From Neckera pumila (lineage: Eukaryota > Streptophyta > Bryopsida > Hypnales > Neckeraceae), in the NCBI GenBank assembly GCA_963969595.1, contig OZ018415.1, positions 21,395,782-21,459,781 on the forward strand: DNA of 64,000 nucleotides, given 5' to 3'. The notes beneath the pieces were generated by a model. That model had not been told where the DNA came from. It did no database searches and worked only from the letters and a program-made list of their open reading frames with translations. Position numbers and translations under genes: made by a program. Positions 1 to 64,000 of the stretch are shown here, one piece after another (positions within the stretch are counted from its first letter, which is position 1; every line of letters starts with the position of its first letter).

Positions 1-26
1 GACCCTTCTCTGTTATTGTTGACGCT

Positions 27-707
27 CTACAGTGCTTTCTTCCCTTCACCCCTATCCCGTTGCCGATTTCCTATCTCATCGTGAATCATTGGCCCTTTCC
101 CCCTCTTGTCGCCACAATTTTGCTCTTCCTCAGTGTTGTCGCCGATAATTGGCCCCTTCTCCATTTCCTCGTCGTTTTTGCTCGTTTGCCCTTTCTCATT
201 GCCAAGTTGATCCATTTGATCCCCTCCTTCCAATCCTGCATGCGGCCTATTTTGAAATGCCCAGTTAAAGAAGGGTTTGTACAAGAATCGATGCGTTGAC
301 TGCGTTCGCCTTACGGCTTGCGTATGTTTTTTTTTTCCTTCAAATTTCAAGAGAATTTAGAGGATCAATGATTTCCAACACAATTACATTGTTACTCGGT
401 GATTCAGCAATTGATTTGATTGCATCCACAACACAAAATTTCAATATGTCTGTGGCCTCATAGGATAAGGCCTCCAGCATTTCTTCATTAATTTACTCAC
501 CGTTTCTAGGAGCCACATCCTTTGATACTTCCACTGCAACACCGGAGGCTCTAGAAGCAATATCCACAACCCTCTTCCCTCTCAATCTTGGACTCATGGG
601 CAACAAGTCAACGAGGGTGTCATCCTATTCGTCCATCGTAATGCCCATTGGCAAGAGCCCTCGCAAAAGGACTGTTGTGATATCCCCCGATGCAGAAATT
701 ACTATCC
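27..707 (-). pseudogene. Possible decayed polar protein remnant
   Basis: Read on the minus strand, 648 to about 360 gives protein-like sequence (for example SPRLRGKRVVDIASRA) broken by an in-frame TAG and TAA. After a frame change, 350 to 27 is open for about 107 codons rich in Lys, Glu, Gly and Asn, with a loosely repeated KGPxIxD motif. I recognise no family. It could be a rotted retroelement gag or chance composition; the call rests only on amino-acid character and is weak. Confidence 0.2.
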
Positions 708-2279
708 TTACAACATGTACGTCAATTACTTTGTTTGCTGTGTGATCAACCTGGGCCATAACAATTTCCTTTTTACTGGACGATCAGGGGATCCCTTGAT
801 GCTTCTGTGTTCGCCCTACTCCCCTGATCACGGTCTGCGCAGACTGGTGTCGGGGGATCTTTCAAGTGAAACCCTGATTCAAGTCTGTCAGCATCCCTCT
901 CCGTGAGGTCTCCACCAAGGGATCACTTAGGCCTGCAAGAATTACAATCGCAAGATGGACACCTAGGAGGAATCTAGGGACGCAGTATATTGTTTTTGGG
1001 TGGGAAGCATATTTGGAGGCCAACGGCAAAATTGGTTTGCTAAGATTTTTCCATACACAGAAAATTCCCTAGTCACTGATTTCACAAGGAGAAGAGAAGT
1101 TTTGATTCTCCTATGACCTTTGTGCAAAGTAAGAATATGAGTTTGCACATATTTTGTGGAATTTCATGAGAGGTTCCACAAAAAGATTTGGAATTTTCTG
1201 ACTTATAGAAAATGCCTTTCCGAATGGTCAACCACCAAACGTTGGACGGGAAATTCTTGTAAATCACCCAGGTTGCGGTTACATCTCATTAAAAATTAGA
1301 GTACCTTGTTTTATGCTAATAAGATGCCCCAACAATTTTTAAGACTTTTTGATAGCCAGAAGTGCCCAAACCAGCAAGATTTTCCTACAATTGCAAAATT
1401 TAAAGAATCCGGTGGAGTTGACCAATGCCCCGGGAGCACACGGAATCAGAATGAGGTCCAAGTTGGGTCTTTTCTTGCTCTCTTAGACCTTCTGAAGAAC
1501 TTAGGCTAATTACTTTTCTTAGAAAAGTCAAATTCCAAGATTTGAATTTTTACCTCTTTTTGGTGTTCAGTTAGTACTAAGTATTATTGCTCTTTTGAGG
1601 TCTAATTAAGAGTGTAGAGGATCATTGGACTAAAAATGGCCTTTTGAAGCCAGTGGCGCAATCCGTTTGTGATTTGGAGTTATTCTCCAAAAGTTAAAAA
1701 TTTGGTCCAGTGTAGAAAGTCAAAAATTAGAAGATTAGGATGAAAATCTCAAGTGATAAGATTACTAGTAGAAAAATAGAGGAGGTGAGCACCCTTGAAA
1801 ATCTATATAAAGGGCTTATTTTCCTCTCACAAACACCCCTTGGACCATTATTTTGGCTTTTAAAATACGTTGGTCCATTTGTTTGGATTTTTTTGGCCAT
1901 ATTTGGCCATTTTTGAGCCAAAAGTTGTAAAGGTGTGTTTTTGGAGCATTTTAAGCTCCATTGTTGTTAATTTTCAAGCTTTCTTTGAAGGACATTGAGG
2001 TCCCTTCTAAGATTGTCTTTGTCTTTGGATTTTTGACTAACTTGGCCTTTGTTAAAGCAATTTGAAGTGTTTTTTACTAATCCTTGTACTAATCCTAGTT
2101 CCCCCCCTTTGTGCCCGGCGTATGCTGCCTTGGGGGGCATTATAGTGTTTTCCTAGAAGGTCTTTTGTGTTTCAATTACTCTCCACTAACATATATTTGT
2201 GTTTCAGAGATGTACTAACCAAGTTGTAGTAACCTACTTTTGTCTTAAGTTATTATAAGTTTCTTGCAAACCTTTGCAT
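708..2279. other. AT-rich stretch, no gene seen; TATA-like site
   Basis: No convincing coding sequence on either strand; the short open frames have no recognisable features. A TATATAAA box at 1804-1811 is followed by an AG-poor, CT-containing stretch, as in a Pol II or LTR promoter, but I could not find a matching second LTR or a primer-binding site. Confidence 0.4.
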
Positions 2280-2520
2280 ACGGCAAAGCTTTGGCTTTGT
2301 TTTGTTAGAATTGTTTAGCAATTTAAAGATTTTCCAAAATACGGCGGAGCTATAGTCAAATTTCTCTAGAATATTTGGTGTTAACAAAACTACGGCAAAG
2401 CTTTGACTTCACTTAGTCTAAATTTCTTTAGAATTTGGTTTATTAGCAAAAATACGGTGAAGCTATAATCAAATTTCCTTAGAATATTTGGTGTTAACAA
2501 AAGTACGGCAAAGCTATCAC
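2280..2520. repeat. Minisatellite with alternating 61/51-bp spacing
   Basis: Five copies of a motif near TACGGCAAAGCT begin at 2280, 2341, 2392, 2454 and 2505, each followed by an AT-rich segment containing variants of TTTCTTTAGAATATTTGGT. The spacings (61, 51, 62, 51) alternate, so the array behaves as a dimeric unit of about 112 bp. No coding role is visible. Confidence 0.75.
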
Positions 2521-3394
2521 CCCTCCCAAAGTTTAGTTTCCAAAATGTTTGGAAATTCCCCCAAGGTTTAGCCTCCAAAATTTAGATGTTAACCATGTTA
2601 TTATTTACTCCCCCCTTCATTTCCATTATTTAGCCGGTATGGGAAAAAAACAGTTTTAAGAGAATAAATCCAAACAGGGCCAGCAGAGAGAAGAAACCCA
2701 AACAAAGCCAGTGGTTAAGCTCCCCCAACGCCCCGTCACTACCATGGGGGGTGCAGCCAATCGCAGCCTACTACGTGGCGGCGCGGCAGGGTTCGTGAAT
2801 CCAGGCCCAAGGCCGGTTGGTGATTTAAGCATTTTTAGTTGACGCAAAGGGAAAAAATTATTCAAAACATACAACAAAAGAAGAGAAAAACTCTTTGCAT
2901 CTTAAAGAGAAAAGAAATTAAATTACGTAACCAAAACTTAGCAAATAGAAGTAGGATTAGTAGAGAGAAAATTAAGAGGAAAGGAATTTGAGGGCAACAT
3001 TCCATTGACCAAATTTCCAAGTACCATAGAGCTCTCAAAACACCTCAATAGACAGAACCACATAGAAAATTGAGAAAGAAGAAGTGACCATTTAGAAGAT
3101 GAAGGGAGTTTAGGAAGGAGATAAGATTAGGTAGAAATCTAGGAAAAATGCTTAGAGCCATCAAAATTTGGATAGAATAATAATTGACCAAGAAGTTGAA
3201 GGGTCAATTATTGTTAGAGTTGACTTCAATTATTTAATTCCAAGACTAGTCAACCTTTGGGGTATTTAAATAATTGAAGTAGAATAGTACCAAAAGAAAA
3301 GGAAGGAGAAGCAATAGAAAGAAAAAGAAGTAGGAAATTTATATTAAATATCTATTTTCAAAGGGTGAGCAAAATTCCAAGATAGCCCCCAAAG

Positions 3395-3457
3395 ATGGCG
3401 GACCGGGAATATTTCAAGGAGCTACTCTACAACACCGCGGATGAAAACCAACTTAAG
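3395..3457 (+). CDS. Candidate 21-codon first exon
   Basis: An ATG in good context (AAAGATGGCG) opens 21 codons starting MADREYFKELLYNT, ending exactly at AAG followed by a plausible splice donor GTAAAT. The following 1.1 kb is AT-rich and intron-like, and I found no downstream exon that clearly continues it. It may be the first exon of a gene whose remainder is unrecognised, or a chance reading. Confidence 0.3.
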
Positions 3458-4623
3458 GTAAATTACTAAATACTTCCCCTTCTTTTTAATTGTTTAGATT
3501 AGCAATTCTAAACACTTAGCCGAAGTTGGAGACCAATTCAGAGAATCAAACCTAGAATCTTTCTCAAGTTAGATTTCAAAACTTGTAGATTAGGATTAAG
3601 GCTTTCAAAAACCATCTTACATTTAAGATTTGGAATTAAAACGAGTGAGATATAGAGGGATAAAGTTTAGGACCTAATTTGGATGAAAAGTAATTAGAAG
3701 ATAAGCAAGACAAGTTAAATTAGGAAATAATATTTAGAAGTAACCTAGATCTCAAAAGTAGATCAAAACTTAATTATCAAATTAGGATTAGGAATAATCA
3801 ACGGATGAAGTTTTGAACACCGATTAGCGATCAAACTTCATCCATCAATAACATTTGATGGGATAAGTGAAATATCTAACAAGAGGACATTCTGAGAAGC
3901 TTAAGTTAGCCTCCAGAAGGAATAAATGTGAAAATTCTAAAAATAGTAAATTACCAAAGCTTAGTTAAAAACTCAAGGAACAAGGGTAGAAAGCTTTAGG
4001 GTGTCTTAATCTAATCAAAGGAAGAAGTTAGGATTAGTAAGTCAAAATTAGACCCTAAAGTAACTCTAAGGTGGTTTGGACTTTAAGAAATACCGCAAAC
4101 CCTAGGAATTATTCAAGGATGAAATTTAGGTCAAGGAACGGATGAAGTTGACCTAAAATCATTCATCAAAGTCAAAACTTAGGACTTAGTTGGATCTTGA
4201 TTCTCTAAGGCTAAGGTTCAAATTTCAAAGCTAATTGAATTAGAAAACATCACCTAAATCGTGGATGAAGTTTAAATAGCCCCGAAAGGACTAAACTTCA
4301 TTTGCCCATAACTTTTGCTAGGAGAAGGGGCTAGGGTCGAGTTTTATGTTTTTAGAGACAGCATGAGATGCTCTGTGACTTAGGATAGATAAATTTAGAC
4401 TATAACTAGTTCAAATTCAAAATCACCGTGACCTCTTTTGACTTAAGAAATTAGAATAGAAATCATCAAGTAGTTCAAATCTTTGGTTTTTGTGTATATT
4501 GTGGATGTTAGGAACATAGTAAAAGAAGATCCATTGCTTGGAAGGCACAATGGATTGGTGCTAGGGACCTGTAGGTTGTATAAGAATCTACACAAAAACT
4601 AGAGCTCGGTTATGCTCGCTTAT
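3458..4623. other. AT-rich intron-like stretch
   Basis: No gene seen. The motif GGATGAAGTT recurs (near 3803, 4141 and 4263), often close to the related TTCATCC/TTCATC reverse form, which suggests a degenerate local repeat. Confidence 0.4.
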
Positions 4624-6973
4624 TTACCAAGGGTGGGTAAATAAACGCTTACAGTACCTTTCCGCAGTACCCCCTGGAGTCTCTTGAATCAATGTGGGGT
4701 ACTTGGATGATTGGCGGCCAGTGCTCTTGTCTGAGTTTTCTAGCCCTGGGATACGCTTTGGAACATCTTTCATTAAGTCCACCACAGTCCTTGTGTTCAT
4801 TGTGGGATCCCCTAATTGCCCTCGACTTCTGTTGTCTTCCGTGTGTTTCATCCCTCGGGCAGGTTTTATGACAAGCCGCAGATTCTTGACAACTCCATCA
4901 GCACTAGCTGTCTACAGCTCCTCCTCTTTACGAGCGCTTAAATCGACAATCTCCAGAGGTGACGGTTTACAAGCACATGTCAGAAGTCTGCCCGTCGCAT
5001 GTGATGCTTCGGGATTCACAATCCTAGTCAACATTAGCGGATCTTGTTCCCCCTCGACGACGTCCCTGTTCTGCTTCTTTTAGGAACTCACCACCTTCCA
5101 CGTTTGCCCTGCTACTGCACTACCTTTCCGCTGTCGCTTCGCAGACTTCTTTCCAGCAGTATCTCTTCCACAGTCAAGTTCCTTGGCCGGATTCATTCTA
5201 CTCGTCTTTTTGGATGTCCTCGGGTTCACGAGCAGAGTCACTGTATCTTCATCGCCTGTTGAATTGTCAGACAGGAAATGCACTTTTTGTCTAGCTGTTG
5301 TCGGCTCAGGAACTTTCTATGGTTGCTTGACCACCTCTGTCGGCCGACCCAGTGCTGCCGGTTCAAAAGCAACCTTCGGCTGTTTGACCACATCTTTCGG
5401 ACCCGTTGAAGGCAACTGAACATCGGGATCACTGGCATTGACGTCCTCAGTCCTTCCTCTTGGAGTGTTCATAGGCGCATCGTCCTCTTGCGTGGAATCC
5501 CAAAACAAATCACTTGGGCATTTAGTTTCCCATTCCTGAAGCGCAAATCATTAATGTAAGCTTGCCAGGATCCAGAGATCTTATGATGGTTCAACAAGTA
5601 ATGCACACTAACCTTGGTGTGCTCAACCAACCTTGTTCTTATACATTGCTGGGATTCATCGATGACCTCATTCACTGTATCTTCCTCATGCTCGTCACGG
5701 GAATCCAAAGGATCCGCTGGGTTGTTTTTGATAGTATCAGCCTTGATGTTAGGTTGATTCTTGGCCTCGCCGAAGCCTTGTAGAACTGGAGGAGCTGCCA
5801 TCGGTGCTTCCTTGTCGTTCGAAATTTTTTTGGTGAAGACCTCACTTGCTGTCACAGCTTCAGCAAAATGCAAACTTCCAGCACTTGAACACCTCCTAAA
5901 TTTTGAATTACACCAATCAATTGTTAGTGTGCCAAAACTGGCAGGACCAAAATTTTGCGTTGCTCAAAATGAAAGGAGAAATGTGGAGCCCAAAAGCTTA
6001 CCAATCCTAGGTTGGTGAATTTGGGACCGCCATTGACATTCACGAGGACAAGGTCGTTGCAGGCGAGTCCTTTAAATATCTCTTCCGCCGTCTTGATCTT
6101 CAGATAAGGCACATATTGTCGTCGCCAATACGGGTAGTTGTCCTTCATATCTTCCGATCTGTAAGTTTGTTTCTGGCCAGTTAATCCAGGAAAGTAGCTT
6201 TTGAAGGAAGCTTGCTTGGTTCCTTGAAGGATGTGCTCAAAGATGAAGACAAGAAACACATTGAACCCCTTCTCGGCTGGTGGCAGAGGGAAGAAGTCGT
6301 CCGGCCCAGCCATGTAAGTCACAAAGTGCCACTTCCACAGCCTTGCTCTCATCTGCTCATCTCTTTTCTCGAGATAAGCTACAATATTGTGGAATCCCTC
6401 GGCATCTGTGATGAGGACGGCGCTAGCCTGGGGTGAGATAGTCTTGTCCTTTGGGTCATAGAATTCCAGAGCTTCAAATAGTCTGTTCAATTTTCCAAAC
6501 TCCAACATCTTTGTGTGGGATCCATATGATGTCTCCTCAAACATGAACCAGATGTACAAGTGAGGCTTCTTCTTTCCCCGCCATGCCTTGACATCTGGGG
6601 CCAAAAAAATTGCTCTGATATCCCAGGTTCTCTTGTCCATGATTTTGCAAAGATAGTACTTCAAAAAATCCTGTACATGCGCTTGTGTCACTTCATCCTC
6701 CACGGCTGACATGAAAAACAACTCCCACATAGTAATGACAAATTCAGGAAGGTCCTTTAGGTCAGACGACTTGTTCAAACCCTTTGTCCTGTCTTCCAAC
6801 CACTTCTTGCTAACAAGGATTTCCATTGCCTTGTTCACCCACAAATCTAATTCATCATGACCAATGCCCTTTTTGGTCGCAAACGCCTCCCATGCGGATT
6901 CCCGATATGGTACGTACTCCATCTTCCTTATAGGTGGCAATTGACTCTTATAAGTTAGGTTTTCCAGGTACAC
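4624..6973 (-). pseudogene. Broken large gene, unknown family
   Basis: The best-preserved part reads from 6973 (ATG in good context at about 6922, MEYVPYRESAWEAF) to 6002: about 325 codons of globular-looking sequence rich in Trp, Phe and Tyr, ending at a good donor (GGATTG then GTAAGC at 6001). Downstream on the same strand, 5873-5469 and 5508-5080 give charged, proline-containing sequence (MAAPPVLQGFGEAK; TGDEDTVTLLVNP; KKSAKRQRKGS), and the frame continues to 4624. Interruptions: the best acceptors near 5896 are out of phase by one base, a frameshift lies near 5500, and there is TAG at 5317, TAA at 5080 and TAG near 4914. All three nonsense codons sit where Gln would read naturally (KQP-stop-KVPEP, EEEL-stop-TAS). 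I do not recognise the family. A globular N-terminus with a low-complexity basic C-terminus could suit a transposon accessory or gag-like protein, but that is inference. Confidence 0.6.
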
Positions 6974-8295
6974 TACCCTGTTTGAGTTCGACTGTTATAC
7001 AATGAACCTCTTAGTGTTGTTTTTATGTGACATGTATTAGCATCATAAATCTTTATAAATATATGAATTCATTTATGGTGTTCATTATATGTGTAGAACA
7101 CGGGCAGTCACCTGATATGTGAAGTGCGGGCTATTTTTTCTTTCATTTGTTGAAATGGAAGTGGTTCAGGTTTTTATCAATGACAAATACAGTATTTGGA
7201 TTATACATGTACAAAGATTAGTTTGAATACACATTTATTTTTTTACCTTTCATTCTTTGTTGGAATTCCAGTCGATTGGATTCTGCATGTTGACAATTAT
7301 GTGGACATCAGAGACTGGATGTATTTCAGCAGTGATAGAACCCCAATTTTCTCCACACAAGCTGAAATCTCTCAGATGGAATAGTATATTAGCCAATATT
7401 CATCAGTCTACAAATGTATGCTGAATGTCTGAGCACTTGTGACTAACTTGTCTACAATCCTTTCATTCCACTGGATGTAGTGTGAAATGACAATGTTTCT
7501 TGTGTTAGCACTCCATCGGAGGATCTCCTGCTTAGATAAAATTGGTCTCCTACTTCCTGAGAGGAAGTGCTTGTTTGATACTTCTGAAGTGATGTTTGGA
7601 CTTCCAACGAATTTCAAGTTTTCTTCCATGAATGTATCTACAAATTGCACTGTCTACAGCACATGAATCAAACTGTAGCGCTTCGACACAAAGATTGTCA
7701 ATGAAGCCAACATATATTTGAGAACCTTGTCAGGGGATCTTCCAATGCATTCGTTTCAAACAAAACGTTGAATGAGGGATAAATATGGGGCTTGGAGCCA
7801 TATTTGCTTGAATTGGTTGTCATTGTGGGATCTCTTGATAGGTTTGGAGACGTGAGTTGTAAACAGGATACTATAAACATTGTATTGTAAATGGAATGCT
7901 GAAATATTGGTAGATTGAGGATTGGTAGATTGAGGGATTTTACCATCTCTTAATTCTGGACTATTGAAAGTCCAGAAGTAATTAAATATGGCATCAAACT
8001 TTCAAAGTGGGAGAAACATTCTATGAATATTTTTTTCTTTTCCTTTATTTAAATTTTAGAACATAAGATAGGAGGTTCAAAATCTTAACGCGCGTAGTTC
8101 CTAATGGATCCTCTGACTGATCTCCTTGGGGTCACACTTTTGATTTTTGCATTTTTAAGTTCTATTGAAAACCTTTTTGGAGAATTAAATCATCAAATTT
8201 GACAAGCTAACTCCTCTACTAGAAATATACCCTCTTAGAAGAGGGATTTTCAATAACATATTCCAACTTACTGTGTTTTGCTTTGGCCTAAAGTG
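6974..8295. other. Spacer, no gene seen
   Basis: Moderately AT-rich. Small open frames on both strands show no domain, composition or splice context that would support a gene. Confidence 0.5.
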
Positions 8296-10359
8296 TGAAT
8301 TTTTAGTGTTTTTGGCAAACTATCTTTCTCGACAAATATTAGTTGATTTGTATGTTTGGTCCTAAAATTAACAAAAGGAAATGGAGAATACCATAATTTA
8401 TTGTCACTATCCCAATACCAAAGCTTTACATTAATGTTAAGAGGATGAATTCTATGGATGAAGACTCCAGAGAGGAAAAGGCAGCCTCTCTGAAGGCTAC
8501 GGAATGTTATATTTGGCTCCCAAAATTCATAGTCATTTCAATTTTGGGAAAAAATTCCGAAAAATTTGCAGTCCCCATATTTCATACGGAGTATCTTTCA
8601 ACACCTTTCAACAAATTTGCATTCCTTCATACTGCTCGCGATCTGTCTCAAAATCTGACTATGAGTGATCCAACCTTACATCGACCAAACCCACCCATGG
8701 AATATTCAGGGAATCGGACCCTACTTCCTTGGATTTCTCAATGACTTTGCGAAGACCCTGGGAAGGAATACATTCATAACTTGGTGTGATTCACCAGCAC
8801 TTACTAAAAAGTTGGCTTGATTTGAGTCAAAGACCTAAATTATGTAATAGTGCAGGGTATGAACTGAAAGTATGCTCTCCCGTTCCCAATGTGGAAAGAG
8901 TCTTCGACAGCTGCTCACGCTGACGCCCGTGATGTCATCGGCAGCGGGACCCTACCAAGGAAGGATTCAATTCGTCGTCATCAAGCAGTAGTACAGAATA
9001 CGTACATACTCCTCCCGAAATAAATCATGTGACCCAATTGACCAACCGTTTGTGCATAACCGTCGAATTGACCAAATACAATTAATTAGTGACCCGTGGA
9101 GGGCGTGGAATTGAATCTTCTTTGGAAGCTGGAACCCCTCCCCCCAGGACTCCTCTGACTTCCGGCCTCGGAAGAGAGTAAGTTAAGTTCCCCTGCGACC
9201 AACTCGAACAACTAACGGCTTCGACTTCGGACGACACGTCCCATATTTCGCGTTGCCGGCTGCCCTCGATCGGCGGCGCAGCGCAGTTTAACACGAATGC
9301 TCTTCCAGGCCACTGACTGTCAGATCATTACCCACTTCCTTGGAAGGCGATTTGAAGCGGTGTTGGAATGGACCAATTCTTCGGTCTGTCAACATCAGGT
9401 GTCCGCTGACAAAGTCCGCCGAATTTGAACAGAGATCGCGGCACCATGCATCAGAAATAAAACACCATCACACTCTCATTCTATCACAACAATAACATCT
9501 GAGTGATCGACCAACACAAACTGAAGCTCGACGCGCGCAGAAGCCAGTGATATATCGAACTACCGATCGAACACCCGGAGCAACAATTGGACACTCGAAG
9601 CCAGCATTAGAATCCCTTCGATCTGTGTTCAACTGAAAGCTCTTGCTATCTGATCCGATCCAAGCTTGCAGACCGGCCAGAGTTTGAGTTTTCAGTCCGG
9701 GAGCTAATTGCCACCATGGCCGTGACGGGCGATGGGGGATCATCGAAGTGGAGGCCTCCATCCAAGTCTAGTCCCATGGGGGACGGCGGCTCCTCCAAGT
9801 GGAGACCTCCCTCGAAGCATCAGTGAAACCAGCTCCATGGGTTCATGACAACTGCTCGAGATCATCTTCGATTGTTTACGAATGTAGCGGATTGACGCAA
9901 GTAATCCAGCTTCAATTGAATGTCCCGGCCAGTTCTTTCGTTGAGGGCAACAAGTTGTTCAGCCAGAGAATGAATTGCAATGGAATGTCCAAGCTAGGAA
10001 GATCTTGCAGATCGATCGAATATGGACCGAGCCAGCCAGATTCCCTGGCCTGAATGGGGAGATGTCGTCAGTTCCATGAATTACAATCCATTAGCTCCGA
10101 CGGAGCCTCAGCTCCAAAGTCAAAATACCAAATTATAGTTTGTCCAGATTCATTTTAGATGACCAGAGTAGTTTCCTCATTCATTATTCACACATTGTGA
10201 AAACGATTTGACATTAATATTACTACGGCTTTGAAGCTGCTCACTTGACACCTTACATAACTGAATGCATATGAAAAGCTTCCGTTTCTTGAAAGATTTG
10301 TGCGCTTCGATTGGTTCTTGTCTGTCAATGCTGAGCTGGGCTCATTTGTGAGATAAATT
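8296..10359. repeat. Duplicated block A (copy at 56064-58127)
   Basis: This 2,064-bp segment matches 56064-58127 at a constant offset of 47,768 bp. No mismatch or indel appeared wherever the two were compared, and the short open frames inside are identical. Homology continues, diverged, to about 10450. The block holds an upstream region with a GC-rich core (about 8880-9450), the short peptide gene at 9716-9826 and its 3' region. Near identity implies a very recent duplication, gene conversion or assembly artefact. Confidence 0.9.
9716..9826 (+). CDS. Two-unit SKWRPPSK repeat peptide (36 aa), copy A
   Basis: A 36-codon ORF with a near-ideal eukaryotic start context (GCCACCATGG), ending in TGA. 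The peptide is MAVT, then GDGGSSKWRPPSK, linker SSPM, a second GDGGSSKWRPPSK, then HQ. The two units differ at nine nucleotide positions, all synonymous third positions (Gly, Asp, Gly, Gly, Ser, Ser, Arg, Pro, Ser codons); none changes a residue. The same core recurs at three other loci. There is no hydrophobic signal peptide, no cysteine and no membrane segment; the product would be small, basic and disordered with one Trp per unit. The motif GAGCTAATTG lies a few bases upstream in all four copies. I do not recognise the family. The selection pattern supports a translated peptide; localisation and function are unknown. Confidence 0.75.
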   Translation: MAVTGDGGSSKWRPPSKSSPMGDGGSSKWRPPSKHQ

Positions 10360-11939
10360 AAAATTCAGCCATACAACAATTGATGTTTAGTCAGTGATGA
10401 TGCAACCTCCAAACGTTTCTGATAACACAAAACGTGATTACATATTGATATTCCATGTTGAGCCTCTTAAACTTTGCACAAGTGAGTGAGTGCTGAAAGC
10501 GTTGCATGATTCCTGCATGAAGCGCGTTCCAAAATTTGCATGCTTGCTGAAGCACGTGGTTCCAGCATGTTCCACAACGCTGTGTATCTAGCGAAAAGTA
10601 TTGCTGAATCACGTTCCGACCAGAACCCTCCGAATTCGAATACTACCGGAATGAACGTCCAATTAGTTGAAGAAGAAGTATCGACCTTCAAATGTGGCAC
10701 TGCATTGGGCATGAACTCATTCAGAATTTTCGTTTTCCTTGGGAATAACGCGCGAAAGTTTCTAATGACACAATCAACGTTCAGTGGATGATCCATTTCG
10801 ACAAGTTAAGGTTACTTTACAGCTAGATCCTAATTCATCAGCAACAGAAAGACATGCAATAGCGCTTGTACAATTGGCGTGACAATGTATGCTCTGCAAC
10901 CTAATTCGAATATGAAATTAATTCATTGAGAAGATGAAAAGCCCTTGTTCGAGGGTCTAGCGATCAACTTAAATCAGATTACAATTGGACGAGTGCGTCT
11001 GAATTCTACTCCCTCAAAAGGGCAAATGCAGAAGTGAAGGAGCTTTGGAGACTCAGTCTCGGCCATTGTTGACCCACCAATTCAAACCTGAAAGTCTCTA
11101 GAGGCCCAAGTGAGAACAACAGACGATTCGGAGAACATTGTCCGGAGAAGGAATAGTGTGCCGCACGTGGGACTCGCAAGTTCCCGTTCTACTATACACC
11201 GATCTTCAATCGCGTTCCGTTGTCCCTCCCGGTGGAGGTCGCCTGATTGTCGGCCCTCGGTCACTGCCCTGGTCTTCTTCGTCAGGTGACTGCGATCGAA
11301 TTTCTTCATTCTTGAACCGCAACTAACTCAGCTAATCCCTGTGATGCTTCCAGCCGTAGTAGAAATAGAGATTTAGAATCTGAAGAAGTCGAACGCACGT
11401 ACAATCATGCAGTCATTTCTGTTGAGCCAGCTGAGGAACTAACCAATCAGAGACGTTGTTGCAGCAGAAATAGCCCTTGCGCCATGCCGCCATGCCTAAC
11501 AAGGAAGATTCTGAATCAATTCTGTGGAGGACTGTTGTCACGAACGGATTGCAACTGCGGTAACTTATTCAAGGTCTGCCGAGTACAGAGCATGCTCATC
11601 AGCCCGGGGCAGAGTGGACAGACGAATAGCTCCAATGCTGACCCCACAATGCCACATCGACCAGAAAGGTCACTGACATGCTCCTGCAATCGACGGGGGC
11701 CTTGCAACCACTGCTGTGTGAAACTCACTACCGGTACTTTCATCCAGCTACTGTTGTCCATGACCAATCAGGTCCACACATTAGCACCCGAATTATCCTG
11801 ATGGTGCTCACCACTAGTATATACACCTGTCACTCAAACTGTGTCTAAGCATGCTTAGGCAAATCGCTGAGAAACAACCTTGAACCTTTTCCCCTTGTAT
11901 TAATATTAATTCATCTGTCATAGAATAGACAATACCGGT
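9827..11939. other. Conserved 3' region, then spacer
   Basis: Sequence to about 10260 is conserved among the peptide-gene copies and probably represents their 3' UTR and flank: for example TTCATGACAACTGCTCGAG after the stop, ATTTGACATTAATATT near 10205 and a TTTGAAGCTG motif near 10230. From 10450 to 11939 I see no supported gene. A G-box-like CACGTGG lies near 11165, and 11484-11801 is open and cysteine-rich but lacks homologous copies or splice context. Confidence 0.4.
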
Positions 11940-12740
11940 CAATTCAGTTCATACCCTAAACCATTACATGATTTAGGTCTTTTGACACAAATCTAGCTAA
12001 CTTACTAGTAAGTGCTGGTGATTCACACCAAGTTATGACTGTACTCCTTCCCGGAGTCTTCACAAAGACATTGAGAAATCCATGGAAGTTTAATGAATGG
12101 TAGTAATTACCTGATTTTTGCTCATACTCTTTTCTCATCGTTAGAACTCCTCGTTTCCCCTGGAACAGTTCCCGGTCGACAGCTGCGCATGCTGACACCC
12201 GTGATGCTCGCAGCGGGACCCGGCCGAGGAATTTTACTTCAACTTGCAATATGGCAGAAGTACGGAAGTGGGGGCCGATTCCCTACATATTCCGGGGTGG
12301 GCTTGGTCGTTGTACTCTCTTCTTAATGGAATCTTCTGAGAAATAGCTCAAATAATGGGGCTCACTTCAACCCGTGGCGGCAGACTATCCGAGAATTAAC
12401 TGTCTTTGACCATTTGACCAAATATTGGTAATTATCGAGTTTTCATCTCCCTCTCCTACGAAACCGTCACTGCTCCTCTCCCATTCTCCCTTAGAGGAAG
12501 TAACTTCCGCCGTCAACTAGTGCGGCTTGCAAGTTTGGGTCTTTATTGGACGACACCTTCCGTGTATTGCGTTGCTTCGGCAGCGCCGCTCAACACGAGT
12601 ATGGAATCAGAACACCAACTTCCTTTGAATGCAATTCGAAGCTGCATGCGCTTGATCAACTTTGGTCCTTCTGGATGTCCGCTGACTGAGTCCGCGTATC
12701 TCAATTGAACAGTCTAGATTTCTACATGGATTGGAAAGTA
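11940..12740. pseudogene. Promoter-only relic of a peptide-gene block
   Basis: 12100-12740 is a diverged direct copy of the upstream region of block A: shared stretches include GACAGCTGC...GCTGACxCCCGTGATG...GCAGCGGGACCC and TGTCCGCTGACxxAGTCCGC. Just before it, 11940-12085 is the same region as 8740-8890 in inverted orientation, so this copy has rearranged. No SKWRPPSK coding sequence follows; an inverted-repeat element starts at 12773 where the transcribed region would be expected. Confidence 0.6.
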
Positions 12741-12772
12741 TAAGAGAGCACCACCATTAGGAAGAATTGGAG

Positions 12773-12831
12773 CCCTCAAAGGGGCTGTGAGTGAGGGGAA
12801 CGAGGGAACAGCAACTGATTTTTTTTTTTTT

Positions 12832-12862
<31 letters not shown>

Positions 12863-12956
12863 TTCCCCCTCTAGCGAACGGGAGAGCCTGGACAGCACCT
12901 GACACTGGCACTGAACCTTATTTTAATATTTAAAAAAACATAAAAATAGTTGATTT

Positions 12957-12989
<33 letters not shown>

Positions 12990-13388
12990 AATCTGATGTG
13001 GCACCATGGCGACCACATCAGCTTCCTAATTTGAGAATTAGTTTATTTTAATTATTTTATTATTATTTTAATTATTATTTTAATATTTTTTATTTTTTAT
13101 ATTATTATTTTAATATTTTTTATTTTTTATATTATTATTTTAATATTTTTTATTTTTTATATTATTATTTTAATATTTTTTATTTTTTATATTATTATTT
13201 TATTATTAATTTGTATTATTTTAATTATTTTAATTATAGTTATAATATTATATTAATATTATATTATTATTATGAATTTTTAAATTTTTAAAAAATGAAC
13301 CCCCCTGTTCCAAAACAGAGGCGTTCCCCTCAAAGGGGTTGCACCTCCCTGAGGGGAACTCCTCAAAGGGAAGCAGCCCCTTTGAGGG
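12773..13388. mobile_element. Foldback element with 15-bp terminal inverted repeats
   Basis: CCCTCAAAGGGGCTG at 12773-12787 is matched perfectly in inverted orientation at 13374-13388. The ends contain further GAGGGGAAC/GTTCCCCTC inverted motifs, so each end also forms a hairpin. The interior is extremely AT-rich, with a T-run/A-run pair (12822-12862), a 28-bp T-run (about 12960) and a tandem repeat. No ORF and no clear target-site duplication. It is consistent with a non-autonomous foldback or MITE-type element, but no second copy exists in this window. Confidence 0.55.
13069..13201. repeat. 30-bp AT minisatellite
   Basis: A 30-bp unit composed only of A and T (TAATATTTTT, TATTTTTTAT, ATTATTATTT) is repeated a little over four times without visible change, inside the foldback element. 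Confidence 0.9.
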
Positions 13389-14667
13389 TTGCCATTTTTC
13401 CTAATGAGTTACAGAGAATGAACCAAACAGTCATTCTTCCAAAGCAATCTCAGCTGAGTGATCCAGTGACACAATTCAAAGAGGCTAGCTAATGGCATAT
13501 TTCGTTAAAATGGCGGTATTCCTTTAAAATGGCGGAAAAGCTGGTTTAGGAGGCCTGCCGAAAACTAGTGGAAAGATGAGCACAAGGTAGGAAAATGAAT
13601 GTTATAGCGTGGTGATTTGTGCTTCTGAGGGGTAACATGGACACATGTATGAGTTGAACATAGCATTAACCATTTCGTCTAAGGGCTCAATGTGGGATAA
13701 AGGAGCGCCATGTGGGATGTTCATGTCGCACGTGGTGGAAATTCGGGCTTCAGTGAATGTCATGGGAGGAATTCAATTTGGCAATTGCATAGTTGGAGTG
13801 TTGCTTTGTACGTATAGGTCAATTTTGTAAGTAACTTCACAAAATTTGGAAAATGCCGAGCATTTTTAAAATTCCTCAATTATTCTTGAAAATCAGAAAA
13901 ACGTGATTCATAACAATTAAGAACATCAAAAAATAAGTTATCAAAAATCCTTGGAAAAGAGGGAAGGGGGGAATGCATGAATGGACAAAATCAATCCAAA
14001 ATTAGGAATGTCTGGAAAAAGCTTCAATGCTGAAATTGAAAAAATCCAAATCTGGCTATTGAGTTGTCAAACTATAGAAAGGAAACTATTTTCAGGTAAT
14101 TGCGAGAATTGACCTATGTGTACGATAGTGCATCATGTGCCGTTGCCCTTGTTGAAATGAAAAAAGGAATTTCTACTTCTTCAATTTAAAATTAACTTTG
14201 AAATTCAATAAGATTTAGACATGGATCCTAAATCCATGAAAGAAAGCACGGACACCTTTGCTTGTTGACAGTTTTTTGATAGTAGTATCCAACATGCAAA
14301 CCGGGTATGCAACACGGTCCAAGAAATTTGAAGCTAACAAACAGAGCAAACAAAAGACCACCAAATAGTCAACAATGTATGCATAGATTGGTGTGCCCTG
14401 TATTGTTGTCCCTCCGAAAATGAAAGAAGACAATGATTTCCCAAGACTCAATAATAACTTTGGAAATCTGTAGGGTTTGTTGTGCCATCAAAATAGCTAA
14501 AATATAAAAAAATTGCATAGAATTTTAATTGGTGGTAGATGTACGTCTAAAGCTCCAAGGGAAGGGTTTAGCCCCTTAGATGGTAGCAATGAAAAGCTCA
14601 TAATGGGGTAACTATTAAATCTTCAAAAACTAGAAGGCGACATTCTGGCCTATGGAGTGCTAATAGA
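13389..14667. other. Spacer with junction repeat
   Basis: No gene seen. About 38 bp near 13488-13530 (CATATTTCGTTAAAATGGCG core) is repeated in inverted orientation near 48270-48310, at the left edge of peptide block B. Confidence 0.5.
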
Positions 14668-15292
14668 TTAACCCCTAAATGCCCAAGGCACCCAAATCTG
14701 GTGTTTGCAGAACTTTGAAGCTAAATAAAACCTAATGAAGTTGATATGCATAGAAAATTCTTCTTGGAGTCTAATTTTAGCATCAGAAATCCGATTCTAA
14801 AAATAAATGATGGTGATTTTTCTATTCAACTTTTTGAAGGGTACCCATTGCAATCTTCACTTCCCGTAGTGTTGAGAGCTCTTGGAAATGAGTCTGAAAT
14901 GCACTAGATCTTGGAGAAAAAATCACATTCAAGTTTCATTTAAAAAAATTGTAGAGTAGATTTTAAGAAGCCATAAATTGATCGGGGTTATACAAGTTAG
15001 GCCCTTTAACCTCATATTTTTTTGGTCACCAATTTTTTAAATTTTATTTGTGCAAAGAGGGTTGAAAGAATTTTGCAGTTTCAGCACCCTCATGGTCAAA
15101 CATTAGAATCTTTCACTCCATAAGTGGTATTGTTGTGTTTTCTTTTTCTATGAGATGTCTAGCATGTCCATTTTGAATTTGTACGGTTACAATTGAAACA
15201 AAATTGATACAACTTATCAAAATGTTGGCATTTGTTCAATTTTGAGCAAATTCCAGAAAACCCAAAATAGGCCTTGGGCATTTAGGGGTTAA
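14668..15292. mobile_element. TTAA-flanked element with perfect 22-bp TIRs
   Basis: The 22 bases at 14668-14689 (starting TTAACCCCTAAATGCCC) recur as a perfect inverted repeat at 15271-15292, defining a 625-bp element with no coding sequence. Both ends are TTAA. If TTAA is the target duplication, the terminus begins CCCCTAAATG, as in piggyBac-type elements; a TA or TTA/TAA duplication (Tc1/mariner or PIF/Harbinger) is also possible. A near full-length inverted relative lies at about 33290-33930, and partial relatives at 36540-36805 (inverted) and 43190-43530 (direct). Confidence 0.75.
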
Positions 15293-15815
15293 GGTAATGG
15301 ACGGATGGGTGGAATCATTGGTAAATGGAGTTTCATGCAATGAAGTGAATTTATTCCCGAGCGGCAACAAAGACTGCGAACTCCAAAAGACATCTGAAAC
15401 TCCCAAAATGGATACTTTACTAGTACTTAAAAATTTGGATTTACAAGGTTTGGGATCCAACTTTCTTCACATCATAGCTTGAACTCAAACAGTGGTTGTG
15501 CGATTTTCTTTGTGTGAATACATTACACTTGTGTCCATTGAAGGACAACTTGGAAACATAAAACGAAGAAGTCCTTTGTTCTACTTATGATTTCAACAAG
15601 AGGGGAAGAATGCTATAAGAAGACTCGACCTATCATAATATGTGTCGACTTTTTATTGCTATGCTGTGGGAATGTATTCTTGAATTATATTTATGAAAAG
15701 AATGTGAAAGGAAGTAAACTATTGTCTACAATCCAATAATATTGGGTGATGTATACACTATAGTGAAGTCGTTCTCGAGTCTATAGTAAGGGCTTGTAGT
15801 ACAAGTCACGTTCAT
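15293..15815. other. Spacer, no gene seen
   Basis: Moderately AT-rich sequence between the inverted-repeat element and the 3' end of the FCP1-like gene. No feature can be supported. Confidence 0.5.
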
Positions 15816-17605
15816 TTAACAATTCCGAGCGGACGTCACATCCCCTTCTGCATCCTTCGGAACCGCACAGCCTTCGGAGGAGCCCACTTCTTCCGCCATG
15901 TGCATCCGTTGTCGCCTGGCCCGTTTGGTAGCGACTTTGGATCCAGCAAGATTGCCTTTCACAAAGACGCGTGCGCGTCGCCGAACCTACACATGAAGAT
16001 TCTATGTGAAATGAGGAAACTTTCCCCTTCTCTGGAGGTGAGCATCGGTTCCAACTTTAAAATATTGGCCGACAAAGGCTGGATAATGTAACACGAGGGA
16101 CTGGTCTTCAAACCAAGCTAATTTCTGGACTTGTTGATATAGAAGCATCTGCTTCAAGAGGATCCGTCCAGAGCAAAATATGGCATGGTCATCCGACACG
16201 TCTTGTCCGAAAGGAGGGGGGTTCTCTGACACGTATTGGGTGACACTGCGATGGGATCGAAGCAGACCCAAGAGGTACGGGCGCAACGATCGGTGAAGAA
16301 AGTCATCTTCCTCGCTGCCCGTGTACGACTCTGGGAATATGGCATTGTAATATGGGTTGAGAATGCTGTTGAATGGACAACTGTCAATGAGCAAGGTGTT
16401 GGAAGAATTGGCCCTCATGGTGGTCGAGGAAAACCTATTTCCTTCCCAAATTACTTTGTGCAGAACTTTCAGCCGCAAAAGCCCCTCCGGGTGGTCGGCA
16501 AACTCAACAAAAGTGTCGAACGCGATAGAGGTATTGCAATCCATGTCCGTGGGGTGTGCCGGACAAAATTGAAGGGGATAATCACACTTCGTCACGGACC
16601 AATCACGGGGAAAACTCGGCACGGGGGGGCACCTGCACTCCCACCACGCCCAATACTGGATGATTGTCGTGTAGTCCTCCAACGCCAGGATTGTGACCCT
16701 AGCCGTCTCACTGCCCCAGAAGAGAAAATTCACCACCAGCTTTGCGACGGCGGCCGGCAGCCTCATCCAGATGGCTAATCTAAATTTGGAGGTCAAGCCC
16801 TTCAAGAAGGGGCGCATACCGGGACGACAGTAAAGTGTATATTCGCCGAACACGTGACGTCTCGTGGAATGAAAATCCTCCTCGGTTGGTGTAGCACCCG
16901 CGGGCATGGATTCGGGCACAACGTGGCCCTCGTGCTTAATACGACACAGGACCCCTTCTACCTCCAGAACAATCAAGTAGTCCCTAACGACAGCTTCTGC
17001 GGGGGTCTTCGCGGGTATCGGCACCGGTGCCTGCGTAGGCGATCCCCGTACTCTAAGTACGATTTATAAAAACGGTAGAGGAAGTTGACGACGACAGAAA
17101 ACGCAACTCCGGAAATGGCAGGAATCAAGTCCTCCTAGAAGGATCAAATCCAAGATGAAAGGACCGTGCTACCAAATCGAGCAGGCAATTATGAGAGACT
17201 TGGATTGCGAGTTACCTTCATTACGACGTTTGCCACCAAGTTTGCTGCTAGAGGAAGGCCGATCTCCGTTGCTGGGGTTGGTCCCACTTCCATCCGGACG
17301 AGTGCGACCTCCTCGTCTACAGCCAGAGTTGGGAGTTCCAAGTCGATTCCAGGAAGTATTGGCACAGCATCAGGAGTTGCTAAATCATGCTGCACGGGAG
17401 GGAGGAATTCATTCGACGCGGGAGCAACCTCTTCCATGTTCGAAGGGAGGACAGCCACGGCATTGGGCGCAGGCACGTCCAAGGAGACCGAAGGAACCAA
17501 GTCCACAGAAGTATGGGCGACGATTGGGTTATGTTGTTGGCAAAGGGGCGTAGCGCAATGCAGTGTTGGATCCGTGCCATGTGACGACCAGAAGAGCCTC
17601 GTCAC
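15816..17605 (-). pseudogene. FCP1/NIF-like phosphatase homologue, degenerate and probably broken
   Basis: Main exon reads 17030 to 16002. Near its start, YLIVLEVEGVLC aligns with HAD motif I of FCP1-type phosphatases (normally DxDGT/V), followed by YCRPGMRPFLKGLTSKFRLA (the RPG-FL-fIAVW-like region) and, about 200 residues on, SSNTLLIDSCPFNSILNPYY and AIFPESYTGSEED. The HAD motif III region is therefore kept, but both motif I aspartates are Glu, so catalysis is doubtful. An upstream exon 17605-17216 (low-complexity, Ala/Pro/Val-rich) joins in phase 0 across intron 17031-17215 (ATGAAG then GTAACT; GCAG then GCACCGGTG). After 16002 the frame continues through TAG 16002 and TAG 15987 to a basic tail (KRARRQRMHM) and TAA at 15816; the two TAGs could be decay, or a short intron ending GTGTAG could remove them. 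Family members dephosphorylate nuclear phosphoproteins; activity of this copy is not supported. Confidence 0.55.
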
Positions 17606-17929
17606 CCTAAATGCACATTATACGAGGGTGACTACAAGGCACATCAAATGCAACAGGAAAGACAAGTGCACCGAGTAACAATGTACACAACGCCTATCGA
17701 GCGCATAGGATTTTAATGAAAAAAAATCAATATATTCAAAATAGTTTACAATATTTACAATTTGAAGTATTTTGTACAAATGTGGGCGAAGGTTTGTCTC
17801 GACTACGTCTAACATGCAATGACATCCGCTAGCACTACGGCCCACGGCTCTGCCCCCTCTCTAGGACAAACATCGATCGGCTTGGCATAACTCCCTCACA
17901 TAGCGTACGCCTATCTACAACTAAGGGAG
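17606..17929 (-). terminator. Probable 3' UTR of the 17.9-23.3 kb gene
   Basis: Downstream of the TAG at 17930-17932 the minus strand holds several more TAGs, then an AT-rich stretch with TTGTAAATATTGTAA (about 17740-17765, minus strand), which resembles a plant far-upstream polyadenylation element. The sudden composition change supports TAG as the true terminator of that gene. Confidence 0.4.
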
Positions 17930-19294
17930 CTATGTGGAGGGGTTACCCACCGTGGAATCCTCTTGATCCACAGCTAGCGTGTCCACTTGGGCAGGGTCCG
18001 CTTCCGCCACCGAAGTTTGCCTCGGACCGAGTGGGGCCTGCAGCATTGGAGCATATTCCGCAGTGAAGTTAGTGAAGGAGACCTCGACATCTCCAAGTTC
18101 CACATCCAGGGCGTAGGGGTCATTGTCGTTGAAGCTCGAACGATGCACGGGTTCAAAGGAAGGAACGAAAGGAAATTGACTGAGGGCGAGGTCATCGAAC
18201 TCGGGGTCGAGAGAACCACTCACCGGTACAATCGCTGGGCTGGGCGAGGACATCTTCAAGAGGCCCGTGGCTGCAGTTTGGGTTGCCAACTGCGAGTTTG
18301 TCGTCGACACCCCGGACGCGTTCTGCAACTCGCTCGCAGGGGTTGGACTGGGAGCCGGCGTCGCTGTTTCTCCCTTCATGGTCTTCAACCACGCTTGGAT
18401 ATTATGCAGCATAGAGCGGGTTTCTGCAAATTCGACCGCCATTTGCTCCCTACTTGCCGCATCAGCTTGCCTCTCCGCTGCCCTTATCCTATCCGCCTCT
18501 GCCTCCCTGTCCTTCAACTCCTAGATGGTCTTCGTGAACCCCTCCATCGTCATAGACTGCTTCTTCCTGAACCGGTCGCCCAGACGTTGCAGATGCGAGA
18601 CTTCCATCTTCACATTGGCCTTATCCTCCGAAGGAGCCTTATCCTTATTGCTCCCGCCCTCAGTCGCTCCAGCCGCACCTTGTTCGGATGGAGCAGCGGC
18701 GGCCCTGGAATGCCTTATGGCGTCCACCGTGTCCTTGTACTCCGCCGTGGTTGCTGCAGCTCGATTCAGACGCGCTTGAAGCTCAACGTCACTTTCATTG
18801 TCCTCATCATCGTCTATGACGATGACTTCAACCTCGACCTTCTCCTTGGCTTTCTCCGCGGGCAGATCTCGCCTCATCTTCCGGATAAAGTCGATGCATA
18901 TTCTCTCCTCGGGAGAGGGTACAAGAAGCTGCGAGACGAGGGTGTCGATCTGGACTTGGGCAATTGTAACCATCTTGGCCTTCTCCTTACCGCCCACGGG
19001 AGCCAGGATCACTCCATCAAGACGAGCCCGCGTCTCCTTCACCCTATCTGCCAAGGAGTTATTGTTCGGCGGATTGGGCACGGAGCCCACCTCGGCACGA
19101 ACCGTATTGAACTCTAGCAACTCGTCAGCAGTCATAAGCGACTTCATGTCGTCCACTTGCTGCTGCATGTCTTCGAGTTGCAACCTGAGGGGTGCCTCAG
19201 GTGTGGCCGATTTGGCTCCAGCAGAAGTGGTAGCTCCTGCAGCTGGCGCGTTCGATGAAGGTGGAGGCGCGGCTTGTGAAGACGATCCGCCCTC

Positions 19295-19704
19295 ATCAGA
19301 ACGTGCGTTCTGATCCAGTAGAGAGGGAGTGGCAGGGACGATGGACGGAGGGGTCATCACAATATCTGCATCGTGATATGGCTCGTGGTAGGTTAGGGTG
19401 AGAGGGGCAACATGATCAGATGGGACGCCCCCACCCCGCCCAGGTGGAGACGTAGGTCGGGGAGCAAGAGGGTGACCACCTTCGGAACAGACGCTCTGAT
19501 CCTGCACAAACGGAAACAGGGGCCTCGAAGATGGAGGATCCAAGGCCTCATCATTCTCGTTCCTGTCTCGGTCCCTGGGAGACGAAGGGCGGGGCGACGG
19601 AGTGTCGAGGTCTTCAGAGCGGCCGCCCTGATCCCGCCTCGATGGAGTGTATGCTTGTGTAGGACTACCGCCGAGAGCGACACGCTCAGGACGATCGTCT
19701 TGAC
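19295..19704. repeat. Coding copies of the 20-bp palindrome (four)
   Basis: 19295-19314 (ATCAGAACGTGCGTTCTGAT, a perfect inverted repeat around TG), about 19481-19500, 19613-19632 and 19685-19704 match the palindrome field upstream of the gene. On the coding (minus) strand they encode DQNARSDE, DQSVCSE, DQGGRSE and QDDRPER, making the protein repetitive at exactly these points. Confidence 0.65.
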
Positions 19705-21757
19705 CCTCACGATGGAATCGGGGGACCGGAGGTGTCACCGCACCGCGCTCACTAGCGAGATCATTTGTGACCGTCGTCTCGCTGGCCGTCGGGTTCTGTG
19801 ACTGCTCCACCAAGTCATCTGACTCCGTGTCGCTAGGTTCGCGATCTCCTGTCTCATCCTCATCCTCATCCTCATCTTCGCTGTCGTCGTCGTCGCTCTT
19901 GGGTACGCCATCGTCGTCCCCACCTTCGGACTCGACTCCCACGACAGTTGCATCATCGGCTACGTCGCCGGCGTTGTCGTCGTCGGCAAATTCGTCGACG
20001 ATATTCCGGGCGGCGTCGGCCTCCACTTCTTCGGCTGTCCGAATCGGTTCTTCCTCCAACGTCATCGGAGGCGTATTCTTGTCGTAAACATACGTCAGGG
20101 CGTATGGAGGAGGGACCAAGAAGTCGGGCCACATCATGGAATCAATCCGATTGTGAACTCTGTGCCGGAAAAGACCTTTTTCGGATGGGAGCATGAAGGA
20201 CTCGGAGCTACGGCACAACATCTGCAGTCATAAGCCAAGACGTTGTTAGATAATGCGGTACTTAGACTTCACCAACTTGGTAGGATACGATAAGTGGGAT
20301 AATAGAAAGAGCAGGTTACTATCTTACCGTGCAGGCAGAGATCGGCTTGGCCCCGGCAAACAAGAGCATGACCGTGCCTTAGTCCCTGCAGAACTTGTCG
20401 ATGAAGCGGAGGTACGTCTCATACCGGAGCTCAAAACCAGACAACAGCATCGGATAGTCATGACGACAGACATCTGCAGTTTTGTAGCTCTTGTCGTCCG
20501 TCTCCAACGGCTCCTCTTCATCCGCCGAAAGTTTTGGAACGATGCCCTCCTGGTCCACGAGCTTCAAGTTCATGAAACTCTTGGAGTATCTTTGTAGGTA
20601 CATGACGATGTCTTCGCTCTTGTCCTTCACGAGCGGTTTGCCCTTGCTGCGCTTGTAAACGCAGTCGCGCGTGAGTCTGTGTCCCGGCAAGATGTCCTTC
20701 AGCATGTCCTGCACTGTGGCCAACCTCCTCTTGTTTAGGATGACCATCCACGTGTGCACGAGCTTGGACATATTCTTGTTCGTGACCTTGTCCACGTGCT
20801 TCAGCACATACTTGTATGCAGAGTTGATCTCCATTTTCCCCACCTTGGGAAATTGGCGGAGGTCCATGATCCTGACCTCGGCGTACTTCCAGCTAGCGGG
20901 TCCGGGAGAGCAGGTCGACCAGTATTCATTACGGTAGAGATAGAGTTGAGGGTCAAAATTCTTCGTTGGTTGACTCCACCTGCAAACTGAGGCGCGTGAG
21001 TACTGACCAACACTGGTCGACCTCTCGTTGTTCTGCATGACTCTGTCGAGGGCCGCGACGAGGTCATTCGGTTTCGGTTCCTTCTTCGCCCCCGACTTGC
21101 ATTCCACCTTCAGCCAAGAATCACCAAGTCTTTGAAGAACCCGCATGTGGAAGCCGTTTATATCGAGGACCGCCTTCAAATTCCGCCAGTTCTCTAGGGC
21201 GAGGTCACCACTGTCCTTGTCGAAGACGTCCACGGCCTCAAGAATTCCCAATCGCTTGGCCCTTGCTACCAACTCCCTCACGAGTACTGTCTTGTGCTTC
21301 TTGTTCGTGCACCACTGACCGAGCGAGAGGGCCGTGTTCCAGCAATACGGCTCCTCAGGTACACTTTGGGTGGGGCGTCCAAGATTTTGCGTCCCAGCTC
21401 ACCAACCGCGGAATCGTCCAATCCGGACAATGCCCTCAACTGATTATGGGACCACGTGATTGGCTTGTATGGCTTGCAATCCCCATCCGCGTCTACCTTT
21501 TCCTTGAAAGGGCAGTCCGAATCGAGGTCGTGCAAATCGCCGGAATCCTCCGAGTCGAAGACACTCTTCCAGACCGCCCATGTGTCGTCCGAGGCCATGA
21601 AGAGCTTGCGCTCCCCCCCCTTCTCGAACTCATAGGGCTTTTTTGTCCCATTGTTGTTCTTTGGACTGAAGGTTGCATCAAAACTCTACTCCACCTTCTC
21701 CCGGAACACCTGCACATGGACGGAAGACATACGTAAATGGGCAGGTAACACACAGGT

Positions 21758-21939
21758 TTAGGACGGCCGTTCTGATCCTACCTCCTACTGCAGACACTAT
21801 CGATATGTGGTGAGGGACAATCAGTTTGAACCATGTAGAGCTAGTCCACTGATCTCTGGCAGTATTATTAACTACTTCATCTACAATGTACTGCATGATT
21901 ATAACTACAAGACGTGAACATCAGAGCGTGCGTTCTAGA
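21758..21939. repeat. Two palindromes inside intron 1
   Basis: TTTAGGACGGCCGTTCTGAT at 21758-21777 and ATCAGAGCGTGCGTTCTAGA at 21920-21939 lie within the 250-bp first intron of the 17.9-23.3 kb gene. Confidence 0.7.
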
Positions 21940-23343
21940 GTGTTGGCTTGTCATAATACCTGGAACCTCTTGAGTTCGTCTTGGTCTTCCGGATTCGCGT
22001 TCTTCCGGAATATCGACGGTTTTCCTGCGGCCACCCAGAAGTGCCGGCAGTGAACAATGGTTGCCGACACGGACGTCAGGAACAAGATGCTTGTGTTCTT
22101 GTCGTTGCACTTCGATGACAACGCGTGAAGGTGGTCCTTGTTCTCGGACCATACGATCTCGCATATCCACTTCTGCATGGTCTTGGATATGTTATCGTCG
22201 TCGACGGCGAACTCCCCCGAAGTTATCTTCCCAGTGGCCTTCCTTGTGTATTGGCCGTTGATGATCTTGAATTTCCCGGCACCGACGCAGTCATTCCAGC
22301 AGGTTGGCCTGACCGGCGTGTCGGGCATGACTGTCAGGGTTTGTTTCGTGAAATTCAGCTTCACGATTTGGTCGAGAATTTTCACCACTCCTCTATCTTG
22401 AAGCGGCCTATAGATTATGCCCGACTTCTCGTCTGCGTTCACCATGTCCTCCAAGTTCAACTCAAAGTAATTGCCACGGCCGAAGATGTACATGTAACGC
22501 GATTTCTCCTTGAACTTCTTGTTGGCCTAGGCCTGGGCCTTCAAGCGCCTCCTCATTTCGGATTCCTGCCCGTGCTTAGCTTGCGGTTTGAAATCCACCG
22601 GCTCTATGAGCTTCTCCGGGATGTCCGCTGGATTGAACGGAACTGTATTCGGGTTGTCAACCCATTTTCCGTCCTTTTTCTTGTATGCGATGGACCGAGC
22701 TTGCTCTTCGGTTATTTCCGGGTACTCGAGTAATGAGCTTTGCGTCGACATGCTCGGGGCTCCTTCGGACGTCTCTAAACTCGGCGGGTTGACTCGCTGT
22801 TGCTTGGTCCACCTATTCGCATCCTCGCCTTCCGCAGGCGACGATGGACCTGCGTCAGCCTGTGCGGGCTTGCGTTTCTTTGTCTTCACTTTGACATTAG
22901 GGCGCCTCTCCTTAGAGATAGCGTCCTCCGCTTTCTCACCCGTCTGACTTCTGTTCGGTGGTTCGGGTGCCGCCGTCTGCCGTTCTGGAGTCTGTTGCTG
23001 CTGTGGTGTAGAATGACCGGCTGCGGATTGTTGTTGCTGGTTCTGCACCGGCACTTGGCTTGGTGGGTTTGTTCTAAGCCAACTTGGAGCGGTTGTAGCC
23101 GTCTTTCGGATTTGCCTTGCTAGGACAGAGGCAGCCGTCCCCGTTGTGACGTTTCGAGGTGGGTTTGGAGCAGCAACGGCGGACTCCCCCATGAGGGCTG
23201 TCGAGGGTGGTGGCCGGGAGCGGGGGACGGCTCCAGAGCCTGAGGCGGCAGTTTTCTTGGCCTTCTTCATCGGCTTCGACTGAGAGTCCATTTCTCGATG
23301 ATGAGATTCCTGAGAGGCCATCTTCTGTGTTAGCGTAGCCGTG

Positions 23344-24611
23344 TGTATAGAACTGGCGTTCTAAAGGTACATGCTAATCGTTTTTGCACACGAACTTTTG
23401 CACATCAGACCGCGCGGTCTAAACTGGATATGCTATATGCCAAGCACAATTTAGCAACAAGTCCTCGGTTGTTTAGACCGCGCGCTTTGATGTATTTTGT
23501 CATCCCAATATTACTCGTCATGGTGTTCTCGATCACGGGTTATTATTAAATATTTAATTTGGTCCACCCAAATGTGTAGTGTCCCGCCCTAGCCTTGACG
23601 CGCTAAGCAACTTGCATCTATACAGCTATGAATCTAGAGTCTGATCTCTACTTACGTAGGGTTCAGACCGCCCGGTCTGATCTTTACATGTCACATGTGA
23701 ATGTGGCCTTCACTATTCGTCTTATTGCATTGTATGTTTACTCATATTCATCCATGCTGACTACTTTCTACTTGCGTATCTAGTGTTAGCTTAGGCTGAC
23801 TGAATTAGACTTAGTTCCGTTTTCTATTCATGCTACAGTGCACAATCAATCTTGATGTGACCACTGTTTAGACCGGGCGTTCTGAATCTATAGACATCTG
23901 TGGTATATCATTTAGTGGTGGCCTACTTTTTTAGCAGTTTGCCCTTGGACTGTTGAGCTATTGGTTCTCAGATGCTTATGCATTGATTCTCCCTCGTAAT
24001 TTGTTTTCTAAATCTGACAAGTTTGTTTTTGACTTTTCCTAAATCCGAGGACACCCTTCATAATTTGTTTTAGAGTGGACGTCTTGATGTTCTTTTTTTC
24101 GAGCGGGCGTTTTGATGTTTCGCATATTTTAATTTTTTTCGACTGTGTTTTCGTTGGGATCATCATATCTGCTCGAGAACCGATTGGCTGTTGTCATCTA
24201 GTTTAGGGGGGGTCGTTCTAAAGTTTAGGGTTCTAGATTTGGTCTGTACACCTAGACACAATTGGTTTTGGTTACTCTACCTTTGCATTCTCTATCTGTT
24301 CAACTTTGGATTGGGTGTTCTAATCCATTCTCCTTCCTTCTTGTCCTAGTCGTTTCGAGCAGCCGTTTTAGGCCTGAACTACTCTGGGCTTTCTACTTTG
24401 CCGCCAGCTTTGGAGCGGGACTCCAGTTCTATTGTCCGGTTTTCGTTGCCTCTTTTCAGATGTTCAGAGCGGCCGCTCTGATACTTGCCCTTCACATCCT
24501 GTGAAGTTGTTTACAGCGGCTACTCTGAACATCTTTCCCAGCTACAGTTGTTTAGAACGGCCGTTCTAAACATCCTCCTCGGCAGGAACTGTTTAGAGCG
24601 ACCGTTCTAAA
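23344..24611. repeat. Field of about 13 dispersed 20-bp palindromes
   Basis: Copies start near 23344, 23404, 23472, 23662, 23867, 24069, 24097, 24202, 24352, 24463, 24510, 24551 and 24592. The best is a perfect palindrome, TTTAGAACGGCCGTTCTAAA (24551-24570); 24463-24482 is TTCAGAGCGGCCGCTCTGAT. Consensus TTYAGANCGNNCGNTCTRAA with a variable CG core. Spacing is irregular (about 30 to 200 bp), unlike a satellite. The field lies between the gene start (23321) and a GC-rich candidate leader (about 25.3-25.6 kb). Candidate roles: protein-binding sites for a dimer, or the subterminal repeats of a DNA transposon. No open reading frame here is convincing. Confidence 0.8.
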
Positions 24612-25290
24612 CAACCTCCTCGGCTAGAGTTTCTATTCTATACCAACAGCATGTTCTACTTTTCTGAAATTGGGAAATACGAGTATAGAGATTTGTAGTA
24701 CCTGATTCTCGGGATGATCACTGTTGACGCAGGTACCGCCAAGCTTGTCCAACTTGCAATGCCGGGCCTTCCAAGCTTAATGAATCACTCCAAGTAGAAA
24801 GATGAACTTGTTCAAAACCCCGACGAGTATGTCTTGGACAACCTGAATGAGAATGATACAAAGTCAATTCTCAACTCCAAACAAACTAACATTACAATAA
24901 TAATAGTACAAATAAGAACAAACCCTAGAAATAAGAATAGATCAGTGTGATCTATAATGCAAACATACTGAACATGTAAACGTACTGAAACTAGTTCTTT
25001 TGTTTCGCAGAAAACTATAATACAAACAAGGCAAAACACTAAGACATTCTACTGAAACTAAAGCCAATCTGCAGAGAAGTCGGGAAATTTACGTATGAAA
25101 GCACCACCACTAATAAGTCGGCACTTAAATTCCAGTCAAGCAGATTGACATTGACATTGCAAGACTAAAACAAGAACTGCCACCGCACAAAATAAACCCA
25201 GCACAATAAACGTAACTAACCAGAGCTCAATAACATGAAGCCAAAACCTCGAAATGACGCGAAAACCTGAAAATGAAAAGTGAACCTTAC

Positions 25291-25640
25291 CTTGTCTACA
25301 AAAGATGACGCCACCACATACTCCACCACCGCCGCAGGGAACTCCGGCACCACAAGGAAACACGCGCCACAATGACAGGAGCAAAGTGAAGACACAAAAA
25401 CAAGGATAATCAAAATGCAAAAGAAGCAGCAACGGAGCAGCGAGAAAGGAAGAACAAAAGCAAACAGAGGAAACCCTGGCGCGCAGAGACAACGATGAAC
25501 CGAGGCGGACGATTTCAAACCGGAGCTGCACCAAAGCTCCACCAAACCTAGAGTTTGCCCTATGCTCGTACCGGACCTGCATTGACCCACATTTTGCCCT
25601 ATGGCCGTGCGAAGCCCTAAACCAAATTCTAGAAAGTTAA
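25291..25640 (-). promoter_or_regulatory. Candidate GC-rich leader exon
   Basis: On the minus strand this stretch begins with AGGGCTT and CTAGGTTT plant-leader-like motifs, becomes CT-rich and then GC-rich, and ends at AAG followed by GTAAGG (donor at 25290). An acceptor-like ACACAG lies three bases before the ATG at 23321. A 5' UTR exon with an approximately 1.9-kb intron is therefore possible; transcript data would be needed to confirm it. Confidence 0.35.
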
Positions 25641-25860
25641 TTCTTTCGGACATTTGTAACCGTAGGATCTTGTAGTAAGATAGTTTGAGAATATGTAGAA
25701 AAAAAATTTGAATTTTCCACCTTGTAGATTGCAAGATAAAAGCATTTGATTTGACAAGAATCCTTTTTTCGGAAGCGCGAAGAATTGGGCAACTGCAATT
25801 GAAAAGACCACATTTAAATGAACAATGTCCAAAATTGTGGTTATTCCTCAAATTTTATGG
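25641..25860 (-). repeat. Dispersed repeat, relative at 36240-36470 (+)
   Basis: The minus strand here and the plus strand at 36240-36470 share an ordered set of segments (CTTGCAATxTxxAAGGTGGAAA; TACTACAAGATCCTA; TTCTAGAA-type end). Function unknown; no coding sequence. Confidence 0.55.
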
Positions 25861-26339
25861 TTTGTATTCAAGTTCACGACATGCTTGAAAATTTTGAATC
25901 ATTTTGAAATTCAAAACATATACGAAAAAAATACATCATAGAAAGAAAGTAGAGAATGATTCACAACACTAAATTATGGAATATAATTATGGAATTGAAA
26001 AATGTCAATCCCCATGGTTTAATGTTGTAAGGTTCATTGTACATTGTATGCTTTTATTTTTTTCAAAGAATATTAAAAATTGAGTTAAATGAAGGACTTC
26101 CATTTTTTTTTGGAAGGAATCCATAACTACTTGCAAACTAGAATAAAACTTCATTTTCATCTCATACATCAAATGGAATTATTCAAAGATTTACACGTAT
26201 ATATAAATCTATAAAACCATAATGAATTTTTTATTAATTATACTAAATTTCTTAAAAAACAATTTCACATTTTTATTAATTATAATTCCTATTTGGCTGG
26301 AATATGTTGTAGGGTATATTTACTAAAAAATAAGTTACT
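25861..26339. other. AT-rich spacer
   Basis: Very AT-rich, with no supported gene, RNA or element boundary. Confidence 0.5.
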
Positions 26340-26580
26340 ACTACATTATTTTAGTGTACTCAGTACTTAAAGCTTAGGGAATTTCAAGCTCCCTTCTTTT
26401 TTTAGGCCTACTCACGACTTAGACTTAGAAAATTTGAAGTTTCCATTGTTTTTAGGCCTACTTGGTACTCCAACTTAGGGAATTTCAAACTCCATTTTTC
26501 TAAGGCCTATTGACTACTTAGAATTAGGAAATTGAAGCTCTATTTTGTTTTTGTCCTATTCATTATTTAGAATTAGAGAA
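26340..26580. repeat. Degenerate tandem repeat, about 55 bp
   Basis: Four to five degenerate copies of a unit near TACTYAGxACTTAGxxTTAGGxAATTxxAAGCTCCATTxTTTTTAGGCC. Copies begin near 26350, 26405, 26460, 26510 and 26560. Confidence 0.65.
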
Positions 26581-28103
26581 TTTGAATTTGCGCTTCAGGA
26601 TTCATGGACTGTGTCTCTGAAATCTACAAAGTTACCAACTCTCAAGCAGGAGTACTTAGTATACATGCATTCAATGTTCATATGGAATCTTGAAAATGGA
26701 ATGAAACAAGAACATAAACACATTCACAAATACAATTTCGTTATGCAACATTCTTTTTTTGAACTAACAACTTGATATATGAACTAAAAGAGAAAGGAAC
26801 ATATAACTTCCTACAACACATTCATATAAAATTGAAAGAATTGTAAATGCACCTTCCTACTACACAATCATATGAAACTAAAAAGGCAAAAAAATACACC
26901 TTGCTACAATTCAATTCATCACCCGGCTACAACAGCTGCTTCAACGTTCCTCAAATTATTATACAATTACTATACTTATAGCTGGACCAACTAATAAAGC
27001 CGGCCAAAACTGGATACTTGTTGTTGTAGCACAGAAAGCACAAAACCCTTCCCTAAGGCCTTAGTGGACCCTAAAATGACTCGTGTATTGTTCCGCAGAG
27101 ATCTTGGTGTAAATCTCCTAATTGGCCGGAATGAAGTGAGTTGATATCCCAAAACAAACCCCAAGTACTAGTCTAGACCGGTTCCAATTCCAGTAATCCG
27201 GAACCGGAAACTCCTTTCCCACATATATATCTATCCGGTCTAGAGTATTTAACTATGTAATAAATTTGAGTTTAACCTCTGGACCAAGAGGGATTTGCAA
27301 CTTTGGGCTTCAAGAAGGATGCTTAACTCCTACCCTCCGAGTTTTAACGTGTCTGGAGATCCACGATATAAACTTCAAAAGAAAACCTTGACAAAAACGA
27401 CGAGAAAGAGACTTTCCTCACAACTAGACCGGATTGACTACTCAGGCTAGCAGGTTACGCAAGACAGTCTGGATTCTCCTATCAATTACTACAATGACAG
27501 ACCACAAGACAATCCACGGCCTAGGTAGAGAAGGGGCGTTAGGAAAACACAGGAGAGCTATGATACTTCTTGACAAAAGCAAATTCTAATCCTCGCAAGG
27601 AAATCCTGTGGTATCTTGTCTAACACACAATCTCTCTAGGGACCGGATACTTCCTGTATCCGGGTATCACTTCCTCCTTACCCACTCTGCACGATCTCAC
27701 TGCTCTCACAATAACACGGACAAGTGCTAAAAGGTACAGCTCACGGTTTGTAAATTGAAAAAAACTTCAATGGCATTTGCAGAAAAAAACTAGGAATACA
27801 AAGTATGAAAATGCTACCCGAATTAAACCTAAAATCCGCCTTCAAATACTAAACTACCCTTCAAACTCAAAAAGCGCCTAAGGCCCAAAACAGCAAGAGG
27901 AATGACACGTTTTATTCCTAACTTCCTGTCAATTTTAGGCAACCTAAGCTACAATCAAAAAGTTTCCACTTAATGTGGATCTTAGATCCTAAAAATCCGG
28001 ACTCAACTTGAGTCCTAACTCCTTTTACACTAAAAATATTCCTACTCAACTACTTGTCAAAAATCTAAGCATGTAGCCCTACAATTACTGCCAGAATCTT
28101 CAC
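26581..28103. other. Flank of the 28.1-30.3 kb gene, CCGG-rich
   Basis: No coding sequence seen. Motifs such as TCTAGACCGG (27170-27180) and its reverse CCGGTCTAGAG (27235-27245), GACCGGAT and TATCCGGG recur and are also frequent in and upstream of the neighbouring gene. An element boundary probably lies near 27000 but I could not define terminal repeats. Confidence 0.35.
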
Positions 28104-30262
28104 CTACTTTCTAGTCTTCTTAACTGGAGAAAACCCCGCCTTCACTGGTACCTTCCAAGCCACGGGCTTCTTTCCAGTCTGTTGTCTCGCCATCTGCTTA
28201 GACCGGACTTTGGCCTTCTCTCTGGCCGCCTTCGCCTTCGTTGCTCGGATCTCTGCCAGGGCCTGATCGGGATCTGAATACGGTTCAGAATCCTCATCGG
28301 ACTCGGATTCCTCTTCCTCATCATCGGAATCCTCTTTGTCTTCTTTCTCTTCCTGAGCCCTGGTGAATTTCTTCTTAGCCGAAGGTGGCTCAGGAACCTT
28401 TCTCTTCTGCGGGACTGGAGCAGGTTTGGCCACCTTGCTCTGAGGTGTTGCCTCTCCTCCAACCGGTTTCCTAATCATACCTTTACTGGGTGATCTTGAT
28501 GAAGTCCCGCGACCGGCTCCAGCCTCTGTCTTCACCATGGACTGCATCAGGGCCGTCATCTTCTCTACCTCGCCGAACTGCACCTTCTTCCCCGGAGTCT
28601 TGGGAGAAGACTTGGAGGGGGAGAGACTGCTGATATTCTTCGTCTTGGTTCTCTCCTCTGGAGTAGACCCTCCTGGTCCGGTTGCCGGTTCCGGTCCCTA
28701 TGCCTTGGCTAGATTCGGTGCCGTCACCTTTGTAATCTCCAAATCGTCATCCTCCGGAATTGGGTCGGGTACCTTGGTGCTTTCCACCTCGGTCTGCTGC
28801 TCCTGACTCGTCTTGGTTTCCTGGTGCTCCTCAGGTACAAGTAAAGTAGGTTGTTCGTGAGAAGTCTCACCTTTATCCATGTCTTCTGCTGCCGACTGCT
28901 GAACTGGCTCTTGATCCGGTTCCGGTCTTGGCGCAGGCACACTGTGAAGATTCACCTCACGCATCACTTCTCGCAGCTGCTCCAGCGTCGACTCCATCTT
29001 CTTATGGTAAGTGATCATCGCCAATAGGAGCTTCTGGTGCAGCTGTCTTCCCTCCGTCATCACTTGTTGGTCAAACAAGTTAGCCTTGTTGACCACTTCA
29101 CCCGGATGGGTGATAAATTCCCGGATTCGGGAAAGGGTATCCTTCGTCTGCTTGGAGAACGTCCTCTCCAAATCTACCTCTTCCGTTTTCTGGCGCAACT
29201 CTTGTTTAAGAGCGGCCACTTGGCTGGAAAGCTTCACCAATTTCTCCTTACTCTCATTCTTCTCCTTCTCCCGGTTGAGCCGGATCACCCGAGTCAAGGC
29301 TTGTGCTAGGTGGTCAATGCCCACCGTTTGGCAGATGGCCTGCATTGCACCTTGTACCACCACGTATCGTTTCCTGAAATCACTCAGATTTCGGGTGATC
29401 CTGTCCAAAGGCTCTTCCCCCAGACCGGATCGGTATCCTTGGTCTGTTCTCTCTCTACCGGATCCTTTCCTCTCGTTTCCTCACCCTTGTCCTCAGCCTC
29501 ACTCTTGTCCTCTTCATCATCAGACTCATCCTCATTGTCCTCATCGGAGGACTCTTCCTCATTTCCGGTCTCCTAATCTAAGTCAGGGACCTCAAATTCT
29601 ACTAGTGCTGCGGTTGCCTCATATTCTACCTCTTCCTCTTTTGTCATCACCTCCTCCGAATTATACAGGTGGTAGAGGAACGGACAGATGGCGGAAGGCT
29701 TAGCCTTACCGACATTGTTGACCATTTTCAACACTTGGTCCTGAATTACCAAACCCCAATCTACCTTCCGGTCTCCTGACAGCGCGCCAAAGACTGTGTT
29801 GGCGAATGTTAGAGAGACCCGGCTTGGCCTTTCCGGGTTAAGAATGGCCAAGACGTATTGCAGTAAACGCCTCTCTCTCTCATTGACACAATCTATAACC
29901 GCAAACCCATCCTTCTTGCTAATGGGGGTATGAAACTTACCCACCGTGAATTGGTCCTTCCGGGATGCGTTGCCTTCGCCCTCTCGGTCGAACCGGTACA
30001 CCTTCCTCCACATCTCCACTGTCCACTTCTTGGGTTTTGCACGGATCGTGGTCGCGACCTGAGATGGTGCTCCCGAACTCAACTCCGCCACTATTGCTTC
30101 ACTCCGGAAATCCCACGGTCTGATCAGGAAGCCGGCGCATCTCATTTGTTCCAAGTCCTCCTTCAGATCCGCCATCTCCTTGTCATCCTTAGATAATCGC
30201 GGCGTCACGTAGCGCAGCGAGATGGTCGCTCCTCCGCTGTGACTTGCGGCCATATCTCCCAT
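28104..30262 (-). pseudogene. Broken coiled-coil gene with Lys-rich tail
   Basis: Start ATG at 30262 (MGDMAASHSGGATISLRY). About 225 globular residues (WTVEMWRKVYRFDREGEG, LVIQDQVLKMVNN) are followed by an acidic tract (NEEESSDEDNEDESDDEED), a long helical coiled-coil region (EKLVKLSSQVAALKQELR, METTLEQLR-like heptads), a Gln/Glu-rich linker, and a basic tail (KARREKAKVRSKQMARQQ-like, ending SPVKKTRK) stopped by TAG at 28104. Breaks: TAG at 29573 (PDLD-stop-ETGNEE), a missing base near 29462-29470, and TAG at 28698 (LAKA-stop-GPEP). No domain recognised. The layout (globular head, coiled coil, basic tail) would suit a capsid-like or DNA-binding element protein, but that is inference. Confidence 0.6.
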
Positions 30263-32053
30263 CGATCAGAGTGAACCGGTCTACTGTCGGGTATTGGTAA
30301 GACTAGTGATCCTCACGGCTCACTCTCTCTCTCTCCTTTCAGGTGGAAGGTATTAACTCAAAGCTCCGACACCAACAACCTTTTTTCTCTCTCAATAACC
30401 TTCCAGCACTCTCGCCTGCAGTCTCGTCAACTCAACACACCAATACTACCTCTCAGACCAGAAATCAGTAATTGCGTACGCTGTATAATTCTCCGTCAGG
30501 GCAAGAAATCACAAGTGACCAACCTTTAGACAGATAGGATCTAAAAGAGCCAATCTCAGCAGCTCTTAGTAATTACCCTAATTAAGGCCTTGCCCATTAA
30601 TCCTGCCCGTTTAGGATTCCCGTTAACTAATGATTAGAACGTGCCCCTTGTTCCCTAGGGCTAAGTAGGTCACCGTTGGATGGCGGTGTCCTGTTTTCCC
30701 TTTCCTGACCTGGTCTAAGCAAAGTATAATTCCGGTTCCTTGTTTCCGGAACATTCAATTAGCCTTTACTCTAATTCCTGATCAGTCCATTTCCGGTTTC
30801 CGGTTCTAAACATTAGATGGTCTACAACTATCTAAAAATCAAAAAAATTTACTACTAAGAAGAATATTATTCCTTCATTTATATTTTAATATAGTAAAAC
30901 TAGATTTTCATGTTCCGACACTTGTCATCCTAATTTCATATCTACGGGGGTATTCTAGGTTTATCATTTTTTCTACTTGATCCTATTATGCAACATTCTG
31001 TAGTTATTAGAAGACATGCAATGTTATTCTATGAATAGTACATTATACCAAATGAGATTATAATTCTTAATTTAAATATTTTTTGAAAAAAACTTTTATT
31101 TGTTAGTAGTGTCAAATTTAGTTATTTTATTGTTTTGGTTGCTATGATCTGGTCAATTTTTGACAGAAATCTGTTGAAATCAAAGAAATTTTCTCAAAAA
31201 TTCACTAGATCAACGAGACCTAAACAACAGAAAACTTGAATTTTCTTCTAGTGTACTTGCATGTATTCAAATATCGACATCGCTGACTGCACCTCCAAGA
31301 AAATGACATACCATCCAATAACTGTTTGAACATATAGTAAGAATATACCATAGGCTTGTAGGTGTCTCCAAATGTAGCAAATGTTTTTTAAACTCACAAA
31401 ACATAATTAATTCTAATATTCTGTTGACCACAAAACTTAAAATATTCATTTGGAAAATGAATTTCTATACACCCAGCTTGGGTGCATCACTCTTTCTATG
31501 TCTTATACCCCGTGCGGCAAGGAGGTATTTTTTGGGGGTCTATTTATCTCTAAGGTCTTAAAAAAGGGGCCCGTATAATTATATAATACGGCAAAATTAC
31601 TTATATTATGGTACCCTATCATTACTTATACTACCCATGTCACAGCGATTCTTTTCCCCTTCTGTCACCCTATTTTTTCCACCCAATTTTTTTTGCAAGG
31701 TACATTGGATGGTGTTACAAGTATCTTCATATTTTGCATTGAATTTTTTTAGTAGACACTTTTGTTTTCCTGAATTCCTTGTGCATGCTTGACAATCTGA
31801 ATTTGTATTTTTTTCCTATTTGAATATTTATTTGTAAATTTCTAAAGATTTTAAAATACTAAAAATTATTAACACGTGTGTACCCTAGAAAATCACTTAT
31901 AAGAATAATACATTGAAGAAAGGTAGATCTATTATAAAGATTAATTTTTTTATATTAAAAGTCTTTGTTTATGAATCATTGAAAATGACAATGTTCTTGG
32001 TAGCCCAGAAAATATTAAATGGATTCAGCATCATCTTATGAAGATAAGCCAAA
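30263..32053. other. 5' flank, then AT-rich spacer
   Basis: 30263-30830 retains TTCCGGTTCC/GGTTTCCGGTT motifs and CT-rich stretches typical of the adjoining element's promoter side. From 30830 the sequence turns sharply AT-rich with no supported gene. Confidence 0.4.
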
Positions 32054-32114
32054 AATCCTAAACCCAAAACCCTAAACCTTTAAACCCTAAACCCTAAACC
32101 CTAAACCCTAAACC
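32054..32114. repeat. Interstitial telomeric repeat
   Basis: About seven CCCTAAA units, the first ones degenerate, embedded in AT-rich DNA. This is the plant-type telomere repeat. Confidence 0.95.
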
Positions 32115-33289
32115 CACATACAGACAGTAGTAAATGGTGAAAATGAAGACCCAAATGAGCAGTTCCTAAATTAGATGTACAAAAAGTGAAAGGATCACAT
32201 TAGTAGGCCTATTAAGATACTTGGAATACATTTCACCCTTTGCATGTCTCCTACTTTAGTTGTAAATACTCTATACTTTTTTATCTCCAAAAAAGAAAAT
32301 CTTCTCTACTTTTGGCCACATGTCATTTTTAAAATGTAGTAAATGATCCACCCGGGACAGCCAACAAACGCATGTTTGTCATTTACGGGATAATTGAAAA
32401 ATAAACATTTGAAGAAGTTGTAGCACCTTTTGGAGATTTGTAATTGTCCAAATGCAATGTACGATATATTTACACTGATAGAGTAGGTGTAATCACAACG
32501 GTATTACGTATATACAGAGATTAAATTGGTCTTCATGTTATAAGTGTGCTTGAAAAATAGATTTTATAAATTATGCACTAGCCTCCATGGAGTCATTAGC
32601 TTAGAAGTTTAGTGTACACCTGAGATCGGGGCCTACTTTATGGGAGGTTGTTTACCTATTATATTTGTAATTTACTATAAGTGAAATATTGTTAGAAATA
32701 CTTTTTATTTTCCATTTAGTATAGCACCCTACATTTTAAAAATCTTTTCTGCCTTCTGTTGTTTTCTTCTCCTATTTTGCTTTACTCTTTTTTCCCTTCT
32801 CTTCCGAAACCCTTTATTATGGTTATTTAAAACTCATATATACGCTAATTCAGGAAACTTATTCTTCAGCGTATTTGTATATTTTTTCCAATATCTTTGA
32901 ATATACTTGAATCATCACAATTGTTTTTGTATTCTTGATATATGAATTTGAAATCGAACATTAGAGCTACACTAAAACCTGCAAAAATTGATCCTCTCAA
33001 CACCCTAAGACCTCTTTAAACAAATAGGGCCGGGTGGTCCCGACTTGGGGATTAAAATAAGCTGTAGAACAAAATGACAGCTTCCCTAGGAATAGTAGTG
33101 CACCTCGGCCTTGTCCACAAAAGAAAAATCAATTAGTTCCAGCAGGTCATTTTCCTCATGTATCCTTTGGGCAACTTCTTGTGTAGTGCAAATTCTTTCT
33201 AAAGCAATTACTCTCTCTAAAGCAATCTTGTTAGGCAGTCCTGGACCAATCAGGTTAGAGAGGTCTTATTGTACAAATGTTTTTTAAGC
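32115..33289. other. AT-rich spacer, no gene seen
   Basis: No coding, RNA or repeat feature could be supported. Confidence 0.5.
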
Positions 33290-33930
33290 CCAAAATGACA
33301 AAGGCCTGTTTGGCGCTTCCTGGAATTTGTTCTAAATGGAACAAAATGCCAACATTTTGATAAGTTGTATCAATGATTTTTTTTTTATTGTAACCATACA
33401 AATCCGAACTGGACATGCTAGAGATCTCATAGGAAAAGAAAACACAACAATATCACTTATGGAGTGAAAGATTATATTGTTTGACCATGAGGGTTCTAAA
33501 ATGCGCAAAAATCTTTCAATCTTCTTTACAAAGGTCATATCTAAAAGGTTGGTGACCATAAAAATATGAGGTTCAAGGGCCTAACTTACATAATCCCGAA
33601 TCAATTTATAGCTTCAATATATCTACTCTACAATTTTTCTAAATGAAACTTAAATGTGAATTTTTCTACAAGATCTATAGTAGTGTATTTTAGGCTCATT
33701 TGTAAGAGCTCTCAACACTACGCAAAGTCAAGCTTGCAATCGGTGCCCTTGTACAAAATCTTCAATAGAGAAATCACAATCATTTATTTCGGATATCGGA
33801 TTTTTGGTGCTCAAACTAACCTTAAAGAAGAACTCTCTCAAAATATAAACCATTATAAATAGGAACTTCATTAGATTTTATTTAACTTCAAGGTTTTACA
33901 AACACCAGAGTTGGCTGCCTTCGGCATTTA
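33290..33930. mobile_element. Inverted, diverged copy of the TTAA element
   Basis: This segment is a reverse-complement relative of 14668-15292 along its length. Its right end (GCCTTCGGCATTTAGGGGTT) still resembles the terminal repeat, while its left end (AAGGCCTGTTTGGCGCTTCC) is degraded. It has no coding capacity. Confidence 0.65.
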
Positions 33931-36239
33931 GGGGTTCATGTTTACCATACCTTTATCTCACAATTTCTTAATGATTGCAAACTACAAAGAATTTGGGGAA
34001 AAAGCATTAGAAGAGTTTTGGGGCCTTGGAAGACTATTTCAAGCCCGTTCCCTAGTCTGTCCAGATTCAAGGAATGGCAGTACGGGTGTGTCAGATTTTT
34101 TTTTTTTCTAAAAACAAAACAGAACCCAAAAATGTTTTTTACCAAAATATCGTTTTAATCAAAAACTTATTTATTTATTTTTGGTAAAAATGACATGGCA
34201 ATCTCTTGGCCACGTCAGCCTGGCCATTTGGCAGCATTTCAGCATTCGAACAGAGTTCCCACAATCCTGAAACTCAGTCTCTTAGGAGGCGACAACTCCT
34301 CTAATGGTCATTTTTCCGTACAACGAACTAAATTGTTAATCATACCAAAATATAAATTTACAATTGGTACAGTCACAATTGGAAGGTAACACCACAGATA
34401 CCAAGAGGATTGCATATAAACCTTGTTTTTGGAAAAATGAATATGTATTTTTCCAACCCACCAAGGAATAATGAAAATAAAAATTGGACAATTTCATTTA
34501 GCATATCTTGTATTCAGAGAAGACCACATCTACTTGCAAGAAACTGGGCAGATTTCAAATGGATATTTCGAAAACCATGCATGATGAATGAACGTTTGAC
34601 TATGGATTCACAATATAAATGTTTGGTTTTAGAAAATGAAGAGAATACAAGTGCATCTGTAACACTTGGTCAAGGCAGAAGCCGTGCTATAATTAACGTA
34701 TCTCCGGTACTACTCTATTTTAGGAAGAGTTAATTCCTTTTTAGTAGACCTGTCCAAAAATGGTCCTTGAAGGACTGAAAGACTGAAGTTCACTCTTTGA
34801 GGGACTAAAGTTTAATCTTTCTGACGTTGGGCAATTTTGGTCTTGGGCGTGAGGTTTGCCAAATTCACTTGTGCTTGCTCAAGCCTATTACGGACTTCGT
34901 TAAAAACAGTGAAGTCGAATTGCACCGTGAGAGACTGTCTATACTGCCGTTCAGTTCCATGCGCATCGTCCTACAAAAGAAGTGGCGTCGATACACATTT
35001 GATTGACAATTTCTCAGTAGACACTTGATAAATCCACATGGAAATTGAAGTTGTCTTATGTGACAGGTTGACAAGACACATGAACAACTTCTTTGCTACT
35101 AGTACAAAGAATTGTTTAGCACTAACTTCAATGAGTTGAAGCAACAAGCGACCATTGTTGGACATAGAAAGGTTCTCTTCATTGTCGAATTTTCCCACGA
35201 GAGTCCTGCATACAATGGTAGTCATCACCAAATCTTAAATGAACATCAGAATACCTCATGGATTTTGATTTGCATACCCGTGGCTAAGTTACAGTATGCC
35301 ACCTTGGTGCAACATGATGGAATCGGGTGTTGAAAGTAGAATTCATTGATAAGATGAATCTAAAAACCATTTGTGTTATACATCCAATCTAAACCAAGTT
35401 CTCTTCATCCAAATAGCAATAGACTGATTTTTCTATACGCATCCATGGAACATTTACCTCACACTGTGAAGAACTCACCTAAGATTTGTGCAGTCCGTGC
35501 CGTGTCAAAGAAGGACATATTCCTCCATCATAGTCCATGCTTGTCAAATGGACTCATCGAATTGGACTCCCCACGCAACAACGCCGGTGCTTTGCAATGC
35601 ACCCATCACTCGACCTATAGAAAGAAGGGCGCACAATGCAACATAAGCTGATCCTCCTCCAATCATGCACCTACAGTTGTTGTGTATGGACGGCTGACGC
35701 AGTCAATGAGGTCACATTGAAATACTCGACTGACGGGGCTCCATAGAGAAAGCCTGGTAAAACTTTGAAGTCCTAAGCCAAAGTACAGCACTTCCATTTG
35801 AAACAACATACAAATTGTGAAACAATTTAGACATTGGGGTATATTTCTCACCCATCTTGCTCACTTGAAAATGACCTTTAGAGGAATCACACTGAGAGTA
35901 ATGGGCAAAACAGTAGAGCTTGTATCCTTCCCAAAAATCTGCAGCCCTGCTTCGATAAAAGGCTCATGAATTTCATCTCAATAAACTTGTCGTAGTTGAC
36001 AATGTGTAGTAAACGGCCCAGCGGACCAAAACAGACCTCCAACTATGAGCAGTCAAAGTCAAAGTCAAAATACTTGAAATTGTGCAAAGGATCTCCAAAT
36101 TAAATAAAATTATACATAATATCGGACACGTAGAAGCCAATGTCAAGGTCAAGGAAAAGAGACGCACCCGAACTCCTCATTGTCCAAAATCTTCTTGAGT
36201 TCCTCAGAGCAGCAGCTGAATCGTGCAGCAGCCATTCAG
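33931..36239. other. Spacer, no gene seen
   Basis: Small open frames only; none has homologous copies or splice context. A T-run (34089-34105) is present. Confidence 0.45.
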
Positions 36240-36464
36240 AATCGTTTCAGCTTCCCTTGTCGAAATATATGTAACCTTGTCAAGTGCAACTGCCTGCTTT
36301 TCACTGGAATTGCCGGGTTTTTTTTTCCAAATCAGACACTATTAGCTTGCAATGTGAAAGGTGGAAAGTTCAGATATGTCTTCCCGATCTTTTTAAAACA
36401 ATTTACTACAAGATCCTATGGGTTCTGTATGTTCTCGACGTTTTAAATTTTTCCCAAATTGCAC

Positions 36465-36532
36465 CCTCTTACTTTATTTGAACTCTAAAACCCTAAACCC
36501 TAAACCCTAAAATCCTCTTACTTTATTTGAAC
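36465..36532. repeat. Telomeric repeat tract flanked by 19-bp direct repeats
   Basis: CTCTAAAACCCTAAACCC-type repeats (36484-36513) are bracketed by exact copies of CCTCTTACTTTATTTGAAC at 36465-36483 and 36514-36532. The right copy leads into a further CCTAAACC. Confidence 0.9.
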
Positions 36533-36539
36533 CTAAACC

Positions 36540-36805
36540 AACATTTTCATAAGTTGTGCGAACTTCTTTTCGATCGTGACCGTACAAATTCAAGCTAGAT
36601 ATGTTAGGACCACATATGAAAAGAAAATACAACAATATAATTTATGAATCGGAAAATAATAATGTTCAATCGTGAAAGTATTCCAACTATGGAAATCTTT
36701 CAATTCTCATTTTGCATATCACATCTATAAAATTGGTCACCCTAGAAATATGAGGTTGATTAAAGATGCTGAAAGTACACTTCAAAAATAGCTGAACCCC
36801 TAAAT
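36540..36805. mobile_element. Partial TTAA-element relatives
   Basis: 36540-36770 resembles the interior of the 14668-15292 element in inverted orientation (TATGAAAAGAAAATACAACAA; AAATATGAGGTT). At about 36783 the terminal sequence AACCCCTAAATTCCCAAGG appears in direct orientation, so two truncated members may be juxtaposed. Confidence 0.5.
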
Positions 36806-37134
36806 TCCCAAGGCCATTTTTATGTGAAAAAACCACCAAAACTGCCATTTAGGTTGTGTTCATCCAAGAACACAAGAAAAAAACAATTTAGAATCTAACC
36901 ATAGGATTTCATACTTCACTTGTCAAAGATGATGTGGTAAAAATTTCATGAAGTTTGATCGTATAGATTGGAAGATATTATTTAGCAGTGAAAGTTGAAA
37001 ATAAATTTTTTTTTTGAACACTGACCAGCAATTTCATATGACTTTGACCACCATTTGCAGATTTTTTTGACACTACAGACTTTGAATTTCAAATTTTTTA
37101 TATTGAAGTTATAAGTTGAAAGTCTACAAAAAAT

Positions 37135-37440
37135 AAAAAATATATATATATTTTTTTTAATCTTATATTTTTTTCTTTATTTTTTATTTTATTTTATTTT
37201 ATTTTATTTTTTATTTTATTTTTTATTTTATATTTTTTTGTATTCCGTTCATAGACAATATTCTATTCTAATTTTTTTTTTTTTTTTATATATATATATA
37301 TTCCATTCATGGACAATATTCTGTTCTAATTTATTTTTTATTTTTTTTATATATATATATTCCATTCATGGACAATTTTTTTTTTCATGGAATTGTTTTT
37401 TTATCTTCATGAATTTTTTTTTTTTTTTTTTAAATCCCCT
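37135..37440. repeat. Low-complexity AT with about 70-bp tandem units
   Basis: TATTTT runs are followed by three copies of a unit containing ATTCCATTCATGGACAAT, separated by long T-runs and (TA)n tracts at about 37285-37302 and 37346-37360. Confidence 0.8.
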
Positions 37441-37835
37441 CCATAAACAATTTTTTTGGTATTTTTAAAATTAAAAAGAAAGGTGGATTGCGAGGTTGTA
37501 GTCCATGTGTTTAAAGAAGACCAAAACAAATTTTTTTTTTTTTTTTTAACAAGGAAGTGCCTGACAATGGCCGCCGCAATTCCTGTGCGCATTAAATGAC
37601 CCGACCTAAACCGCCTTCACGAAGTGGAATGCAACTGTGGGCGAAGTTTGCTTTCTTTGTAGAGTCCATTGCCTCTGTCGCTATGATCTTGTGCCTTGCT
37701 CGTAGTGCATCCCGTTTGACGAAGTGAAAGGTTGTTGTAGACCACCGCATTGCCGCGCCGAAGATTAATTCTTCCACTTCCACTTCCGGTACCATAACTT
37801 TACTCTACACTAACCCTAAACCGCTGCTTTTTTCC

Positions 37836-38031
37836 ATGGTTCTTTGCGTTTCTGGTTTTGATTTCAATGTTGGACGGATTCTTATCGCTTGTGATGTTGG
37901 TGTTTTTGATCGGCCTACTGTTTTGCGTACGGGAAGGAAAGGCTGCCTTCGGTGGAGACGTCTTTTAGTTTTGGTGGAGACGTCCTCAGTTCCGGAGATT
38001 GAAGACTTGGTGTGCACATCGACTGCATCAT
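37836..38031 (+). CDS. Candidate GC-rich leader or first exon
   Basis: An ATG (TTCCATGGTTC) opens 65 codons (MVLCVSGFDFNVGRILIACD...) up to a strong donor, ATCAT then GTAAGTATGG at 38032. The sequence includes a short direct repeat, TGGTGGAGACGTC/GTGGAGACGTC. The exon precedes the 147-bp satellite and the 39958 coding start, as the 25.3-25.6 kb leader precedes the palindrome field of the other gene. It may be untranslated. Confidence 0.35.
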
Positions 38032-38666
38032 GTAAGTATGGGCAGAATTGCTTAGCAGTTCATTTCATTGTGAGTTTCATTCCTATTGTGGTTTGTACAT
38101 ATTGTGGTTTATCTGCATTGCTTTTTGATTGGAGTCACTCCCAAAATTTTGAACTTCCAACATTCCTCCGTCAGTCGGGGCCATCACTCACTTGGATTCA
38201 GTGCACTTGATTGCACAATGTAGCTGTCTCTTTCAAAATTGGTGCAGTCCAGAATATGATGGAGTTCATCGACTTGAAATTCAATGGTTTGTAAGATCTT
38301 TTTGACTGAATTCAGTATTCACATAAGCATCCTTGTTGAAATATTCAGGATGCATAAATCATCTTGTCCAGGGGCTGAACAATTGAATTCATAGTTTGCT
38401 TATTGTCACTGAATTGCTGAATTTGTTAATTTTTGAATTTTCATGACGTCCTTGATTGCTCTACTTCAACATACTAAAGTCCGAATCTCTTGACAGAAAC
38501 TAGCTGCATTATTACTGGTATTCTTGGATCCATTGAATAGAACAATTTAATTCTTGTGTATGCAAAGCACTTTCATAGTCTGAAACGAGCTTCATAATGG
38601 GTCTTACGTTCATAGAAATCAGTATGAAAAATCAAATGTGGTCGGCACAAAGTCTTCTTCAGACAA

Positions 38667-39690
38667 TTTAGAGCGGGCGTTCTGATTTGTGATCAATACG
38701 TCACGGACGACTGGTTTAGACACGTCTCCTTGAACTTGTTTCGGCACGTTCATGTCGTCGACGCGGTCTTCCTTGTGACGGTTTAGGGTGCCCTCCCTAA
38801 ACTGTATTCGTTAAGGCACGCTCTTGTCACGAACCTAGTCCTTCCAGCAGGTTTAGGCCGCCCGCTTTAAACTACACCCAGTCCAGCACGTTCTTATCAT
38901 GGACCGGCTCGTCCGTGTCACAGTGTCTAGGACGTCCCGCCCTAAACTCTTCTCGTTATGTCACCTTTTCGTCATGAACGGGGTCCTTCAGCGCATGGTT
39001 TAGGGTGCCCACCATAATGTTCACTCAGTCCGGCACGTTCTTATCATGGACCGGCTCGTCCGTGTCGCAATGTCTAGGACGTCCCGCCCTAAACTCGTCT
39101 CGTTACGTCACCTTTTCGTCATGAGTGGGGTCCTTCAGCGCATGGTTTAGGGTGCCCACTCTAATGTTCACTCAATCCGGCACGTTCTTATCATGGACCG
39201 GCTCGTCCGTGTCGCAATGTCTAGGACGTCCCGCCCTAAACTCTTCTCGTTACGTCACCTTTTCGTCATGAACGGGGTCCTTCAGCGCATGGTTTAGGGT
39301 GCCCACCATAATGTTCACTCAGTCCGGCACGTTCTTATCATGGACCGGCTCGTCCGTGTCGCAGTGTCTAGGACGTCCCGCCCTAAACTCTTCTCATTAC
39401 ATCACCTTGTCGTCATGAGCGGGGTCCTTCAGCGCATGGTTTAGGGTGCCCACCCTAATGTTCACTCAGTCCGGCACGTTCTTGTCATGGACCGGCTCGT
39501 CCGTGTCGTAGTGTCTAGGACGTCCCGCCCTAAACTCGTCTCGTTACGTCACCTTTTCGTCATGAACGGGGTCCTTCAGCGCATGGTTTAGGGTGCCCAC
39601 CCTAATGTTCACTCAGTTCGGCACATTCTTGTCATGGACCGGCTTATCCGTGTCGTAGTGTCTAGGACGTCCCGCCTAGACTATGCTCTT
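38667..39690. repeat. 147-bp dimeric satellite punctuated by palindromes
   Basis: Anchor GGACCGGCTCGTCCG starts at 38901, 39048, 39195, 39342 and 39489, with a variant at 39636: five consecutive intervals of exactly 147 bp. Each unit holds two half-units of 73 and 74 bp that are themselves related, each beginning with a palindrome-like motif (TCTAGGACGTCCCGCCCTAA and TTTAGGGTGCCCACCCTAA). Upstream, less regular monomers start at 38667, 38715, 38782 and 38852. The palindrome arms read TTTAGGG/CCCTAAA, the telomere repeat. No coding sequence in any frame. Confidence 0.95.
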
Positions 39691-39794
39691 ACCACACATT
39701 GTAGTCGCATTTCCTTGCATTGTTGATGCTTGGCCAGTCAATTTAATTGTTTTCATTACGGTTTTTACATTGCTTGCCTTGTCGTCTAATGCAG

Positions 39795-39875
39795 AAAGCT
39801 CGGTATAATGGGAAGCTGGGAAGTAGCTGCAAGGAGCTAGCCCTCACATCTCTTGCACATTCAGTTTGCCAGTAA
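39795..39875 (+). other. Exon-like segment after the satellite
   Basis: TCTAATGCAG is followed by 26 open codons (KARYNGKLGSSCKELALTSL...) ending in TAA. It may be a leader exon joined to the 37836-38031 exon, ahead of the ATG at 39958. Confidence 0.3.
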
Positions 39876-39957
39876 CATCGGCTGTCAAGGCTTTAAGTTC
39901 TTTTTGGACAGAGAAACCACTTGGCAGTTTGGCGTCCTTCATTCCCCCTAAATCCGC

Positions 39958-42900
39958 ATGGCTTCTTCTAGTGAGTCCGATGGCGATCAGGTAGTCTAAT
40001 CATTTCACACTCCGTTCATTCTTGTTCACGCATAGTATTTACAAAATATATTGCATTTACGATGACCCCTTGTTTAAGTCGGTACAAGGAGGGGCATATT
40101 CTAAATAGCCTACTGTTCTAACAATTGTGTTTGTGCTAGTTTTTAACCAATAAACGTCGCGGCAGCCATTTTCTGGTCGATGAATGACAGAATCGTTTGT
40201 TTGGTGTAGGACAGAACAACAATTATTCGTTCTCAGAAATTTGTGTGGAAAGGGGAGATCGTGTACAGTAGCTTCACTTCCAATAGACACCTTTGGATTT
40301 TTTAATGTACATGTCACACGGTAATGATAAAGGATAATTTCTAGGGTCAGATTTGCGTCCATTAAGTGTTAAGGGCCTATCATACTACTAAATTCATGAC
40401 TCCTGAAATATCACGAATGCTATCATTAATAATAGGGCCTCATACTTGTTACCATTATTAATATTATATGCTACCATTAGTAATAGACTCATTTTATCAC
40501 ATTAGTAAAATTTTGATATATTTGAATAGAATGCATGATAATGATTTCAGTCTTTGAAATAATGAATTTTAATATTTTGTAGAATTATTTTCAGTCATGC
40601 ATACATAGAAATGCTATTTTCACAGTTATTTTGCAAAAATATAGTAGTTTGCAATCTCCTCTGTAATATCGATTTTACAGCTTTTAGGATTTCAAAATTT
40701 TATTGCTACTACCAAATGATTTGAGAACTTTATTGAGTTGAAGTGATTTTGGATTTCACAACAATTAAGTTAATTCATGAAGTTCATCTTTTCAATTCAT
40801 CAACTTTTTGGGTTGCAATTGTTCGTACGGCAATTGTTTGTATTACGATTGACTCTATTGCATTCAAAATTTAAGGTGTGTCTTTAACAACATTCACCAT
40901 TGCATATATTTCACTCATCATTCAATAAATTTCTATTGTACATTTCATTATATGCTTACTTATAAACAAAATGACACAAAGATTTTAGTAATTTGTATTT
41001 GATGATGTATTGAAATATTTGTTCTGCATTTTATCTAACACATACAAATTAACAATGCTAATGATGAATGCGTAGCTTAACAAGCGCCAACCGCTAGTCA
41101 GACTACTAAAATCATACTACTAAAACCGCAATGACTTCTATAATATCTCAATTGAATTTTGAATAGCATTATAGAAATTCAATTGCGTTTTTAGTGAGCC
41201 ATTGGATACTTTCTACTATATATAATTTATTCTTTTCGCGAAATATTTTGAAATCGAATGGATTCTTTTTTAAGAAATTCGAAGAAACTCTTCAGACAAC
41301 AAAACTTCAGATAAATTTCACGTCTTCTTAAGAAGTCCTATTAATAAATAAGGAAGCACCACCTGCTAGCGTTGCTCTACATATTCAAATTTGAAGATTC
41401 TACTTACATTGTTCACTTGATTATTTTATTCTTATTGCAATGTTATCATCTTTGCAGTGGTTAGTTTGCACAATTCAATTATGATCTTAAAATTTTGTAT
41501 AGTTACTTTATATTGCACCATGTAAATTTTTTCAAAGAATATAGTATGACGATGTCAAATTTTCATTTAAAGAGTATACGTACTTTGTTTATCTACATTC
41601 TAGCATAGGAGAAATGGAAGAAAGTAATATGTTAAATGCATAGCAAAGCAAGCACCAATCGCTAGTCTTATTTATATAACTCCAATGTCGAATTGCATAG
41701 ATTGTTGGTTTCAGAATCTTCCTCTCCCCTAGACATATGTCGTAAGAGGAAGTTAAAATCAATGAAGGAAGCATGGGCAGGAACCATTCCTATGGGTATT
41801 TTAGGATTGACCAAGCGACAATTGGTAACCCGTACAGACAAAGTGTCCATTGATTGTAATTCTGAAAATTCGGATAAGATCCAATGAAGTAATTTCTGGT
41901 CAGATGTTTGTCCAGTTGACAAAAGATGTGAACATTTACAAGCTTCGTGTAAATAGAATCCTTATTTCTTCCCCAACTTCTTTGCCGTCCTTTGGCGCCA
42001 AGGCATCTTTTGAAAAATGTCGCGTCAACTCTTTGAATTTAACTTTCACATATATAGTACAATGTGGCTTGTCAGAAGTATCCAAATGACACCTGAGAAT
42101 AGTGAAACCTCGTTGGTTTCTTACAGCCCAAAGACATGCTCAAAACTTTGTCCCATTCAATCGGACTCCATGAAGAGCAAGTTTTACTTAGTTTGGGTGC
42201 AATCACTCATTCTTGCCACTCGTGTTGGCAACCAGAGTAGCTGGAACAAGGAGGGTCCCCTTGCCTTCTTGCTTAGTTTTTTCTGTTCTCTTTTCTTTTC
42301 TTTTGCTCATCTTCTCTTCTTTGTGCAACCTTCTACCTTGGTAGTTGTGTACTTGCTGGTTTCGTAATGCTATGGGTCTCCCATTTGTTAAAAATAAAAT
42401 AAAAAACTAAAACCTTATTGGTTATGCTAGAGGGGCTTCGATAATAATCCTTTTCTATTGATGTGGAGCCCTATTAACTAGCCATATGTAGTCAAATTTG
42501 AATGTTTTCCCAATATTCCATATGCTTGTGTCATTTCAGAAATCCATAAGGATATCTACTCACTACGGAAGTCATAATAGAATTAGAATGCATTGCCATT
42601 GTATTGGACCTCCTTGCATTGAAGGTTGTTTCCGAGTAAGCTAGACACCAAACTTGCTTCTCTAAATTATCATTGACATGTACTTAGGAATTGTCACAAT
42701 ACTCATGTCTGTGTAGAACAAAATATTTACTCCAAGAGACTTGAACCTTCTAAGCCTACTAACCGTAGTTTCCAAGAACAAATGGAAAATCTTTTCACAT
42801 CAAACATTGTAATCTTTCAATCCACATGCTGTAATGGTCTGCAAGTTCCTCATATTATAATTTCGAACAACTCATAAGAATAGGCAATTTCTATTTTTTC

Positions 42901-45900
42901 CTCTTCCCAACTAAGCAAGCTAACAAGCTTTAGATTTAAGGGTTAATAAGATTGATCACCCTAAAACCACTATTGAAAATTTCACATCATCTCAATAAAA
43001 ATGAATTCAAATCCATGTACACATCAGCTAGAGATTCGAGTCAAGCAATCTGTAAATTTTTTCCTGTAAAGTTTTGATATACTATTTTCTCTTCCTTGCA
43101 ATTGGGTTAGATTTTTTAAAAACTCCTTGGCCAAAATATGAAGATGGCATGTATTAAAATTTTCTGAAATTATAACTAGAGTTATTCGAGATACTTGAGT
43201 ATATTTTAAGAAGCCATCAATTCAATGGGATTATTCAAGTTTCGCCCTTTAAGGTCATATTTTATAAACCACCAACTTCTTAGTTTTGAATTGTGTAATG
43301 AAGATTGAATGATTTTTACAGTTTTAGCACACTCATGGTCAAGCATTATGATCTTTAACTCCCTAAGTAATACTGTTTTTTTTTTCTATGAAATCTCTAA
43401 ACATATTCAGTTTTAATTTCTACGATTACAGTTTCCAAAAAATTAATACAACTTATCAAAATGTTGGCATTTTGTTCAGTTGAAAGAAAATTCCAGGAAG
43501 CTGCACACAAGCTTAGGGCATTTAGGGGTTAATAATGGATGCACTAAATAAACATTGTAAGCTCAATCCTTTTTCCCCCTCAGGGGAGAATGTGTTCATT
43601 GGAAGAGATTCAAAGTCAACCGGTCATCTTCCTCACCTGAATATGGGGTCTTTTGCCTAAGCTTCTGTCCTATATCCTTTATTCATTCCTAGCTATGATC
43701 GCTTCTGACCTTCATCCTACAAGGTGCTCTGGCTTGGCTATTGTGCATGTTTGGGTTGGTGTTCTGAGTTTGCTCTTGGTTTATAGCTTCTTATCCAAAA
43801 AAGCAAAACAAATGTGAAAAATGTGTATACTTCGCCGGGATCATGGTCCCTTGGTTCTTTGTATTATTTTTCTTTGCAATGAAAATTGTCCATGAGTTTG
43901 AAGAAATTCAAAATATATAAAAAGACAAAGAAAAGGAAATCAGATATAGAACACGTTAGGTCAGCAATACATTTACAAGGGCTATTTAACTGTGTGGTCA
44001 ACTATTTTGAAAGTTCAAGAGGGATGATAGCTACAAAAACTTTATTGTCATATGAATCTTACTTACGCTAGATGTTTTGTCTGGGATGTGTCACCTTGCT
44101 AATACGTAACCATGATTTGGTTGACTTTGAATTTCTTAAAACGTAGTTTAGCTTTAATATTCGTAATATTTCCTAAATTTTTAATATTTTATATAACGGA
44201 CTTCAAAAAATTAATCATCCAACTGACGAACAAGAATTTCTAAACTAGGAGGTACATATCCGAAAATCATTTTGTATAGGATCATACAAACGTGATTCTA
44301 ATGTACAAAAATGTTGGCCTCCCTATTCATGCATTGTTACAGTTTTTGCCCCTTCTTTCTAATGTCTTACATGTACACTACATTTTAGTACTAATTTTTC
44401 AACCACCGTTCACCATAGGTATTCTGTGTAAGCCCAAAATATTATATAAATTTTCTTTCCTGAAATTAAATGAATCCTATTTCTTAACTCTCGTAGTCTT
44501 CCAAAAATGGATAGTGATCTCTGCGGGATGGCAACGTACCAATTTGAAGTCCATGTCAAATAATTGTCAGTACTCTTGGAATGTTGAATGTACAGGGATT
44601 CCTAGAATTTGAAGAGGACGATGTTGACATGGAGGAATTCCTTGGGTCAGACGTCGACACTAATCCCATTCCCGACTGTGAGGGCATTGACCGCGACGAA
44701 TGGTCTGGCAAGGCTCTACTTGCAAAACGAGCTGATGGTTCCGATTTTGCCGAAGTGATTATAATCACTACGAATCCAAACGCTTGTGTGGACGGGCAAA
44801 ATCGATTGGGGGAAGATGATGTCGGCATCGTTGTGTTGGATGTGCACGACGGGGATCCAAGCGTCGCGGACACATGTTTGCGTTGGCCCATGCGGCAATT
44901 GTTTTACCACGGCAATACTGGATATGTCAGTATCTACGATCATGCTCGCAAACGAGATGCCATCCATAAGGAGTTCGAGGGAAGTCGGAAAAGAGTGACC
45001 AAACGACGATATCGCTATGAGAGGAGAGCTCGTATCCCCGCCTTGGTAGATAAAGCGACAAAGTTGTTATCAGGAGACAACGTTGCACGTGCCTGTCTAC
45101 AACGTTGCTGCGACAGAGAATGTACCTTCAAATTCAATCCTACCACGGTTCGCACATTGCGCACTGAAATGCACCTACAAACTTTTCAAATCAAGTCCAC
45201 CAAAAATTTGGATGTCCACAGGGCAATGCACGAGAAAGTGGGAAGGGGAAAAGACCTCATTACCGTGGAGGGCATAAACATCTGTACAAAGGCATGGAGG
45301 ATTCTTCACAACGTCCCTCTCCGCACATTTGAGAGATATAAAGCAAAGGCAAAAGCTGACATCAAAGATGCTCCCCATGGGAATTGTAATAGAACGAAGA
45401 CAAGGGTAGCAACCGCTCAAGCCATCGAGACTTTGCGGTCACTATTGGAAGCTAAGGCTGACCACATGCCCCATTTGTCACACTTTGCCCAATGGCGAGA
45501 AAGTGAACCTAAGAGTTTTCCCAGCCGAGACGGAATGGAATCAATTACTGGCAACTGTGAACGAGGTAAGAATCGTTCATCAATTGCAATATGACAAACA
45601 TATTATAGAATCATAGGTGGGACGTCGTATGAACATAACAGAAGTCAAGTCAATAGCAACCTAGAATATCCCTTGTAAACGTTCCAAAAGTAATGCCGCT
45701 GCGCTTTGCCTTTTTTGCAGGCCAACGAGCAACTTGGACTATCATCACTATCACAACCTTGCTTCAGTAAAGTTCGGAAAAAACACTTCTCAGAATACGT
45801 CATCAAAGGAAGAGGAGACTCCTTTGCAAGATGTAGCATTTGTGACAACTTAAAGCAGTTACGTGCATCATTTGCACTAGGATCAGAAGACTATCAACGA

Positions 45901-47607
45901 ATTCAGAGGCGTTTTGAGAAGCACTTGTTTCTTCAAGAAGCCTGTCGCCATGCGTACTACCGTAGTAGATGGTTATCCAAATTGCGACCATCCCAACTGT
46001 TATCCATCATGCATGACAAAATGGACCATTCAAAAACAGCATGTCCTGCACTAGCACCGAAAACGAAGGCACTAGATGGATTCATGAAACTCCCCGTCAA
46101 AGTGACGAGAATGTTTGCACATGGACACGGGGACAACAAATATGCACACTACAGTTTGGATGTGTTCCTGAACGACAGCAACTTCAATATAGGATCAATC
46201 GCCAAACTTTTGCGAGATTTGGAAGCCCCCCCTGTGAAGTCCTCCCGCTCATTATTTACAAGGGCCAGGAGCACAGAGTTGTATCGCGCGTTACTCAAGA
46301 GTAGTGAGATATGTATCAATTCCTTGCGAAACGTTCCTTCCCAACCAATCGAACCTCTCCCATTGCCACCAGTGTTACACATTCAAATGGACAACTCGTG
46401 GAGGGAAAACAAAAACAAGTATGTGTTTTGTTTCTGGTCCCTCTTAGTTGCAAGGCAGATTGTGAAAGAAGTGGTGGTATTGTTCATGATAGTGGGGCAC
46501 ACACACGACGACATTGACGCATTGTTCGGGCAGTGGAGCATGGCACTCTGCGAAAAACACCACCCAACCTTGCCATTGCTGATGCAATTGTACATGAAAA
46601 TCGAAGAAGTTCCGTTCATTCCTCACCTCATAGAAGAAGTGCCTGATTTTAAGGCATTCGTGAAACCTTATATTGGGATGAACAAGAAACAACTCGTGGG
46701 TCACTCGAAAGGAAGGCAATACAAATTCTTCATGGACGACAATGGCTGGCCAATCATGCAATACAAATTAGCATGTACCGACACTATGTGGTTGCCCAAA
46801 AACGGAGTGAAGTTATGGAAGGAAGATGCCAATCACAAACCTCTACTTCCCAAAGGTGATCCCCATCGCGTGAAACCCAATAAAATGACTAACCAAGCAG
46901 AGATTGAGTGTGGCTTGGACGGATACATCAAACACTAGACCGACATATCAAAAGAAGACGGGACGGCCGAGTACAAGGCGCACATGTCATGATTGGTGAC
47001 ATATTGGACCGACGTGAGAAATGCCATCCGTGAAAGCATGGAAGAGGACGCCCCACTATCCACGGAGTTGAATGACAGATTTTGGCCTCAAACTCAACAA
47101 GCAGGGGATTTCACGACAGACCTCATGCAAGACGGACGCTCCCGAGAAGAACTCGACCTAGAAGACCCGTACATAGGCATTCTCGAAGGTAGGTCACCAT
47201 GAGCGTACAACGTGGCCACCGATATTTGGGAAGATTTCTATGTATTTGTGAGAGCAGCGAAGAATTGTCCTGAACCCGTGTGGCTTGGTAAAGCAATGTC
47301 GAATCCTGATTTTGACCCCGAAGCTGAACACTTTCGTAAAGTTCTAGTGCAATGGCTCATACCATGCGGAACAACAAAACACGTGGGACAACTGTACAAA
47401 GGGTGGGATACAAGGACCAATTTCAAATGGAAGATTGACAACAGGGCAGAACATCCTGACTACATTTCAACGGATGCCATTATGGCATCTTGGAAACCGA
47501 AGAAGAACAACGGGGCCAGTTTTGTGGCACCTCGACAACAAGTGCAATTTGCGGTGGATAATTTACGTCACATTGCAAAGGAAGAAGAACAAGGCCGAGA
47601 AGTATGA
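39958..47607 (+). pseudogene. DUF7869-like transposon gene, broken
   Basis: Proposed exons: 39958-39990 (MASSSESDGDQ, donor GTAGTC), 44596-45565 (after GTACAG), 45721-47607 (after TTTGCAG). The first join is phase 0 across a 4.6-kb intron. Exon 2 has an acidic start, then CLQRCCDRECTFKF and ICTKAWRILHNV; exon 3 has FARCSICDNLK, then HIQMDNSWRENKNKYVF and MIVGHTHDDIDALFGQW, which resemble DUF7869-type proteins that occur in transposon-like families. Breaks: an extra base near 45514 (the tail of exon 2 reads VFPAETEWNQLLATVNE in the frame that joins exon 3), TAG 46936, TGA 46990, TGA 47200. The frame is otherwise open to 47607 (WEDFYVFVRAAKNCPEPVWL). All three stops are single C-to-T changes from CAG or CGA, as expected of methylated, silenced DNA. 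The N-terminal exon is the least certain part. Not functional as read. Confidence 0.65.
39991..44595. other. AT-rich probable intron
   Basis: No supported gene on either strand. 43190-43530 is a direct relative of the right half of the TTAA element, ending GGGCATTTAGGGGTTAATAATGG-like sequence. 41636-41700 and 41080-41110 share an AGCAAGCACCAATCGCTAGTC-like motif. Confidence 0.45.
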
Positions 47608-48269
47608 ATTCTCTGCAAAAATCATCACCACTGTCGGCCTTGCCATTGGGTACATGCTATAGAAGTCAAATCTATACTTATAGTAGTACAGATTGTAATC
47701 ACTTGCTTCATAGCATGAATATCGCTTGTGATTGTTGAGCTTCTTTGTAGACAGTAGCAAGCATGTCCTCCACACTAAGCAATATTTGTACTAAGCACTT
47801 CATTCTCCACAAAATACAAACCTAGCTTTTTTCCTTTCATTTTTTGTCCATTCGAAAGGGCCATATTTGAACTTCATATTTGTCGCTCTCGAGCTCAAGA
47901 ATAGTACACAATGACATCCATCCACCTACACTTCTTCCTATAATAACAACGACACCAAATGCATCCCTTCCCATGCGGGGAGCAAAAGAAGAACCTGACT
48001 CAATAACTTCCACATTCCATGAACATTCTACATTCTACAAAATCCAAATAACTTGGGCTAACTGCATCTATGGCCACCATCAAGGCATCACTTGCAAATC
48101 ATATAGGAAAATTCATGCACTCATCTACGTGCAACAATTGATGGCATACAACAATTGCATTTGACCAACAACTTGATTGGCACACATCGAAAACATCGCA
48201 AAGGTCCTCGCCGTCAAAATGGCACATTGTCAAAATGACAAGCGATCAAAATAGCACACCGTCAAAATG
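47608..48269. other. Spacer with AAAATGGCACA repeats
   Basis: Near 48218-48265, GTCAAAATGGCACA-type units repeat four times (CCGTCAAAATGGCACA, TGTCAAAATGACA, GATCAAAATAGCACA). No gene seen. Confidence 0.45.
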
Positions 48270-49960
48270 GCACATGGAATACCGCCATTTTAACGAAATA
48301 TGCGATGCTAGCTACAGCAGTCTATACATCCGCAGTTCTGATTTGACACACATATTTAGCTTCTCATCAATTTGAGTGGCATTCATTCAATTGTGTGAAC
48401 TGGAAGTGCGATCTAGCTGAGCCAAGCTTGTAGAGCCTCCTACACTTCAAGAGAGCTAGCTTCAGAAGTCTACTGAAGTTCTTAGAGAGCGAGCTAATTG
48501 CAATCATGGCCGTGACGGGCGATGGGGGATCATCGAAGTGGAGGCCTCCGTCCAAGTCTAGTCCCATGGGGGATGGCGGCTCCTCCAAGTGGAGACCTCC
48601 TTCGAAGCGCCAATGAAACTAGCTTGTTGGGATCATATCATGACAAAGGTCTGATTGAGATCATGCATTCATGATTGTCGGCAGAGGCAACGAAAATAAG
48701 AATTTCCAGCTTCGTTTGAACAACCGGACCAATTCATCCCTTGCTTGCATTGCTTGCGTCAGATCGATCGATTCTCCAATCAAAGGATCAACTTGAATGC
48801 CAATGTAGCAAGCTTGGTTGTCCAGGAGAATATGGACTGAACGACGTCTTCAATTCATTGAGTGACCACGACCATCGAATTTTGAAAGAGATCTCGATCA
48901 TACAACTCATGAGCTCCTCAGTAGTTAACAATTCTTTTGTACAGATTCATTAGATACCAATATACAACTGACTAGAGTAGTTTCAGTTTCTTTATTAATT
49001 CATACATCGATTTCAGCCTGGTCGTTGCGACAATGATTTGACACTAATATCATAGCTTCGAAGCTGCCCATTAATTTATTAATATATACACTAGACGACT
49101 GCATGTTCGTTTGAAAGTTAAGGCCTCCGATTGACTGAAACACTTGTCTCGGCGTTGCATTTATGCATTGGGCTGCTGATTGTCATGCACGATATCGACT
49201 GTCTGTGGCTTTAATTTGTGGGCTAACTGGATCTGCGATCAATGTGTTGCATCTAAAAATTGTGAGCATTATGCCGAGGAGTCCGATTGAGGACTTCATG
49301 CCGAGCTTCGAACACGGGACTGTAATTTTTGGAATGCTCAGATTCAAAATTGTTGTTTCCTTCAGTTCTGAGTATATCAGCAGTTTTGGGTGACACTCAT
49401 ATTGAAAGAATATCCATTGTGGAAAGGACAAATTACAACCTCAAATTGATTAGCTGCAGGAATTGAGTAACCACCTTACCGATAGATTCAACGCGAGGCA
49501 AACGTTCAACATATCTTACCGCCAATCGGGTGAACTTAAGTAAAGTATGGTGTCAATCGCTAGCTAGACAATTAGAGGAAGCAACTATTAACATGTATTA
49601 CAAATCCACGCACCATGCAAGCAACTATCAGTACAATAGCTAAGAGTGTTATTTTCCAAGTGAAAGCTGTGGTATTAATACTGATCATATTCATTAAAAT
49701 GGCATGCTTGTGAGAGCCTTGATTGTGACATTCAAATGCACAAAAGCTCTAATTAAAAAGAACACAAAAAATGAGATTCTTACACGTATGAAGTTCCGAA
49801 GGGTAATTAAAAACGGCAATTCCTGAAATTGTGCAATTGTATGTGCTTTATCATCATTAATTACTTCCCACTCATGACTTTGAGAGTCACAATAAAAGCT
49901 TCTACCAACTTACAGTATACCTCTGCATAAATTTCTGGTTAAGCCCTCTTGTCTGTCTAC
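48270..49960 (+). repeat. Peptide-gene block B
   Basis: Contains the 48506-48616 peptide gene. Its 3' region (48620-49960) matches the tail of block C at about 58400-60150 with scattered differences. Upstream, similarity to blocks A and D is confined to the last few bases before the ATG (GAGCTAATTGC), so this copy has a different or strongly diverged promoter. The left edge near 48270 carries the repeat seen inverted at 13488-13530. Confidence 0.7.
48506..48616 (+). CDS. Two-unit SKWRPPSK repeat peptide (36 aa), copy B
   Basis: MAVT, GDGGSSKWRPPSK, SSPM, GDGGSSKWRPPSK, RQ, then TGA. Relative to copy A there are three substitutions inside the repeat units, all synonymous (CCA/CCG, GAC/GAT, CCC/CCT). 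The only residue difference is in the tail (His to Arg); CAG/CAA is synonymous. The start context is ATCATGG. Although its upstream DNA is unlike the other copies, the coding unit is conserved, which argues that the peptide rather than the surrounding repeat is what is maintained. Confidence 0.7.
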   Translation: MAVTGDGGSSKWRPPSKSSPMGDGGSSKWRPPSKRQ

Positions 49961-52900
49961 AATTTACATTCGTTTTGCTAAATTGGTAGAATTTCTCAGC
50001 TTCGGCAAATTTCAAGGTGCGTGATCATTTGAAACATTAATCTACACTAGCCCTAGTTTTGTGTACATGTACGTGAATATCACAATTTTTTGGCACCCAG
50101 AAATGTGTCATTTTAACAAAAATGACAATCAAAAGGATATCAACTCCTTTTCAATACTAGAAGTATAGAATCTTACGAAATGAAAAGCCACCAAGCTACC
50201 AATATACTTTCAAAAACAAAGATCACAGGGGTGAAATATGAAAATCCTACACCAATCAATGTGAAGTTATGAACCCCATTTCATTCACAAATCACAATTG
50301 CAGTCAATATGAATCCCATTTCATTCACAGTGAGTCAGCGACTTCATCACCTCTCAAGCTTGTCAAGCCTTGTTATGTAGAACGATAAATAATTTCATCC
50401 ACTCTAAGCAGTTAGTAAACATGAAGAGTGTGTTCATTTTGTGTTCTATGTTGGGCTCCAAAAAATGCTAGTCCTAGTGAAAGCTTTGTTATGTGTAATA
50501 GGGTGGTAGCAAGAAAGATTTATTGTTTTTGTTCCACCTTGACTTATTTTGGCTAGTATGCCTACTATCCCAATACTATGATCTTTTGGAAATGAATTTA
50601 CAAATACAAAACATAATAAAAATATTTAATATAAAACTATAAAAAATATATCACCTAATTTCAAAACTAAAACAAATCTAGGTCAAAAGTTATTCACAAA
50701 ATGGAGTGACCTAAAGTTTTAAAGAAAACATACACTTTGACATTTTGATTTGTAAAAAGTAGAAAACTTCTTTGAAAAGAAATTAGAAATCATACATTTA
50801 GGAGGACTTCATGGGAGAAGAGATTTCACTGACAAAAAAGATCTTAAAACCATCTTCAATGTTCAAAAGGGCATATGTGCAAAAAAGAGCCGAATTTATA
50901 TGAACATAGAGGATATAAAATAATATAATTTGAAATGCCCCTCAGTAGGAACATGCTTACCTATCTTCTAAAACTCAAAATGTGATATATTGTTGTCATA
51001 AATTTTTAAATATCAAAAGTTTTTAAAAATTTTCTACAAAACAAGGAATATAATAATATTCAAGACCTATTTCTGATAAAATTTTGGAGCTCTTATGAAT
51101 CACGCTTTGAAAGTTACCGTGAGCAAAAGTTCCAACTTCCCACCCTATGACAAATAACCAATATTGGCGTTTCTTGCAACAACTCAATAAGGTAGAAGTA
51201 TTCTATAATTATGAATTCAAGAAATTTCAATTTGGGAGAAAATTTATATGAAGGTGTTTGCAAAGGAAGTACACCAAATTGGTGAATGCAATTGGAGAGA
51301 AAATTTCATAGACCATTGAAATGATCTTTTCTATTATTATTGTTAATATTTTACCTACCATTTTCTTCTTGCAAGTTATTCCATGTTTCACTTGTAGTAA
51401 GAATATTGATTTTCCATCAAGTATTCAAGCCAAATGCTTGGATTATAGATACCTTAGTCTTTGTATGCTCAAATGAATCCAACTAATTAAACCTTCAATT
51501 CTCTCCCAATCCATTTGATTGGGATAGTTTAAAGACATTTTGGTTTAAAATCTAAGAATTTCTAAGGTTGAGATCGTTAAAACCCTACATGAATTTTTCT
51601 AGGCATCTTTGAAGAATGAAACGCTTCAAACCCATTGGTTGCCTAAATATATTCAAATTTCATGGATTAACAATTCGAATTGTTTGTTGAATTTCAAAAT
51701 GTGCCGTAACCAAGTTTGGTTCCAATGTCAAGGTTATAAACTCCTATTTAGAAGCTCGTTTACAATTTGAGCTATCAACAAATTTTCCTTGAAAGACAAA
51801 TAGAATTGACATATAAACCTAGTGATGTCAATTTCATTATAGAGGTGTGATTCGAGCACCAATAATTGTGACACAGATGTTTATAAAGGTTTAACATCTA
51901 GGACCATCATAGATTCATTTTTGAGGGCAAGTATTTTGAATGGTGACAAAGTAATGGAATATCTGAATGTTGCCGATTTAACAAAATTGATGTTTAGATC
52001 ATTTCATGTTTTATAAACCTTCGTGGAATTAATTTTGAATTTTGAATTTCAAATCACTTTAGTCACTACAACTTTAAACATAACCATTCCATGATATGTT
52101 TGTTCCTTTTGGTGTTGGTACATTGACAAATGCAATTAGTACATTGAAGAAACACAATGAACATTTTTCTTGCAAAAACTTGTAGAGTTTTAGAATATGG
52201 TTGATTTATAGACTCCCAACCTTACCTATATTTCATCCTTTATATCACAAATTAGCTTCAATTGAAATTCTATGTATTCAAAATCTTATTCTAATTTTTT
52301 GAAATGAAGGTCACTACTTTGTATCCATAGTATGGTGCTTGTGACTCAATGATTTATCATTTACAATCCAATCTATGATAAACGTAATTTCTTGGACACT
52401 TTTATGTCTCAATTTTATTTGGGTTTCTCAAAACCTATCATGACCTTTTATTATTCTAATACTTTACTTTATACACCAATTGATTCATCAAAAAAACTTG
52501 TAAAGCATGAAACCTAATATATACTACGAAAAATGATGGAGAGGACCATTATATAGGGTAGTTGCAAGAACACTTGCCAATTTTGGCTCAAAACGGCCTT
52601 TGTATTGGAGTATTGTGATTTTTGGAATAAAAATTTAAAAAAAAAAAAGTAAAACATGGATCATTTCTAAAGCATTCAAAATAGTATGTATATAAGAATT
52701 TAGACCTAGAAAATTTTATCTCTAAAGTTATGCAATTCAAAGAGTAACGGAAAATGCAAGAAAATACATACTTGGGATTTGTTTTTTAGAAAATAGTAAA
52801 AAATTAAAAAATTAAAACAAAAAAAACATTTTTCCTAACTTGAAGGTGCTTCTCTTCAACCCTTTGCGACTTTAAAAAAAAATTGTATTCTCTGCAGGTA

Positions 52901-55450
52901 TGCAAAGGTAGTATACTTTAAGCGCATATGGAAGGTAGACACTTTATTATTTTTGAAAAATCTCTTCATAGACTTGTATAACTTTAGTAGAACTCTTTGT
53001 ATCCCAATTTTCACCTTCAAATTTGCATTCCGGAGTTGAAAATAGTATTAAATCCCTCCAAAATGGCCAAGGTAGACAGCCAATTGGAGGTAGTTTAAAA
53101 ATAATAAACTAATTTTATAAAGTTGGAAAAATTTTAAAAATGTTTGAAACTACCACATGTACCTTTATTTCAAATTTAATAAAAGAAAGGACATACAACG
53201 CAAAGGTTATGAGCAAAAATGTGCTTGTCCAAGGCCAAAGAGACACAAAAAGGATAAGTGCAATGACCCTATACTATACTTTAACCATAGTTACATTGGT
53301 ACACATTCTTCCAATTACTATTAATCGTAGTAGGTTGTCTAGTTAAACCAATTAGAATAGGAATTCCTTACACTATTAAAATATTAATTTATTAAATAAA
53401 ATAAGAGTGCATTGTCAAATTCCAAGTATGGAACAAATTTTCTCAACAAATGGATGAGATCCACCTACATTTGTCATCATTGTGAGGGTAAATAGAAAGA
53501 GGAAATTTTTTACCATTTCCTTGAAAAGCATGTACATTTGAATATTTTGGATTTTTGGATGACTTCTTAGAGAACTATTTGAGGTTCTATTCTTCACCTC
53601 ATACATTGTGTCATAACCTTATTAGTCCCAATCTTGAAAGAAGGCAAAAATACATTTCAAACTTCAATTGGAAATCTATTATAACCTTGTTTGGAAATAG
53701 CTGCCATTAGAAGAAAATTCAAGCCTTCGAAGGGTTGCTCCATAATCCTCTAAGGTACCCTGAAATTTGCTTTTTTTCTACTCAAAAAATTGTTTTCCCC
53801 CTATTTTTGCCCTACTAAAAGTGTAGTAGCAGTGGCGCAAGAACCAAAATTTTTGAGTAAAAAAACAATAATAATAATAATGATATTTTTTTTTTAATCT
53901 TAAAAAAATTATTGAAAAAAAAAAAAAATTCACAAAAGTTGACTGCTCACTGGAGCAGTCAGCTCGAGTGACAGACCAAGCATTTTAATAGTTTAATAAT
54001 TTTAAATTTGATGTTTAAATTAGTTAAAAGTAGGAAAAAATATAAATAAATAAAATAAAAATTGTCCATTTCTAACAATTCTATGGAGATGGTCATTCAT
54101 CAAAGGAACCATCCAAAATATATTTTATATGTTTCAAAATGCAAGCTACTAGAAGCTTACTTTTTAGACTTCTACACCAGTACAAAACTGAAAATTGCTT
54201 TAGATAGTAGCTATAAGTCTACTAAAAGACCATCTTTAAATTTCAGCTCCAAGTTTGTTTCTTTGGGTACTAATTAGTACTAGAAATACCAAAAAAATTG
54301 GCAAATGTGACATACTATTGGGTAATTGGAGGCTATTATTAAATAGCAAAATATTTTTAAAAAATTTCAAAAAATCAAGCAAGGTGTATAATAGTCATAA
54401 ATACTGTTTTCATGAATTTGAGTCATTTTGAATCAAAATGCAAAAGTTACAGCCAAAAATTAATTAGCATGCAATGTGTGACAGAAAATAGTACAAGTGT
54501 TTCTTGCAATCATTATGTAGCATGTTTTTAATAGTAGAAAATAAGAAGTAAGGTAGTATACTCTAAAAGCAACCGTATTCTAAATGTGACCCTACCAAGG
54601 AATGAGTGACATGTTGATTGAAATTTCTAATACTATCAATGAAGAGTTAGGTAGGTTTAAATGGTTGCTTTAATTCCTACAGTCCTATTGTCCCCTTGGA
54701 GACAAAATGGGTTTGGGGCAAGTTTCTACGGTCTCAACATTCATAAAAAAGTTTTGAAACTTTTTTGAAGATAGGAAAACACATTAGCTTTTTGAAAATA
54801 TAATTTTTATTTCAATTGGTGTTTGAGAGCAAAATTTATGGCATAAAAGGTCCTTTTTTTTGGTGCGGTAGACAAAAATCTCCTCACACAAAAATATTTA
54901 AAATATTTAAAATCTTTGTTTCTTATAGATTGTAATTCTATCTATATGGAAAGCTTTGATTCATTCCATTTGGATTTGTTATGTGAAAGCTATGGATACT
55001 CTTATTTTTGGGGCAATTAGAGCATCTTTTTGAAAAAATAACTTATAAGATTCATTTCTGAATGTAATTTTTACAATTTTTCAAAAAGAATTGTATGACA
55101 AGGCTAAGTTTGATTGTTAAAACAATCTCACCATTGAGATCATAGCTTTTAAATCCCATCTTAGAGCTATTAACGATTTAGTTTTTTTTTCAATCCTGAA
55201 TCTATTTCTACTTAACAATTTTTTAAAGAATGAAAATCAAGTTTTTTTTCTTTGCAATTTTTATCCTAGATTCTCAACTCAACTCTTTAAGGTGAAAAAA
55301 ATTAAAATCAAAGTTTGTAGTGCAAATGTTTTTCACAAATAGCAATCAAAGTCATCTAAAATTGCAAGCCAATGTTCCAAAAAACAATCTTTTCTAACTT
55401 TGAATGCTAATATTTTCTAATTTGTGCAGTTGAACTTTATGAAATTTTTA
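49961..55450. other. Long AT-rich stretch, no gene seen
   Basis: No supported coding or RNA gene. 53140-53640 is related to 61900-62300 (shared order: CATAGTTACATT; CCAATTAGAATA; ATTGTCAAATTC; CCACCTA then ATTTGTCATCA). 53730-53880 is a partial relative of the CATTAGA MITE. T/A runs occur at 53883-53940. Confidence 0.45.
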
Positions 55451-55955
55451 CCACATGATTTGAGATAATTTAAGTACAAGATCGTAGTTTTTAAAGCACT
55501 CATAGTTAAGTCAAGAACAAAGAATTTTGTTAAAAGTGTAATTTTAGACCTCATGTAGGTATAGTAAAATTACTCTTTTCAACAAATTTAGAACTAAAAA
55601 AAGTTGGTAAATGAAGATAAGTTTCTATTCTAAAAATCCGTTTGGCATTTTGAATATCCAATCAAAAGTTATGGACAAATTTGAGAGAGGGGTTGGAAAA
55701 ATGTTAAAGAAAATGTCCATTGCAATACTTCTCTCAAATTTGTCCATGGCTTTGGATTGGATTTTCAAATTCCAAACGGATTTTGAGAAGTAAAACTTAT
55801 CTTCATTTATCAACTTTGTTTAGTTCAAAGTTTTTTAAGAAGAGTTATTCTACTATGCCTAAATGAGGTTTGAAATTCCACTTTTAACACAAATCCTACT
55901 TTTGACTTAACTATGAGTGTTTGAGAAACTACAAATTCTAATTTGTTTATCCCAA
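55451..55955. repeat. Long imperfect inverted repeat (hairpin)
   Basis: Left arm about 55451-55690 and right arm about 55731-55955 are complementary along their length, with a perfect 17-bp stem (ATGGACAAATTTGAGAG at 55671-55687, complement at 55731-55747) next to a loop of about 43 bases. Other matches include CACTCATAGTTAAGTCAA, CCTCATxTAGGxATAGTA and AAATGAAGATAAG. It ends about 110 bp before the boundary of block C. It could be a foldback MITE or a hairpin-RNA source. Confidence 0.8.
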
Positions 55956-56063
55956 ATGGGTTGTTCTACCTTCTACAACCTCATGTGTACATAAAAAGTT
56001 GTCTTCTCACCCAAAATGAATTATTGATGGCAAATGGTAAGATTGAATTAGTGTATTACTCAT

Positions 56064-58127
56064 TGAATTTTTAGTGTTTTTGGCAAACTATCTTTCTCGA
56101 CAAATATTAGTTGATTTGTATGTTTGGTCCTAAAATTAACAAAAGGAAATGGAGAATACCATAATTTATTGTCACTATCCCAATACCAAAGCTTTACATT
56201 AATGTTAAGAGGATGAATTCTATGGATGAAGACTCCAGAGAGGAAAAGGCAGCCTCTCTGAAGGCTACGGAATGTTATATTTGGCTCCCAAAATTCATAG
56301 TCATTTCAATTTTGGGAAAAAATTCCGAAAAATTTGCAGTCCCCATATTTCATACGGAGTATCTTTCAACACCTTTCAACAAATTTGCATTCCTTCATAC
56401 TGCTCGCGATCTGTCTCAAAATCTGACTATGAGTGATCCAACCTTACATCGACCAAACCCACCCATGGAATATTCAGGGAATCGGACCCTACTTCCTTGG
56501 ATTTCTCAATGACTTTGCGAAGACCCTGGGAAGGAATACATTCATAACTTGGTGTGATTCACCAGCACTTACTAAAAAGTTGGCTTGATTTGAGTCAAAG
56601 ACCTAAATTATGTAATAGTGCAGGGTATGAACTGAAAGTATGCTCTCCCGTTCCCAATGTGGAAAGAGTCTTCGACAGCTGCTCACGCTGACGCCCGTGA
56701 TGTCATCGGCAGCGGGACCCTACCAAGGAAGGATTCAATTCGTCGTCATCAAGCAGTAGTACAGAATACGTACATACTCCTCCCGAAATAAATCATGTGA
56801 CCCAATTGACCAACCGTTTGTGCATAACCGTCGAATTGACCAAATACAATTAATTAGTGACCCGTGGAGGGCGTGGAATTGAATCTTCTTTGGAAGCTGG
56901 AACCCCTCCCCCCAGGACTCCTCTGACTTCCGGCCTCGGAAGAGAGTAAGTTAAGTTCCCCTGCGACCAACTCGAACAACTAACGGCTTCGACTTCGGAC
57001 GACACGTCCCATATTTCGCGTTGCCGGCTGCCCTCGATCGGCGGCGCAGCGCAGTTTAACACGAATGCTCTTCCAGGCCACTGACTGTCAGATCATTACC
57101 CACTTCCTTGGAAGGCGATTTGAAGCGGTGTTGGAATGGACCAATTCTTCGGTCTGTCAACATCAGGTGTCCGCTGACAAAGTCCGCCGAATTTGAACAG
57201 AGATCGCGGCACCATGCATCAGAAATAAAACACCATCACACTCTCATTCTATCACAACAATAACATCTGAGTGATCGACCAACACAAACTGAAGCTCGAC
57301 GCGCGCAGAAGCCAGTGATATATCGAACTACCGATCGAACACCCGGAGCAACAATTGGACACTCGAAGCCAGCATTAGAATCCCTTCGATCTGTGTTCAA
57401 CTGAAAGCTCTTGCTATCTGATCCGATCCAAGCTTGCAGACCGGCCAGAGTTTGAGTTTTCAGTCCGGGAGCTAATTGCCACCATGGCCGTGACGGGCGA
57501 TGGGGGATCATCGAAGTGGAGGCCTCCATCCAAGTCTAGTCCCATGGGGGACGGCGGCTCCTCCAAGTGGAGACCTCCCTCGAAGCATCAGTGAAACCAG
57601 CTCCATGGGTTCATGACAACTGCTCGAGATCATCTTCGATTGTTTACGAATGTAGCGGATTGACGCAAGTAATCCAGCTTCAATTGAATGTCCCGGCCAG
57701 TTCTTTCGTTGAGGGCAACAAGTTGTTCAGCCAGAGAATGAATTGCAATGGAATGTCCAAGCTAGGAAGATCTTGCAGATCGATCGAATATGGACCGAGC
57801 CAGCCAGATTCCCTGGCCTGAATGGGGAGATGTCGTCAGTTCCATGAATTACAATCCATTAGCTCCGACGGAGCCTCAGCTCCAAAGTCAAAATACCAAA
57901 TTATAGTTTGTCCAGATTCATTTTAGATGACCAGAGTAGTTTCCTCATTCATTATTCACACATTGTGAAAACGATTTGACATTAATATTACTACGGCTTT
58001 GAAGCTGCTCACTTGACACCTTACATAACTGAATGCATATGAAAAGCTTCCGTTTCTTGAAAGATTTGTGCGCTTCGATTGGTTCTTGTCTGTCAATGCT
58101 GAGCTGGGCTCATTTGTGAGATAAATT
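56064..58127. repeat. Duplicated block C (copy of 8296-10359)
   Basis: See block A: same length, same content, constant offset, no difference found. The left boundary is at T56064; the right boundary is at 58127, where 28 bases absent from block A are present before homology resumes. Confidence 0.9.
57484..57594 (+). CDS. Two-unit SKWRPPSK repeat peptide (36 aa), copy C
   Basis: Identical to copy A in nucleotide sequence, start context (GCCACCATGG) and flanks, because it lies in the duplicated 2,064-bp block. Its downstream region differs: a B-type tail begins near 58400. Confidence 0.75.
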   Translation: MAVTGDGGSSKWRPPSKSSPMGDGGSSKWRPPSKHQ

Positions 58128-60250
58128 TTGAGTGTGGTCAATCTTGTGTGCACTTAGAATTCAGCCATACAACAATTGATGTTTAGTCAGTGATGATGCA
58201 ACCTCCAAACATTTCTGATAACACAGAACGTGATTACATTATTGACATTCCATGTTGAGCCTCCTACACTAAGTTGCACAAAGTGATTGCTAAAAGCGAT
58301 GCATGATAAATTGTGTTCCAAAATTTGCATGCTTGCTGAGAAACGTTGCTCCAGCATGTTCCACCATGTATTGCTGAACCACGTGAGTCGTAGAACCCTC
58401 GGAATTATATCATGCATTCACGACTGTCGGCACAGGCAACGAAAACAAGAATTCCAGCTTCGTTTGAACAACCCGACCAATTCATTCCCTTCCTTTTTTG
58501 CTTCAGATTCTCCAGTCGAAGAATCCAGTGCAGTTGATTGAATGCCAATGTAGCAAAATTGTCCAGGAAAATGATATGGACTAAACGGCGTCTTCAATTC
58601 ATGGACCTCGATCATCGAATTTCGAAAGAGATCTCGATCATTCCATAAGTTACAACTCCTGAGCTCCTAAGTAGATCACAATTCTTCTGTACAGATTCAT
58701 TGGACAGCAGTATACAACTGACCAGAGTACTTCTAGTTTCTTTATTCATACATCAATTTCAGCCAGGACGTTGCAAGTTGCATCAATGATTTGACACGAA
58801 TATCGCTGCTTCGAAGCTGCCCGTTTATTAATTAATTTATTAGGCGACTGTTCGTTTGAAGATTGATTGAAACACTTGTCTCGGCGTTGCATTGGGCTGC
58901 TGATTGTCATGCATGATATCGAATGTCTGTCTTTCATTAGTGGGCTGACTGAATCTGTGATCAATGTGTTGCATCTAAAATTTTTGAGCATCGACCATCT
59001 CGAAGAGTTCGATTGAGGAACTGGTGCTGAGCTTCGAACACGGGATTGTAAATTTTGGAATGAATAGAATCTGGTTCAGATTTGTTGTTTCCTTCAGTTC
59101 TGGGTGTATGTAGTCTTGGGTGAAACTGATGTTGAAAGAGTATCCATCGTGGAAAAGACAAATTACAACCTCTAAATAATTAGCTGCATGAGTTGAGTAA
59201 GTGCTCCCTCAAATTCAACGCTAAGCAAACGTTCAACTTCATTAGAGAAAATTTCAGTTTTGGAGGGCTCCAGACACCTCCAGCGCCCTTCGAAGTACCC
59301 TAAAAGTTTATTTTTTGAAGCTGAATTTTTTTCCCCCTCCTATTTCCGCACAGCTAAAACTGCAGTGACAATGGTTCAGGAACCTAGTTTTACAAGTAAA
59401 AAATTAATTAAAAAAAAGATTTTAATCTTAAATTATATATATATACGAAATCTGACTACTCATCGAGTGTCTTTTCAAGATTGATAGGCCAAGTTTGAAA
59501 TAGCTTGGCATGTCAATCTAGAGCAGCTTTTTAAAGACTGGTTTTTTCTAATGTATCTAACTTCCAATTGGGTAAACTTAAGTAAACTATGGTATTGATC
59601 GGTAACTAGATAATAAAAAGAAGCAACTAATAACGTTCATTACAAATCCACACACTATACAAGCAACTATCAATACAATAGCTAAGAGCCTATGTGTATA
59701 TTTTCCAAGTGGAAAAGGTGGTAATAGATATTTTGTTAAAATGACAATATTCTTCCGCCATTTTTCCAACTATGTTTTAAGACTGGTATAGATTTGAGAG
59801 TTGAGACCACATGATCTAAAATTTAGGATTGGTTTACATTTCAAACCACATAGTCTAAACTTAAAAGTGCCAAGTTTGTAGAATATTGCCATTTATCCGA
59901 ATATCCATCTGGCATAATATTGATTATATTCATTAAAATGGCTTGTTTCAAAGAGCCGCAATTGTAACATTTAAATGCACAAATCTCTAAAATTGAGACT
60001 TTTATGAATATGAAGTTCTGAAGCCTGAAGGGAAATTGAGGAATGCCAAATTCTGAAAATTATGCCATTCTATGTGATTTATCATTATTACTTCCTACCC
60101 ATGACTCCTTGAGAGTTGCAAAAAACAATCCTATCAATTTGCACTGCACTTTTGGGTGATTGCAAGAAATACCTGTCCTATTTTGCATCACTCTATATGC
60201 AATGTGTTGATTTGTAAATTTGTTTCCTGAATATAACTTTTGCATTCTAG
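58128..60250. repeat. B-type tail fused to block C
   Basis: From about 58400 the sequence follows block B (GCATTCACGACTGTCGGCAC; CCAGCTTCGTTTGAACAAC; AAGCTGCCCxTTxATTAAT; TTGTGTTGCATCTAAAA-like motifs; ACAATAGCTAAGAG) to about 60150 against 48640-49950. No second peptide ORF lies between, so the two 3' regions are in tandem. Confidence 0.7.
59240..59553. mobile_element. MITE with CATTAGA termini, copy 1
   Basis: Begins CATTAGAGAAAATTTCAG and ends CTGGTTTTTTCTAATG, an imperfect terminal inverted repeat. The interior, GGAGGGCTCCAGACACCTCC onward, is related to the second copy. It lies within the B-type tail. No ORF. Confidence 0.6.
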
Positions 60251-60631
60251 CTTTGAATGACTTAAAATATATGGATAAGGTACTATCGACCGTCATACAT
60301 CTAGCCTAGTTTTTTTGTAATTTTCCAAAATAAATTATGGTCCAAAAATAGACCCCCAAAATTATGTCACACTTGCCAATTTGGAAGGAGCGGTTATTAC
60401 TATTCAATACATAATAAAATGAATTTCAAGTTGAAATGATGATCTTCTTGTAGATTTGTAGCTACTATACAAGAATTTTGTAAATAATTTATTGTATGTG
60501 AATTACTAATATGGAAGTCTATAAAGTGAGTTTTTTTGCTTGCATTTCAAAATATGTAAAATATTATTTTGGTGGTTCTTTTGGTGAATAACCATTTTGA
60601 TAGAGTTGTTACAAATGGCCAATTTTTGTTT

Positions 60632-60654
60632 TATATATATATATATATATATAT
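60632..60654. repeat. (TA)n microsatellite
   Basis: About eleven TA dinucleotides, followed by TTTATTTATTTATT. Confidence 0.95.
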
Positions 60655-60710
60655 TTATTTATTTATTTTTTAACTAATTAAAACATCAAAGTGTTTATTT
60701 TCATTTGGCA

Positions 60711-61036
60711 CATTAGAACAAAAATCAGCCCTCTGGAGGGTTGCACCAAATTGACATGTCAAGCTATTCCAAGCTTGGCCTATCAACTTGGAAAAGTATC
60801 CCCTGGTGAGTAGTTAGAGTGTATGACTACTTGTCGGAGCAGTCAAATTTTGAAATTATTATTTTTTTTTTAATGAATTTTTGTTCATAAATTGGAATTC
60901 TTGTGCTATTGTCACTGCAGTTTTAGCTGCACAAAAATAAGGGAAAATACAATTTTTCAAACTCGATAAACAAAATTTTAGGATACTAAAGGAATTCGTA
61001 GAGTAACTCTCCGGAGGGCTGATTTTTTCTCTAATG
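60711..61036. mobile_element. MITE with CATTAGA termini, copy 2
   Basis: Left end CATTAGAACAAAAATCAGCC and right end GGCTGATTTTTTCTCTAATG form a terminal inverted repeat of about 33 bp (including CCCTCYGGAGRGTT). The 326-bp element has no ORF. It is the better-preserved member of the family and is inverted relative to copy 1. Confidence 0.75.
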
Positions 61037-62660
61037 CACTTTTTCAGTTCTATTATTTAGACATTAGAGAATATTTCAGACCTTCATAGGACTGCTCCAC
61101 AGCTAGGGTTGTCTTGTCTGACATGTTAAGGAGTGGTGGTGTCATGTAGGATGTCTAACGTCATTTGTCATATAAGACAAAGTGTAGACGGGCATTGCAT
61201 CCTGTTGTATAATTCCATCTTCAACATCTTAATTTTTTTTTAATCTCACTATAACTATGAATTTAAATTTAGAATATAATATGTATTTATAAAATTGAGA
61301 CACAATACTAAAATGAAACTTTGATATGTCAAAATCGTGTATTTTTGATGATTTGTTTTAAAGTCAACTAGACGTTTACTCTATTAGACATCTTGAGGGC
61401 TTTACAAGACATCGTGTGACATCTAGTTGTTGCGCCTGTCGCATTGTTCAAAAAGACAACCCTGAATATAAATGATTTTAAATTTTTTGAAAATATAGGA
61501 TACAATTACATTAAAAACAATCACCTACATCCTTCAATGAAAATTTCAAATTCATATAAGTTGTGCTTCAAAAATTATTAGAAAAGAACAATCTAGCATT
61601 CTATCCTTTGACAAATAACCGATACTGATATTTCTTACAATGACCCAAAATCATCCATTGGAAACTATAGGAAAAACAACTCAAGAAGCCTCCAAGCATT
61701 TGACAAGCAGAGCTATACTATGAAGATTATGTGATTTATAATAATGTCATAATGAGTGCAATTTCTTGGATACATTTTTATCTCAATTTTATTTCATTTT
61801 TTCAAATCTTACCATAATACTATTATTATTCTAATAAATTATTCTAATGTATGTATCAATTGATTTATTAAATAAACATATAAAAGCTAGTACACACTAT
61901 GATGAATGTTGGTAAGGACTATTATATACTGCACACTATTGTAACCATAGTTACATTAGTGTACTTTAATATAACTATTACTAAGTTCATTAGCTTGTTA
62001 AATTCAACCAATTAGAATAAGAACTCTTTGTACTATTAAGTTAAGTAAAACAAGAATGCATTGTCAAATTCATAGTATTGTACACATTCTCTAAGCCAAT
62101 GTGGATCATGTAATTAATCCACCTAAATTTGTCATCACTATGATGGTAAATGGAGATAGAAGAAAATTAAGTTTCACTATTTCCTTGAGTTCTAGAGGAC
62201 TCCTTAGAGGGCTCTTTGAGGTTCTAAACTTTTTTGCATACAAAAGATACCAAATGTTGTATAAAGTGTATAACCCTTCTACAAAATGCCACTTCCTCTC
62301 AAGGCTGAGGTTGTTTAGTCAGATACCTTTTGATTCATGTCTATCTTGTAGAATCTCCATTTACGATGTCGTGTTCAACATGTGTCTACTATGTTAGACA
62401 TGTTTGTAGAATATTTTCAAATACTCTCAATATGTTCTTGAAATCTAACTATTAGAGTATTAGTCGAATGAGATGGATCTACTAGTAAATGTCTTAGACA
62501 TCGTGCTAAACATCGTGTCATGGTGTTTGACAAGACAACCTTGCTTACAGGGAGAACGGGAGGGCGTTACCCCGTTACAATTTTGGGGGTGTGACTTGAC
62601 CCCCCCAACTTTCTATCTCTTACATTGTAACCACTTCTTTTATATTGTGGATGTTGTCAT
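61037..62660. other. AT-rich spacer, no gene seen
   Basis: No supported coding sequence. 61900-62300 is related to 53140-53640. A short G-rich/C-rich step (GGGGGTGTGACTTGACCCCCCC-like, about 62585-62608) marks the transition to block D. Confidence 0.45.
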
Positions 62661-63368
62661 TTTTAAACCCCTATGGTGATTGATGAAAATGTATGTGAAC
62701 ATTGCAGCCTGGCCACCCTGGATCCGGAGCATTTGCGGTTCTGCAGAGGTGCTGCATGCCGGGAGTGCCTTCTCTGGACGAGTTGCGCGCAGCTCCTACC
62801 TGCCATGTGCATGGGCCTATGGTGTTCCAGAAAGCTTCCCATGGCGAAAGCTAGTCTCCGAAAGCGGCTCAGGCTGACGAACGTGCTGCCGGCAGCGGGA
62901 CCCCGCTTTGTCATCATCTGATAGTACAGAATGTCAATCTGTCGGCGGGATATATTTCATGACCAAATTGACCAACGTAAGTACCTGTCTTAGTTACCAA
63001 ACAATTCATATCAGTGACAGTCAAATTGAATCTTCCTTCGAAACCCCGCCCTGGCCAGGACTCCTCCTCTGACTTCCAACCTTGGAGAATGGTTAGTTCC
63101 CCTGTGACCAACTCGAACCAACTAACGGCTTCTACTGGGTCTCATCGGACAACACGTCGCTTTGCCCGACCTCGCCAGCCGGCGCTGCTCATCGCGAATG
63201 TTTTCCTATGCCTCTGACTGTCAGATCATTACTTCGGAACTTAGAATGCGATTTGAAGCTGGAGTGCGCTCGAGTGGATTAATTAAGCCCTTGGTCTGTC
63301 AAGTTCAGGTGTCCGCTGACAAAGTCGACCTAATTTGAACAGAGATCGCTGCAGCATGAATCAGAACG

Positions 63369-63375
63369 TATAAAA
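63369..63375 (+). promoter_or_regulatory. TATA box of peptide gene D
   Basis: TATAAAA at 63369-63375, followed about 25-30 bp later by CTCTCATTC, a plausible start region. In blocks A and C the equivalent site has decayed to AAATAAAAC (about 9455 and 57223). The distance to the ATG is about 280 bp. TTGACC/TTGACCAA sites (W-box-like) lie upstream in A, C and D. Confidence 0.55.
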
Positions 63376-63653
63376 CACCATCGCACTCTCATTCTATCGC
63401 AACAATAACATCTGAGTGATCGACGAACACAAACTGAAGCTCGACTCGGAAGCAACTAATTTACCAAACTAGCTTGTACATGCACCGGCACCGGAGAAAC
63501 AAATTGACACTCGAATCGAAGTCGGATTCAGATCAATTTGAGAAGCATTCTTTCTGAGAACTGCTCTAGCTAATCCAGGCTTAATTACAGACCAGCCAGC
63601 CAGCAACCCCTGCAAATTTGATAGTTTCAGTACGAGAGCTAATTGTTATGCAC

Positions 63654-63815
63654 ATGGCCGTGAGGGGCGATGGTGGATCATCGAAGTGGAGACCTCCGTC
63701 GAAGGCTTCTCCCATGGGCGACGGAGGATCGTCCAAGTGGAGGCCTCCGTCCAAGTCTAGTCCCATGGGGGATGGCGGCTCCTCCAAGTGGAGACCTCCG
63801 TCGAAGCGTCACTGA
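63654..63815 (+). CDS. Three-unit SKWRPPSK repeat peptide (53 aa), copy D
   Basis: MAVR, then three GDGGSSKWRPPSK units separated by ASPM and SSPM, ending RH and TGA. An in-frame ATG two codons upstream (63648) could add Met-His. Pairwise, the three units differ at five to seven positions, every one synonymous. This copy has one more unit than the other three, so unit number changes by 51 bp while the core is kept. As for copy A there is no signal peptide or known domain. Because it has the intact TATA box and is the most diverged in flanks, it is the best candidate for the expressed gene. Confidence 0.8.
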   Translation: MAVRGDGGSSKWRPPSKASPMGDGGSSKWRPPSKSSPMGDGGSSKWRPPSKRH

Positions 63816-64000
63816 AACAAGTTCGTTGGGTTCATGACAACTGCTCGAGATCATCTTCGACTGTTTAAGAATGTAGCTGACTGACGCAAGAATCCAGCGT
63901 CAATGGAATGTCCCAGTCAATTCTTTGGTTGAGTGCAACAGATTCTTCAACCAGAGAATGAATTGCAATTCCATGTCCGGACTTAGAAAGATCTTGCAGG

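Follow-up and report, generated by a model that had tools for sequence, protein, structure and literature searches.

Does a stretch of moss DNA in which one short peptide core is spelled out nine times, in differing codons, carry genes for a functional peptide, and if it does, what would such a peptide do? The question is raised by a window of 64,000 nucleotides from Neckera pumila (the whole stretch analysed here; C8:21395782-21459781 of a 339.5-Mb assembly in 18 contigs). In it, an initial annotation made from the sequence alone had recognised four loci encoding nine copies of GDGGSSKWRPPSK and proposed a short repeat-peptide family under purifying selection.

Reading frames and repeat units in the window

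Both the loci and the units were recovered. All four ORFs lie on the plus strand: ORF A (9716..9826, 36 aa, start context GCCACCATGG, first unit at residue 5), ORF B (48506..48616, 36 aa) and ORF C (57484..57594, 36 aa, identical to A) hold two units each, and ORF D (63654..63815, 53 aa, with a further in-frame ATG 6 nt upstream) holds three, giving nine in total. Pairwise comparison of the nine GDGGSSKWRPPSK units returned zero differences at first and second codon positions in 36/36 pairs; the units differ at synonymous third positions only, as had been claimed. Recomputed third-position differences were nine within A, five to seven within D and one plus two from A to B, in agreement with the earlier counts of nine, five to seven and three. 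For the two units of A, the probability of obtaining nine synonymous changes out of nine at random is about 3.5e-6.

All four loci are present, but A and C represent one recent duplication: 2.3 kb at 8296-10575 recur at 56064..58364 (plus strand) with 97.4% identity and carry C along. C therefore gives no independent support, and the nine ten-codon cores come down to five distinct DNA sequences because A and C are a single duplication. A 3' flank of the type seen in the paralogue M12 adjoins the copied block from about 58392, and C is a hybrid locus, built of 2.3 kb of A-type sequence followed by this M12-type flank.

The 5' flank of B (48326..48505, plus strand) is homologous to M12. This homology reaches no farther than 180 bp from the ATG on the upstream side, so that the family's TATA region is lacking, and gives way to an insert-like segment containing a DUF7869 ORF; B may thus be silent or use a new promoter. 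Four ATGs occur in the 250 nt upstream of B. The DUF7869 ORF (45694-46935, E 3e-41) follows another long ORF (44548-45591), and this stretch upstream of B may represent a mobile element by which the promoter of B was displaced. The ORFs of A and B are 95% identical over flanks of about 45-58% identity, the flanks of B and M12 are 84-87% identical near the ORF, and synonymous distances amount to 0.23 (A-B) and 0.12 (B-M12). Since the ORFs of A and B are close over very different flanks, exchange of sequence between paralogues probably adds to their similarity. A to B is the weakest of the three comparisons in the initial annotation; the within-gene comparisons, whose units are not homogenised, stand.

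Other features of the window should also be mentioned. These are a minisatellite at 38875-39676 (147-bp units, 5.5 copies, 94% matches) and an interstitial array of the plant-type telomere repeat AAACCCT (TTTAGGG-type) at 32053-32115 (8.9 copies). Long ORFs lie on both strands at 16005-23373, the longest on the minus strand and one with a match to the NLI-interacting-factor phosphatase family (NIF, E 1.3e-7); this region may be an element with a captured gene fragment. Pfam scans detected NIF and DUF7869 in the window (10 ORFs), and DUF659 together with sub-threshold RING matches in the cluster stretches (10 ORFs).

Extent of the family and selection on its core

The genome-wide search that the initial annotation had recommended extended the family to at least 22 loci, 20 of them on C8 within 422 kb, one on C2 and one on C5; this is a lower bound, as members lacking the searched words escape detection. 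A first protein search of the genome gave 18 matches, all on C8, and when a type 2 member served as query, 14 matches were obtained, including one on C2 (E 0.076). The DNA pattern GDGG-x-S-x-W-x-P matched 41 times genome-wide, 40 times in C8:21060818-21482955 and once on C5, against 0 matches for the reversed-pattern control. A laxer DNA pattern gave 47 matches, of which 40 lie on C8 and three correspond to the units of the C2 locus; the other four (one each on C1, C2, C4 and C5) were discounted by eye for a missing Ser or the presence of a stop.

Members fall into several types. Type 1 comprises A, B, C, D, M6 (21367853), M11 (21462624) and M12 (21482864) on C8, with which we grouped the intermediate M1 (C8, 21196435, minus strand). 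Type 2, with Cys-rich acidic linkers, comprises M2 (21212570), M4 (21245032) and M5 (21362202) on C8, and M3 (C8, 21223195, minus strand). Type 3 consists of six single-unit loci on C8 (L044, L045 and L047-L050; the stretch L044-L050 spans 21.06-21.14 Mb), and M0 (21201938) and L046 are single-unit outliers. The C2 locus (L043 1462-1590, minus strand; C2:40549923-40550035) has three units and reads MVMVRGDGGSSNWRQ..., and the C5 locus (L051) reads MSAAGDGGVSKWMP....

The conserved element is an N-terminal M-x-x-x-GDGG-x-S-[K/R]-W-x-P, single in 9/22 loci and present in two to four in-frame copies in the other 13/22, within products of 18-77 aa. Under the chosen start Met the first unit starts at residue 5 in 21 of the 22 loci, with an alternative in-frame Met possible in D and M6 and the unit of the C2 locus at residue 4 or 6. 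The residue before GDGG is variable (T, M, R, L, E, Q, A or F). Net charge runs from +4 to +8 in type 1 and from -4 to -7 in type 2, the core being unchanged between them. The absence of cysteine noted earlier is true of A-D; it does not extend to the four type 2 paralogues, each of which has five Cys. The cores of the C2 locus continue with Arg-Gln or Arg-Cys, not Pro, and resemble the outside proteins P0003, P0005 and P0010, with which this locus perhaps forms a separate older branch.

A dN/dS estimate over the units had been called for. Among 30 units in 11 ORFs (M11, M0 and type 3 aside) there are 22 DNA versions and 6 protein versions, with a pN/pS of 0.10 over distinct units. Pooled over paralogue pairs, which share ancestry and make these figures descriptive rather than p-values, pN/pS was 0.04 in the core and 0.55 in the linkers of type 1 (seven members, C omitted as a copy of A), and 0.05 and 0.41, correspondingly, in type 2 (four members). 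Core and linker had similar pS (0.36 versus 0.38 in type 1; 0.29 versus 0.23 in type 2). Whole-ORF pooled values were 0.25 (type 1) and 0.21 (type 2), with single pairs up to 0.64 (B-M12). Furthermore, differences among the six type 3 paralogues number 14 synonymous and 0 non-synonymous at residues 2-17, as against 5.5 synonymous and 37.5 non-synonymous at residues 18-31, the latter count perhaps slightly inflated by a frame change in L044 near residue 30. The C-terminal tails of type 3 differ among paralogues, partly by frame, over a constant N-terminal motif.

Unit number varies by whole units, and the sole broken unit, the middle one of M11, is an in-frame loss. Random replacements and frameshifts in further copies had been named as the observation that would speak against selection; further copies were indeed found, but their cores keep a pN/pS of 0.04-0.05, and the exception is the M11 unit, truncated in frame.

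Leaders and flanking sequence

A TATA-like element was identified by consensus match, with the transcription start inferred, upstream of A (ATAAAACA, 9457..9464, plus strand, -259), and by consensus match likewise upstream of C (ATAAAACA, 57225..57232, plus strand, -259) and D (GTATAAAA, 63368..63375, plus strand, -286). Matches at -259 to -326 were present in 9 of 12 ORFs scanned (M2, M3, M5, M6, A, C, D, M11 and M12). The scan missed a site of M1 at -252 and a CATATATGG-like site of M4 visible in the alignment, and found no TATA-like element for B; at the C2 locus, TATATA lies at -292.

The leaders so delimited are poor in upstream ATGs, with 5 observed in 10 inferred leaders versus 36.5 +/- 4.5 in shuffles (promoter-less B and the copy C omitted, 250 nt assumed for M1 and M4), while equal 3' stretches held 43 versus 46.9 expected. 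There is no ATG in the inferred leader of A (about 229 nt), in the 149-162 nt examined for each of the six type 3 leaders, or in the 300 nt upstream of M0. ATGs do occur upstream of the ORF in L046, L051 and the C2 locus, which may be decaying or differently started.

The proposal that a short encoded peptide is under purifying selection is thus borne out by the 22 loci, the pN/pS contrast of core and linker, the type 3 contrast and the depletion of ATGs in the leaders, and judged from these sequence features the coding peptide family is almost certainly genuine. The alternative that the ORFs are upstream ORFs or parts of a non-coding RNA, the peptide itself being irrelevant, could draw on their shortness and on the 150 nt that follow the type 2 ORFs, which at 79-87% identity are nearly as similar as the ORFs (87-92%); in this type the 3' UTR may matter too. 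Against it stand change confined to third positions, the contrast of core and linker, gain and loss of units in frame and the scarcity of upstream ATGs. Moreover, flank similarity within 2 kb falls in many frames on both strands, a pattern of plain DNA duplication, and Rfam returned 0 matches in the window. We consider this alternative highly improbable. A downstream main ORF was also sought, and no single long ORF common to members was seen within the 2-kb flanks. It should be added that the type 2 3' flanks (M2-M5) contain strongly conserved 3' UTR-like blocks, e.g. GTAGTCACCCAGAGTGACCAGTTGC, a possible regulatory element.

Relatives and candidate roles of the products

With D alone as query, a protein search returned P0001 at E 2.5e-6, which reads ...MAATGDGGSSKWKPPPKPKQSLGDGGSSKWRPPSKRDLGFVEDFLNIN; it is not from this assembly, since GDGGSSKWKP is absent among the 41 genome pattern matches. 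A profile search, in which the best 7987 candidates by shared words were scored, yielded 16 proteins at E<=10, of which ten reached E<=0.01, and the type 2 member M5 gave no match in a protein search. Among 15 of the outside proteins (P0011, with GDGGSS present and Trp absent there, is not counted) the first unit is at residue 5 in 7, at residue 2 in P0002 and at residues 50-61 in five others; in P0001 and P0006 it is at residue 5 when counted from an internal Met. The same spacing from Met to motif in several outside proteins further supports a selected peptide.

Named moss relatives among the 16 were weak ones, Sphagnum fallax P0008 (E 2.6e-3) and Sphagnum magellanicum P0016 (E 6.6), and no flowering-plant name occurred among these 16 matches from the 7987 candidates scored. 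Together with the TTTAGGG-type array of the window, these names point to a moss as the probable source. The Sphagnum proteins (BDL97_07G095400 of S. fallax and CY35_07G103200 of S. magellanicum) resemble the family in their consecutive units GDGGSSNYKPP, GDGKGS-x-W-x-PP and GDGGGSK, but differ in length (128 and 121 aa), in the position of the first unit (residues 57 and 50) and in the replacement of Trp in some units. In prokaryote genomes, 68 stretches matched the pattern and none was a relative.

The earlier statement that no known domain is present agrees with Pfam, where five members, two of them type 2, matched 0 families at E<=10; D had no PDB match at E<=10. AlphaFold prediction of D (12 sequences) gave no secondary structure, with pLDDT 61 and pTM 0.15. 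Motif fragments led to no description in the open-access literature, subscription papers being largely outside this scope, and the two papers that matched did so through GDGGSS alone and were unrelated by title and abstract; within that literature the family seems undescribed, as had been proposed.

These properties admit several roles. Small, hydrophilic, Gly/Ser/Lys-rich and predicted disordered (AlphaFold of D), the products could be stress protectants of the rehydrin, dehydrin or LEA sort, and rehydrins are reported from mosses (PMC4445806). A relation to the rehydrin Tr288 was considered at the level of Pfam, where nothing matched. In 700-nt upstream stretches, ABRE-type ACGTG[GT] sites were counted in 4/11 and DRE-type sites in 4/11 (raw counts, without a chance control); dehydration promoter elements were accordingly set aside as a common feature. 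LEA proteins are not known to carry a motif of fixed position with a conserved Trp. This feature, the flip of net charge between types 1 and 2, sites not common to members and the lack of any dehydrin or LEA family in the Pfam search of five members make such a role unlikely. The repeated Trp-containing cores, and in type 2 the CCGCDDGC-like stretch and the five Cys per member (four members), might instead indicate a RiPP-like modified peptide precursor or a metal-binding peptide. Yet no leader region precedes the first core, type 1 has no Cys, and Pfam found no BURP domain in the five members and no metallothionein domain in the two type 2 members, so that we regard this reading as very unlikely.

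The main and serious rival among the remaining readings is a leaderless phytocytokine or damage-signal precursor resembling prosystemin or PROPEP, a cytosolic protein that would be cut on injury, each unit then acting on a surface receptor. Such a precursor fits the conserved, repeated units with faster-evolving linkers, the Lys/Arg residues flanking the cores and the Asp inside each. It also fits the lack of a hydrophobic leader: judged by eye, the N terminus is hydrophilic and the motif begins at residue 5, which agrees with the earlier statement that no signal peptide is present. Systemin and Pep are single units at the C-terminal end of their precursors. Here the first unit at residue 5 leaves no room for a propeptide, single-unit genes keep their N terminus while the C terminus varies, and the position before the core has no constant residue that could mark a cleavage site. 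On these grounds the precursor reading appears possible but rather unlikely.

Leaderless peptides, including systemin, PEP, ZIP1 and GRI, are a defined and accepted class in plants according to a review (PMC11756074). The moss family shares with systemin/prosystemin and PEP/PROPEP its plant origin, shortness and lack of a visible signal peptide, and in type 1 also a basic, Pro/Ser/Lys-rich motif, but it is not a flowering-plant family, and its motif is N-terminal and often repeated, not C-terminal and single. It was set apart from them by this anatomy and the lack of Pfam and PDB matches rather than by direct alignment. Multi-unit CLE, CEP and SCOOP precursors likewise combine a conserved short unit, variable linkers and changes in copy number; the moss family differs in its motif and, by eye, in lacking their N-terminal secretion signal. 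D ends in PPSKRH, which resembles the end of IDA; other members end in HQ, RQ, GKAF, TTED etc., and the likeness was taken as coincidence. The Physcomitrium peptides PSEP1/3/18/25, encoded by lncRNA-sORFs, are comparable by description rather than by sequence, being peptides of 40-61 aa from short moss transcripts, and the passages of PMC9638090 consulted mention no repeat motif in them.

Our best explanation, which we advance tentatively, is that the products may be cytosolic, disordered microproteins displaying a docking motif; it is suggested by the lack of a signal peptide, the placement of the motif at the N terminus, the variable tails and the swapped linker chemistry. Without a visible signal peptide or predicted fold, they would remain in the cytosol or nucleus in a disordered state. 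The Trp-centred motif could be a short linear element by which the products dock to one conserved partner inside the cell, and additional copies would raise avidity. Linkers of differing charge, basic in type 1 and acidic with five Cys in type 2, might tune localisation, stability or a metal or redox response. Several points count against such docking. Extracellular recognition of the motif, following cell rupture or unconventional export, is equally conceivable, and conserved repeats with variable linkers are also typical of multi-copy peptide precursors. The paralogues are not independent, some seem to exchange sequence, and M11 tolerates its broken middle unit; the motif of the Sphagnum relatives is not N-terminal, and L046, L051 and the C2 locus have upstream ATGs.

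A wider reading, conceivable though we hold it with reserve, is a hitherto unknown, moss-wide class of leaderless microproteins, defined by an N-terminal Mxxx-GDGGxSKWxP, repeats within genes and tandem gene amplification, that would have its own dedicated partner or receptor; such a signalling or regulatory module may be peculiar to mosses. Gene annotation readily overlooks short leaderless genes, and this family makes a strong case, from sequence only, for a functional peptide. It offers a defined ten-residue motif at a nearly fixed N-terminal position, in several subfamilies and at least 22 loci of a single genome. If its partner were identified, the motif could be used directly to study signalling or stress biology in mosses, and the family would join the few leaderless peptide families of land plants other than seed plants.
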